Positions 1 through 64,000 of a stretch of DNA of 64,000 nt are shown here, piece after piece. Source of the stretch: Rhea pennata. Taxonomy: Eukaryota; Chordata; Aves; Rheiformes; Rheidae. The DNA lies in the NCBI RefSeq assembly GCF_028389875.1, contig NC_084687.1:4686157-4750156 (forward strand). The letters run 5' to 3'. Each line of letters begins with the position of its first letter. Position 1 is the first letter of the stretch. A program made the position numbers and the translations under genes. The notes under the pieces were generated by a model. It was given only the letters and a program-made list of their open reading frames with translations, made no database searches and had not been told where the DNA came from.

Positions 1-3000
1 AGCTGATGGTCAGCTAGTATCCTGCCTTAGCCTGGGTCAAAGTTAAAGCCATTTATCAGGCTGGTTATTCAACTGTAAGCTCTTCTCTGAAGAAAGGTTT
101 CAGCTAGCAATGTCACTTTGCATCAGCAGTGGGCCTGGCCCTAGAGGATGTCAGCAAGGGGTCAGTATCTTTTCTACATTGCTTTCTGATGTGTATTTTA
201 TAGGTATGTTTCATCCAATTTTGATCTACCAGGAGCCAAGCCATTTTCTTTCTTGGTCATATTGTAACAACAGCATCATCAGTGATATCAAAATAAAACT
301 GTTTAACATACATGAAGGACCTGAAAATGAAATCCAGTGAGCAAGTAACTATATAATTTGCTGTAGGAAATCCCCAAAATAAAATGAAAAACAGGTACCA
401 TTTTGTGCATGTGAGAGAAAGCGGAGACAGTATTTCACCCTTGCTGTTTTAGAGTTTCAGAGTGCTTCGCAAATCTTAATCTGTTCTATTTCACATCTAG
501 TTTCTGCTAAAGCAGAGAGAGATTGCAACCATTCCTAGCAGGAAAGATTAAGGACTCTGGCACACAAGGGATAGCAAATCGTGCTCTGGTAGTTTGGTGT
601 CAGTGCAGTGGATGCCACAAGTCCTTGCCCCTTTCGAAAGAGGGGGCTGAGCTTATGGTTTGTCCTACGCCCATAAGCTGCTGATAGGGACGGACTGGTA
701 TTAGCAGGTCAGGCTGTGGGGCACACACCTTCACCTGCTGCACTGCCGCAGCGGGGCAGACGGCTGCGGGGAGGCAGCATGCTGGCCCATCGCAGACGTT
801 TGCTTTCGTGCGCATGAATCACAAGGACAAGGAGTTAAGTCACCTTCCCAGACTCATTCAGTCATTCCCTGGTTCAGCGGGCAGGAGAGCCGAGGAGTTC
901 CTGGTCCTGGTCCCATGCTTAAACACAAGACAACTGTCTGCCCTCATAGCTGTTTCTCTCTCTTTTCGCATATCTTACTTATTCTTTACTTAGAGAAATA
1001 CTTCCATTGACTTGAAGGGAAGTTTGGTTGAGTGCAAGTTCAGCATTGCAGGATTTGACCCAGGGGATATGTTTCCTAATAGCTTTCCTATTACTGGCAA
1101 CCACTGCATTCCCTTTCCTCGGACTTGGGCAGACTTTTGAGTACAACTAATTAGTTCAGAGTGATATCATCTGAACACTGAATCTCAGCATGCTTAGATG
1201 TATCCAGTTATGACATATATGAGCCTTCTGAAGAAGAAAGCTTGTAGCTTCAAAGGTCAAAACACAGCTTTTCTACTAATGTAATAAATATCCTTATTAG
1301 AGTGCCTCTTGGTACAGTTTGGATGAATTGTCTATTTAAAGCAAAATAAAAGTGTGACTGTTGATACTGCTTGGATTTATGCTCTATCCAGCACTTTTAT
1401 GTCTGAGTGTGCCTGCTCCTGGGGTATGTATCAGTTTAATAATATTAGTTCCTTAGGAAAGCAATTGTTGGATATAGAGGAGTCCTTCGCTTAAGTAGCT
1501 TGCAGGACAGGACGGAAAAGTGATTGGAAAGAGGTGTGAATGGAGGCAACGGACATATTTATACATAAGGACTTAGCAAGCAATTCACTATGTCCTTTGG
1601 AAAAATCATTTAGAAGAAAATTTCCAGAAGTGGCTATGGCTTTGGATTATCTTCATTTCTGAGCATTTGAGATAGATTTGACTCCAGTGGAGCCCAGCCA
1701 GTTTGCACCAGCTAATAATCTGGGCCAACAGAGATTTAAATGTAGTTTCACCCGACTTTTTATGAAAAGCATTAGAACAATTTTGTCTTCGTCTGTCATT
1801 TTAGCAGCTGTTTTTCTGCCTTAGTTCCCTTTTCCTAACGAAATCTAAAATTAAGTCACATTTTCATTGACTCAAACTTGTACCAAAGTCAGCCATCCCC
1901 AGGTGAATGTTCAGTTTTGTTCCCAAATCAGGCATTTTAGAAACCAGACAAATTCAGCTGGTAAAGACAGAAAGAAAGATTGTAGAAAAAAATGTAATGC
2001 TGAAACCAATAAATTTCAAAAAGCAAACTGCGCTTGGAAAGCCCCCGGTAGAAATATATTTAGTTCATTTCAGGGGATTATCTGTGGTTGCCAATTTATG
2101 CAAATTGTTAAAAAAAAACCTGCACTGAAATTTTACATATAAAATACTTCTTTTTTACAACATCCTTCCCTTGTCCATCCTTCCTGCCTTCTCCTGCCCT
2201 GCCCAGAGTTGATCTTATTGCCTACGTCTTGTTCACCCTATTCTGTAGATTAGTTGCGTGCTTGGGTTTTTCTAAGAATTTTTGGTTGCACGGTATTTTT
2301 TCATTTGATGTGGCAACCCCAGTGCCTAGCATCTGTTTGCCAATGCAAACTGCCATTCAGAGTTGGCAAAAAGGGATTTTGCGATGGCTGTAGCTAAGAA
2401 AGCACCAGTCGTGCCGGATGAAGTGATGAGGAAGGAGGGATTGGCCCAGCTGGAACAGGAGCAGGGAGAAGGGAAAAGCTCGGAAAGCTGAGCTCGGTGC
2501 TCCTGCTGCAAGAAGTTGCAAGGATTATCTGCTATTAGATTGTTGGCAGTGCATCCTGCCTGTGCATCCCAACCCTTCGCTGCACGGGAGCATCCAGCCA
2601 GATTTTCCAGGATCTTGCATAGGCAAAGTGGGCAGCTAAATCACTGCAGGAGGGCCGGAGCTGGCAGGCATTCAGAAGGCAAGGCAGTGTGCCAAACTGA
2701 GCACTGGACTGACAGTCAGGACAGCTAGATTTTATTCTTGACTGGGCCTAGTGTTCAACAGGGATAGGCACTGGGCAGGTCTCTGCACAAGTCTGGATTA
2801 CAGGGCTGGGTCTTGGTCCCATTTATGGGAGCAAAGAGCATTATGTGTAGGATGGGGTGCTGCTGCCCAAGCAATGGGGTGGAAGGGGTGCTTGGAGGGA
2901 GCGTGCCACCCACTGCCTGCTGCTGAGCTGGAAACTCTATGGACAACCTCTGAACTGGGGCCAGTGATGGGAAAGCAGGAATCTCATGAGATCAGGGGAG

Positions 3001-6000
3001 TCTGTGCTAGATCTGATTCCTCAGAGGGAGGGTTTTGTGCAAGAGAGGACTATGCTGGGTGTATGTGTGTCAGACAGAGAGTTTTTTGAGGAGAATAAAA
3101 CAACTGTTACCCTATGTACTTCACCCACTTATGGCGTACCTGGCTTGCTGGTTCCCTTCTAGCACAGGTCAAGTATACACTGCAAGAGTTTTGAACTAGA
3201 AGCAAACCCTTCCAGGCGAGAAACCTTTGCCATGAGCTTACTGGCTACACTTGGTTCACCCTTGGTGTAACTGAAAGGAAACATCTTGTATCAACACTGC
3301 ATCAGCCTGCCAGAATATGCCCACGCAGCCAGAGTGCGCAGGGCTGTGCCGCTGTCACATCCAAGTCACCAAACATCCATCATGAGTAACTGCAAGTGCA
3401 GAGTGCCCTGCATGTACTCCCGGGACGATCTCGCCTTGTGTGTCCATGCTATCCAAGCTCCTCTTCACACAACTCGGGCAGGGCTCATGCGAGTAGGGCT
3501 CTGTTTCCTTGTGTCCTGCTTGCCAAAACATGTCCCATACTTTGGTCTTGCACAACCCAACACGGACACTTCAAGATTGAGCTGCAGCCTGGAAAACTGC
3601 TAGTAATAAGGACAGAAGGTGCAAGGCTGGGAGTCTACGTCTGCTGCTGTGTCTGCTCTTCCCTTCACAGGGGAAAAGTGGAGTCTGAATTTTACTTACT
3701 GGCTGTAATATTTGTGGCAGGGCGGATTTTTGACAGCACAGTGGGGTTATTAGCAGCTGCATGTCTGTGCATACTTGGACTTCCTGTGCATCGCAGACCC
3801 TCTACTCTGAAACCCTGGGGACAATCCCAAGAGCCCAGTGTCTTTGCTGTCAACCTGGCTGTACCACAGTAAGTCAATGCATACATACTGTTTGTATCCT
3901 TCTCTATGCTAGGCAGCGAAGAAGTACACTCATCCCTCTAGCTCAAATTGCAGATCAAAAGGAGGAAAATAACCTGGCACTTCTTTAAGGACCTACAAAC
4001 CTGGACCTACAAAAAACCAAGAACCTACAAAAAATAAAATGCAATCCACACCACAGCAAAGGCTATAGTTAGAAGATAACCTCCAGGTTATAAGGCAAGT
4101 CTCTTTCTCTAAGTATTAGACCATGCTCCAAAAGAACACCTTTCTTGAAGGCACAAATGTCACTGTATTGCTTATGATCCTCAAACCCAGTTATTTCTAT
4201 CTATCTCGATTGAGTCATACAGATTAAATCCTTTGAGATGCTAGCATCCATAATAAAATATGAATGTATTGCTCCCAGCAGTTCTGGTAGTTATATATTA
4301 TCTGTGTATGCTTCTGCGTTCATAACCATTGGGCAAGCAGTATCTCCACTATATGTGGGCAGAGCTTTGGTGGACTGATTCCAGTATTACAGTGGTAGCC
4401 TGATATGTTAACCATTTCTTCCAGCCCTATGGTTCTAGTCTGCATTTGCTCTGAGCCTTACAGCTTAGGAGTTACTGCTCCTATCTGTCCACCCTTCCCT
4501 CTCACAGCATCATAGAAAGAAGATATTTATCCCCTCCTAAACCACATCATAAGCTGAAACCATAGTGGTTTACATGGTTGTGCTGTGCTGGAAGAATTGG
4601 TGCTGTGTCCTATTCAACCATTTCTACTACAGAGCCAGGCCTTAGCCACCCCAGCTGTACCCATCACCGAAAGCAAGTCAAACACTCCAAACAGGGCATT
4701 TGGAAAGAGTAACATGCTGCTGCATTTCCCCTTCACCCTCCCCTCCCCTCGACTCCAATTAGCAGCTTGCACTCATGCCCAGTACACATAAGGCAGAATT
4801 ACTGTTACTCTCACTTGACTACAAGAGCCTGGGTAAGAGAAATTCACATCTACTACAATGCAACATCAAAGTGAGACTCCTAGCGGGATATTGTCTGTAG
4901 CAATTAAAATATGAGCTTCCTTCCCACTGTGAACTGACAAACAAATAGGTTCCTGCAATCAGGCATGAGTGCTTCTGAATTTATTTTTGTACCTCTACAG
5001 CATTTTTTATAAGGTGAACTGGCAGACCATGTCCCCAAAACAAGTGTTAATGTCTGGATGGTGAACAGCCTGCTGCATGTGTTGGGTGCTGGGCCCAGAC
5101 CTCTTCCAGGAGTGGAAGACCTGAAAGCCGGCTTTTGGGGATATGCTGTACCCTAAGTGGCTGCTGACACAAGAATTAACGTATGCTATATAGTGTACAC
5201 TAAAGAACTCATCATTGCTCCAAGTCTTTTGAAACTGCCCCAGCATCAGCAACTGGAGGAAGCACTGAAGGAGAAAAGTACTACCCAGGAGATGGTAGTA
5301 CTTAGTAGACCTGCAAAGGAATGAAGGAGCATCACCGCTTATAGTCAAGGAAACGGCAGCAGGGAGCACGGAAATGATTTGCTCCTTATTCCCCACCAGA
5401 TGAGTGCCAAGCCTGGACAGAGAGCCTGCAATTTCCAAGTCCTAGTGTGCCACCCTGGCACTGCTGCAACTGAGCAGGGCATGTGCATAACCAAGGCCCA
5501 CTCAGGCACGTTCTCATGTGCTTAGTGTTGTGACACTGCTCGCTCGTTCTGTCCAGGTATCGATCCATATGGCACTTGCACATATTTTCCACCGCTCTGC
5601 AACGCAGGGCTGTAAAGATACTGAGCATTCTCTTGCTCCTCTCTTGGGGATTTCCTACAGCCCCACAAATACGGGCACCTTCCAAAAGAAACTACCACTG
5701 TTGACTCCTCTTCACCTCTTCAGCAGAGGAGCCTCCCTGCCCCATGCCCATCTTCCCAGCGCCTGTCCAGACACAGAGCAATGATAAGTGCAGAACTGCT
5801 GAACTGCCCCATCATCAGAGCCGCTGATTATCTGCACAGCTCAGGACAGGCAGCAGGGAGCCTGGGGCTTGCCAGGCTTACTAGGAACCGTAATTACCAT
5901 TAAAATGTCCTCTCCTTTCTAATATATTTAAGCCAAAGCCCATTGCAATCAGCAGAAAGATGCAGGCCCAGCAGCTTTAGAAGAGGCTGGCGATGCGGGA

Positions 6001-8860
6001 ACTGATGATGCTCTGTTTTGGACCTGTACTGTGTTATGCACAACCAGATAAAAGGCTGTTGCAGGGGCACTGCACGGACTGTCTAGCATGCCAGAGGATA
6101 TGATCTCTCTGGAAAGGAATGGTCCTTTCCATCTGAAAACCTATGATGGTATCACAGGAGCATGTGACATAGATGAACACATGAGGAACGTGGGGACACG
6201 GAAATGCAGGTCATCACGGCCCAGCAGGTGCAGGCTGCGCTGCCTTGGCTGTTTGTCGACCTGGAATGCCCCTGCCTTTGTTCTGCAAGTGTGAATTTTG
6301 AACAGAGATCTCTAGAGTCAGAGTCTCTCCTTTGGCTTTTCCTCTGTCTGTGTTTTGGACTGACTCCTCAGTTTCAACCTGCTCTCCTGGCCAACCTGAA
6401 CTTGTTAATGTGACCTTAGAGAGAAGAAAAGGAGGAATACCGCTATATCACTCAATGCTCCAGTGCAAGCAGGAGAGAACTGAGAGGCTGGAGAGCTGCA
6501 AACAGCAAGGGAAAGAAGCATGCAGAGAACTGGGCAAAGCAAGCAAGATGAACTGCAATACTCTGCTCATCCTGTGACAAATGTGTGAGGCTCAGCTGGC
6601 AAGGCGACAGGAAGAAATGGCCCCATCAGACTCGGCCAAGGAACTTTCATTTCCCAGGCTGAGCTCTGAATGGCTCACACAATGGAAAGCAGAGTGACTT
6701 GTTTCTCCTCCCACCTGAGCTCCAAGGGCTTCTTGCATTCAGAAAAGGCAAACATCAGATTGGCAAGACATTTTGACTTCCCAGCGCAGGCAGAGTCAAG
6801 GAAAATGCTTGCATGCTTAGAGAGCCAGAGACGGAAGAGGGAGCAGGAGAGAAAAAATCAAAGCTAGATGAAGGGCTAAATTCTCAAAGGTGCTCAGCAG
6901 CCGGGAGATCCCTTTGGTCTCAAGGCAGTGGTGGAAGAAGCAGGATCCGTATTATTATCAGTGTTAACGGGCTTTTTTAGAAACCTACTCTCTCCCTTTG
7001 TGTGTCCAAGATGAAGATTTCACAGAGGCATGATTCTGCCTGATTTAAAGGTATAATCCTGTGGTCATCAATGTAATGCACATTGAATGCACACTGAAGC
7101 CAGTTTTCTGACCAGAGGCTTCAAGAGACTCACCCTCCCTTAAAGCTGCCATGTGGGAACACACACCGGCCCCAGGGCACTCCGAAATGATTTGGCCATC
7201 GTCTTCTGGAGGACCTGGCCTCTCAGGTGTGTGCTGGAGTGGTCTTGCCCTGTTCGGCAGCTGACAGGCCATTCATCCTCATAGCACAACGTGTGCGGGT
7301 AGAGATGTGGGAGGTGGCACAGGCAGCCTTTCAACAGCAGTTTGGGCACTCACGAGACCGTCAAACACGTGACACAGTAGCTCCGTTCCTGGGAAGTGGT
7401 GACTGGGAAGTTCAGCTCCCATCTTGATCCCAGCAAGGCTGGGCAGTGCAGTCAGTTCGTAGTTACCTCAGAGAGTTACCGAAAGACCCCAGGCCTTCCT
7501 TGCCAGAAAAGGATGAACTCCTGATTGCTACAGACTGGGAAAGAACAGGAGGCTTGACAGGGATGTAATCAACTTCAAAGGGGTGGGAGAAGACAATAAA
7601 GAGACCTCACAGCTACTTAAATCTGTTCTACGCTATGCGATTCAAAGGCATTAGCCAAGGCAACCAGAGTGACTCCGGGCTGAAGGTCCCTTTGAGGAAA
7701 CAGCTACTGAAAGAGGACTCATCTCCCTGCCTTATCCTGGAAGTGGCCTCTTGGGAGGTTTTGGGGTGACCCTGGGGCATGGGAGAGGACAAAACATGAC
7801 CCTCTGTCAGCACTTGCTTGGGAAAGATGTTTCCTCTGCATTGGCTGTGCTCAGCGAATAGCCAGGCAACAAGGAGACCCGCCGGTGCCGCCACCACCCT
7901 GCAGAGGCCCGAGGCTCCCTTGTGAAATCCGTTGGCTTGCCTGGCTCTGCTGAAGGGCATCAATGCATCACTTGCTATTTTGGACAGACCCCCTTTCCTG
8001 TGGTCACGCTCCAGGGCTGAAGAGTTGTACGCAGATTTGCAGTTACCACTTGGCTGCCTGGTTCAAGATGCAGCTGTTTGGTCACTCAGGGGAATCAGTC
8101 AGTCCTCTCTCATACATACAGGATTAGCAGGTAGCTCCCTTGTACCCAGGAAAGGACGAGGCAACGTACTGCTGCATAAAGCACAGCTGAAACAGAAGGG
8201 CTTAATTTTGGAACAAAAACTGTGACCAGCTCAGTGGAAGCAGGAGCAGATTCTACTTGAAAAAAAACCCTCTTTGCTGGCAACTGTAATGAAAGGAATA
8301 AGATCCGAGTCTTCTTAGCAAACTGCTGGGACTGGGAGTGTTTGAAAGGTTTCCTAGAGACAACAGTACAGTGCATGGAAATGTTTTCCATTGCAACAGC
8401 ACTCCTACCTCGTCCCTCTCACTGCACCAACCTAAGCATGACCTTTTGGGGTTTGACAGCTAACAACCAGTCCTGGCTCCTGCCACTTCCTTTTGAGCCT
8501 GCAATGCCAACTTCTTGTGATTCCTAAGGAAGATTATAACCCAGAAATAGGGCTTGGACATTCTCTGGATATCAGGACTATCTTGTATTATAACAAGCCT
8601 GAAAGGAGATGTTAAACCACACCAGCAAGAGTTCTTGTGGGAGGTAAATTATCCCTAGTCTACTTACTGCCTTCCTCTGAGTCAGCTAATAGTGGCTTCT
8701 CTGGGAGACAAGACACAGTTAAAGGAGCCTTAGGTCTGATCAGCACAGCAATTTTCTAATTATCTATTATATTTTAAAGTACCTATTTTTTAGGTATCTT
8801 AGCAAGTCTCTCAGAGAGAGAATGAGGAGCTTTATCCCTCTTCCCCAGCTAATATGGTGT
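1..8860. other. Intergenic, no gene recognised
   Basis: I see no exon with splice sites and family resemblance here. The open frames are short, overlap on both strands and carry no domain signature. The only structured content is a MIR-like fragment near 2.65-2.80 kb and a short run of ACCTACAAA repeats near 3.99-4.03 kb. In mammals the CCND3 gene lies head to head with TAF8, so its upstream region would be expected to the left; I found no cyclin exon. Confidence 0.6.
2655..2800 (+). repeat. MIR-like SINE fragment (head part)
   Basis: The stretch GAGCACTGGACTGACAGTCA followed by a decayed 'ggttctattc' type segment and a 'gggcaggtctctgcacaa' type segment follows the order of conserved blocks in MIR/AmnSINE-type elements. 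It is strongly diverged and recognised by eye only. Confidence 0.45.
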
Positions 8861-8874
8861 ACAATAAAAATGTG

Positions 8875-9065
8875 TAATAGATGTTCACAAAGGAAAGAAG
8901 AGGTATGTATTGGAAAGAGCCAAGAACTTGGCGTCAAGGCTCCAGAGTTCATTTCCTGGCTCTTTTGCTGCCTTGCTTGGTCGCCTAGGCAGACCACTTA
9001 GCCACTACATGCTTCAGTTTCCCTCCAGCCAAATGAGATAATGGTGAAAATCCAGCAGAGGGAAG
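8875..9065 (+). repeat. MIR-like SINE, nearly full length
   Basis: The order of blocks matches the MIR consensus: a 'gagtcaggctccagagttcatttcctggctc'-like core, then 'ctgccttgc...cctaggcagaccacttagcc', then CTTCAGTTTCCCTCC and 'aaatgagataatggtg' at the 3' end. This is the clearest of the ancient SINEs in the window. Confidence 0.65.
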
Positions 9066-12000
9066 TACGTAAGTCTCCATTGAATTCAGTGGAACTGTTG
9101 CCAGATATTCCAAAGTGTACGTGTACAAGTGGAGTTCAGGTACATGCTTTTATTCTGCACTTACCTGGCAGTGAGCCTGCTCTATTCAGGTGTTTATTCA
9201 TTAATGGTGTTAATTCCTTAATCATGTTAAAGATCTTCAAGATGTTAGAAAATTTCCAGATGAAAGATGCTACAAGATTATCTTTTCAAAACACCTCTAT
9301 AAACATTCAGGCAAAGGATTTGATTCTCCCCAAAAATGAGATCCACTAATGGAATGACTTGGATCAGACCCTTGGAAAGGGACCTAATAATTAACTTGGT
9401 GTAAATTAATCAGCTTCAGTCAGAATTTAGAGACTTTAACTGCCGAGCACTAGCTTTTGTAGTGACAGCTCCCAGAAAGCACTCTGAAGTGGCCTGCCTA
9501 GCTGCAGTGGTACAAGCCCCAGGGTTTGGGACGAACAGCTATTATTTGCCTTAAAATGGATATAAAAGTACCCCTGCCCTGAGATCTGAACCTTTTTAGC
9601 TGAGTGCCGTATATGCACACAAGGAGAGACTAGAGAGGTGCCAGCCTTACTAGATACGGCAGACAAAGGCGATGCATGACGAACTGACTGCAAAGGGACG
9701 GAAAGCAAGAACGATTTAGCATCTAGTTTCCTGGGTGAAACCCTCTCAGCCCAGGCTGCTGCCAGAGGGGCAGTCACGCTTTGCCCCTCCTCAGTGTCAG
9801 TTCTTGTCCCTTCCTTGCACTGGGGCCAGCCTTTGTGCTAACTGCCCCGTTTGGATACGGTTAACTTCAGCTATATCAGGGACAGGACCTGGTTGACTGC
9901 AGAGCTGCACTAATGTTAGTGCCACAATAGGGAGTGGGAAGGAGCAAGTGCAGTCAGGGGTATTCTCCATTTGCTCCATCTCCATCTCTGGATAACAGCT
10001 TTACTCCTTTCACCATGCAAAGGATATTGCTGTAGCAATACCATTTAAGTATAGTTATATTTAAATTAGTATATATGTAAAATAAAACAAGTTACTATGA
10101 AGCATCTCACGTGGGTACAACAATTAGGTTGCCAGAAACCTCCCAGAGCTCAGGGAGGATTTACATTGGTGAAGCATGGACTAGATCTGCATCTCCTGAG
10201 CCTCAGTGCAGTGGTTACCAGCTCAGGCAGCCATTCTAGGGAGTAAACAGGTACACCGAATAAGTGATAGCAGTAATAAGGGAAACGATCATTACCTTGT
10301 GATGTGCAGGAATGGAGACTACTGCAGTTAATTAAAAAAGGAAATCAGAGCTGAGTCACTAGAGCCTAAACATAGAAGAAAAAAAAATACTTACCTAGGG
10401 AAAAAATAATAACGATATTCTCAAGGCCCCACAAAGATAACTATCACAGGCTACACCCCAGCTGACCCCATGTCACCCTGGTGCATGGCTACTGAAAGTG
10501 CAACCCCTCAGCTGGCAGGGTGGGGCTGCAGACATCTGTACCGGGGATCCATTCCTCCGCCCGCCACAGCATAGCTGGAAATGGCTTGAGAGAAAGAAAA
10601 ACCTCAGCAAAACAAGAAACTTTAGAGGATGTTTTTCTCTAAAGAGCTGGGAAAGTGCTTTATTTTCTACCTGAAAATAAACATATATGTATTTTATATT
10701 CTGTCCAGTTGCTCTGTGTCCCCTTGTTCATCTCAAGGTCATGCTGTCCTGCCTGTATACTGTGCTTTGTGGTACGGAAGAGGCAGGATTTGGCTGTGAT
10801 CACAATAAAGGGGATTTTTTACTGAGGCTACTGGACATAAACACACCCTGTGGTCCTCTCTGTCTGTCTAGGCCTCGGCTATGCAGCTTAGGCTTACCGC
10901 AATGGGTCTCCCTATGCTGTGGCATGGATTGGAGCTGGGCAGGAAACATTTTTCCCATCCCACAAAAATGTTCTTGTTGTGCATCAGGATGAACCCAAGA
11001 CCTTTCAGAGTTTCTAGCCTTGTTTTCTGAACATATGGGCCACATGCAATCTTCCTATGCATGTCTGTCATTCTCTCCTGTAAATTCTCAACCTTCTAGC
11101 CTAGTTCAAGGCCAAGATCTGCCCCTCCAGACAATTCTGAATCCATGCTCCTCATGCCCAAGGGAGATGGCTACAGCCAGTGGTAGTCGGGTCACTCTTG
11201 TCCTAGTATATACTTCTGTGCAGGTAGAGAAAAAACATTTTCCTCAGGGAAATCTTTGCATTAGGGAATTTCAGCCAGCTCCAGCAGGGGTCCAGGGAGC
11301 AGGAAGGTGAGCTGCTCACCACCCATGGTTGCCCACCTGCCGTGGCAGAGCAAAGCTGAAATGCAGCTGGCCAGCCAACCCTCGGGGGCAAGGGGCATCC
11401 TGGGCTCTGCAAGCAGCAGGGCATAGATTGGTGGCAGCTCTTCTCCAGCACTCCAGCCTGCAGGCAAGGCGCTTGCAAAGGCCACAAATGCTCCCTTGAT
11501 CCTTTAGCAAAGCCTCCCCTGCTCACTGTCCTTGGGGTAGTGCCCCATCACAGGCCACACAGACCCCCACCCTTTCCTTTCTCCACTGCTTTGCAGAGAA
11601 GACTTCCCTTATTTTTTTTTTTTTTTTCTCTCTTCGCTGCCATTTCGCTGGTCTTTACCAGACCATTGCAGATGGTGTCTTTAGGCCTCAATGCCTAATC
11701 GTGCATGCCAGCTTCTGCATTATCTGAGCCTTGGAGGCCACCCTGTGACACGCGTCCGTGCCAGAAAGGTCAGAGATAAGCAAAAGATCCTTTTGTGCTC
11801 CTGTCTCCCTGCCTGTCTGGGTTTCTTAGAATCTAGCTGCCTTCAAAAGGAGAAAGAAACCAAACAACTGCACGTGGACAGTGACTGATAGTGCCTCAGC
11901 GAGCTGCTCTGCTCGCACTATGTCTTTTAATGCGCAGGAGAGGAGGGGGAGGTTGTCCTGAGGTATTGGCAAGCCCGTGTGCCTACACACAGAGAGGGCA

Positions 12001-12924
12001 AAAGGCTGAGCGCGGGGAAGAGCTGGCTGCACTTTCAAAGGTAGCTATGCAATCAAAATTGCAGGCCAAACAGGCAATCAGCTTGCGTGGGAAGGTTTGT
12101 ACTGGCAGAAGAGAATCCTCTCCTGGCCTCTCAGAAGTAGAGTTGCATTGCATTAGTGCGTGTGCACTGCCGCAGGCTGCCCTGAAAGTCAGTAAGAAGA
12201 GGAACATTAGGAGAGGATGAGATCCCTGCTGGTGCTAAGAGCTAGCACGAAGCCTCGGACTCACCTCCATGCCCCAAGCGGAGTTTGTGGCAGGTAGGAG
12301 GGGACAAGCTCTGCTGAGCACTTCGCTCATGTCTAGACTGAATCACACAGAGAAAAATCCATTGCTGATTATCAGTGCTGAGCCGGGGAGGGTCAGCTAC
12401 CAGAGAGATAGCACCGGAGGGGGCTGTGAACTGGATTACGGAACTGAACTAGGCGAGAGTAGCCCCCTGCTTTTGTCAGTGACAAGTTAGAGGTTACTTT
12501 GCTGATGGCAGGATGGAGAAATAAGGTTGCACTAATCACACCTCCCTATGCCTATGTATTTTAAGATGTGCTTAACCTTATTTTCATTGCAGCTGCTGGG
12601 AGTTTTGCTCGCAGCTTAGGTCAATAATGACAGCTTTGGAAAATCCCATCATTGCTGTTTAATGACTTGGAATTAGTTAATATTTGTAAAATGCTTCAAC
12701 AACGTAGATTTGTCCAGCAGGATACTGCTACTGCTTCTGATGTTGATGTGGGGAGATTAGGAAACTGTGGGATACATGTTTAACTGATAACTGGAACAAA
12801 TGTAGGTGTCCCTGCCATTTGTACTGCCTAACCCTTCACCCTTCACTGAGGGTGGAAGTGAAGAGTGTGAATCACGAAGAGAACAGTTGAGTGAATTTGT
12901 GTTCATCACTCCTGGACAGGAATA

Positions 12925-13060
12925 CACTTGCCCTCACTGTACAACTGAGGTCCTGCGTGACTCTTGACAAACTGCTTCCATGCAGTGTGCCTCAGTTTCC
13001 CCTTCTGTAGTAGCTTGAGGTTGATGGGAGGAGACATTCATGGAACTTATTATTTTTATA
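12925..13060 (+). repeat. MIR-like SINE fragment (3' part)
   Basis: The segment reads 'ctgcgtgactcttgacaaactgc', then GTGCCTCAGTTTCCCCTTCT, then 'gtagtagcttgaggttg'. This is the order of the MIR 3' half ('gtgtgaccttgggcaag', 'gcctcagtttcc', 'tctgtaaaatg'). Confidence 0.6.
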
Positions 13061-13639
13061 ATTGATGCATTTTCTTATGTTCTATTTTCTTTCCTCTTTT
13101 TTTTTTTTTTTTTTTAATTCTTGACTAGGCATATAAACACCAGCTGCCCAAGGCTACAGTGCAGAAAGTCAAAGGCGTATGTCGTTGATTTATGAGACCT
13201 CCATTCAGTTCAATCTGCCTCCCCCTGTAGTTCCCATGGGAAAAGTTGCTCTTCACTTCCTATCCAAAATCTCTTGTATGGTATGGCTGTGAGCTGTTAG
13301 ACAACCACCACTTTCTACTCTTGCAACAATTTTCTCAGCAGGCAAAGTGAGTTGTGCTGCTTCTCTGCTATGCTGTGCTGAATTTGTTGAAGAAACAAAG
13401 ACAGTGCCAGGTTAATAGGAAATGCAAACACTATGGTTTTGCTTATTAGGGTGGTGACCAGGTTAAAAAGCCTGGTTATCCAAAACAATGCAGAATGCGG
13501 GGGAGGAAATCAGCATGTGCAAATGTTAATGGAAAACATCCTACATTCACAGAGCACCCCTGCCACTGTAAACGCCTGCTAGGCCACAACCTACAGAAAC
13601 ATTGAAATATCCAGTCCCCCTCTGCTCCCAGGAGAAAGA

Positions 13640-13770
13640 CTGGTCCCACAGCCAAAGGCTGGGATAGGACCCAAGAGAGCTGGGTTCAAGTCCAAAGGGT
13701 TGTGTAAATCAACAAGTCTGTCTTTGCTTCAATCCTCTTGCTTTAAAATGGACACAATACCTAAGATATT
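13640..13770 (+). repeat. MIR/CORE-like SINE fragment
   Basis: The segment contains GAGAGCTGGGTTCAAGTCC, a block resembling 'aatcaacaagtctgtctttgcttca', and a 3' 'ttaaaatggacacaata' block, in MIR order on the + strand. Divergence is high. Confidence 0.45.
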
Positions 13771-13993
13771 TATCGTTCCTGTTCTGACTATCTCATCTTC
13801 TTTAGACTATCACTTCCTAGCCCTGGTGACGATGGGGAGGGCTGTGCAGAGGTGTAGCGTCTCCCCACTGCAGCACAAGAAGGTGCTAATGGAGTTGCTT
13901 TAGCCTCTTCATTCCCCTGGTAAATCCATTCTGTTTTACTGTCTCTACATACAGCGCTTTGGAGAACCTTGCTGGCTGAGGCCCGTAGTACTT

Positions 13994-14066
13994 ACTGCAA
14001 ATATAATAACTGCAAATATAGATATATAATACATATCTATAATAACCTCCAATATTGATATTTGCA
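13994..14066. repeat. AT-rich palindromic cluster
   Basis: The 12-mer ACTGCAAATATA occurs twice (13994-14005 and 14009-14020). It is followed by a perfect 9-bp inverted repeat, TATAGATAT / ATATCTATA (14017-14025 and 14033-14041, 7-base loop), and by TATTTGCA (14059-14066), the reverse complement of TGCAAATA. These motifs resemble POU-type octamer half sites. Function is unknown. Confidence 0.5.
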
Positions 14067-14464
14067 ATTTAGTCATCTTTGCAGGGGAAAAACATTTTTT
14101 GCAGAGACTTCTCAGCCTCCTCCCAGGGCAGCTCCTTTCTCCTACAGCAGTGATCTCCTCCATATCACCGTCAAGGTTGTTATGCAATGATGCCAAGTAT
14201 CTGCATGAATTGTTTCAGGACAGATTAGTACATGTGAAAGAGAGGGAAGACATACGTTCATCAAAATGTCAGCTATTACTGTAAACATATCAAACTAGAG
14301 ACACCAGAAACGCTAACTGTATTCCCTGGAACCTCCTACTTGGGTCATCCTGCCGAGAGATGACTCGCTTGAGAGCAGATTTTACTCAGCTCAATATACC
14401 AGTTTGATGTCCATGGAAGCTGTAGATCTTTCATTTTCAGGCATATAGAATTTGATATTACCTC

Positions 14465-14545
14465 TAATCCTAATTAGCTAATAAACTCTCCAAGCTAGGG
14501 ACTATGTGTTTGTACTTCTCTGAACCTGACAGGACTCTGCTTCTA
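14465..14545 (+). repeat. Ancient L3/CR1-like 3' end fragment
   Basis: The stretch 'aaactctccaagctagggactatgtgtttgtac' resembles the amniote LINE-like 3' end 'aagctctttggggcagggactgtc...tgtttgtacagc'. It is a short, eye-based match. Confidence 0.3.
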
Positions 14546-17500
14546 GATGAGGCTTCGGATTTGCTGCAAGACAAGGACCAGACTCCCATCTTTCGAAACT
14601 GTAACTCCTGGCTGATTCCTCCACTGATGTGAGCAAGAGACAGTGCTCAGCAGTCAGTGCTGTGCAGGCTACCATTCCTGTGCGCCAGCAGCTGAGACAG
14701 CTGGATACGAAAGACTTAGACACTGGGCTAACGTTTGTCGTCAGTTATGCCCTTGAGACCTCATTGATTTCAAAGGGCTCCCATGTGCATCATGCAGCAG
14801 ATTTCAGCCCATTCAGCTCCACAGTATGCAAACTTATTTTTACCACCATTTAGCTGACACATATGTTAAAAGTATGCATAAATGTTGATATACTTCCTGT
14901 AGGGTGTAAGTTAAGGAGAAAATAGATGCTCAGCAACGATCTCTGCTCACCTGCAGAGATTGATGGTTGGATGCACAGCTGACAACTACAATTGTGCTCT
15001 AAAGACACACCAATTTCCACTCCTCATCTCTTGTCACTTCTTGCACCTGCAAATCTGGCTCAGCCAAGCCTTTGCAGGCACAGCAAGGTGCTTAAGGGAG
15101 ATGTGTCTGGCTGCACATGTGGATGCTTTGAGCTAGACCAGCAAACCACTGCTTTGGAGATGCTAAGCACACAGCGTTTTAAAAACAAAGATTGTGCTGG
15201 CTGTCCTTAGCCACCAAAGAGATTTGTTGTATTTAGACCCAGTTTATGTGCGTCCTGTTTTTAACCCTTCAGTTCTTCTGAGAGCTGCCAGAATTTCAAA
15301 GAGTTTTAACAGTAGCAGCAGAGCTGAAAAACAAATGCAACTGAGACAATAAACAGATGTGGCACAAGATCTTTGCAGAGACACAGTAGCATGAACACTA
15401 TACAAAACATCTCAATATTTATTTCCCTGCATGCACTATCACAGCCGTATAAGCATGTAAGATTTTTCCAGTCCTCCTGGTACTGTCACTACCAATCTCA
15501 TACTCCATTAATTGTCTGCATGTTGGTAGCACTTAGATTCCAGGCAAGACAGAGACTCCCTCTGCTAATCTCCATGCTCATTCTGACTGTGTTCATAATT
15601 TGGAGGTGTCATAAAAAATACTACGATTCTGCAGCATCTTCCCTGCATTGATTAAGGCATGTGACACAGACCGAGTAACCCATAGATCGGTGCTCTGCTA
15701 GATAGAGATGGCCTGAACAGTCATCGCTCGCTGTCGCCTATTCAAGATGACAGAAAAATGCTGAGGTGGTTTCTGGGTTAAAATCAGAAGCCTCATCCCC
15801 CAGCAGAAGAATTTGGGGAAATCTCTGCAAAATCTCTGAGACTTTCTGGGGTATTTCCAATGGAGAGGCTGACCTGGACTTTGATTGTTAATTAAATTAA
15901 ATACTTCAGACAGAAAAAAAAAAGGCAGATCTCCTGTATTTATTTATTTATTTTCTGGCTCAGGCTAGAAATCTAAACAGGACTGGTTAGAAAGGTACTT
16001 TCCATAATCCTTATGTCCATCTGTGCTTGTCTGTGCACAGCTTCTATACAGAACGTGCATGTAGAAACCTGAGCTGTCCCAAAGAGAGCAAGCCGCAGAA
16101 TACTTGTGTTTGGGATAGACTGATTTCACGTGAAAAGCCCTTGCAAAAGGAAGCCCCAGCAGCAATAGCAAAGGAACAGCGTGAAGCAGATTTGTGTGAA
16201 AGAACCCTGGGTGAGGGCAAGCAGGTACATGTACATTGGCAGGAAGGAGAGGACCGGCCCAGCTCTGCCTTCCTTGTGCAGGCAAAAGGCTTCTTGAAGA
16301 TGCCTGCAAATAGAAGTGCAGGATGGAGCCATCCAGCTGGGGATGTGTTGCACCTCAGTTCTTGTGATGAAGACACAGATGGTGTTAGGCTACTAGCCTG
16401 CAACAAAGCCAATTTTGGCCTTATCTGATCTTGGAGTTCTGGTTGTTGTCAAACCCCCAAAGCAGACATGGAAGGATGCAGCTCTCATCATTTGGGCTTA
16501 CCCTCATCTCAGACAGGGGTTGTAAACAGCTGCTTTTCTGTTTGCACAGGGAGTTTGCACTCATGAGTTGACACAGGCCACTAGCCATGGATCGCTAAAC
16601 TCTCCACACAGGCAAGATGAGACCAGTGATGCTGCAGCTAGTAAGCAGGACCCATGCAGCATGGTCAGCCTCGGCTGTGATGCAAAGAATTAAATGGGGC
16701 CCTTTAGCTAGTCAGTCTCCTGGACTGTCCCTACTCTTACATCTCCCATTTGCCCCAGCTATGGTTACCATACTGCTGGCACATTGGCTTGCGTGGCTTC
16801 TGCCCCAGCTAAATGCAAGGCCAGAAGGACATAAGCCAGCACTCCTGCACCAGCCTTCCTGCATCAGCTGTGACTTCTGCTCTCAAATAGGAAGTTGATA
16901 AAAACCTCATCTGGTTGCAGAAAGAAAAATCAGATTTCAAAACCTTTCTCAAAAGGGCTCCAGAGCCTAGCAGCCCTGCTGGCATTAACCCTTTCTGGAA
17001 CGCAGGCCTCTTCCCGGCTGCACGTAGGGCCAAGGAACGCCTGAGGCTGACACCAGATATTCTGTCGCACCTTGCCCAACTCTTTTGGGGCTTTTTTTCC
17101 CCAAGCTGCTGCTTACATTCTCTTGTAACGTTGTTTTTATCTTAGGGCATATCGCATGTCAAATCTGCTTTTATCGATAACCAGGTTAGGGGGTGGAGGA
17201 GAGAGAGGAAAGGGGGGTTAGGAAAAACTGCTGTCTCAGTTAACAAGCACGCCCATTGCAAAAAATTAGCAAAGAGAGGAAGGGAAAAAAAATAACAACA
17301 AAAGAGACATAGTGCTAGACTGCATGGCAAAATCCATCAGCCCCTCAGCAAAATGCTCAACTCCTGGGAGGAAGATCCAGCTCCTCGGGCGTTACACAGG
17401 CGTTCTCACTTCTGGGTTCCAGATCCAAAACCTTGATTTTGAGGGAGACATCACAGCAGAGTAGACTTTTACCTTTCTATTGAGCCTTGCACATTTTCCA

Positions 17501-18989
17501 CCTGGCTGCAACATTCCTGCCTACCATCCTAAGTGAGAATCACTTCTGTGGCTGGGAGGAGATACAGCCTTCAGCAGGGGGATCATGGTGATCCATGCTC
17601 AAAAGACCACTTAACCCACAGGACATCTCAGCATGGACTCTGTGGGAAAACCAGTACTTTGCGTTTCCTAAGAGGATCAAAATTGCAATGCTCTTTGTAG
17701 ACTGTTGGTCCAATGGCTCCACTTTGGGAGGCCATGATTTTAGTATCCTTCCTGCTAGATATGGAAAATGTCACTTAGAAGAGATAGCAGTTTTCAGCCT
17801 TTTTGACCTTTTATTTTCTTGCCTTCGTCTAGGAAGATGGTGCTTACCCTGACACTGGGGGCAGAGCTAAGAGGCCTAACTGCAACACCAGAACACACAC
17901 GGCACCAGATCTGCAGGCTGCTACTCTAAGCACATGGACCATTCCTGCCCCTCAGCCATGACCCTGTTGTGCGTCCGCTCCACGTGCACTGTCACTGGCA
18001 GAAAGCCTTTGCGAAAGGTCCCAAACGTCTGACTTTCCACCCTGGCAGGATCTGGGCAACTAACTTCCCTCCACACCCTCACTACGGGCTGTGGATTTCC
18101 TGGCCCTCCCGCGTGCACAGCATGACCCATAACGGGGCATACTGTCTTGAGGTGAGCAGGTGCTCGGTGTTTCTCACCACCTTCCCCTCTTTTCTTTCTG
18201 TGTCCTATATTGGTCTATGATTAAATCGAACCTGTTTAACCGCCACAGCCAGATGTGGGGACCCCATTCATTTGTTACAGAAAAAAAAAGGAAAGAAAAA
18301 AAAGAAGAAAGAAACAAAATTGCATGCAGTGACAGTTGTCTGCATGTGACGTGTGACCTGCAGCCCTCTGTATACCCTGAAACCACAGGATCTTTGCCTG
18401 GGCCGTGGGAACTTGATGTATCAGACCCTCAGAAACCCAGTCTTAGATATTCATCCCCCAAAGATCTTGCTGCCTCCAAGGCTGAGGAAAAGCATGCCCC
18501 ACCAGACTTCATATATCCTCTCATATAACCCTCCCTCTGAACGCAATACAGATCTCAGTCCTTTCTGGACAAGGAACCTTTTCTAGCATGGACTCAGCCT
18601 CCCACAACTCCATGGACCAATATAACTTGCTACTTTCAGCCTCAGCGAGCCCCTTCCCTCCACCCCACCAAACTAGATTGTTTCACAGCCACAGAAAACT
18701 TGTTTCACATCTGCCCCTGAAGCAGACTGCCTTTTGTGACTGAGTGACTTCTGTCTGCCATGTGAGCCTTTTACCCTGGGCTCCGATGAACATTGTCGCC
18801 ACTATGATTCACTAGAGATCCTATTGCCACCATCCATGGGATGATCAGTTCTTGCTGTGACACCAACATCCCCCGGGCCTGATGGAGGTCCTTACAGCCA
18901 GATCCAAATGACATATAGTCATGCTCCGAGGAAAACTTTGTCCAGGGAACGTGGTCCAGAGTCAATAGTGCCTATTCACAAATACTTCA

Positions 18990-19009
18990 TTTTATTTTAT
19001 TTTATTTTG
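18990..19009. repeat. (TTTTA)n microsatellite
   Basis: About four TTTTA units in tandem, ending in TTTTG. Confidence 0.85.
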
Positions 19010-20794
19010 CCTCTTCAAATCTGCGTATTCTAGGATGGAGAGCACTCTAGGATTTCCCACCTATCGTCATTAACTGGGACCTTCAAGGTGACCGAGAATA
19101 AAAGTCTGCAGGGAGTTGCATGGCAGGGGGTCAGTGAGCAGAGCAGAGCTAGCAGAGCCATTAAATCAGCTGGGGCAAGCTAACAGGGGTTAGGGACAAA
19201 AATTCAGACCCAGAAAGGAAGAGACGGAGACATGAGGGAGGAAGGGAGGGAGGAGGAAGGAAGGGAGATTATATCCGTCCCCATGCCCAGAGCGGGGAGG
19301 TGAACAGACAGAATAAGCAGTGAAGCCTATCATTGCCTCCCAGCTGGTACAGATCCCTGGAGACAGGCTGTGGGTCACAGCCTGTTGAAAATAGGGCTGT
19401 TGTCTATGTGAGGCTTTATCAGTTGCTGTTTCTTCTTTCTCTCTGTCCTGCTCCAAACTCTTGATTTCCAAAAAGGGTGGGAGATGTCACAGAATCAGCA
19501 GCACATCCTGAACAGCTGCTGCCACCCTCTATCTCTGCCACACTCCTTGCGTCTCTCACTGCTGCTTCTGAACCCCTCCAGAAAAACTGCTCTGTCTGCC
19601 TAGCTCATACAAAGGGCCTGAGGAGCAACATCAAACCTTGAATTTGGGGGACTGCAGATTTCCGGTGGAATTCAGTTCTGGCTTCCCCTTAGGTCTGACT
19701 GATTCAAGACTTCTGTAGACTGACACACTTTGGATCAGACTCCTGCAGAAAGAGCAATGTGGGGAAAAAGGAAGTAGGCCTATTACATGGCAAGACTTGG
19801 GGCCTCTTTCCTCTCAAAGGGGTGACAGCAGGTGGGAGAGGGTAAAGAGGTTTCTCAAAGCCCAAGGCTTTTGATGGAGCAGCCAGTGTGAAGATGGCCC
19901 TGCCCCATATCTTGACTGGGTAATGGGATTCTTCCATGGCCACAGATAGAAGGTAGGAGGGACGAAGACACATGGCTGCCAAAAGCTGGATGGGTCTCTC
20001 CCAAAAGGTATTTCCATAAAGATACTTAAGCATCTAATTCCTGTTTGAATATGCCTCTTCTATAGAAAAGGAGGTTCTTTATGAAGGGTATATCATGATT
20101 TTTAGAGCCACTAGCAGCTCAGCTCTTTCTAAAATCAAGGAAGGCCACAGGAGCTCAGCTTCTCTGAAAACCAAGTCCTGAGAGAAAAGCATTGCTGTTC
20201 AAGTGATTTTTAGCAAGCCTTCCTCTCCTTGCTCTCCTCACAGCTTATTTGAGGATTTCTTCCCAAGGAGCCTCACATTTTCCTGAAGATCCTTTTCTGA
20301 ACACAAACAAATAAATTTCATGCTTTGTTCTGCGGGAGAGTCTTTTATCAGTTTCTTGCCCTGATGATGACAATCTTTGTTTCTTCTGAAGATGGGGACA
20401 AAGGAGCTGGATTTGATCAAAAAAGATTCAGCCCAGATCCAAGCTCAAAACTCAGTTTGAACCTGTTGAGAAGGTCCAATAAGTTCACAAAAGTTTCCAC
20501 ATTTCATCCATTGCTGCTGCGTCTCTATTTCCAAGATCCCATTGGAAAAAAAAAGAAAGCAACTTTCATCAGACTCCCAGCTCAAATTTACAGATGGAGC
20601 ATTTCCTCAAGAAAGTGCTTTGCTAAGGAATGCCAGTATTCTTAAAAGGAAAGATTTAACAGGCAAGCACAGGCGACAGTACTCCCTCTCAACCCCGTTA
20701 GTGTTGCCCACCCCTGTGGCAGTAAGCAGCTGCCCAGCTTTCTAACTCTCCCAGTCAAATCACTGCCAGTTCTTAAGCTATTCCCCCCCCCCCC

Positions 20795-20930
20795 CCATTT
20801 TAAAGATGGGGAAAGACAGAAGCGTAGAAAGAGAAGTGCATTGCTGTATACAAAAGCAAACAGCAGAGCCAGAAGAAGACCTTCTTCTAAGCCTAATGTT
20901 TTAGTCATTGCACTCCAGCAGCACACAAAT
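20795..20930 (-). repeat. MIR-like SINE fragment, reverse
   Basis: The + strand reads 'attttaaagatggggaaagacagaagcg...gaagtgcattgctgtatac...cagagccagaag', which is the reverse complement order of the MIR 3' half. A C-run (about 14 bases) sits immediately upstream near 20.785 kb. Confidence 0.45.
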
Positions 20931-21284
20931 TGCTTGCAGAAGGTTCTGCACCAGGGCTGATTCTCAAAACATGCTGAACTTCACCCGTTATTGTGGTAAG
21001 CATTTCCAAAAGCTGGTAGAACCTCTCAGTCTAAGCTGGGACAGATCAAGCAAGTCACATCTATGCATGAGACCACGTTGAGGCATGTGGGCTGTTCAGA
21101 ATCCATCCAAGCAATTTCCCTAGAAGTTGAGAAATGGAAAAAACTCCCACAGGGATCCCAGTCCAGCTGGGACAGGCAATTTTGCACAACCTCAGTTCAA
21201 GTACTTTATCAGAAGAATTTTCCAAACTTCCATGTTCTTCCTGCTCTAAGGTGGAGCTAGTTCAGCCCACTCAAAGCACAGGCC

Positions 21285-21735
21285 CATGATTCCAGCGTAG
21301 GGCCACAAAGATGATTAGGGGACTGGAGCATCTCTCTCATGAGGAAAGGCTGCGAGAGCTGGGCCTGTTTAGCCTGGAGAACAGAAGACTGAGAGGGGAT
21401 CTTAATGATGTATACAATATCTTGAGAGGGTGTCAAGAGGACAGACTCTTTTTCAGTGGTGCCCAGTGACAGGACAAGAGGCAATGGGCACAAACTGAAA
21501 CATAGGAGGTTCCACCTGAATACAAGGAAAACCTTCTTTACTGTGAGGGTAACAGAACACTGAAACAGGTTGCCCAGAGAGGTTGCATAGTCTTCCTCTC
21601 TGGAGATACTCAAAACCTGTCTGGATGCGATCCTATGCAATGTGCTTTAGATGATCCTGCTTGAGCAGGACGGTTGAACTAGATGATCTCCAGAAGTCTC
21701 TTGCAACCTCAACCACTCTGTGATTCTGTGATCTG
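21285..21735 (+). mobile_element. CR1 LINE 3' fragment
   Basis: About 450 bp of a 5'-truncated CR1 element. It contains 'gggccacaaagatgattaggggactggagcatct', 'gaggaaaggctgcgagagctgggcctgttt', 'caggttgcccagagaggttg', 'ttgaactagatgatctccagaagtc' and finally tandem TGTGATTC-type octamers at 21.717-21.732 kb, the hallmark CR1 3' end. Several indels and mismatches to the usual avian sequence mean it is not recent. The antisense reading frame across it is a shadow and not a gene. Confidence 0.93.
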
Positions 21736-23391
21736 CTGCAGGAATTATTCAGTGTGGCCCTGGATGCTCCCTGCCCTGCTCAAGTAGAGGAGTTACCTTC
21801 ATTTCCAGATGGGCTGTGGTATTCCACCACCACACCTGGATTCTTGGGCCTGCGCATGGAGGAGCAGGATTCCTTCCCCCACCCCTACCCTGAAAGGGCA
21901 ACACCCACCGTGTGGTTTCCTGAAACGACAGAGATATTTGTCAAAGACAGCAGTAAGAAACCCAAATGTGGTAAGTGGCCTCTTCTGAGTTGAGTGAGCT
22001 GCTGGTGCTGGTGCTCTGGGGTAAGGCTGTTGCCCTGTGGGGCTAGCAACAACATCTTACTCTTTGCAAAATATCAAAGGCACATGCGATGTGGCTCTGC
22101 CTCAGAGCGGAGATGGGCTTCCTCTGGTAAGCTGTTAGCCACAGAGAGAAGAGTGCAAAAGACATGCAGGAGACAGACATTGTCCTGGCCTAGCTTCAGT
22201 GCTGATGTCTGGTTTATCAGAGAAGTGTCACCCATCTTGCTGTGCAGTACTTCCTCTGAAAGCCTGAAGGTCTGGTCCTCTTCAGAAGCCATTTAAAAGT
22301 CAGGCAGACACCTGAGGTGAGGAATGGGCTCAAGCCCCAAGGCAAAAGATGCCAAATGTGGATACAGGGGTCAGCAAACACAGGGATAATTCTGTTTGCT
22401 GCAATTAGGCATTGCATTTGCCACTTCTTGGGCAAAGATGAGCAAGGACAAAAAGCAGATTGAGAGTTTGAGAAAGGTTAGAGCCACACTTGTGGCTCTG
22501 ATTATGTGGCTGTCAGTTGCTTCAATCTCTACTATGGATCACAAAAAAAACCACAAACTTTGGACAGGCTTGATGTCTCCAACTCAAGTCTATCTCATCT
22601 TTTCCACGTGGGCAGAACAGACAGGCAGCTGCAGTGACCATATTGATGAATCTTTTGTCTACGAGCACCTTCCTATAATTTAATTAATGGGAGGGAAATT
22701 GATTGCTGCACTCGAACAACAGGGAATGTGTTGGAGTTTTCCAGACTCCCTTGTCTACAGCTAATCCTGCTCCTAATGTTTGGTCCAGGAGATCTTACCA
22801 GCACAGGCCATTAAGCTCAGTTTCCTCTTTTAGTCTCTAACAGTCAGGGAGGGGAGTGAAGATTGTGTTAACTGGGGACAGGACAGGGTGGGGCTGGACT
22901 TTTGCCCTAGAAGGGGATGTGGACCTGCACCTTAGAGAGTCTGTTGAGACTGCTGATCAAGAAACATCTTGCAGGAAGACAAGGGTAGACAAACTCCTTG
23001 AACATGGACAAGAAAGCAGGAAAAAAAATTCCACAGAACCAGAGACAGGTCAGAGATATGTCTCTGCTCATTATTATTAATTATTAAGCAACAGTAACAG
23101 GCTCATACTGCAACAGAAACAAAACTACAGATGAGCTCTGTCCGGGCAGGGCCTAAGAGCTGACTGTCTGCGACTCACCCATGCCAGGGGCAAGGCAGAG
23201 GCAATGTATCTCTTTTCCCAGGGTCCTTCTCTAGCTAATCCAGTTACACCTAGTATCTGGGCTGTCCAAAGCAGCTGTGGACACTTTGCTGAAGGCAGGG
23301 ATGGGAGGCAGAATGACATCATGTGGATAGGACAGGATGGCGTGGAAAGTTTGATATCTCCAGCATAGAAGGAAAGGTGAGGACTGCTTGT

Positions 23392-23419
23392 ATCTTACAG
23401 ACTGCTTGGTCTGTAAGAT
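23392..23419. repeat. Perfect hairpin, 11-bp stem, 6-base loop
   Basis: ATCTTACAGAC is followed by TGCTTG and then by its exact reverse complement GTCTGTAAGAT. The nonamer GACTGCTTG is also directly repeated (23382-23390 and 23400-23408), so the loop is part of a direct duplication. Confidence 0.9.
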
Positions 23420-23452
23420 CTGGACTGGACAGCATCCCCCGAACCCAGCGCT

Positions 23453-23484
23453 GTTCCTCTGCCTGCTGTTTCAGGCAGAGGAAC
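23453..23484. repeat. Perfect hairpin, 13-bp stem, 6-base loop
   Basis: GTTCCTCTGCCTG is followed by CTGTTT and by its exact reverse complement CAGGCAGAGGAAC. It lies 33 bases downstream of another perfect hairpin. Confidence 0.9.
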
Positions 23485-24680
23485 ATTTGCTGTTCTCTGG
23501 AAAGTAAACCTTAGATCTAACTGATGACATAGAAGCCAACCTAGTCCATCCCCTCATAACCTCCATCCCCTCCATTCAGACAAAGGAAGGGAACAGAATG
23601 GAGTAGAATAGCCACTGAGTCACCGATGAGGCTGGACAAACATACCAGAGATCTGCAGTAGTTCTCAGCAGCAGAGGCCCTGGACAGCCTAGAGGTGTGG
23701 GCTTACATGCTTGGTGGATTAGACATGGCACTGACTCAGAAACACAGCTATGAGCTGCTGGTGGAATGGGGGGGGAACAGCTTTTACATGAGCTAAATAA
23801 TGTTGAAATAAAAAGTCCAGAATGTATGCATCTCCCCAGGGCCCACCAGTAAAGATGATCTCTGTCCTTCCAGTTTGGCCAAATGCAGCTCCTGAGACTT
23901 CCTTGGTGTTGTAGGCTCATCTTTAAGGCGCGTAACTTGCAGACAAGAGATCCTGGACACATCCTATCCATGATCTCAGCAGTAAGGGTGGAGGAAATCT
24001 GTCTGTGATGGCAGCGGGGAGAGGCAGGGACCCTTCGGAGTCTAGTTCCAGCACTGACTCTGCCTACTGTGTATCCCTACTTTGGATCCCTGACATGTTG
24101 GAGAGTTTTCTGCACCCTTGAAAAGCCTAATTAAATTGCCCTATGAAGAGATGCATCTTATTTCCTGCTTTAACTGTGCAGATCTGCACTTCCAGCACCT
24201 GGATCTTGTTATTCCTGTCTGTTAGATCAAAGAGCCCTCTACTATCAGACACCTTCTCCCCTTTTAGCTATTTATAGCTCCAGCTAAAAGGCTTCAAGCT
24301 TTATTCCAAGAAACACTGACTGGAATGCCTAACTCACGCGTTTTGAGATATATTTTGCATTCTGCAAACTTTTCTGCACCTCTCTGCGCATTTTACATCT
24401 CCTTTTTGAAATGTGGACTTTAGAAGTCCAGCTGTGAACCCCCAGGGCTATCCAGAGAGCTTATCCCCATCCCTACTCTTTGCTACTAGCCAAGGCAGGG
24501 CAGCCCTTACTGCCAAGGCATCAACACAGCCTCTTCTACCAAACAAAGCTGGCAAAAAATCTGCACGGGTATTACTTCCAGAAACTTCAGTTAATGCACA
24601 TGTCTACAACCAACAGTAACACCACTGCTATTTTAGAGAGAATAATAGTTACATTGTAAAAAATATAAATAACACCTGTC

Positions 24681-24716
24681 AAAATAAATAATAATAATAA
24701 TAAAAAATAAATAAAT
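24681..24716. repeat. AAT/AAAT simple repeat
   Basis: Alternating AATA, AAT and AAATA units forming a low-complexity run. Confidence 0.85.
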
Positions 24717-25076
24717 GACAACAGTGAAGTGGCTATAAACTCCCTGCACTTGGCTCACCATTTCTGCAAGGCATAAGCCAATTTCACCAGGAAAGAAAAA
24801 AAGTTCTCAGATGTGCAGTTTATTCTCTCCTTCCCAGCAGCAGCTTCCTCTGAATATCAAGTGCTTGCCACTGTTAGAAACCGCATGACGAAAGAAATTC
24901 AGCTCTGGTCAGCCAGGGAATTTGGAGCTTTTCAGCAACAAATGGCTGCAGGAAGATTTTGGATGGGGTCCTGACAGCTAAAGGGTGCGGAAGTCTGTAA
25001 ATGAATTCATTGTTGGTGGTTCTAGTGTCTGAAATAAGAAGTTGTCTGGGAATAAGGACACACTGGTCATGACCTG

Positions 25077-25090
25077 CCCTCTGGTGGCAA
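25077..25090 (+). promoter_or_regulatory. CTCF-like motif
   Basis: CCCTCTGGTGGCAA resembles the CTCF core (CC-x5-GG-x-GGCA). It is a single motif match in a GC-rich 300-bp patch of an otherwise gene-free region; occupancy cannot be inferred. Confidence 0.3.
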
Positions 25091-25599
25091 TGGCACCAGG
25101 GTGGCTTTGGGCACACCAGGAGGCAGTAGCACCCTGCGGGCGGTGCACCCAGGGTGGCAGCAAGCAGGGAGGGCAGGTGCCTTCTTTGGGCATCTCCCAG
25201 ACTTCTCCACACACGGCCGTGCTCCAAAAGACAGGACAAATGGGAGGAAGTTGCCTTGTCTCAGGGCCTTGTGCTGCAGAAACATCAACCTCCCTCACTT
25301 GCCCCGGTCCTGTCTCCAAGGCGTATGTTTGCTCTCTGGCGAGCCAGAGACACAGCAAAATTTAAGAGCACAAAGGGACATTAGATCAGTTAGCCTGATT
25401 TCCAGTCTAACACATGCTGCAAAATTTCTCTGCTATACTGAGCTCAGTAATTTCCATCTGACTAACCATATCTCTCAAAGTCATGATTTGAAAACACCAA
25501 GGTCATATAGCTAGAGTCTTCTGCAGTCTCTTCTCTGTCAGCGTCTGAGCACCTCCCAGGCTTAAAATGACAACGCCTTGGGCTTTCCATAACCAAAGA

Positions 25600-25790
25600 G
25601 TCCAGAGTCATCAGTTCCTGTCATTCTTTTCAAACAAGAATTTCATTAAGCTTCACAGCTACCCCTGTGGGATTGTAAGTACCAGAATAACTGTTCAGCT
25701 CTGTCACCATGAGGTTAACGTGTTCTTGTCCAGGGTCACACAACTGTTCAGCATCAATGGACCTGGGAATCCTAACTCCCACCTCTTCTT
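25600..25790 (-). repeat. MIR-like SINE, reverse
   Basis: The + strand shows 'attaagcttcacagctacccctgtgggattgtaagtac' followed by 'ttgtccagggtcacacaactg' and 'gacctgggaatcctaactccc'. This is the reverse-strand order of MIR: 'cacccctgtgaggtaggta', 'cccaaggtcacacagc', 'ccgggattcgaaccc'. Confidence 0.6.
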
Positions 25791-26639
25791 TGAAATAATC
25801 TGCATATGATTCAGTCAGACACAGTAAAAGCATGTGAACTTTTTTTTTCCTTTTTCAATTTGACACCCATCTGATTTTTTTTTTTAAAAGAAAAAAAAAA
25901 AAAACTTGTTGCTAAAATGGGAAACCAGAGGAAATGTTTCAGTCTTTGGGGAAAAAAAAAACAGCATGCCCTGGAAGGCACACAGACTATCACCATCCTG
26001 TGTTTTTGTGCTTTTGCTGCCAGGTTACCGATTTCACAGGGCTCCAGAGGAAACTGGCACATTAAGTTGGCAGATTCTTCCCGTGGCAATGTCATCATGG
26101 TCTCGGTTATATGGATATTTGCTTCCATCTAGGGAGGCAAAAAGTGCTGGTGTGGCTCCACTTACTTCCAATTTCTGTCCCTTTCAAATTGGATCTTTGG
26201 CCACATCTTTTTAAATACCACTGAGAAGTGCTCTCATTTTTAGCTAGTCCCCTCCTGGCTTGGCTAGCTAGTCTCCTCTAGTGGCTGCTACCAGTTACTT
26301 GAGAGGAACATGCAAGAAAGCCTGAAATCCTTGAGTAACTGGACCTTTATGGAAGATTTTCCCTCCCACACCATTGGTCAGAGGGAAGCTGTGGCATATG
26401 GGAAGAATTACATACTCCTACTGCAAAAAGGGGGTTTAGGCCCCTAATTCTAGGACTATCTGCAAATATTTACACCAGTGGATTTCTGCCAGGCTGCTGG
26501 ATACTCTGCTTTTGGCGGAGTCAGACAGACTGCACTGCTACAGCATGCAGGAAGGGGAGAGCTTTCCAGAAGAGCTTTGCCACCAAGAAAAATATTTTAA
26601 TCTCTGATGGAGCTTTCCATCAATAGCTCTGAAAGTCTT

Positions 26640-26800
26640 TCAGAAGGAATGTCCATACTCACAGCTGGGAAATGAGATGCAGAAGAGCAAAGACGCTTGC
26701 CTACAGTTACTCAGCAGGCTGGCTGAGTATGAGCAGGATCTAAGCCAGAGTAACACAACACATTGCCCATTAACTACAGCACCCAGCTTCCTCTGCCATC
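26640..26800 (-). repeat. MIR-like SINE, reverse
   Basis: 'ggaaatgagatgcagaagagcaaagacgcttgcctacagttactcagc' followed by 'gagcaggatctaagcc' matches the reverse MIR order 'gaaactgaggcacagagaggttaagtaacttgccc...cacagc...cgggat'. Confidence 0.55.
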
Positions 26801-27989
26801 CCTCACTGCAGGGCTTTCCCCTTACTGAACCAAAAATCCCCTGGAGTGCAAAGAGCTACAGACTTCAGTGGCAGTTTTGTTTTCCAAATATGTCTGCAAA
26901 GTGGTTTGGAAAGGCAGAAAAAAGAATATTCCCAAGAGAGTAAAGAAAACAGCCAGCACAGGGCTGTGAAAGAGTCTGTTATTTACACAACAGCTCCCCA
27001 ACGTGAATAAATCAGGTAATGCAGTGCACACGGGGAAAGCTGAACGGTCGCGTTCAGAAGAGCATCCACAGGGCAGGACAGGGCAAATAGCTCAGCTGGA
27101 GCAGGAAATACAGGCTCATGCTGGAAATTCAGCAGCTTCCTTTGCAGCCGCCCATCACTGTGGGGGGAACTCAGGACAGGAGACAGTGAGGACTAGGGGG
27201 GCCCTCAAGATCTGTGGCTGCTCACCCGGCTGAGCAGACACCCGAATTAGGAAAGTGGCAGGAACTTGCAAGAGCGGTGGGCCTTGTCTGGGTGCACACG
27301 CTTGTGCAGCCACATGTGAAGGAGGGCAGCCTGCTGGTTGTGTCCGTGTCCTGGCAGGAAGATACCTCAGCTGAGGAAGGAGCGTGCATCTAGGGAAAAG
27401 ACCTCGAAGACTGTCTGAGCTGAGACAGCCAGTTTGGAGCCCAGCTATGCTGATTGCCTGGCATCCATCTGCTCTTGGCCATTGTGCGGATGCACGAAAG
27501 AGGCAGGTGCAGAAAGGTTTACATCTGGCAACTTGGTCTGACATCTCAGCTGACCCTGCTTCAAGCAGAAGAGTGGACTAGAGACCTCCTGAAGTTCCTG
27601 CCAGGCTGAATTATCCCATGAAATACCTGACCCTTCATGAGAATCCAGCCTCAGTTAGAGTGGATTCCCTTAGCAATGCTGGGGGTGGGAGGAGAGCTGG
27701 GCACTTCAGAAAGATCTAAAACAACTAGTATACAGAGGCAGGAGCTGGGAATTGCTGACAGTAGTGGTGGGAGTCTGAAATCTTGCCTCTGCAGGGCTCC
27801 CTCTTCTTTCCTACAACAACTAAAGGAAGAAGAATGGTGCCCATGCTTTTTGTAACTTCACAGTGTTTGTGCTTCTCACCTCCTGGAAGAGTGTGCCCAG
27901 GCTGCTCAGGAGGAGAGTGGATGCCTTCCATCCACATGAATGGAAATAAGCCCTGCCCCAAAAGACTTCAAGATCACCTGGGGCAGAGA

Positions 27990-28085
27990 GAGGCTGTGTG
28001 GCTCTACAGACTAATGGTTAGGGCAGATCCCTGGCTCCAGGGTAGGAGAAAGGGTTCTGGGTTTCAGTCCCTCTTCTTCAGGATT
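27990..28085 (+). repeat. tRNA-like SINE head (MIR/AmnSINE-like)
   Basis: 'gctctacagactaatggttagggcag' resembles the tRNA-derived box region ('gtctagtggttagagca'), and 'gggttctgggtttcagtccctcttc' resembles the box B part ('ctgggttctattcccagctct'). Diverged fragment. Confidence 0.45.
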
Positions 28086-30461
28086 GTTTCTGTATTTCAC
28101 ATGAAGCAGTTATTGGTTAAATGCATAAAAACTCCTGAAGGCAGGATTGTTTCTTTCTGGGAAAATGCTGTAAATAACAGGTTGAAAGACAACATTACGA
28201 AGTATTGGGGATGAAAACAAGAAAAGGCCGTCCTCTGGCCTCATGCAATTAAATAGCCAGGAGTCAGGGATTAATTGTAATGCTCTGCACTGATATTGCA
28301 CCCCTCACACAAAAATCTAAGTGAAAAATTTCTCAGGGCCCCTACTTGCCTGGTATCTTTCTTTAGCAGACTTTGGAGTCTATTTGCACACCACTAAGGA
28401 TTATATGGCTAGCCTATTATGAGGAGAAAATGCCACCTCATTCAGTACTCTGATGCACATGATAATTCATCAGCAAAAGCACCTGTCCACACTTACTTCC
28501 TAATGTGTTTGTTCCTTGGATTTGCTACAAAAGTGACCATAGATTGGTTGAATTATCTTGATGGCACACAGACTGAGGAGTGCAGCGCTCCCCGTGGTAT
28601 CACGCATGGTACCTACAAGTCTGAAATTCCACCATTGCCCCTATGCACATTTCCAGCTCAGCTTGGTCCAGTCTTTTCACTACAGACAGCAACACTGCAC
28701 TTTTTATCCAGACTTGCCAAGTTCTTACTCCTCTTCTCATCCAAACAATTTGGGTGAGGCATGTGTGAAGAGTTAACTAGCAGAATTCAAACTACCAACA
28801 TTAAACACTCACAGCTCCCTTCTTTCAGCTTCATCTGGACCATCAGTTTATTCACTAGGGTCCGGACCCCAGAAGTTCCTCAGCTGGAAGCCACAAGGAC
28901 TCAGCACCTCTGTGAACTCAGCCTTACATCTCCTCTTACCCTGCTAAAGGGCAGAAAGCCTGCCACGCCTCTGCTACAGAAGGGCTGGGCAGAGACAGGC
29001 ATCCCTGCCGTGGGCTGGAGCAGTGGCTGCTGCGTGGCTTGGCAGGATCTGGAATTCACCCTGGGATTCACACCCTGGAAATTCACCTACACCAACTGCA
29101 GTGAGATCCTGCGTCAGTACCACCCCCTTCATACACAATCATTTCAAGGTATTATCAAGATCTTTAATGCAATTACAGTCTGCAAGCCCTCTGCCAACAG
29201 TTTTGCCTGTCCCTGAGCCTGTTAAGGTGTAAGATAACACTCTCTTTCAATCTATGAAACTATGTTGCCTCCTACCTTTGATGATCAAGAAATTTGCTTC
29301 TGCAGACATGTTTGCTTTGAACAATCCAGCCTCCTTCTTCCGCCACCTCCTTGCTTTCCCTATCTGCTGCTGATTTTGCTGCTATCGCTGATGAAAAGCC
29401 AGTGATGTGTGGAAGCCGTGTTGCTATCCAAATCAAATAAGATCAGGACCTTTAATTTCCAGCGTGGCAGCTGTTGTTTACATTGATTTTTTTTTCTCTG
29501 AGATGCACTTATTGGTCCTTACTATGTTCTCTCTCTCCCACACATGTACTTAAACAGGAAGCAAGGGGTGGGAGTTGTAGTGTGGGGGTTTCCTGTTCTA
29601 TGGTTTCAGAAACACTTAACTGATACCAAAGCTTTGATCAAAAGATCTAACACGCAAGCTGAAGTTCAGCTAAAAGTACATATTGCTTACAACAGGAAAA
29701 CCTGAAATGTTCCCACAGTTACAGGGCTCTTGGCACGTGGTTGGTACTTTTCATGCTTTTTTAGGAAAAAAAAATGAATGGAAACACAGATTACGCTAGA
29801 CCAACTGGAAGTCACAGAAAGCAGGTTTTGCTTTCCTGGCTCTTTTTCATGGACCCTTTAGAAGCAGCTGAAGGCACATCCCCCAGGGTACCCAGGCCAC
29901 AAGTGGGAAACCACAACGCTGATGCATCTCAGGAGATAAATAAGTGTTCTTCTGAACTTTAGAACAAGGTGTTCTGAACTTGAGACCTCAGCTCCCAGGG
30001 CTGTAGCTGGCAGGGACAGTGGCTGCGGCCGGCGCTCCGGGCCCGCATGCGAGAGCTCTGACAGCATCACGCGGGCGGACTCGGGGGCGCGCAAAACCAC
30101 GCGTGGGGGGGGGGGGGCGCGAGCACGCAGGTGTGCAGCGTGCAGCGGACCGCGGGCCAGCGAGGCTCTTGCTCTGCCACCCCGCAGAGCCCCACGGGGC
30201 CCCGGTGGGCCAGGCACGAGGGCTACATGGGACCTCCGGGGGGGGAGGGGGAAGGTAGCGGCGCCACGGGCCCAGGGGACCCCCGTGGTCCCCCGGGGCC
30301 GCCGCCGGCCCGGCCCTCCACGCACTCGAGCAGGCAGCCCCGGCACCCTGATGGCCCCGCCCCCGCGCCCCGCCGGCCCCGCCCCTCCGCCCCGCCCCCG
30401 CGCCCTGACGGCCCCGCCCCCTCCGCCCCGCCCCCGCCGCGCCCCGCCCCTCCCTCCCGTC

Positions 30462-30480
30462 ACTACAAATCCCACAATGC
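30462..30480 (+). promoter_or_regulatory. ZNF143/Staf-type site
   Basis: ACTACAAATCCCACAATGC differs at only two positions from the common promoter form ACTACAATTCCCAGAATGC bound by ZNF143. It lies about 80 bp upstream of the TAF8 start codon, the usual position for this factor in TATA-less housekeeping promoters. Confidence 0.75.
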
Positions 30481-30556
30481 CCCGCGCGCGCGCCTCACCA
30501 CAGCTCCCCCTCCCCGCCCTCCCCCCTTGGCGCACGCGCACAGCCTCATATGGCTC

Positions 30557-30565
30557 CAAGATGGC
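30557..30565 (+). promoter_or_regulatory. YY1 motif over the start codon
   Basis: CAAGATGGC is the classic downstream YY1 motif, often placed just after the start site and containing the initiating ATG. Here it contains the TAF8 ATG, which suggests a very short 5' UTR. Confidence 0.7.
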
Positions 30566-33500
30566 CGAGACCGCGGCCGGCGGCTCCGGCACGGTAACGG
30601 CGGCTCCTTACCGGCGCGCGGGGCCGTTGGGGAGGGCGCGCGGCGCGGCGCGGGCGGGCCAAGGGCTCGTTCTCGCCAGCGGCGCCGAGGCGGCCGCGGT
30701 CTGCCCGTAGGGCTCGCAGGCGCCGGCTGAAGAGAGGGAGGCGCTGATTGGCTGAAGGGCTGGAGGGGGGCGGGGCTTAGCAGTGACGCTGGATTGGCTG
30801 GAGGACCGGGATGGGGGGGGGTACCGGCCCGGAGGGGAGCCCCCCCCCTTGTTCTTAAAGGGGCCGCAGCCCGTTATATGGAGCCCCAGGGAGGGGGCGT
30901 CGGGCAGCACTCTGAGCTCGGCGGGGCCGTGTGTCCGCAGAGGTCCGGCAGCAAGCAGCCCACGACGCCGGCGGATAACTACTACCTGGCGCGGCGGCGG
31001 ACGCTGCAGGTGGTGGTCAGCTCCCTGCTCACCGAGGCCGGCTTCGAGAGCGCCGAGAAGGCCGCCGTGGAGACCCTCACCGAGATGCTGCAGAGCTGTG
31101 AGTGGAGTCGCGGCCGCTTCCCCCCGTGCAGCGAGGTCGCGGCGGTGCCCCCGGCGCTTGCTTGTTTCTCGCAGTGCCCCTTCCCGAATTTGCCCTGTTC
31201 CGTTTGGCTCGTGCAGGTGGTTTCAGCACGAGTAGAAAGCTGGGCCGGTGCTTGGAGTGTACCCCTGGGCTCGCAGACTTCTGCGGTGGCGAGCAGCTTG
31301 CTCGAACTCAGAAGCATTTAATTGTTTTCCTTGGTGAGCATCAGACATCTAAACCGCTTTGGGAACCTGTCCCTGGGTGTGTGAGGTGGGAGTTGCAGCA
31401 CCATGTATTTCATGGAGATGCCACCAGAATAAATAGAGAAAAGTCCCAGGTAGTTGGTTTGTTTCAGCCTTGAAACTCTACTCCTATGTTTCTGAGTGGT
31501 GTGCCCAGGATCTCCAGTTGCATGTTTTGCTGGTTTTGTTTGTGCTTGTGGACTGATATGCCAAACATTTTGCTATTGCACTTATGGAAAACATTTGACT
31601 GATCTTTACTGTCTCCATACTTTGCACATGTTTTAAGTTTAAATATGCAAATTATAAGACTGGATTTCAAGAGCTGTTTTTCTTTTCTTAATAGATTTGC
31701 TAAAAATAACCTGAAAATCGGGTGTCTAAAGCCAGGATTGGGCTGATATAAATCTGTAGTTACTATCTGGAAAGAATATATGGTGCTATTTCTTTCCCAG
31801 ATATTTCTGAAATTGGAAGAAGTGCCAAGTCCTACTGTGAACATACAGCCAGAACGCAGCCAACACTCTCTGATATAGTGGTTACGTTAGTTGAAATGGG
31901 TGAGTAGCTGACTGGTCTCAGTAATTTCCGCTGCCTGTGTTGCAGAGGATTTGGATGTGTTATCTTGGGAGGAAAATCTTTTCCCCCGTCTTTCTAGTGT
32001 TTGTGTGATGCCCACTGTCCTGAGTGAGTATCAGCATCTTCTCAGACGGGCACTGAGCTCAGTGGCTGCAGCCCCATACTGCACATGAGGGGTTTTGGTG
32101 TAGCAGAATGGCAGTTTCTTGGGACAGGGGAGAACAACTCTGTGCTACTCTGACACCTGCTCAGCTTGGGGTTGCTTTTTTCCTGCTTTCTATGCATTTG
32201 GCTTTCTTCAGCTAGAAATTGCTAAACTTCAGTTCTTGTGGAAATGGCAAAGGCTACTAATGGAACTGAGGATGAGAACAGTCCAGCTGTTCAGGGAAGG
32301 GCCTTATTTAGGTGCTCAACTCTCTCTGTTGTGGATCCAGTAAAAATGTAAACAGTGCACAATTTTCATTCATATGTACAGCAGAGCCCTTGGCAAAATT
32401 CTGCCTGACTTCTTTCTGAATGGAATAAGGCCTAGGAGGAGGAATTTTTGACAGGACAAACTCCTGATGTGATTTCTGTTTCCTTTTCTGTTTCAGGGTT
32501 CAATGTAGAAACACTTCCCGCATATGCCAAGCGTTCCCAGAGAATGGTCATCACTGCCCGTACGTGGGAGAGCTCTTCTCTTTGTACCTAGGAAATTGGA
32601 AATAATTTGGTGTTCCCATCTGGCATCCAGAAAGCCCATGCTCCTTGGATGAGTGATGCAGTGTATTGCTTCTGGATGTGCAGCTCACGTTAAAGGATTT
32701 CTGTAATGACTATGTAATCAGTGAAGGAAGGATACCCTCCAACAAATCGGCATCAGTTGCCTTTCCTTTAGCATCCTTATTGCTCACAAAACTCTGAAGA
32801 TGGTTTTGTTTTCCATGTACAGGAGAGAGGGCTTGAGTAACCCTCGTTCCCTTGTAGGATGCCAGACATGGCCGTAAGTGACTGTTGCTTATGGGAAATA
32901 CTCTGTTCCTTTTACAGGACCTAGAATCATGGGTCACAGCTCAGTGTAGGTTAGCACTTCTTTATGCCTGATACTTGACAGAATGATGCTGGCTGATCTG
33001 TTTGTGCATGTTTTTTGAACTGTAGCTCCTGTGACAAACCAACCTGTGACTCCCAAAGCCCTGACAGCTGGACAAAACAAGCCACATCCATCCCATATCC
33101 CTGGCCACTTCCCTGAGTTTCCAGATCCTCACACCTACATCAAGACGCCAGTGAGTGAAAAAGACCTATGTGTCATTTGGGGTTTGTCTTAAGTCAATGG
33201 CATCAGTAGTTGGTGTATAAGTATTGTTACTATGGTGCTGGTGTTTTTATCCAAGGCATCAGTTCTCCTGACTTCATGCATCGCTTAACATTCGCGAGTC
33301 ACCCTTGCTGTAGATTTTAGGCTGGCCGACGTGTAGCTCTCTGAAAGGCCGTGCATGTTGAAGGTCTATGTTTGCCTGTAGCTTCTGAATCTTAGTAATG
33401 TTTTAAACTTCAGTTGACAGCACTGCATCCAGTAACTGATCTTTTTTCCCCTTCACTGCTCCACAGACCTATCGGGAGCCGGTTTCTGATTATCAGGTCC

Positions 33501-35209
33501 TACGGGAAAAGGCAGCATCTCAAAGACGCGATGTAGAAAGAGCTCTCACACGCTTCATGGCAAAGACAGGAGAAACACAGAGTCTCTTCAAAGATGATGT
33601 TAGCACGTTCCCATGTGAGTTATCTAGGACACTTAGTGCCCAGTTCTCTGGCTGAGTATACCTTTATAGTTCCTGTTACTGCAGGAAGTGAGCACTGGAG
33701 GATCGTGTTTTGTTTGCCCTGCCAAGGAAAGGAGGGAAATGAGGAATTTTCTATTATAAACAGGGATGAAGACACAGGGTTCAGAATGAAAGCTAGTTCT
33801 GCCAAGTCACAGGTTCCCACCTTAAACAAAGGCTTATCCTTTTTCCTGATGCTGCAGAAGGCCTTGGCTGATAGGTGCTCTATTCCAGGCCTCCTGTGTG
33901 CTCCCCCCAATCCTGTCTGATGCTCTGTGTAACTGAGCAAGTCGGTTCCTCTCTCAGTTGCCCTGACATTTCTGTGCTAGTCAGTGATGATGAGCACTGC
34001 AGGATTTCCTCTTCTCACAGTCAGGCTTTTGCTCTATTTTGCTGACTGCAAAGCAGTGATGAGAATTTTCACCTTTCCAAAGCTCACAGGGAGCATAGAT
34101 GTCTAAGGGGGACTAAGTGAAGCTTCTAGAAGTGAGGCAATTGAACTTTTATGAAGGTCAGGAAGGAACTTCTTGTATTTGTATGATGTGCCCTTGATTG
34201 GAAACAGAAAAAGGGCTTTGAGTCAGAAAATAGGAAATTAGAGGCTGCCCTTTTTCAGGGCCTCGTATTTCATTCCTGACCCCTGGGAGTGTCAGGAAGA
34301 GTGTGTGTGAATGACAGTGAGGGATTGTTTAAAACTTGAACCAGTGGGAGTGTTTGGTCTTTAAGTAATTGATTATCTTTGTGCTTCACACCTCTGAGTT
34401 GAGGAGGCTTCTCCCAACTTGCTGACTCTTATTTTCTCCAATCCTAGTGATTGCTGCTAGGCCTTTCACAGTACCCTACCTGACTGCTCTTCTTCCCTCC
34501 GAGCTGGAAATGCAGCAAATGGAAGAAACAGATTCGTCTGAACAAGACGATCAGACAGACACAGAGAACCTCCCCCTCCATATGAGCACGGTATGCCCAG
34601 CTTCAGAGATCAAGGTCCCTTGGGCCTGACTTTCTTAAACATGAAACCTGATTCTGCTTTGTTTGTCTTCCTTGCAGCTGGGCAGAGTGGGTGGAAAATG
34701 GCAATGTGGGTTGCATTTTATAGCACCTCCCCAGGTGTAAATGACTAACACTGTTATGGTTCCCTAATGTTCTGCAGGGTGCACTGTGTAATGAGGTTAT
34801 TTGATGCTGGATCATGTTTTTTCAGGGAAACCTTCATTTCAGTGTTAGAGGAGAGAGGACTCTCATAAGATCTCACACTGTTCTCAGAGAGATCTACCTG
34901 TGTCAGAAATCAGAAGTCTGCACTTTTAATGCAGCGCCTTGTGTGCTCCAGTTTGCGTTGACTGCTTCTTACCTCTTTTGCCCATAGGCTCTGTAGTGTT
35001 TGAACTCCTAAACCATTTCTAGCCTAACGCCTAACTTTATTTATGCTTCTATTTTTGTGTAACAGGATGATTCAGGACCTGAAAAAGAAAATGCTTCAGT
35101 GCTACAGCAGAACACCTCCCTACCAGGCAGCCGGAATGGGGAGGACAATGTGATTGACAACCCTTACCTCCGGCCAGTGAAAAAGCCCAAGATCCGCAGA
35201 AAGAAGTGA
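30561..35209 (+). CDS. TAF8: TAF8, TFIID subunit 8 (303 aa, eight exons)
   Basis: Coding exons: 30561-30593, 30941-31097, 31801-31899, 32497-32559, 33026-33150, 33467-33614, 34448-34590, 35066-35209. All introns are GT-AG, phases join and the total is 912 bases including TGA, close to the human 310 aa. TAF8 pairs with TAF10 in TFIID and helps nuclear import and promoter recognition. Visible parts: an Ala/Gly-rich N-terminus; a histone fold at about residues 20-95 (starts NYYLARRRTLQVVVSSLL, ends near TLVEMGF); a Pro-rich linker (about 110-155) with PDPHTYIKTPTYREP; an acidic Glu/Gln/Asp stretch near 225-250; and a basic C-terminus PVKKPKIRRKK, the nuclear localisation signal, which ends the protein. 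Mammalian TAF8 carries a few further residues. The start sits in a YY1 motif and matches the family N-terminus. Identity is secure by resemblance to the known vertebrate protein; no damage is visible. Confidence 0.97.
30747..30799 (-). promoter_or_regulatory. Paired reverse CCAAT boxes in TAF8 intron 1
   Basis: ATTGGCT occurs at 30747-30753 and again at 30793-30799, 46 bp apart, with a GC box and a TGACGC motif between and beside them. This is the layout of NF-Y-type promoters and may mark an alternative start upstream of exon 2. Confidence 0.4.
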
Positions 35210-36075
35210 AGTGTAGCTAGCTGACTGCTCAGAGGAAGTGGAGCCCAGTTCTCTGGCTGTCCTGGCAGATCACCTCTGCTGCTGTGGGTGAGGGGCATGA
35301 CAGGAGACAGAAGAGGCAATCAGGCTGGTAGAGTGGCAGAAGCAGAAATATGATCTCTCTCTCTCTCCTACACTCTCATCCTGGTTTGAAATGCTCCCTC
35401 TTCCCCTCCACTCCTGCTGACTTGGAATGGTGAATCGTCAATTCTTAAAAGCGTTGGAGGCCACTTGGTTACAGATAGGAACTGTTCCTTCTCTTTGACT
35501 GGCTTTACTCTCTAAGGAGAAAGGGCACAAGGGTTCTTGCTGCTTAGTGCTTCCCAGCAGGCACTACAGAATACACGGGCATAATTTGTTTGTGTCTGTC
35601 TCACAGATTAGAAGAGAATCTTCTGCAATTGACCTCGTCTGGCCTTACAATCTAAGGAGCATGTGTAACAGAGACAGAAAAAGCCTAGAGAGGTTTTCTG
35701 TTTTTAAAATGTCTGTATTGTTGGCAGGTGAAAGCAAATAGACTCTTCTTTTATAAACTGAAGGCGTCTGATATCTTGGTAAGAGAACAAAGTGTAAATA
35801 CAGAGCTAAGATGGCTTTTTATGTTCACTTTTCTGACTGCAGCTGCACTTCTAACTTAAAAGCACTAAGTGTAGTGTTTACACTGCCCTGCTTTCAGATT
35901 GTTTTTTAGCAGTATGAATGGTAAGATTTAACAGCTGCTTCAGGCCATTTTTCAGTTCCATTGTTAGTTTCAACACAGCACAAATCCTTTGAGACTTCAT
36001 GCCTTCGCCAGCTATTTGAAAGATGCTGTGCTGAAAACCTTGGAATATGAAATAAAGCTGTATTGATTACAGTCC
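35210..36075 (+). other. TAF8 3' UTR
   Basis: An AATAAA signal at 36051-36056, followed by a T/G-rich stretch, is the probable end of the TAF8 transcript, giving a 3' UTR of about 0.85 kb. A second AATAAA at 36943-36948 could serve a longer form. Open frames in this interval are short and unsupported. Confidence 0.65.
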
Positions 36076-38108
36076 ACAGGGCCATTCTGTTGATCACACT
36101 TTTTTATTTTGTTCTTTCTCAGATATGGGCTTTTATCTACAGAATTCTCCCCCTACTCCCCTGCCTTCTACCCCTGTCCTAAGCATAAGCTTCCTTTTCA
36201 GCAGTGAAAACGAACTATGATGAGAGTATTGTAATCATTAGCTGGTTTTGGAGGCCTTTCCTTTAATCATCTTTCAACCTTGGGCAAAATACAGGTTGAC
36301 TTCCTTTGACAAAAGGCTCCTGTTTGGTCCAGGCTCCCAAGCATGATTAAATGAGGTGGATTCAGTAGTCCCTACTACCACTCAGCTTTTTCTCATTCAT
36401 GCTAGTTTAAAATCTCTTTATGCAGTAGTTAAGACTACATCTTTCTTGTAGATCAAACATGGTCCTGAGAGGCAGCAAAGGCTATGAAACTGCCTGCTAC
36501 AAATTGCCAGACTACTTTTTGCTTCCCAGAATAATAGCTAAGTGCAGGAAGTCTGTTGCAGTCAAGGGGTAGATAAAAGTTATGTGTATATGTGTTCACC
36601 TCAGTTCAGTTAAACAGTTCTCGCAGGCCTCCCTCTTCCCCAGGTGGCATCACTCAGGGAGGAGGTAGAAAAGGAGGAGGAATTGTTTCAGTGGAAACAG
36701 GCATTCTTGCCAAACAATCTGAAATGACATCTCTAGCAAGAGTCCTGCGTGTGCCATTGTCATTCCTGCTGGTGCCTTGGTTGTACAGAATAATGAATGT
36801 ACAGAGATACATTGTGTATGTATGTGTATATAAAAACTTATATCTATTTTTCTTTACTTGAATTATGCATTTTTCGTAATTACAAAATCCCTCGCTGGGT
36901 AGGGGAAAAATGTAGAGTGAAAATAGTAATTTTTATGTTCATAATAAAATTTCTTTTATGTCCTACAAGGAAAACTGATTGAGTCCTTGGAATTTGGAAA
37001 GAGTGGAAAAGCATGTGAATGGAGCCCAGCTATGTGTTCACTTGGGTCTTGGCAGAGCTCTTGCAGAGCATTCAGGAGTCTTGTTCTTCCCTCTGCATCT
37101 CTTCCTTACGCCACACAAGACTTGGCAGCTGAGAAAGTTGGGATTTTCCTAACACAAACTTTGTTTCATTAGAAATATGCTCGCTGAAGACAAAGTGCCT
37201 ATTGAGGTATCATCAATTTTGTAAAAACTTCATTAGATGGTTTTTCCAATCACAAGTGGAACATTTGGTGGAGAAGGGTTGCAGAATTCTAGGTACTGCT
37301 TTTACATCTTTCTTTCATACACATCTATTTTTTTCCTAATTAGAAAATGAGATAGAGGGAGGTGAGATACGCAGCATCAGCCATGAAGACGGTGGTGGAC
37401 CTGGAAACAACCATAAAAGCCAGGCCTTAGGAGAATAGCTTCCAGTGAGTCATGCTTTCACCTTTGAAAGGTTGTCCCAAAAGAGCAAATGAGAATCAGC
37501 AACTGCATCCCTTCTGGACAGCTGCAACTGCAAAGTAGCCTCTTGTGGTTGTAAGGGAAGGGGCCAATGTGTAGAGGGAAAAAAGGCTTTGAGCAGCTGT
37601 TGCAGTGGGACAGAAAGTGGGAAACCAGAAGAATGTATTTTGGTTGTGTTATTGAAATCACACTACATGTGAAATTGCTACAGAAACGGCTAAAGAGCTA
37701 CAGAAATTATGAAGTCTGCTTTGTGATCAGTGGCTAGATTGAATATTGCTTGTTATTAATATTCCCCTGAGATGTGCAGGTATGGGCATGTATGTGTGCA
37801 TGAAGGTATGTCTATATAGGTCCTAAGGTCTGAGTTGTACATTACAAAAACAAATGATGATCAGACCAGGACCTTTCTGTTTCAGATGACACTTGTTTTC
37901 ATGGCCATGTTCTTCACGAGCAGCGCGAAGCTTGCTCTATGCTCAGAAACGACTTCCTCACGTCAGTAGGTACAAAGCTAAGAGTGCAGAAGCACATCTT
38001 GCAGGCCATCTGGTCTGTCTTTTTCCAGCACAGTACTCTTCGCCTGGGATATATTACTGCGTGCTGATTTAAAATTGTTGTGGACTGTGCTTTATTCTCT
38101 TTTCACAG
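36076..38108. other. Intergenic between TAF8 and the chitinase relic
   Basis: I looked for chitinase-type exons on the + strand here (for example the WVGYDN and DxxDxDxE segments) and found none. One open stretch at about 37.886-37.969 kb follows a 'tttcag' and reads as a hydrophobic leader (MTLVFMAMFF...), but it has no good donor. Confidence 0.5.
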
Positions 38109-38238
38109 ATGTGTTTTCTGAAGGCTCATGGTGGAGGAGCTATGGTCTGGGCCCCTGGCAGGGGTGACTTTCGTGACTCTTTCAGCGGAGCGAGAAGCTA
38201 CCTGCTGCTCTTGAGGTTGAAGTCTTCACCTCTCCCAG
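38109..38238 (+). pseudogene. Lone GH18 chitinase-family exon (OVGP1/CHIA-like relic)
   Basis: After the acceptor 'tctcttttcacag' an open exon reads FLKAHGGGAMVW, then GDFRDSF, then YLLLLRLK, and ends CCCAG|GTGAAG. This follows the penultimate exon of chitinases (WLKxNxxGGAMVW...DDFxGxFC...PLxxxLK). It is 130 bases, while the same exon of the CHIA-like gene in this window is 142; both start in phase 0 and leave one base over, so four codons are missing. The family Cys after F is Ser. No other chitinase exon was found on this strand. It points toward PIFO from the opposite side, the position and orientation of OVGP1 in mammals. Likely a decayed OVGP1-type gene; a functional short gene seems unlikely. 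Confidence 0.6.
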
Positions 38239-38339
38239 GTGAAGACTGGCAGCGCTGCCGATTTGGCGTCTCTGTGGTGCTGGCGAGGGGTAGATTTGGG
38301 GGGGGGGGAAGCCCCCTGTGTTGGTACGGGGGTGGGGAG

Positions 38340-38410
38340 GGAGGGTAGCCATTTTGGTGAGGGCCGCGCTGTGAGGCGTCTCCATGGCGACGCAGAGAAG
38401 ATGGCGGCCG
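38340..38410 (+). promoter_or_regulatory. CpG-rich promoter with RFX-like and YY1 motifs
   Basis: Within a CpG-rich patch (about 38.24-38.66 kb) lie GCCATTTT (38348-38355, reverse YY1 type), GTCTCCATGGCGAC (38378-38391, close to the RFX X-box palindrome GTTGCCATGGCAAC) and AAGATGGCGGCC (38399-38410, canonical YY1 downstream element). The arrangement is that of a TATA-less promoter firing to the right. Confidence 0.5.
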
Positions 38411-38522
38411 CAGAGGCAGGCCGCAGAGGGCCCGCTTGGCCAAGTCCCACAGGCCGGGGGCACCCACTGCTCTTCCCCTCCTTGCTGGCCTTTTTTTCCA
38501 TAAATAGATGGCATGATACCAG
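38401..38522 (+). CDS. Candidate first coding exon of an unidentified gene
   Basis: An ATG inside a YY1-type AAGATGGCGGC element opens a 40-codon frame starting MAAAEAGRRGPAW and running to a good donor, CCAG|GTAAGC. CpG context and donor make a real first exon plausible. I recognise no protein and could not find downstream exons on the + strand. A transcript would run antisense through PIFO. It could equally be a non-coding first exon. Confidence 0.3.
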
Positions 38523-38565
38523 GTAAGCACAGGCAGAAGTGACAAATGCCTCTTTTTGAAGAGAT

Positions 38566-38571
38566 TTTATT
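38566..38571 (-). terminator. PIFO polyadenylation signal
   Basis: AATAAA on the minus strand, 100 bp past the PIFO stop codon. The PIFO transcript therefore ends right at the CpG-rich promoter patch. Confidence 0.6.
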
Positions 38572-38670
38572 TTGGGAGGCAGAGTGGTGTGGACAAATGT
38601 CTCCAGAAGAGCAGGGGGTTTGGGAAGAAGCCCGAGGCGGCTGCCGGAGCGGGAAGGGGGGTGTTGCGGC

Positions 38671-41287
38671 TCAGCCGTAGTACAAGCTCAGGTAGGCTAT
38701 CCGGTTCCGATGTTTCCTGAATTCCCTGTCAGCGATCAGCTAGAAGAAAACCAATATCCATTAGATGTTCCTCAATGCATCGCTCTGCCAGGACTCAGTA
38801 GGAAATAGCTTTCATACCCCTTAACCAATATTTTAAGTTGGAACGTTTTCCTCCCTGGTGAGCTGCACAGAAAAGTCTCTTGCTGTTTGGCTGCAATCTT
38901 AATTCTAGAGCAAACTTCCTGATGGAAGTTTTTTTTTTTCCCCCAGAGGGCTGTAGCCAGTTTCACCACACTTGGTTTCAGCAAAGGGGTTTATCTGATA
39001 GAAAAATAGCCATGGGGCTTGTGTCCCAGGCTAGTACAGCCACACATCCAGCAGGACAGTGAGGAAAGGATGACAAAATGTTTTTAAGCAATCATCTGAT
39101 TTCCTTTGTCAGTAGTAGTCTGCAGGGAATCCCATCCCCTTATCCCTGCCGATATGTTCGATACCTCTGCTTTTAGTGTCCTCTTCACTGGCATTGGCAC
39201 TGAAGACCAATCTGGAGACCCAAACTTCATCGGCCAGGTGATTTTTTTGTGTAACAGCTTGTCTGCTTCGTAAGTTCCAGGTCTAAAAGGTTTAAGCACA
39301 ATATCATTTCTCTAACAGGAGCGTGATGTTTGTGATATGCTAATTTACCAGTCCTACCTTAATCCATGGGAGAAATGTATGTTGTGGTCTTCTAGTCATC
39401 CTGCTAGGTAAAAAAGACTAAACCGTGTACTTGCAGAGGGATTTTTCAAACATACAAAGGGTTACTGGGAACACAGTTGCCTATCTCCCATTTGTACCTT
39501 AGTATTTGTCTCTGCTAGTGCTCCTGCTAGTTACTAAAGCTGTAAGAAAATGAGTTATGTTACCCAGGGAAAAATTCTCTATCCAAAGGCTTATCTGGAA
39601 ATCGTGGTGATTTAATGGAAAATGGGGCATAGGCAGGCTGATATTTTCTCTCTCTCTTCCACCATGACTGGTACATTCCAGGGCCAGGAGTCACAGTCTG
39701 TAAAAGAGAAAATTTCAATACAGAAGATTTTATGTTCCACAAAACATTCCTAAGTGGTCTGATCAGCAGCCAGCTGGATATTATAGAACTGCTGTTCAAT
39801 TAATACTCTGGATACTCTGCTAGTGTAAAAACAGCAGAACAAGTCAAATAGGCACTCGCTATTGCTTACCCAATGTGTGTGTGGAAGTAAAGAGTACGTG
39901 TATGACTCTAGGCTCAGCACAGGAATTTACCTGCCCCTAGGTTACGTATAGGGAGATCTATGATTACTATACATTTGGTTTGTATTTGCCTGTCTGCTAA
40001 GGGCACAGATATTGAAAAGAGGACTGGTTTTCCAAATCTTTCTCATTCTCCAGCAGAGTTTGTTTCTGGAAAAAAAAAAGCCTCACAACCAATGAAAGTG
40101 AGAATAAAAAGTGAGAGCAACGGATGTCTGCAGGGGATGGAAGACTCCTGAGGGACTTCTCTGGTCCCCACAGGCGGCTGCATCATTTCAGTTCTCTTTC
40201 TCAAGTGGAACTGAAGCAATGCGTGGAGCTCATGCTGTGCACAAGTGACATGCACTCCCAGCAAATGCGATCAAAACTGGTAGTGTATGGTGGGAACAGG
40301 CTACAAATTCTAAAGCTGTGGCTCTGCCACTTTGAAGAGTGCTCTTCTTACCTGTGGCTCTGGTATGAAACGTTGAGCTGTTCTTGCTCCTATCACATAG
40401 CCTCTCTTGCTTTGTGGCTTGTGAGCCAAGGAGTATACCAGGCTGCTTTTCTGTGATTCAAAAGCAGAAACATCTTACGTTTGCAACAGGGGAAGGCCAG
40501 AACTTCTGTACTTGAGCAATCTCTCTAAATTCTCTGATTTCTCACACATTTATATTGCTAGGGCACTTTAGGACCTTGAAGACTAGTACATCTAGTTGTA
40601 ATTTTTCCAGGATGAGAATGTCTTTTCCTAGGTATCTGCATAGACCATGTAAAATGACTTTGCAGGACAGGTGGTGGGGATGCCGTATCTGGCTGACCAT
40701 AGTCCTATTGCTCTTATACCGTATGTCTGCTGTAAAGGAAAAACTCATTATAAAAGCTGAAAAACTCACCCTGTGATTCTGATAACAGCCTGGCCCAAGC
40801 CAAGGGTCTCCCCTGATAGGTATCATCTGGATCCCCAGCCTGTCTGGTGCATAGTGGAGAGGGAATAATTTTCGCTCTTGACATGATCCAAAGGAAATCT
40901 GCTTCTGCACACCTGTGAGGCCAGGAGAGGGAAATGCCACCTGTGTGATTCATCCCTGGGGAGACAACATCTTAACTGCTTCTCCTCATTTCCAAGTGTG
41001 CTCTGTTTCATGAAGTGAAGCATCTTCCCATCTCCCAGCTGGTAATTTCCCCTGCCCGCAGACAGTTATGAGGAGACAGCCCTTCGGGGAGCTGTTCCCT
41101 TCTGCCACAAAGGCCTCTCTGTCACCAGCCTGAGCAAAGAGGTGCCTTGTGGACCAGTTGTGGGGCAGATAGCTGGGGGAGCATGATGCCTCCAGGAAGC
41201 TGTGTGAGAGGAAAAGCCCTCCTGCCCGTAGCCCCCATCAATGTGTGCCTTGCACGGCTCACCTGTCAGCTCCCACTCGTCAATCAT
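38671..41287 (-). CDS. PIFO: PIFO / CIMAP3, protein pitchfork (195 aa, six exons)
   Basis: Exons in transcription order: 41287-41263, 40912-40770, 40450-40352, 39697-39564, 39282-39165, 38739-38671. All are GT-AG with consistent phases; 588 bases including TGA, against 191 aa in human. The product is a small protein of ciliary microtubules and the basal body, linked to cilium disassembly. Family landmarks are SFGSCQERKLFP (exon 2), GPGCY (exon 2), GYVIGARTAQRF (exon 3), TPGPGMYQ (exon 4), PGPGTYE (exon 4-5 join), TWPMKFGSPDW (exon 5) and the C-terminus FRKHRNRIAYLSLYYG. The PGPGxY motifs are the short repeats of such ciliary proteins. Exon 1 (MIDEWELTG) was chosen because its donor, phase and length fit; its sequence differs from the mammalian N-terminus, so that start is the least certain part. 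Confidence 0.92.
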
Positions 41288-41334
41288 GCTGCCTGTGAGC
41301 TTGCGCAGAGGTGTTAGGATATGTGTGTACTCCA

Positions 41335-41348
41335 GTTGCTATAGACAC
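41335..41348 (-). promoter_or_regulatory. RFX X-box-like site upstream of PIFO
   Basis: GTTGCTATAGACAC on the + strand matches the X-box palindrome (GTTGCCATGGCAAC) at 10 of 14 positions, with one strong half GTTGC. It lies about 50 bp upstream of the PIFO start codon, where RFX sites of ciliary genes usually sit. Confidence 0.45.
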
Positions 41349-41704
41349 GGGGGTGGTGGGGGGGTGGGTACTTTGCTGAAGGGAATGCTGATGACTGCAG
41401 TTCCTAAGAGCGGCATGAAAAGAGGATTGGTAAAAACCTTGTGGACTGGTGTTTCCTAGAGGGGACTATCCTCCCAAGAGCTCAGAAAGCTGAACTCTCT
41501 TATTTGAAGCCCCTGAAAAGGGACAGGACAGGATGGGACAGGAATCTGTGTGCCTGTGTTTGAAATACTGTTTCTTCCACACCATCCTAGAAACTTGCCT
41601 AGCTGGCCTACCTCCTGCAGCCAGGAGCAGCTATTGGCATGGGATGTGAGTAGGTGACAGAGGACTCTGTGAAGCAGTTACTTGGTTATGCTGCCAGGAA
41701 CCTT

Positions 41705-41852
41705 GTCTGTGTGCTTCCCCATGGCTCAGCCTGATATTCCCCATCTCCTCCTCCTCCTGTTTTCCCTCTGCCCAGCTGGCATGCAAGGCCAGTGAGAAAA
41801 CCCAGAAAAGGCCAGTGTGGGGCTGATGAAGTCCAGCTTGTGGGTTGCTGCC
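41705..41852. repeat. Duplicated flank A, copy 1
   Basis: About 148 bp, just beyond the chitinase 3' end, that recurs at 48398-48545 with clear similarity over its whole length. Shared blocks include ATCTCCTCCTCC, GCTGGCATGCA, AGTGAGAAAACCCAGAAAAG, GCCAGTGTGGGGCTGA and AAGTCCAGCTTGTGG. Confidence 0.85.
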
Positions 41853-41956
41853 GTTCCCTGAGCAGGGGTGCAAGTATCAAGAGGGAATCAGGGAGCATAG
41901 GAATATTAAGAGCGAGATGAGTGCAAGCAGAGAGGGTTGTTGCTGTTGGAGAGCAC

Positions 41957-41962
41957 TTTATT
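41957..41962 (-). terminator. Chitinase polyadenylation signal
   Basis: AATAAA on the minus strand, about 65 bp past the chitinase stop codon at 42027-42029. This is the short 3' UTR typical of the family. Confidence 0.65.
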
Positions 41963-42026
41963 TCATCGCTATTATTCCTTGTGATTAGCTTAGAGGGGAC
42001 TGTTTGCTGTTCTCGAATTGGTATCT

Positions 42027-45000
42027 TCATGACCAGTTGCAGCAGTAGCAGCTGGTATCAAAGACGAGGCCGGCCTGGCAACTCTCCAGATAGGTTTTGC
42101 CGTCGTCGCAGTTGTAGAAGCTGCTCTTGCTGGATGGATCTGGATAGATGCCGTTGGTCTTGCCAGCACAGAAGCCGCTTCCAGTGGAGCTGCCGGGATT
42201 GCTCCCTGAGCTCCCGCTCCCACTTCCAGAGCTAGGAGCCTCAGTGACTGGAGGATTGGGTTGAGAAGGGGGCACACAGCCTGAAATAAGAGCAGGGAAG
42301 GGATTACTGGTGTCTGATGGTCTCTCAGCACTCCCTCCCTCCAGAGTCCCATCTGTGGTGTGGGGTCAGCAGACTAGACTTTGTTCCCCCAAAGTTTGGC
42401 AGGGTTCATATCTGGCCTTGGAAACAGTTGGCCTCAGGTCTCAGTCTCACTCTTTTGTCCTAGAGGCTGTGGAGTGAAGGGATCTTTCCTGGGTGGTCTG
42501 TAGTTGTGACTCCCACAGAGAGTCATTATCCTCCAAGCCCCTAGACTTAAAAGTTCATGGCTCTCTGAAACCCGGCATCAGTACTGAGCTAGAGTGTCGC
42601 CTTCAATAACGCATGCTGCTCAAGTTACTCACTGCTGCTTTGCAGGCCAAGAGCCGCCTTCAGGGTGGAGATCAGGGGATATTTGCCCTCTTTGCAGAAA
42701 GAGCCAGTGAAGTCATCCATAGCAAGGGACCATACCATTGCACCTCCATAGTTGTTCTTCTTCAGCCAGTCAGCCTGTTCAGTGCCAGAGGAAAAACCCC
42801 AATTAGTCCCAACGCCTGCTACTGCAGAAGTCCTCCCAGAGCATTGCTAGTACATCCCCGATTCCCACTGTACCTTGATGTTAAAGCTCTTGATGTTGTC
42901 ATAGCCAACCCATGTGCTGCCCTTGTAGGCATAGGGCACGTCCTGAGGGGCATCCCAAGCCTGGGTGGCTCCGGAATCCAGGAATGTGCAGATCTATGGA
43001 GAAGGGAAGAGAGAGGTATTCATTAAGTGTCCAAGATAAAAGGGCAGTTGGAATATTCGATGGGTCCCTTGTTAAAAATTCCCTGCTGGGTATTCAATGA
43101 CTATTGTGCTTGTGGCTGCCCAGATGTGAGGGAACAAATATACCTCATAATAAGCCAAGGTCCCAGCCTGTCTTGTGTAAGGTCCAGCAGGCCCAGGTCC
43201 TGATATTGGTGCCCCAACAGCAGTGTCAGATGGGTTTTGGAGGTCGAAGTTGTGTCCATATGTTGGGAATCCAACAAGGAGCTTCTCAGCTGGGGCGCCA
43301 TTGCTCTTCCAGTAGTTCATAGCATAATCCTGTTGAAAAACCGTCACAGTTCGAGTCTGTGCCAGGATTCCCGGGGAGGAGGACCGGTTCTTGAACTTCT
43401 CGTCACCGCTGTCATCGCAGACACAGGATCCCAATGTGTACTTACGACATTGAAGTAGATATAGCTGCCGGTGTCAGCTGGGCCTTTGTATAGAGGGCTG
43501 TTCTCTCCAGTGTGTCCATCCCATGACCCATGGAAGTCATATGTCATCACGTGGAAGTAGTCCAGGTATCTGTGGAGAACATTGCATGCCTCTATGTCCT
43601 GGCCTGTTGATTCATCCAGTATTGCTGGTTGCTTTAGTGCTGTCAGGCTTATAGCGCCCCAAGCCAGGCCTGTACTGGGCCCAGTTGGTGAAGTAACATG
43701 ACAGCACATAGGCAGTACCTGCAGAGAAATGCAGGAGGTGATGTGGAGCTGAGCTGTGCTCAGGAGAAACTCCTTCCTCACAGCGGAGTATTGTAACGAG
43801 CCCTGACAAGAAATGACTGGGCAATGCTTCCTTGCAGGGAGAGGAGTTCAGAGAAAGTGAGGTAGGGTCGGCTCTCCTGCTATGAACTAGCTAGCCAAGG
43901 ATAAAAACGGGTTTGTTTCCTTCCTACTGTATTTCAGGAAAGGAATCCGTCCTGGTACCGGTTGTGCACCCAGACTCAGGTGCCAGGGTGGTTCTGGCTG
44001 CTGGGTTTCTTTACCACACAGAGTCTTTCTCCTTTGTTGCCAGGTAAGGCAGAATGAATCCCTGACGAAGTGCCTGAAAGGTGGGGAACCGCCTGCGTGT
44101 CTGCTGTGCAATTTGGTTGACCCGTCTTTGTAAACTTCTGCCTCGACAAAGCTAGCGGCTGTGCTCATGCTTCGTTCAAACTGAGCAGGAAGGGGATTCT
44201 GAGAGCAAAGGTGTGTGAAGAAGAGTGACATCTTTGCCCTGGGGAAATGGCCTGCAATGCATCACAGAGCTTTGGTCTTCAGAGACACCATTGCTACCTG
44301 CCCGCCTGCCTGCCCGCCTCTCCTTCCACCCCACGCTCTTTCTAGCTCGTAAGTCTGCTGCAGTGTTGTGTATATGCTCGTGCTGAAAAGGGGTTTTGGG
44401 GAGGAAGCACATACCTATCTGGGCGTTCAGCAGGAGTGCCAGACCTGTAAAGAAAAGAGCGTGTAGTTAGTCTTTGACCTGAGAAATGGGGTAATGGCTG
44501 TACTCGCAGAAGCCCTCTGGCATAACATTGTCTGTTGTGCAGACAGTGAAAGTGCTTCTATCGCTGGGCCCATTTTGCTCCTCTTGAGCAGGACCGTTCT
44601 GAACCCAACATAAGCTGTATGTCAGGTGGCGGTTCCCTCTGTGGGAAGTGGAGGCACAGGAGAGCTCACGCTCGTTAAGGGCTGGGCATTCTGCCGGATT
44701 CGTTCAGCCAGGGTTGAGCAAGGGGGGATCTGAGGAGCCGCAAGCATGTCTGGAAGAGCAGAAACTCTCTGGTACATACTTGGCTTTTCAGACAACAGAA
44801 ACACTTCTATCAGTGGGTCCATTTCTGCTCCCCAGTGCCATTTTCTTGGTCCCAGCATCGCGTTTCAATTGTAAACCGCATTAAATAAAGAATTTGCGTT
44901 TCTAAAGACAATCAACTCCCAAATTGCCTCAGTACAGAAGCATCGCAAACGTAAATGCTATTGCTTCTCCTCTGATAAAAGAGAGAGCAGCCCGTTAAAT

Positions 45001-45123
45001 CCCAGTGGAAGCCCTTGTATACCCACCCAAGGTAACAGTGAAACACCTACTGATACTCGTCCTAAAGGTAGAGAATGAAGTTCTCAAGCAGGACTTACCG
45101 GTGAGCAAAATGAGCTTGGCCAT
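42027..45123 (-). pseudogene. CHIA: CHIA-like acidic chitinase lacking its catalytic middle exons
   Basis: GH18 chitinases are secreted enzymes that cut chitin. Retained pieces, 5' to 3': 45123-45099 and 44444-44415 (signal peptide MAKLILLTGLALLLNAQ), 43718 to about 43639 (start of the barrel, CYFTNWAQYRPGLGRYKPD), 43569-43446 (YDFHGSWDGHTGENSPLY), 43329-43144 (EKLLVGFPTYGH), 42993-42874 (GATQAWDAPQ, WVGYDNIKSF), 42774-42633 (YGGAMVW), 42280-42027 (Ser/Gly linker and chitin-binding domain with six Cys). These join in phase except between the third and fourth pieces. There the family's next segments (DPCLCTH..., the NxxLKTLLxxGGWN exon and the DGLDFDWEYP catalytic exon) are absent. Only about 70 bp separate the pieces, the third has no donor, and the frame meets TGA at 43612-43614 after 53 residues. 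Either a genuine deletion pseudogene or an assembly collapse between paralogues. The other splice sites and frames are clean, so any loss is recent. Confidence 0.85.
44505..44858. repeat. Local duplication in chitinase intron 1
   Basis: About 105 bp at 44505-44612 resembles 44757-44858. Shared blocks include GCAGAA...CTCTGG, CAGACA...GAAA, CTTCTATC, GTGGG/CTGGG TCCATTT and TGCTCC. The two copies are well diverged. Confidence 0.6.
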
Positions 45124-45161
45124 CTCTGCGTGGGACAGATCGGGTGCAGCCTGCCTCTCAG

Positions 45162-45189
45162 TTTTATACACCTCTCTCGTCATGCAAAT
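45162..45189 (-). promoter_or_regulatory. Chitinase promoter: TATA box and octamer
   Basis: On the minus strand TATAAAA (45168-45162) lies about 39 bp upstream of the start codon, so the 5' UTR is very short. The octamer ATTTGCAT (45189-45182) lies 13 bp further upstream. A TATA promoter fits a highly expressed, tissue-restricted secretory gene. Confidence 0.65.
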
Positions 45190-45500
45190 CTTGTATCAGC
45201 AGGGACACACAAACATGTTGATATTTGATAAAGATAATATCCAGAGAGAGCGATACCAATACGATGGGCCTTAACACTGCAGCTGGAGAAACAAGTATTA
45301 TCAGGCTGTGCCTTTTCATGGTGCTGCCAGTTAGAGGAAGTGCAAGATTAGATGTCTTTTCCTTTTAGAAGTTTTGTTTACAGCGAGAGGTCTTGTGTCA
45401 ATATTGGCGATCACCCAGTAATAGATGGCCGAAGCGTTCAACCTTGCATTGTCATTGGGTCTGCCCAAGGGTGGGAAGTACTGCCAACGGAAGGCGGGCG

Positions 45501-46004
45501 TGCAAGGGTTTTCTCAGCCTGGCTAGGGCCATGGGCGAGGGAGGACTGAGCAGGGTTTAGACTCCCAGGAGGGTGCTTATCTGGGGACCACGGCAATGGA
45601 GTCACACGCGAGGAGAGGGTTTGCTGCTGTCACGTTGTAAAAAGTGGAGCAGGATCAGCTTCTGCTGATCAGTTCCCCCATTTGGACTTGGGACTGTTGT
45701 TGTCAGGAAAGAAGAAAGGGAAGGTGAGAAGAGTCCTTTAACACAGGGCCTTAAACGGTTTGTGTACTGGGGCCCAAAGAGTGCCTGCGTAGTGGCACGA
45801 TGAGCAAAGGTGCCAGTAACTTGCCAAGACAATCTTCTTGAGGCAGCTTGATTTCTCAGGGGGCAAGCACTGTGAGGGGGAGCCCAGGGACAGAGCATCA
45901 TTCAGGTTACATTTGCTGCTGCACGTATTCCCTCCTCCTTGCTCAGCTGTTTCCCAACCTGAGAGGTTGCTGTGTTGCCCAGCATGTGTCTGTTGTCTGA
46001 GTGT
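45501..46004. repeat. Duplicated flank B, copy 1
   Basis: Sequence upstream of the chitinase promoter that recurs at 48546-49099. The strongest block is 45831-46004 against 48926-49099, about 90% identical by eye, including GGGGGAGCCCAGGGACAGAG and GCTGCTGCACGTATTCCCTC. The first block, TGCAAGGGTTTTCTCAG, and CAGGGTTTAGACTC are also shared. A middle part (about 45.60-45.83 kb) no longer aligns. Confidence 0.85.
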
Positions 46005-48397
46005 ACCGCGAAGCCCCTTCAGGAGGAATAACAGAATCGCTTAAGTTCTACATGAGCTTGTCCGTGGTCGCTCTTGTGGTTTTTTTTAAAGGGCTGTGTT
46101 TGGTCTAGCTTGAAAGTTTCATTCTGTTGCTTTCAGGATGCCAGGAGTATTGGAATGTGACTTTTCAAAAGGTAAAGGGGAGTGCTGAAAACGATGCTTT
46201 TGACTCAGAATATTTTTTCTGCATCCTTATTTACTCTTCAGTTCAGGTAGAGACTCAAGTCTTTTATTGTGTTCTGATAGAAGGGTTTTGGGTTTTTTTT
46301 CTCACATGCCATTCCCTGTCAGGGCTTGTGCAAATGGTGGAATAGGACACAACCTACCTATGCCCACTTCCTCTGTGCCGAGCCGTTTCTTGGTTCATGT
46401 TAAGATGATGTGAAGGTGAATTTCTAGGAGGTCACCTAGACTTGGTTGAATGCGAGCCTGGAAAAATCCCACAGAGTTGCCCATATCACATGCTGGCCGC
46501 TGACCCACGACCCGCAGATTAAAATGCTTTAGACTTGTATTGCAGATTTTGTGTACACAGCAGATGAGATATGGTGGATGATTAGCAAGACAGACACCTT
46601 CAAGAAGTATTTTCCCAGTGTCTGTGAGCTGATAAGGTAACACAAAGCATACAAGACCAGGAGAAATAGATTTGGGAAATTCCCACACTCGGTGACTTTT
46701 GGAGTCTTGCAGGAGAAGGTCTGTTACGCGGAGAAGGTGTTTCTGAGCGAAGAGGAAAGCATTTGGCAAAGGGTCAGGGAAGATAATTTGGGCGTGTGTG
46801 GAGGCCAAGATTTCAGCTGGGCAAATTCTGGAGTTTTCCCTTGGTAGTTATTCTGCCTTCATTCTGTCCTAAGAAAGCCCTTTTGCTCTTGGTTTCAGTG
46901 GGAGGGCTGGCAGGCCCTGAGCGAGGGCGGGAGGATTGGTCCCTGTGAAAGGGATTCTGCATTCGAGTTAAAAAAAGAGTGGAGTATTCAGACGGAGACC
47001 TTGCCTGTTGTTCCTGTTGCCAAAGCACTGGGTTTAGAGGGATCCAGCCTTCTGGGGTGTTTCTGCATGAGCTTCACTTGATGCATGGTCGAAAACTGTC
47101 CTTATGGTCACTGCATTATGGTCATTGCAGGCTACGCGTGTCTCTGCCCTTTAGCTATCTGGAGGACTCCTTTCTGCTGGGTCTTGGAAAAAAGAGATGA
47201 AGATTTTCTCGTTCTCTCCAGCTGAGCAGCGTGCGGGTGTCGCTTTCCTGCCGCCCAGCTCCAGGATGACTCCTTTGGCGTTTGCATCTTGTCAGAGCCC
47301 AGGCGATTTGTCAGGTTCAGGCATGGGGCTTGCGCAACCCTGCACCCGTCTGCTGGGAGATGGCTCTGACAGTTGACTCTCAGCCAACTCTCTTGATGTA
47401 CTGCTGTTTTCCAGGAAGATCTTAGCCATCGTGGCCTAACAGCCTCAGTGTACGTGAGCCATCGCTTTAGAGATGTTGTTTTGCTCTACCTGCCCTTGCT
47501 TTTGAGCTTAGGCAGATCACTGTGGAAGGCTAAACCGAGGAGAAATGTCAATGTCAGTGAACTGGTGTGATGTGTTTTGGATATCAATATCCTTGCCGTT
47601 ATCTGGAGGCACAGGTACTGGTCTCCTGGAACAGGGAGGCTGGAGCTGATGGCCAGTGCAGGCATTTGTGCTGCTGGAAGTGTTGCAAGGGCCAAGTTTC
47701 ACGTTAGCGATGCAGGGATGTATAAAAGGTAGAGGGGCTTTTGGCTAGATACGTGAAAGATTTGGCTTTGGATTTTGTGGGACGCAAGGCTGCTGGTTGG
47801 CCATGCAAAGATGTGGTTGAGCTAGCATAAATGGATTCTGGATTTATTCTTTGCATGTGACAAGCTCTATGATTTTGCCAGTAAAAGCTAAGGGGGGGAG
47901 CTAAATGCCTGTTCTTGGTTGCTGACTGGATTACCGCCAAAGAGACATTCAGTTTGCATCAGGAGAAGGCCAGAAGTATTAGAGCGTGAGACGTGGTCAT
48001 CGAACTAATTTCTCTTTGCTACGCAGAGGCCTTTTTGATGAACCTTTGTTGTGAGCGGGGGAGGAATGGTTGTGTGATTCAGGCCAGAGGCTGGCACGAG
48101 AGTGCATCAGGCCCTGTTCCTGATCAGGCCGTGGAGTGGAGTTGAGGGGATCTGGGACACCTCACTGAATCACCCTGTGAACTGCTGCTGAACACCCGGC
48201 TGAACCGTCCCTGCAGCCAGAGGGGGAGTTACAGCAGCTGTCTCAAGGCTAGAGCACCAGGGCAGGGGGGACCTCTGAAGATGGGTATGTTTGGAGGGTA
48301 ACTTTTGCAGGAGGGGAACACTTGTTGCTCGGTCGATGCACAGGCCTTGTATGATGGCTCTGTGCGGAGCCAGTCCCTTGGCTGTGCTACGGTTATT
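46005..48397. other. Intergenic between the duplicated blocks
   Basis: No exon recognised. I looked for chitinase exons on both strands here and saw none. The longest open frame (46395-46808, minus) has no family features. Weak similarity to 41.65-41.70 kb may extend duplicated flank A leftwards to about 48.36 kb. Confidence 0.55.
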
Positions 48398-48545
48398 CTC
48401 TGTGTGCCCTCTCGTGGCACAGCCTGATACTCCCCATCTCCTCCTCCCCCTCTTTCCCCTCTGCCCGGCTGGCATGCAGGGGCAGTGAGAAAACCCAGAA
48501 AAGGCCAGTGTGGGGCTGACTGAAGTCCAGCTTGTGGATTGCTGC
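48398..48545. repeat. Duplicated flank A, copy 2
   Basis: Paralogous to 41705-41852. It is joined directly to flank B copy 2 at about 48545/48546, with the bases TGC shared at the join. In copy 1 the two flanks are 3.6 kb apart with the whole chitinase gene between them. Confidence 0.85.
48407..48420 (+). promoter_or_regulatory. CTCF-like motif
   Basis: CCCTCTCGTGGCAC resembles the CTCF core. The matching bases in the other copy of this duplicate (near 41.715 kb) read GCTTCCCCATGGCT and do not fit. A single motif only. Confidence 0.25.
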
Positions 48546-49099
48546 TGCAAGGGTTTTCTCAGTTTGGTTTGGGCCATGGGAGAGTGACAGAGCATGGGAA
48601 TAGGTTGCCCGGAGAGGTTGTGGAGCCTCCTTGTATGGAGATATTCAAAACCTGCCTGGATGCAGGAAAGGAAGTGACCCTGATTGAGCAGTAGTGTTGA
48701 ACTAGGTGATCTCCAGAAGTCTTTTTGAAGCTCAACCATTTTGTTATTTTGTGATTCTGCAAGTGAGGGAGCACTGAACAGGGTTTAGACTCTCAGATGT
48801 GAGATTTACCAAGGATCACGGTAATCTGGACCCTTTTACTGCAGGCGTCCCGTCTCTCCAGATCCAGGTTTTGTGGATTGTCTTTCACCCACACCATTTA
48901 AATTTGGTGTCAGTTCAATGGAGAGAATCTTCTTGAGGCAGCTTTATTTCTCAGAGGCCAAGCACTATAAGGGGGAGCCCAGGGACAGAGCATCATTCAG
49001 GCTGCATTTGCTGCTGCACGTATTCCCTCTTCCTTGCTCAGCTGTTTCCCAAACTGAGAGGTTGCTGTGTAGCTCAACATTTGTCTCTTGTCTGAGTGT
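48546..49099. repeat. Duplicated flank B, copy 2, split by a CR1
   Basis: Paralogous to 45501-46004. It is interrupted after GGGCCATGGGAGAGTGA by a CR1 3' fragment and resumes at about 48.766 kb with 'gagggagcactgaacagggtttagactc'. The CR1 is absent from copy 1, so it arrived after the duplication. Confidence 0.85.
48585..48765 (+). mobile_element. CR1 LINE 3' fragment inserted in flank B copy 2
   Basis: About 180 bp with CR1 3' landmarks: 'aataggttgcccggagaggttgtggagcctcc', 'tggagatattcaaaacctgcctggatgc', 'gttgaactaggtgatctccagaagtc' and 'ttgtgattctgcaag'. Comparison with the paralogous site gives its limits almost exactly. Confidence 0.9.
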
Positions 49100-52000
49100 C
49101 CTCTTTGCTGGGGGCAGTCAGTGCTCCTGACCTGTAACTCTTTGTTTTAGAGGGTGCCTACTGAGGAACAGAATTATGAATTTATTTTTTCTCAGCCTCA
49201 ATCAGCTGTTACAATCTTTCCATACAGAGTCTTCTATGGTACTCTATGATTTTTTTGCTTTTGCATTGCAGTGGTGCTCAGGTAGATTTCTGTTAGGCTT
49301 GTTGTAGCTTCAGCTTGCATTTACTCAAGTCTTTCATTGCTCCTCTGATGCCTGTGAAGGTGTACACACAGGTGTGTACTTGCAGTGCTGGCGGGGAGCC
49401 TCAGGTTGCACATGTGAAAGGCTGCAACCTTCTTCTCCCAAGATCAAGGAGAACTTCTAAGCAGAAAGCAGCCCAGCAGCTATTGGTGAAGAAGGTGGTT
49501 GTGGGGAAACTGGAGCTTTAAAAACACTTTTTCTCTTTCCTTTTCTCTCTTCTTCCATGCAGGTTAAGTTAATATGACTTCCCTTGTGGCAGAGAGGGCT
49601 CTCTAAAACTTACCCTGAGAGGAAGTATAGGAATTGCTATATTCTACCTTGTCAGAATTTTTTTTCTCTTTAACTATGGGTAGATTTCTAGCTTTAAATC
49701 TTTTCTTTTTCATCTGTTTTCAAAACAGGTAGTATGAATAAGAGGAGCAAATCAGAACTGTAGAAAGTCAGTGGGAGCTGGTCTACTGAATGTTTCTGCT
49801 GAAGAGAAAGGTAATGATAGGAGCGAAGACATAAGGCTCCTCTTTCAGCCAGCTTGCCACACTTTTCTCTAGTCACTTGGAGAATCTTTTAATTCTGTGC
49901 TTAAATTCTCTATAATGCTCTGAGAAAAAGCAATGAATGGGGGAAATCATGATGCCAATTTTTTAGTGTGAAGCACTTTGGGGGTGTTAAATATGATCTG
50001 CCATTATGCTAAAATATGATGAACTTTAAAACCTATGCTCTGTACTTGGCTGGGGAGGGGTTTCTGATATGGTATATGCTCTGGGAGTTCTGTATTGAAC
50101 CTCATTATGCTATGAGCTAGAGGGGTTGAATCTCCTGAGAAATCAACATGCTGTATCATTTGACATAGGGTACAGCCTTCACTGATGCCAGCAACATTAG
50201 TGTTCAGCTCTATCTCAATCTTGTTCCCTAGCCTCTTGAGAAACTATCACTGCCAAGAGATCACCTGATTGCATGAATTACAGGAAGGAAGAAGTAGAGT
50301 TAAGGAAGAACTTTCTCTGCACATGTAGATTCTAAATTTGCAGTTAAATTTTCTCTAAAAGCATTGAAGGAGACAAAATAAAAGCACAACTGTAACAGAA
50401 TGTAGTTTTAACTAAGGAGAACATCTTCCTCCTGGTTTGGAAGAATCTGTTAAAGTCAATAGCTGGGTGTAGAGTTGGCCCATGTAGAGTTGCCATGGAT
50501 TTTTCCCAGAGCCTCATATCCTACTTCCTGTCAAAAATAGAAATAAATACTTTGAGGATGGCGTGCTATAGGCAATTAAAAGATCCAACAGTAGGTGTCA
50601 ATATTGCTTGCTCTTCCCTGCTTTTTCAGCAGTCTTCTGGTAACATTTAGAAGAGAAATGTGCGTGTGGGCCAGAGAGCTTAGTTGCTTCTACTTTTTGT
50701 TTAATGACAGAGATGTGAGATCACCAGGACATTTTGTACACTTCCTAATAGAAATGGAGTGTTTCATTCTTGCTAAAGAAAAATACAAGAATAGAAGCAA
50801 ATCATTGCTTTAGAGCTGTCTAACCTGCAAAAAACATGACTTTTTTAAAGTGAAAGAGGAGCTATTAAACACAGCTGCTTAGCTGTCCAAAAACTAGCCA
50901 AATCATTAGATGTGACAGAATGCCCTCATAGACATAAGGCATCTTGTTGATAAAGAATCCACATTCACCTTCTGTCTCCTATACGCTTCCCTACCAACAG
51001 AGTAAGTTTTTTTTTTTTTTTTTTTTTTTTGGGGGGGAAAGAGGGCTTGAGTAGTCAGATTACAGAGGGAAACTCTAATTTCACAGGCTGCATGTTATGC
51101 TTGTGCAGCCTTTACAATAAGGCTAGTTTTATTCAAGCACTGTGTTAGTTACTTTAATGATAAATATTACATCCTGACAGCAGTTCAGCAGGTTCTCCTA
51201 ACTACCTGGTTTTGCGAAAAGCTCTATATGATAAAATGCTTATCAAATATAAAGATCAGAGCACTCTTATCTACTCCTTCCTGGCAGACTACATCTGCCA
51301 GGCAGACTAGAGCCATCTCCTTCCTGGCACATAATAAGCAGCTTCAGACTCCTACCCAATGCTTACTGTTTTTGGAGCTCAGCTTATGCTTCCAGGCCTG
51401 TAAAAGACAATATACTTCCTGATGTTAGCTTTCATTTCTGCTGTTGCTGCAATTGCTCAGTCGGAAACATGACTTTACAGGTGTATGATCTTGGGTCTCC
51501 AGGTATCTTAGTGCATGTACTGGACTGGCAGGCTTTGAGCAGGGCCAAGGGATGAGAGTTGGAAGTACTGACTCCATTTCAACAACAGAGTGACCTCTTA
51601 ATCTCACTCCTAGTTCTCCGAACACTTTCCCCTCCTCTTTTCTGGAAATGGCTCTGGTGCAATATGTCCTGCTTCAGTATATTTTGTTTTTTCCATGTGC
51701 TTTCTGCAGATCCTTGCTCTCAATAACCCTGAATTTTGGGAGAAGAGATGAGGAAGAATAGTGTTGTGGGTATTGGTGCAAACACATTGTGAATGTGCTT
51801 CTATATAATGACTTTACCTAAGTCTTTCCATAGCCTTCCTTTTTTGTTAATGTAGTACTCAATATTTGTTTTACAAAGTATTTGAATTAAGTAGCAGTGT
51901 ATCAGATATACGCCTGTGCTTCTCCTGTATCATAACACATTGACTTTTACCCAGACTTCTGCAAACCAGGCCCTTAGGTAGATGCCAGGTATCTCTTAGT

Positions 52001-55000
52001 GCAGACTTACAAACTGAATCCTCTAAGAGTAGGATAAAAAAGATTTGTCATTTATTTTCCTTAACTGGGAAAAACTAAGGCACAAAGAACAAGAGACCAT
52101 CCTGAGGTTAGAGTTGAACTGAAGGAAGAAGGAATAGACTTGGCATACTGAAATGCAATCAGAGGTGCATGGAACATGTTTAAAGAGAGCTGTATAGGTC
52201 TCCTCCCAGGAGTTTAGCTGATATTGCTGGTTTGTAAATGGCTAACACCTTATAATAGCTGAGCTTGGTGGGTGATGACCTCCTTGAAAAAACTGCCCCC
52301 CTCTCTTCAGGAGCCAGACAGAATTAAGAAAATGTGGCCTCAATATCACTGGCCAAACGTGAAAATCCGGGCAATACATCCAAATTGGTATGTGTACACT
52401 TGCTTAAGTTACTGCCACTCTAATGGGATTCCTGCAAATGAAGTCATAAAAAAAGATCTCTCCTGTCCCCAAGTTCCATAACCCTCCAAGTTCCAAGGAA
52501 CCCTTGGATCCTTCACAGCACAGCACACAAGAGCTGACGGTGGCTGGTGTAATAGGATCTCTGTGTGATGAGGATAGGGATGGAATGCCTGTGGGTCTGG
52601 CATCTGCTCAGCTGCCTGACTGAGCTTCGAGGGGGATTTGAGAGCTGCCCTAGTCCAAATCTTGCTTTTTGTTCTTCTACAGAGATCCTGTTGGTCTAGC
52701 TGAAGGGTGCATGTTGCTGGTTGCTTGAGAACTGTGCAGTGCGAAGTGTATGTTGAAAGGCCAGCGATGCTACCTACAGTGTGATACGGTTTGTCCAGAA
52801 GCAGAGGATGTATGGGAGGTGTGCATCTGTTTGTGTTCAGATTTATGGCAGGAATTTTGGAGCTTTAAAGATCCTTGGATTCCCTCCTCCTAAAGATAAG
52901 CACAACGTGTAGGCCTTGGGTGTGGACTTTGTGCAGACAGGCATTCAAGGCACTTACATAGGACAGTCAGGAGAGAGTCCCAGTTCTTTGATACTTATGA
53001 TACCATTTCATTTGTATAAAGGTCTCTGCTTTGAAGCCTGGTTTTCCCAGTACTGACTCCTTGTTACAAGGGTTGATTTTTTTCTGCTTCATGCCATCTT
53101 CCTCTGGCATTTGGTTTCCCTTCTCTCTGCAGCTCACAGAGTAGAACTGAAGAACTGCTGATTTTCAGATACCGACCATTCCCTGCCTCCCAGGGGAAAT
53201 TCTTGCCTTCTGCCTGTACATTCCCAGAAATATCATCTCTGACTCACTCTGATTACGAAATGCTGGAGTTGTTTCCCCTGCTACTTATACAGAGTGTCAT
53301 CGCTTTTGCGCGGTCTGTTGCCAGGTATTTTAGTAGGATCTGGAAGAGTCCTTTTCATGGGGAATTTGATGCAGTATTGCAATGTCCCATTGCATATTCT
53401 TTCCTTACAGCACATCTTTCATCTTTCCTTCTTTTCTATTGGCACTAAGCTGCTATAATTAGGCACTGTAAACAAATCTCAAGCTTCTCTGATGTGAAAC
53501 ACTCAGACTTGGTTTCTGACCATCCTGTTCCTCAAATAAACCTTGACTCTGTACTGCAGGCATTTTACTAATGTTCTCTAGTGATCAGGACTGAGGCAGT
53601 GAGTTCACCAGCTCTCTGTGATGCTGGCTAACCAAAGGAACACAGTGCTCTCTACATCTAGGAATGAACTGCAGAGCTGGATTATCCCCCCCATCCTGGT
53701 ATCAAAATGTTAGTCCCAAGAATAACTTCCCGGTGTGTCAGCAAGGGAGAACGGGTCTTTGAAAGGAGGCATAAGTGCATATTCTACAGATTCACAAATT
53801 TCTCACTTGCACATAATGTCTGTGCCCAAATGCAGGTGTATGCAGGTGAGCAAAACATACTGTCCAAAGGTTATATATGCATGAACAAATATGCACATGA
53901 GTGTTATTTTAGCAAAGGAAATATCACATGAAGAATACCTTTTCAGGCGCTTTGGATTTTTATTTCCTTTCTCTATTTTTAAGCACCTTGTGTCACATGC
54001 AATTTTTTTCTGAAGTCTGTCTTTAAAACACTGGATTTATTAAAGCATATAATCTTCAAAAATCCACTTAAGATTGGTAATGCATATCGGAACTGTTTGC
54101 AATCTATTCATTAAAAAAAAAAATCATCACCAAGCATTCAGGTCTTGAACTTCTTGCAGTCAGGATTCAGAATGGCAGGTTCAATCAGGATTGCATGACC
54201 TGTTTTCCCCTTACATCTCAGCCCAACAATCCCTATTATCTTCAAGGAATGAACCAGATGCCCTAGATTGGGAGCTGTGACTAGCTGGGAGTATTGAGTG
54301 CTAATCCATCACTGAATGCTTTAGCCATCACCAAGCAGGTTACTGAAGTATGGCCATCAACTAGTATTTGTGTTGCTGTTCTGAGCTCTAGTCCTCATAA
54401 GTAAATTATAGCAGGGCTCCAGGAAGTTCTTTTGGGGCTCATCCTTTCTGCTCTGAATCCTTCAGAGGAAACTCTGCCCCCCAACAACATCCCAGCTTAT
54501 CTAATTACTTATTAAACTCTTTTTTCTGGTTAGCTGACATCTGCCCATTTCCAATTAATCTTTGTTCACAAGCTCAATAACCTGAGCCATCTGTATAGGA
54601 AAGAGAGATAAGCTTTCTATTAAACATTTACAAGGCACAACAAGAGCGTATTGAAGCAGCAGTTGCTGAGACAACCCGGCGGGCGTCTGCATGCAGGAGA
54701 GTCACTGACCCTGTGCTTCTAACTGTCCCGTTGTAACTGAATAAGAATAACTTAACCCTGGTTTGTCTAGGGATGTGCACACTATCACAGCACCAGCAAA
54801 AGGGTAGTTGTCCCTTTTGCTTACATCCATGAGCTTTGGTGCTATGTGAGCATGATAAGGGCTTTTAAAATAATAGCATTTTGAGCCCTAGAAATTCTAG
54901 CAACCAAATAAATAGTCTTTAGATACAACCCATCAAACTGCATAGGCAGTGGCTCTAAATCCTCTTTAACCTCAAACACTTAAAATAACTCAAAAGTCAG

Positions 55001-56735
55001 TCTGACCCCCCTGTCCAGCCTTCCTGAACGGGGCAAAACACGTCCGTAATTCTAGGCAGAGACACTATCTTTGTCCCTGCCATTCATCATATATTGTCCT
55101 TATTTTGAAAGGTTTTTTTTTGTTTGTTTTGTTTTTTTTTTTTCCCAAAATATGGACAGGAAGGGGCTTTACAGAGCACCTTCTTTTCCCAGCTGAAGGT
55201 TTCCAAGCCTGGGGGACTCTTTAGCTGGTGTAGCCCCTTCCTTGAAGGAGCTGGCAGTTAATGCCCAGGGGCTGGCCTGGGCCGGGGCTGTGATGGGGGC
55301 GCCAGGAGCTGGGGCTGCACCCGCCTGTGTGGGGATCTGTGCTCGGCCTGGCCGTAAAATAGTTTGGCTTTGGCTTAGGGGAAGCAGAGACGCTGATGTG
55401 CTAAACCCACAGACCTGTGCCGACACTGCTGGGAGGGCACCAGGCTCTGTGAGCTGATGGCTGCAGGGAGCTCCTGTCCCCAGAGCAGTCAAAAGGGAGA
55501 GATCATAAACTGCCTTAATAATTTTTTACTTTTTACTTATGGTATTGACTGTCAGCCCGATTATCTCAACTGCTCTAAACTTTGCTAATTCCCTTAGTCT
55601 TTCCTAGCCTGTTGCAAGGGAACATGGCTTGTCTGCTAGCTGTACTGTCAAAACTACCCACACGATAACTGGCTGATGCTCTGCTATTTTATCCGTGGTG
55701 CAAAGACCCAGTGATCTGGTGCAGCTTATAGAGCTGCTGGGTCCCTGTGTGTCGATGGGCTGTGGGAGAGCCAGTGTGTCCTGGGGATGGGAGATTGGGC
55801 CAGTTGCCTCCAGCCAAGCAGGTTCTAGACTTCTGCTCAGTGTGGGAGTTGTGCTGCATCCAGGGAACTAAAACACCCCATGCAGCCTGCTGCCTGCCCT
55901 GTCATAGCTAAACACCGCTTGAATTTCACAAGCTTTAGTCTGCACTGGCCCATGTCACTTGGACTGTATTCAGCAAAAAAATCTGAATATTGCAGACACA
56001 AGAGAAAACCCAGGTAGGCTGAGGACTGTGGCTAACTTGAAAGCAGTAAAAGTGAAGTTCATCAAAGAAGCTACCCATTATTTATTCCACTCGGGGTCAT
56101 GCTTCAGGGAAGGAAGCACTAGGTTGCTAGTGTGTGAACGCATTTCGGCTCTGCGCTTGCAAGCTGGCGAACCCGTTCAGTGGGGCATGGGAGCGGGGAA
56201 GGTGGAGCAGGGAACAATTCTGGGGGTTAATTTTGTGCTGATGTGTCTGAGCGCAGGGACTCTCCCTGGGCTGCTAGGGTGCAGCGCGAGCCCTGAGAAG
56301 CTGCCAGGTTTGCGTGGGGGAGGAGGAGGAAGCGGAAGTAGGAGCATCTGTCTCAAGCTCTTGAAACAACAACTTGTTTCTCTTGGGTGATCAGGCACCG
56401 GGAGGGGCAGTGTGAAGGGGCTTCCCTTCAGTTTGCTGGTGCTTTCATTTACCTGCAGGGGAACGGACACACCTTTGCACCAGCTGTTGGTGGGCTTTAG
56501 CAACCTCCCCCACAGACGTAGATGTTGCCTGTGCTGCCCTTCCTTTCCTTCCTACCTCCCACAGGCTGAACGCGGTCACCCCTAGCCGGCAGCCAGGCAC
56601 CCTGAACAAGCGCCTCACCACGAACCCTTTGGTGTCACGCAGATCTCTAGCAAATCTTTAAAATCTGCCAGAGCCCTACGACCACGCCACGAACCCTGGC
56701 GCTGCAGGCAGTGATGCAGCAGGTTTGGGGGGCTG
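49100..56735. other. Intergenic, no gene recognised
   Basis: No exon could be supported. Contents are a T24G7 run at 51.007-51.037 kb, a weak reverse MIR-like patch near 52.05-52.13 kb, a T-rich stretch near 55.11-55.14 kb and a rising GC content from about 55.2 kb. Open frames near 55.24-55.46 kb and 56.0-56.4 kb follow the GC content and have no family signature. Confidence 0.55.
51007..51037. repeat. T24G7 homopolymer run
   Basis: Twenty-four T followed directly by seven G. Confidence 0.9.
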
Positions 56736-56739
56736 TTAC

Positions 56740-57010
56740 ATGCTTTCGTTCCTACGGGCAGAAGCACGCGGGCTTTCCTTCTTTGGAAGCGTGGTTCCGC
56801 TCCGCGTGCCCCCGCGCGCTGCCCCCCGTACGAAGGGCCTAGCCCTGCTCTGTGGCCGGCTCCCACGTCACATGTTTTTAAGAAGTGGCTGCCAGTTTCC
56901 TGCTGGGGAGCTGCTGGCGCTGACGTGTGCGGGCCGGCCACGTCAGACGCGGCCGGGAAGGGAAATGCAATCCTTTTTTGGCTGTAGACTACAGCCAAGT
57001 CTATTGGTCT
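56740..57010. promoter_or_regulatory. GC/CpG-rich block with three TGACGTG motifs
   Basis: A local CpG-rich block carries CCACGTCA (56863-56870), TGACGTGT (56921-56928) and CCACGTCA (56938-56945). TGACGTGG is the UPR element bound by ATF6/XBP1-type and CREB3-type bZIP factors. The last two face each other across a GC-rich spacer. An ATTGG (reverse CCAAT) follows at about 57.003 kb. No coding exon was recognised nearby, so this is a promoter without a known gene, or an enhancer. Confidence 0.45.
56978..56998. repeat. Perfect 10+1+10 palindrome
   Basis: TTGGCTGTAG, a central A, then CTACAGCCAA, an exact reverse complement. Its outer ends TTGGC and GCCAA are NFI half sites, though the spacing (11) is wider than the usual 5. 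Confidence 0.9.
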
Positions 57011-60000
57011 GAGCAGAGAGGAGGGCTCAGATTCGGGAACAGCTGGGCTTTGTCTGTAATTTAGCACTAAGCTCTTAAACAATACTCTGGATAAACATGC
57101 TCCAGGCCTGGCAGACCTCCCCCTTCTTCTCTGTTTGGCACACTATTTCCTCTTTTCTTTTAAAAAAGTTATTGCTGATAATTAATTAGAGTGGAACATT
57201 GTCCAGAGTTATTTTTAGATTTTCCTCTCTGATGGCACTCCCTGATTCCAACTTTTCTAATACAGTTGTATCACGGTGCTTTTTGAAATGGAAACAATCA
57301 TCCCCCTTCCATAAAACTTAACAGTTTCTTGACCTGAGGCAATACCTGAGCCCGGGCACTTTGAGGGATTCAGAAAGCCTGGGAATTGTGGAGAAAGGGA
57401 ACTAAAGTAGCAGAGCTCAACACTCTGCACATTCAACTTCATTTTGGTGGCTTTCCAACACCTAAAAAGGGAGGAACAAAATAACCCTGGATCGAAGCGT
57501 GCTTAAAGTGGCACATTCCTCAGAGTACATTGTATATATGTGCGCATCCTGGAAACTTGAGCAATTTACTGTAAATCTTTAAGGCTTACATAAGTCCTTA
57601 ACTTGTCTGACTGCACCCCAGCTTCTGGGAGAACCTCGAGTTAGACCCCAAATCCATAGCAAGGCCATGGATTTTCCCATACACCCATCCTACCTGCCTA
57701 GCCAGGCTTTGCTTTCCTGGTCTTCCCTGCTGTTTTGCCATGGCTGTACGCTGCAAATGTCCTCCTTTCATGTGGGTGTTTGTGAGATAAGACAGCTCAG
57801 TGCTGTGCCAAAAATAAGTAAATAAATAAATAAAGCCAGGCTACCAAGGTTACAGAGCTGAGAGGAGCAGATAGTTAATCTGAGAGCAGCTTTCTACCCT
57901 TGCATAAACAGCTCCAAATGAAGGACAATTACAGCACTGCCACGGTGGAACACACTGCTGAGCTGGAAAGTCCCTCTGCCCCCAGCCCAGCCTGACCCTG
58001 GCGCCCACCAGCAGTTCTGGCTGGATTCATGTGTGTGTTGCCATCAGTGAGGGTCACACCCAGGGCTCTCATCTTATCAGGGCAGCAATGGAAACCTGTT
58101 TGGCAGGGTTATGGAGCAAGACACCAAGTGGGGCCATCAGAAGTAGTTCTGTTTTCTTGTGTTGGTCAAGACTTGGTCAGAAGCTTTTTTATCCCACATG
58201 TGATGCCTTTCTTTGCATACTTAAAGCTGCACAAAGTGTAATTAGGCAGCCCTATATAATTAAGACCATTATGTAAGGTAAGCACACCGCAGAGCAATTT
58301 TAGCCAATTTTTAGCATACCCAAGGGCAGTTAAAAGGCCCAAGGTATCCTTTCAACTGATTTACCTGCTCAAATGTCTCTACAGTACTCATCTTAGGTGT
58401 GTCTTAGGTGACATCTTTGAAGCGGGCATTATTGTCCTGTTCCTGCTGAGAAGCAGCTGGCTGAAGAAGAATTATTCTTTTTTTTCCATTCCTTCTCTTG
58501 AAAAAAAAAGGTTTCATATCTTGTTTCTATTCTAAAGTGGTCTGAAACTGAGATTCTGGATGTGAGAGACCCATATTCTGCAAATACTACAAGGCTCTTG
58601 TCTTAGAGCCTGCTCCTCTGAGAAGAAAGGCAGCTCTCTGCTCTCTTCTAGTCTTTTATCACATTCCCTAAAGCCAGTTTATCCCTTCCTTGCCTGAAGA
58701 TTGACCTCTTCTCTAGCAGCAAAATGCCTGAAGCAAACCAGATCCTAATCTGCCACGCAGCTCTCAATCTGGAGTCACTCTATCCTTGTCCAGGGAAATA
58801 TGAGCCAGTATCTGGCTGTGGTAACTGAACGCCAACACGAATCCCAATACAGCCCAGCAGAGAAGGCACAGAGGCACCTGAGCGTTAGGGAGGGATAGTA
58901 GTGAGATACAGAGGCTCTAAGAAGTGCTGGGATGGAAAGAACATAGCTTTCTCCTTCTTTGCACGACTTTATTTCCAGCCAAAAAGCAGTGAGTCAAAGG
59001 TGCCTAAGAGGCTGTGTGCTCTGGCACGGCTCATCACCTGCGGCAATGTCTAGAGGCCGTGAGCCAGCTGGAGGGCACTGGTAGCTCCTGAGGAGATTAG
59101 GTGGGACCGCTGAACTGCTCACCCGCATTTGCTGGAAAGAGCCATTCCTGGTGTGTATTTAGACTGCTATTGCCCATGCTTTGAGGAAGGGGTGTCAGGA
59201 GCAGGAAGGACCTTAGTCTTAGAGTCAACAGAGTTGCCTGTGGAGTACCTGTTTGCTGTTTGGCTGCACCAGATCTTCCTCTAACTTGCCAGCAGCACGT
59301 ACATGTATCTCTGGGATGTTTTGTAACACACATGTTCCAATCTGTCCACAGCTCAGACCTCTGCTTTCTGAAAATTAAGCTGCCAGGGCTGTGTGGACTG
59401 GTTCAAGGATACAGCAGGGTCTGAGGAGAGGCTGAATATCAACACATGATGCTACAGTGTCTTCCTTCTTCGGGCTCAGAGGCCTTGTGTTCTGTTATGC
59501 TGGTGTCAGTCGCAGGGAGCCTCAATAAAGCCAGTGATTTTAATGGTTTTAATAGCTTCGAAGGTGCCTAAAATCACAGTGAGATTTTTTTCTCCTCTTT
59601 CTATGCCTCCAAACACACACTGGTCTCCAAAATTGAAATCTTATTTTATTCTTTCCTGTTTTCTCTGCTTGTTTTAGCTGAATCCTGTGTTTAACACCTT
59701 TACATGGACACATTGAGATTTTTCATGTTTTTAGTTTTCTTCTTACCAATGACATGTAGATTTTCTTTTCTTGTAATTAAAAGCTCACCCTGCTTAAAAG
59801 CAAGAGGAAAAGAAAAGCTTCAAACACAAGGAAAATTATGGTGAGATCTCAAGCACTGGCAATCTTGAGCTGGAATTTCTAATGGTGGAGCAGAACAGAG
59901 TTTGAACCTGATGTGGCCTTGCTAGAAGAGCGAAAACAGCCATTTATGGCAGACAAATATGTACAATTGCCAAGCGAGAGCTCTCCTGGGCTCTGGAGCA

Positions 60001-63000
60001 GGCAGGGTGAACGGTGCATGGGTTATTATTTGTTGCTTTGTATGTTTAAGAGGGCCCTCAGTTGCCAGGCTTCTGCAAAAGCTGCTTAGCTCAGGAGTGC
60101 TCTTGAGAACCAGGGAGTGGAGAGCAGGAATTTCAGACCCTTTTAAGGTCTGTTTACTCTTTCAGCCTCCACGATTTCAAGGGCATGTATATTAGGCAAA
60201 TCTGAAATGGTGGGAGCTGCAGGCACAGGAGGGAGTGGAGATCCCCAGAGCCCTGTCAGCCAGGAGTCCTAGGTCACACAGAAATGCTTTCCTGCACGAG
60301 GCCATTTCCATATTGAATATCCATGATCTGGGCTGAGAATAGCCTCTCCGCAGGGACTGTAACAAAACAGTCCCAGGCTTTGTGCTTTCATATAGCTTGT
60401 TGCAACAGGGAAAGCAGAAAGCGACTTGTCTCTTATGTTCTGGCCAGTGCATTCTGCAAGGACCTTTGCAGCATTCACTCCGGGGCAAATGCTAGCAAAG
60501 GATGGGCTCTGAGCTATGTTACCAGCTTCTTCCGCTCCTTACAGATGCATCTTTCCTCCTCCTGAGTCTCTAGGTGCTTTTGTAATGGAAAATGGGCCTT
60601 CATGTGTGTGAGGAAACTGAGGCACACACTGAGAAAAAGTGACATGGTCCAAATACACAGCAGGCTGATGCCAGAGGCAGGATCAGCCCCATCATGCTTT
60701 CCTGGCCGCTTTTGAGGTGGTGTTTGGCAAGACTGAATACAAAGTCACTCCAACTGGTGTGCACCATCTTGCAGGCAAACTCTTAACCATGTCAGTGTCT
60801 GGGATACCTCTCCCTGGTCCTCGTCATGGGAACCTCAGCTGAGATGATGATACAGGGTGGGAAATGCACGTGATAGCAAAGAAACCTCAAGCAAAAGAAT
60901 AATTGCACAGGCTCTGGAGGCATTCACAAGGCTTTTCTAACCAGCTGGCAGCTGGGAAGCTGCCCAAACCCACAGTTTCTCCCATACCAAGGACACAGAA
61001 GAAAGTTACTGGAGGGATCCAGGGGGTTCTCAGTCTGTAATCAACTGGCAGAGTGAGGGGAAGGAAGGCATGAAGGTGTGATGAGCGGCAGAGGAGCTGC
61101 CCCATCACAGCAGTGCTGCTGGAGGCCAGAACTGACTTCCTAACCTGTAACTCTTGTTTTACACTGATGTAATACCTCTAGTGCAGAGATCTGGATTTCC
61201 CAAATGCTGGTGATCTAAGACACTATTTTGGGTGTGTCTTCAACCATAAATCAGGCACTGTGGCCATTACAGATCTTTAGTGTTTCTTTTGTACAGCTTT
61301 TCTGGTGACACCTCATGTGGAACAGTGTCCCTGTGCTGCATTTCCAGTTGTTGTTCTTGGCATGTCTTAGCCACCTCATTTGTTTTGTTGGTGCTTGTTA
61401 AATTCCAGAGGTGCTGAGAGATCCCAGATGGCTTCACTGACCTCCCTGTGGGAGACAGGAACATAGCTGTCTGGGGAGGAAGCAGGACCGTCCCTGCCAT
61501 TACTGGCGGGTGGAGTGAGACAGGGCTGGTGTACAACTGGGCTTGCAAAGGCACTAATTATAGTGTGAGCTGGTGACAAGCATGTGATGGACAATCACAC
61601 CAGCAGGCTCTGGGGAACACTGGTCAGCACAGGAAGGACTGAAGCAGTCTGGGCCAGGGTGCTGGTCTTTCAGGAGGGTCTGCTCTATGGTAGCTCTAGC
61701 AGAATCCTTGAGGCCAGGTCTTTGACTATCACATCCGTAGTGTACCTGAGGCATCTCCCAGAGACCCACTACCAGGACACTGAAGTTATGTTTAACTTAA
61801 GTAGGCTTAAATGTGCCTGTTTCATTCCAAACCTAAGTTCTGTGTGAAGCTCCTGGGTTTCGGTAAAGTGAGACCAGAGTCCTGAGCTGAAATTGGGCAA
61901 CAGGGAAGGCCTTGGAGAGGCCCCAAGATTTGACTTGAAACAGCTCAGGAATCCAGCTCCTACTCCCATCCTCACATGTACACAGATGAAAAAAATCATG
62001 ACTCTGATTTTTTCTGTATATGATGGAAAAAATCCCTCCAGCGACTATGCTAAAGCCTTGATTGTTGCTGAAGTGTAGAATTATGAAGAGAAAGCTTTTG
62101 TGCTGCTTTTGTCAGTAATGAATGTGGATCCTACCTAGAATTTGGATTCAAACCTTGATGAACTCTGTATGCAATCCAAAGCCATGTCTAAACAGAGGTT
62201 TCTAGAAAATGACCTTTACTTTTATAACTAAACAACCCCCTCTGTCCCTAGTTGCAAACCCCCTGGCAGTGCAAGGGTAAGTTCCAACTCCAAAGCTGGA
62301 TATCTGTTCAACTCTGGTCTCTGTGGTGTTCTCCTTCTGAGCCACTACGGGGAAGATACTGAGTGCGTCTTTGCTCCAGGGCTCAGCTGCCCTTTGGTGT
62401 TAGCTATAAAGGAGATAGTTTTGGTTAGGGAGAGCTGGGAGCAAGTAGAGTGTGCTGGTCACATGCAAAATCGTGGATAGCAAGGAGGTTTGGAAAGCAC
62501 TGGAGGGTGGATGCATGTGGTACACCATGCGCTGGTCTCCCCATGTCCAGGTGTGGCACACCACTAAAAAACAACTAGCTGGCTGTGCCAGGGAGGGCAA
62601 GAAATCCTTGGGAACAGCCTAGAGCAGTCCTTTGGAGTCCACCTGCTCCTCAGGAGGTATTTGTCCAGGCCAGGATCAGCCTGCCTCTTGGGAAAGGGCA
62701 CCACCCAGATCTAAGCTGTTGTAGGGTGTTGCCCTGCTTTATCTGGGCCTTCTTTGTGTACTAATTGATGTTTGCAGGGTTTGGGAGGTTTGCTGGGCTC
62801 TGGGAAACACTAGCTTCTTTCATATTTGTGGGTGTAGCCTGAGAAGAACCCCAAAGATCTTCTCCCAGTGTCCTTCTCTCGCACGTGGGATCCTGGACCA
62901 TCAACCGCACAGCACCTCTCACCAGTTTTAAGAGAAAAGTCCCCCCATGGCTTTGCAATCTGGGCATACAGAGGCCATGGGGAGAAGGATGGATTCGGCA

Positions 63001-64000
63001 GAGTTTTGTCAGCATAGCAGCTATAGATGGGACCTGATATAATCCTTGCTGTGGAGCTGAGTTGAGGACTAAGAGGGCTGATGGGAGAGAAAAGAAGGGG
63101 AAAATAGATCCATAACCTATGATGTGGATGAGATTCTGCAGTTAGCCATAACCAGGTCAGGTTTCCATATGTTAGACTGATCATGGGTTGCTGTAACGAA
63201 TGCTGGAGTAGGCCAAAATCTAGAAGTTCTTGAGTTACTTGTCTTCTCTTTTATTAACCTGCGCCTGCCACACAAACTCTTGGAAGTCTGTGTACAGGGA
63301 CTGACTGCTGGAAAGACTCAGAACTTCCTGGAAAGATGTCATTTTCTGTTTGATGCTCTATAAAACCCTCAAGCACAGGAGTCTGTATGGTGATAGCTGA
63401 GGTCTCCGATGCAATCATAAAAGTCACTTCAATCTGTAACCACCTCCTGCTTTTCTCCTCTAATCTGTGGGTAATTCAACTGCTCTTCACAGGCTTTCAA
63501 AAGACACATTCATGGAAGCAAGTCCAGCAGAGACTCCTCACTGAGTGCTGAGATGTCAGGTAGTGCTCAACAGGGTCAGTAAAATCACTTACTAGCTGCT
63601 ACAGCAACGGCGCCTTTGGTACTCTTGCCCTTTTCTTTTTTTGCTGACAATTGGGGTTGCTATGATACTGTAAGACACATTATCTGGTGTTTATAATACT
63701 TTATAAGCAATAAATGTTGATTTTGGCAATGTGCTGCTTTGGCAACTAGTCACTGGTTGTTTTTCCCTGGCTACATTTGAGTTTGGCAGATGAGTTGCAT
63801 CCTAACCACTGAAAAAATCCAGTCTTGTGGTTTCAGCCAGTTTTTTTTTTTTTTTTTAACTTCTCTTTTCTAGGAAAAGAAAAATCCCTTTTTTGTATTA
63901 TGGCTGCATTTCAATGCAGTGTGAGATCACTATATATAGTCCTCCAGCCTCCTTTAGAAGGAAAGGTGTGAGATAGGCCTATGGAGGGAAGTTTGCCTCA
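57011..64000. other. Intergenic, no gene recognised
   Basis: No exon could be supported on either strand. An AAAT simple run lies near 57.81-57.83 kb, a reverse MIR-like fragment near 60.6 kb and a T-run near 63.84 kb. Reading frames up to 124 codons (for example 62810-63184, minus) have no domain signature. Confidence 0.55.
60590..60730 (-). repeat. MIR-like SINE, reverse
   Basis: 'atggaaaatgggccttcatgtgtgtgaggaaactgaggcacacactgagaaaaagtgacatggtccaaatacacagcaggctgatgccagaggcaggatc' follows the reverse MIR order closely, including GAGGAAACTGAGGCACACAC and the 'gccagaggcaggat' block. Confidence 0.65.

Follow-up and report, generated by a model that had tools for sequence, protein, structure and literature searches.

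A probable recent pseudogene of acidic chitinase (CHIA) in an avian Chia array that appears to be shrinking

Introduction

The stretch of DNA analysed here (the window, 64 kb) contains a minus-strand gene for CHIA, the acidic chitinase with which the stomach digests chitin; the beginning and the end of this gene are preserved and the middle, including the part expected to carry the catalytic site, is absent. This raises the question of whether the gene was broken in the animal, is spliced into a new, non-catalytic product, or is whole in the animal and was damaged in the assembly. The typical avian Chia gene has 11 coding exons, and such genes generally sit between BTG2 and CIMAP3 (PMC13029220, excerpt). 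The number of chia copies differs among 48 bird genomes, in which gains and losses have occurred repeatedly (PMC6487185, excerpt).

Results

Eight CHIA exons are left on the minus strand, namely exons 1 and 2, part of exon 3, and exons 7–11 (Table 1), such that the 11-coding-exon structure typical of avian Chia is not kept. The 3' exons were numbered by counting back from the last of the typical 11 and, on this numbering, the parts missing would be the rest of exon 3 and exons 4–6. All six remaining donors carry GT and all seven remaining acceptors carry AG, and exons 7–11 are present up to and including the six-Cys domain, as the earlier note had described for the downstream exons. That note had also reported two intact signal-peptide exons followed by about 80 bp of the next exon, for which we found exons 1 and 2 and 78 bp of exon 3, and a gap of about 70 bp, which we measured at 71 bp. 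Translation from the ATG likewise agreed with it: the broken end of exon 3 is without a donor, and the frame runs for 53 residues before reaching TGA. The introns are thus retained and the coding frame is destroyed, as in an unprocessed pseudogene.

Table 1. Positions of CHIA parts and of related features in the window.
Feature	Position	Strand	Remarks
Chitinase exon 10 relic, decayed	~38113..38237	+	Acceptor-like and donor-like borders read by eye; aligned core 38132-38222
Flank A, 3' flank of CHIA	41703..41851	n/a	Recurs at 48396-48545, 89% identity
AATAAA polyadenylation signal	41957..41962	-	
CHIA exon 11	42027..42280	-	Linker, six-Cys chitin-binding domain; stop codon included
CHIA exon 10	42633..42774	-	
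CHIA exon 9	42874..42993	-	
CHIA exon 8	43144..43329	-	H269 kept
CHIA exon 7	43446..43569	-	YLDYFHVMTYDFHGSW, D213 kept; exon number inferred, counted back from 11
Gap between exon 3 remnant and exon 7, 71 bp	43570..43640	-	Deletion joint and end of intron before exon 7 with acceptor AG; in-frame TGA
CHIA exon 3 remnant	43641..43718	-	Truncated after about 78 bp, without a donor
CHIA exon 2, signal peptide end	44415..44444	-	Borders AG and GT
CHIA exon 1, signal peptide start	45099..45123	-	Translated head vs mouse acidic chitinase 1-44, E 1.7e-19
TATAAAA box	45162..45168	-	Upstream of CHIA start codon; exact match
Flank B, 5' flank of CHIA	45501..46004	n/a	Recurs in three pieces within 48546-49099, 86-92%
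Scar, flank A copy and flank B copy	48396..49099	n/a	Joined at 48545/48546

We compared the translated head and tail of CHIA with proteins of solved structure, among which acidic mammalian chitinase is closest to both. Residues 1–44 of the head align to residues 1–44 of mouse acidic chitinase, its best match, while for the tail, of 274 residues, the best match is human acidic chitinase (E = 3.2e-109), and tail residues 1–188 align to mouse residues 203–390. Because the head ends at mouse residue 44 and the tail starts at residue 203, residues 45–202 (158 aa) are gone. Consistent with this, the tail covers positions 172 to 317 of 317 in the Pfam GH18 profile (PF00704), and the 44-residue head gave no Pfam match. 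The earlier note had placed the DxxDxDxE motif of an active GH18 chitinase in the missing part, and this agrees with the absent residues, which span positions 133–140, the place of the catalytic motif. A tblastn search of the whole window with human residues 45–202 returned two matches (E = 2.4 and 8.1), neither of them convincing.

The retained part is in good order. The translated chitin-binding domain has all six of its Cys and matches CBM_14 (PF01607) over profile positions 1 to 47 of 53 at E = 1.6e-8, its 35 bits exceeding the cut-off of 22.1. Both D213 and H269 are retained in the translation, in mouse numbering, which we assumed to equal chicken numbering. H269 is the state found in chicken Chia2, which has an optimum pH of 2.0, with residue 104 as the second determinant (PMC13029220, excerpt); residue 104 falls within the lost part of CHIA. 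The gene therefore resembles the avian Chia2 type (GH18 plus CBM14) in lying beside CIMAP3, in keeping D213 and H269 and in having the CBM14 domain, but differs from it in that, with exon 3 truncated and exons 4–6 missing, residue 104 and the catalytic motif are both absent.

At the joint, the middle of exon 3 is connected to the tail of the intron that precedes exon 7. When the gap was compared with the window by blastn, 13 other matches were obtained, the best of 16 bp at E = 0.40, and none is a convincing templated source.

Both flanks of the gene recur further along the window. Flank B returns as three pieces, 45501–45542 at 48546–48587 (86%), 45537–45568 at 48765–48796 (91%, or 75% if extended to 61 nt) and 45827–46004 at 48922–49099 (92%), and the copy of flank A borders directly on the copy of flank B, with nothing in between. 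Divergence between the flank copies (K80) is 0.090 over 178 sites and 0.124 over 124 sites. The simplest reading of this joint is that a tandem copy of CHIA was deleted whole; the converse, that the gene-less joint is the older state and the gene arrived later, we think less likely. Within the flank copy of the scar there is also an element of about 180 bp (48577–48760), 74% like 21542–21736, which is presumably a CR1 end.

A further chitinase trace, resembling exon 10, lies beyond CIMAP3 in the orientation opposite to CHIA. It matches CHIA at 67% over the 91 nt of its aligned core (blastn, E = 1.8e-7) and, as protein, matches the CHIA tail at 41.7% (tblastn over 64 kb, E = 0.008). Its local alignment score is 31. 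In a control with tiles of the window, from which those close to CHIA's own exon 10 were excluded, no non-overlapping tile scored above 15 (the adjacent rows, with scores of 29 and 17, are overlapping tiles of the relic site), and the highest score among 1000 mononucleotide shuffles was also 15. A PDB search up to E = 10 gave 17 matches, every one a chitinase-family chain and none significant alone (best E = 0.1); those named signal processing protein, SPP-40, BP40 and MGP-40 we take to be chitinase-3-like proteins. No Pfam match was obtained for the relic. Searches for more chitinase exons returned little else: in tblastn searches of the full 64 kb with head and tail, no match outside the gene other than the relic reached an E value below 0.8, and blastn of the gene against 1–30000, 34800–41700 and 45300–64000 (E up to 1) found the relic only. 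The window thus preserves remains of three chitinase copies, each of them incomplete. The flank-to-flank joint and the exon 10 relic suggest a chitinase locus that is shrinking.

Among the neighbours, CIMAP3 was located with a human query at 38.68–40.89 kb on the minus strand. This setting, as given for avian Chia, and CR1-like repeats make a bird the most likely source, ahead of other sauropsids. A query for BTG2 gave two chance matches in the 64-kb window (E = 2.6 and 5.8), and the gene was not found there; hence BTG2 may lie beyond the 64 kb, and further Chia copies may lie there too. The exons of TAF8 occupy 30941–35179 on the plus strand (human query), with a CpG island at about 29.75–31.5 kb. 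Beyond 49 kb no gene was recognised by eye among the listed ORFs of at least 55 aa, and a CpG-rich stretch at 56501–57000 has no gene recognised in it. A search of the window for RNA families at the gathering threshold and for tRNAs gave none.

We simulated neutral decay of the retained exons and splice sites with an assumed indel-to-substitution ratio of 0.1, a frame-breaking share of 85% among indels and 67% transitions (2000 runs per point). The share of runs in which these parts remained undamaged was 70.5% at 0.25% divergence and fell to 25% at 1%, 6% at 2% and 1% at 3%. The intact remainder of CHIA thus fits a recent break. This leaves a break that is recent relative to the tandem duplication, continuing constraint on the exons, or a faulty assembly.

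Discussion

We consider it probable that this CHIA gene (acidic chitinase, GH18 plus CBM14) was recently inactivated by a deletion within it, in an avian Chia array that is shrinking, and of the three readings offered in the earlier note, that of a recent pseudogene is the one that fared best. Specifically, one deletion would have fused a point well inside exon 3 with the final part of the intron ahead of exon 7, taking out the coding sequence for about 158 residues, catalytic motif included, and with it, presumably, the function of the enzyme. Any CHIA transcript would be expected to be degraded, since the stop after 53 codons precedes several exon junctions. In a separate event the neighbouring tandem copy would have been removed whole, and a third, reverse-oriented copy may have decayed to one exon, the break in CHIA itself presumably postdating the tandem duplication. 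The apparent removal of a whole tandem neighbour and the survival of a third copy as one fossil exon go beyond what the earlier note had described. Taken together, decay of the reverse copy, deletion of the tandem copy and loss of the catalytic exons are three separate losses that could have left the animal without any chitinase from the array, a possibility that we regard as rather doubtful.

The main rival to a pseudogene is misassembly, in which the animal's gene is intact and the stretch with exons 4–6 was dropped or misjoined at non-homologous positions. The remaining exons, the splice sites, the TATA box and the AATAAA are intact, as they would be in a living gene, and an undamaged remainder would be just as likely with a whole gene and a wrong assembly; furthermore, tandem gene copies are hard to assemble. 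Against this, the window contains no N, and no second gene copy that could have confused an assembler was found in it, only the flank pieces and a relic exon of 67% identity. Nor does the joint have the form that a collapse between tandem chitinases, the mechanism suggested in the earlier note, would leave: a homologous collapse joins equivalent positions, whereas a joint from mid-exon to intron tail is non-homologous, and such a collapse is accordingly disfavoured. We therefore rate an assembly error of any kind as unlikely, if still the foremost competitor.

A deletion polymorphism is a special case of the inactivating deletion that we favour, and its probability overlaps with that of the latter: the haplotype in the window would be broken and others in the population whole. 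No further inactivating change is seen in the retained exons, as such a polymorphism would lead one to expect, but a single haplotype is in view, and we give this version a fairly small chance.

Much less probable is a working, non-catalytic gene, in which a cryptic donor in exon 3 would yield an in-frame, secreted product that combines the C-terminal portion of the barrel with the chitin-binding domain and acts as a chitin lectin. Five GT sites were scored in the broken exon 3 and the gap, and two of them are in frame with exon 7, CCA/GTACAG (intron of 106 nt) and GCT/GTCATG (133 nt). These score 50 and 47, however, as compared with 70–92 for the six real CHIA donors, and the highest score of the five (64.5) belongs to CAT/GTTACT, one of the three sites that break the frame. 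Four GC sites are in frame with exon 7 too, the scoring having covered GT sites only. A TIM barrel deprived of 158 residues would be of doubtful folding, which, with the weak in-frame donors, counts against the new splice product proposed in the earlier note. A new CHIA splice isoform is accordingly unlikely, although chicken Chia1, inactive in assay, is nonetheless expressed and captured on chitin resin (PMC13029220, excerpt). Skipping exon 3 is out of frame and leads to an early stop.

Loss of CHIA in birds has already been published (PMC9296559, PMC4290368 and PMC13029220, excerpts), and the gene described here is most likely one more recent pseudogene of an ordinary kind. In penguins a single CHIA is present as a pseudogene (PMC9296559, excerpt); it is comparable to the present gene as a bird pseudogene and is described with two shared inactivating mutations, which may or may not include the present deletion. 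CHIA function is lost in five threatened birds (PMC4290368, excerpt), and a figure of PMC13029220 marks the clades in which pseudogenization is expected (excerpt). Chicken Chia1 is likewise a Chia paralog devoid of activity, which for the present CHIA is judged from sequence, but the two differ in what they have lost: Chia1 is without exon 11 and keeps its catalytic domain, whereas the gene here keeps exon 11 and has lost 158 residues of that domain (PMC13029220, excerpt). The CHIA pseudogenes of placental mammals (Emerling et al. 2018, excerpt) similarly form a paralog family with lineage-specific losses, though in another lineage, and the losses at the present locus are largely deletions. 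The passages and paper listings consulted name no bird CHIA broken by exactly this deletion.

CHIA copy number serves as a genomic record of insect eating, and the losses seen at this locus may also bear on diet. An annotation pipeline could list here a CHIA gene that is unable to be catalytic. The locus keeps the mark of each loss, as a flank-to-flank joint, a fossil exon and a clean internal deletion, such that the losses may be dated and traced across species.
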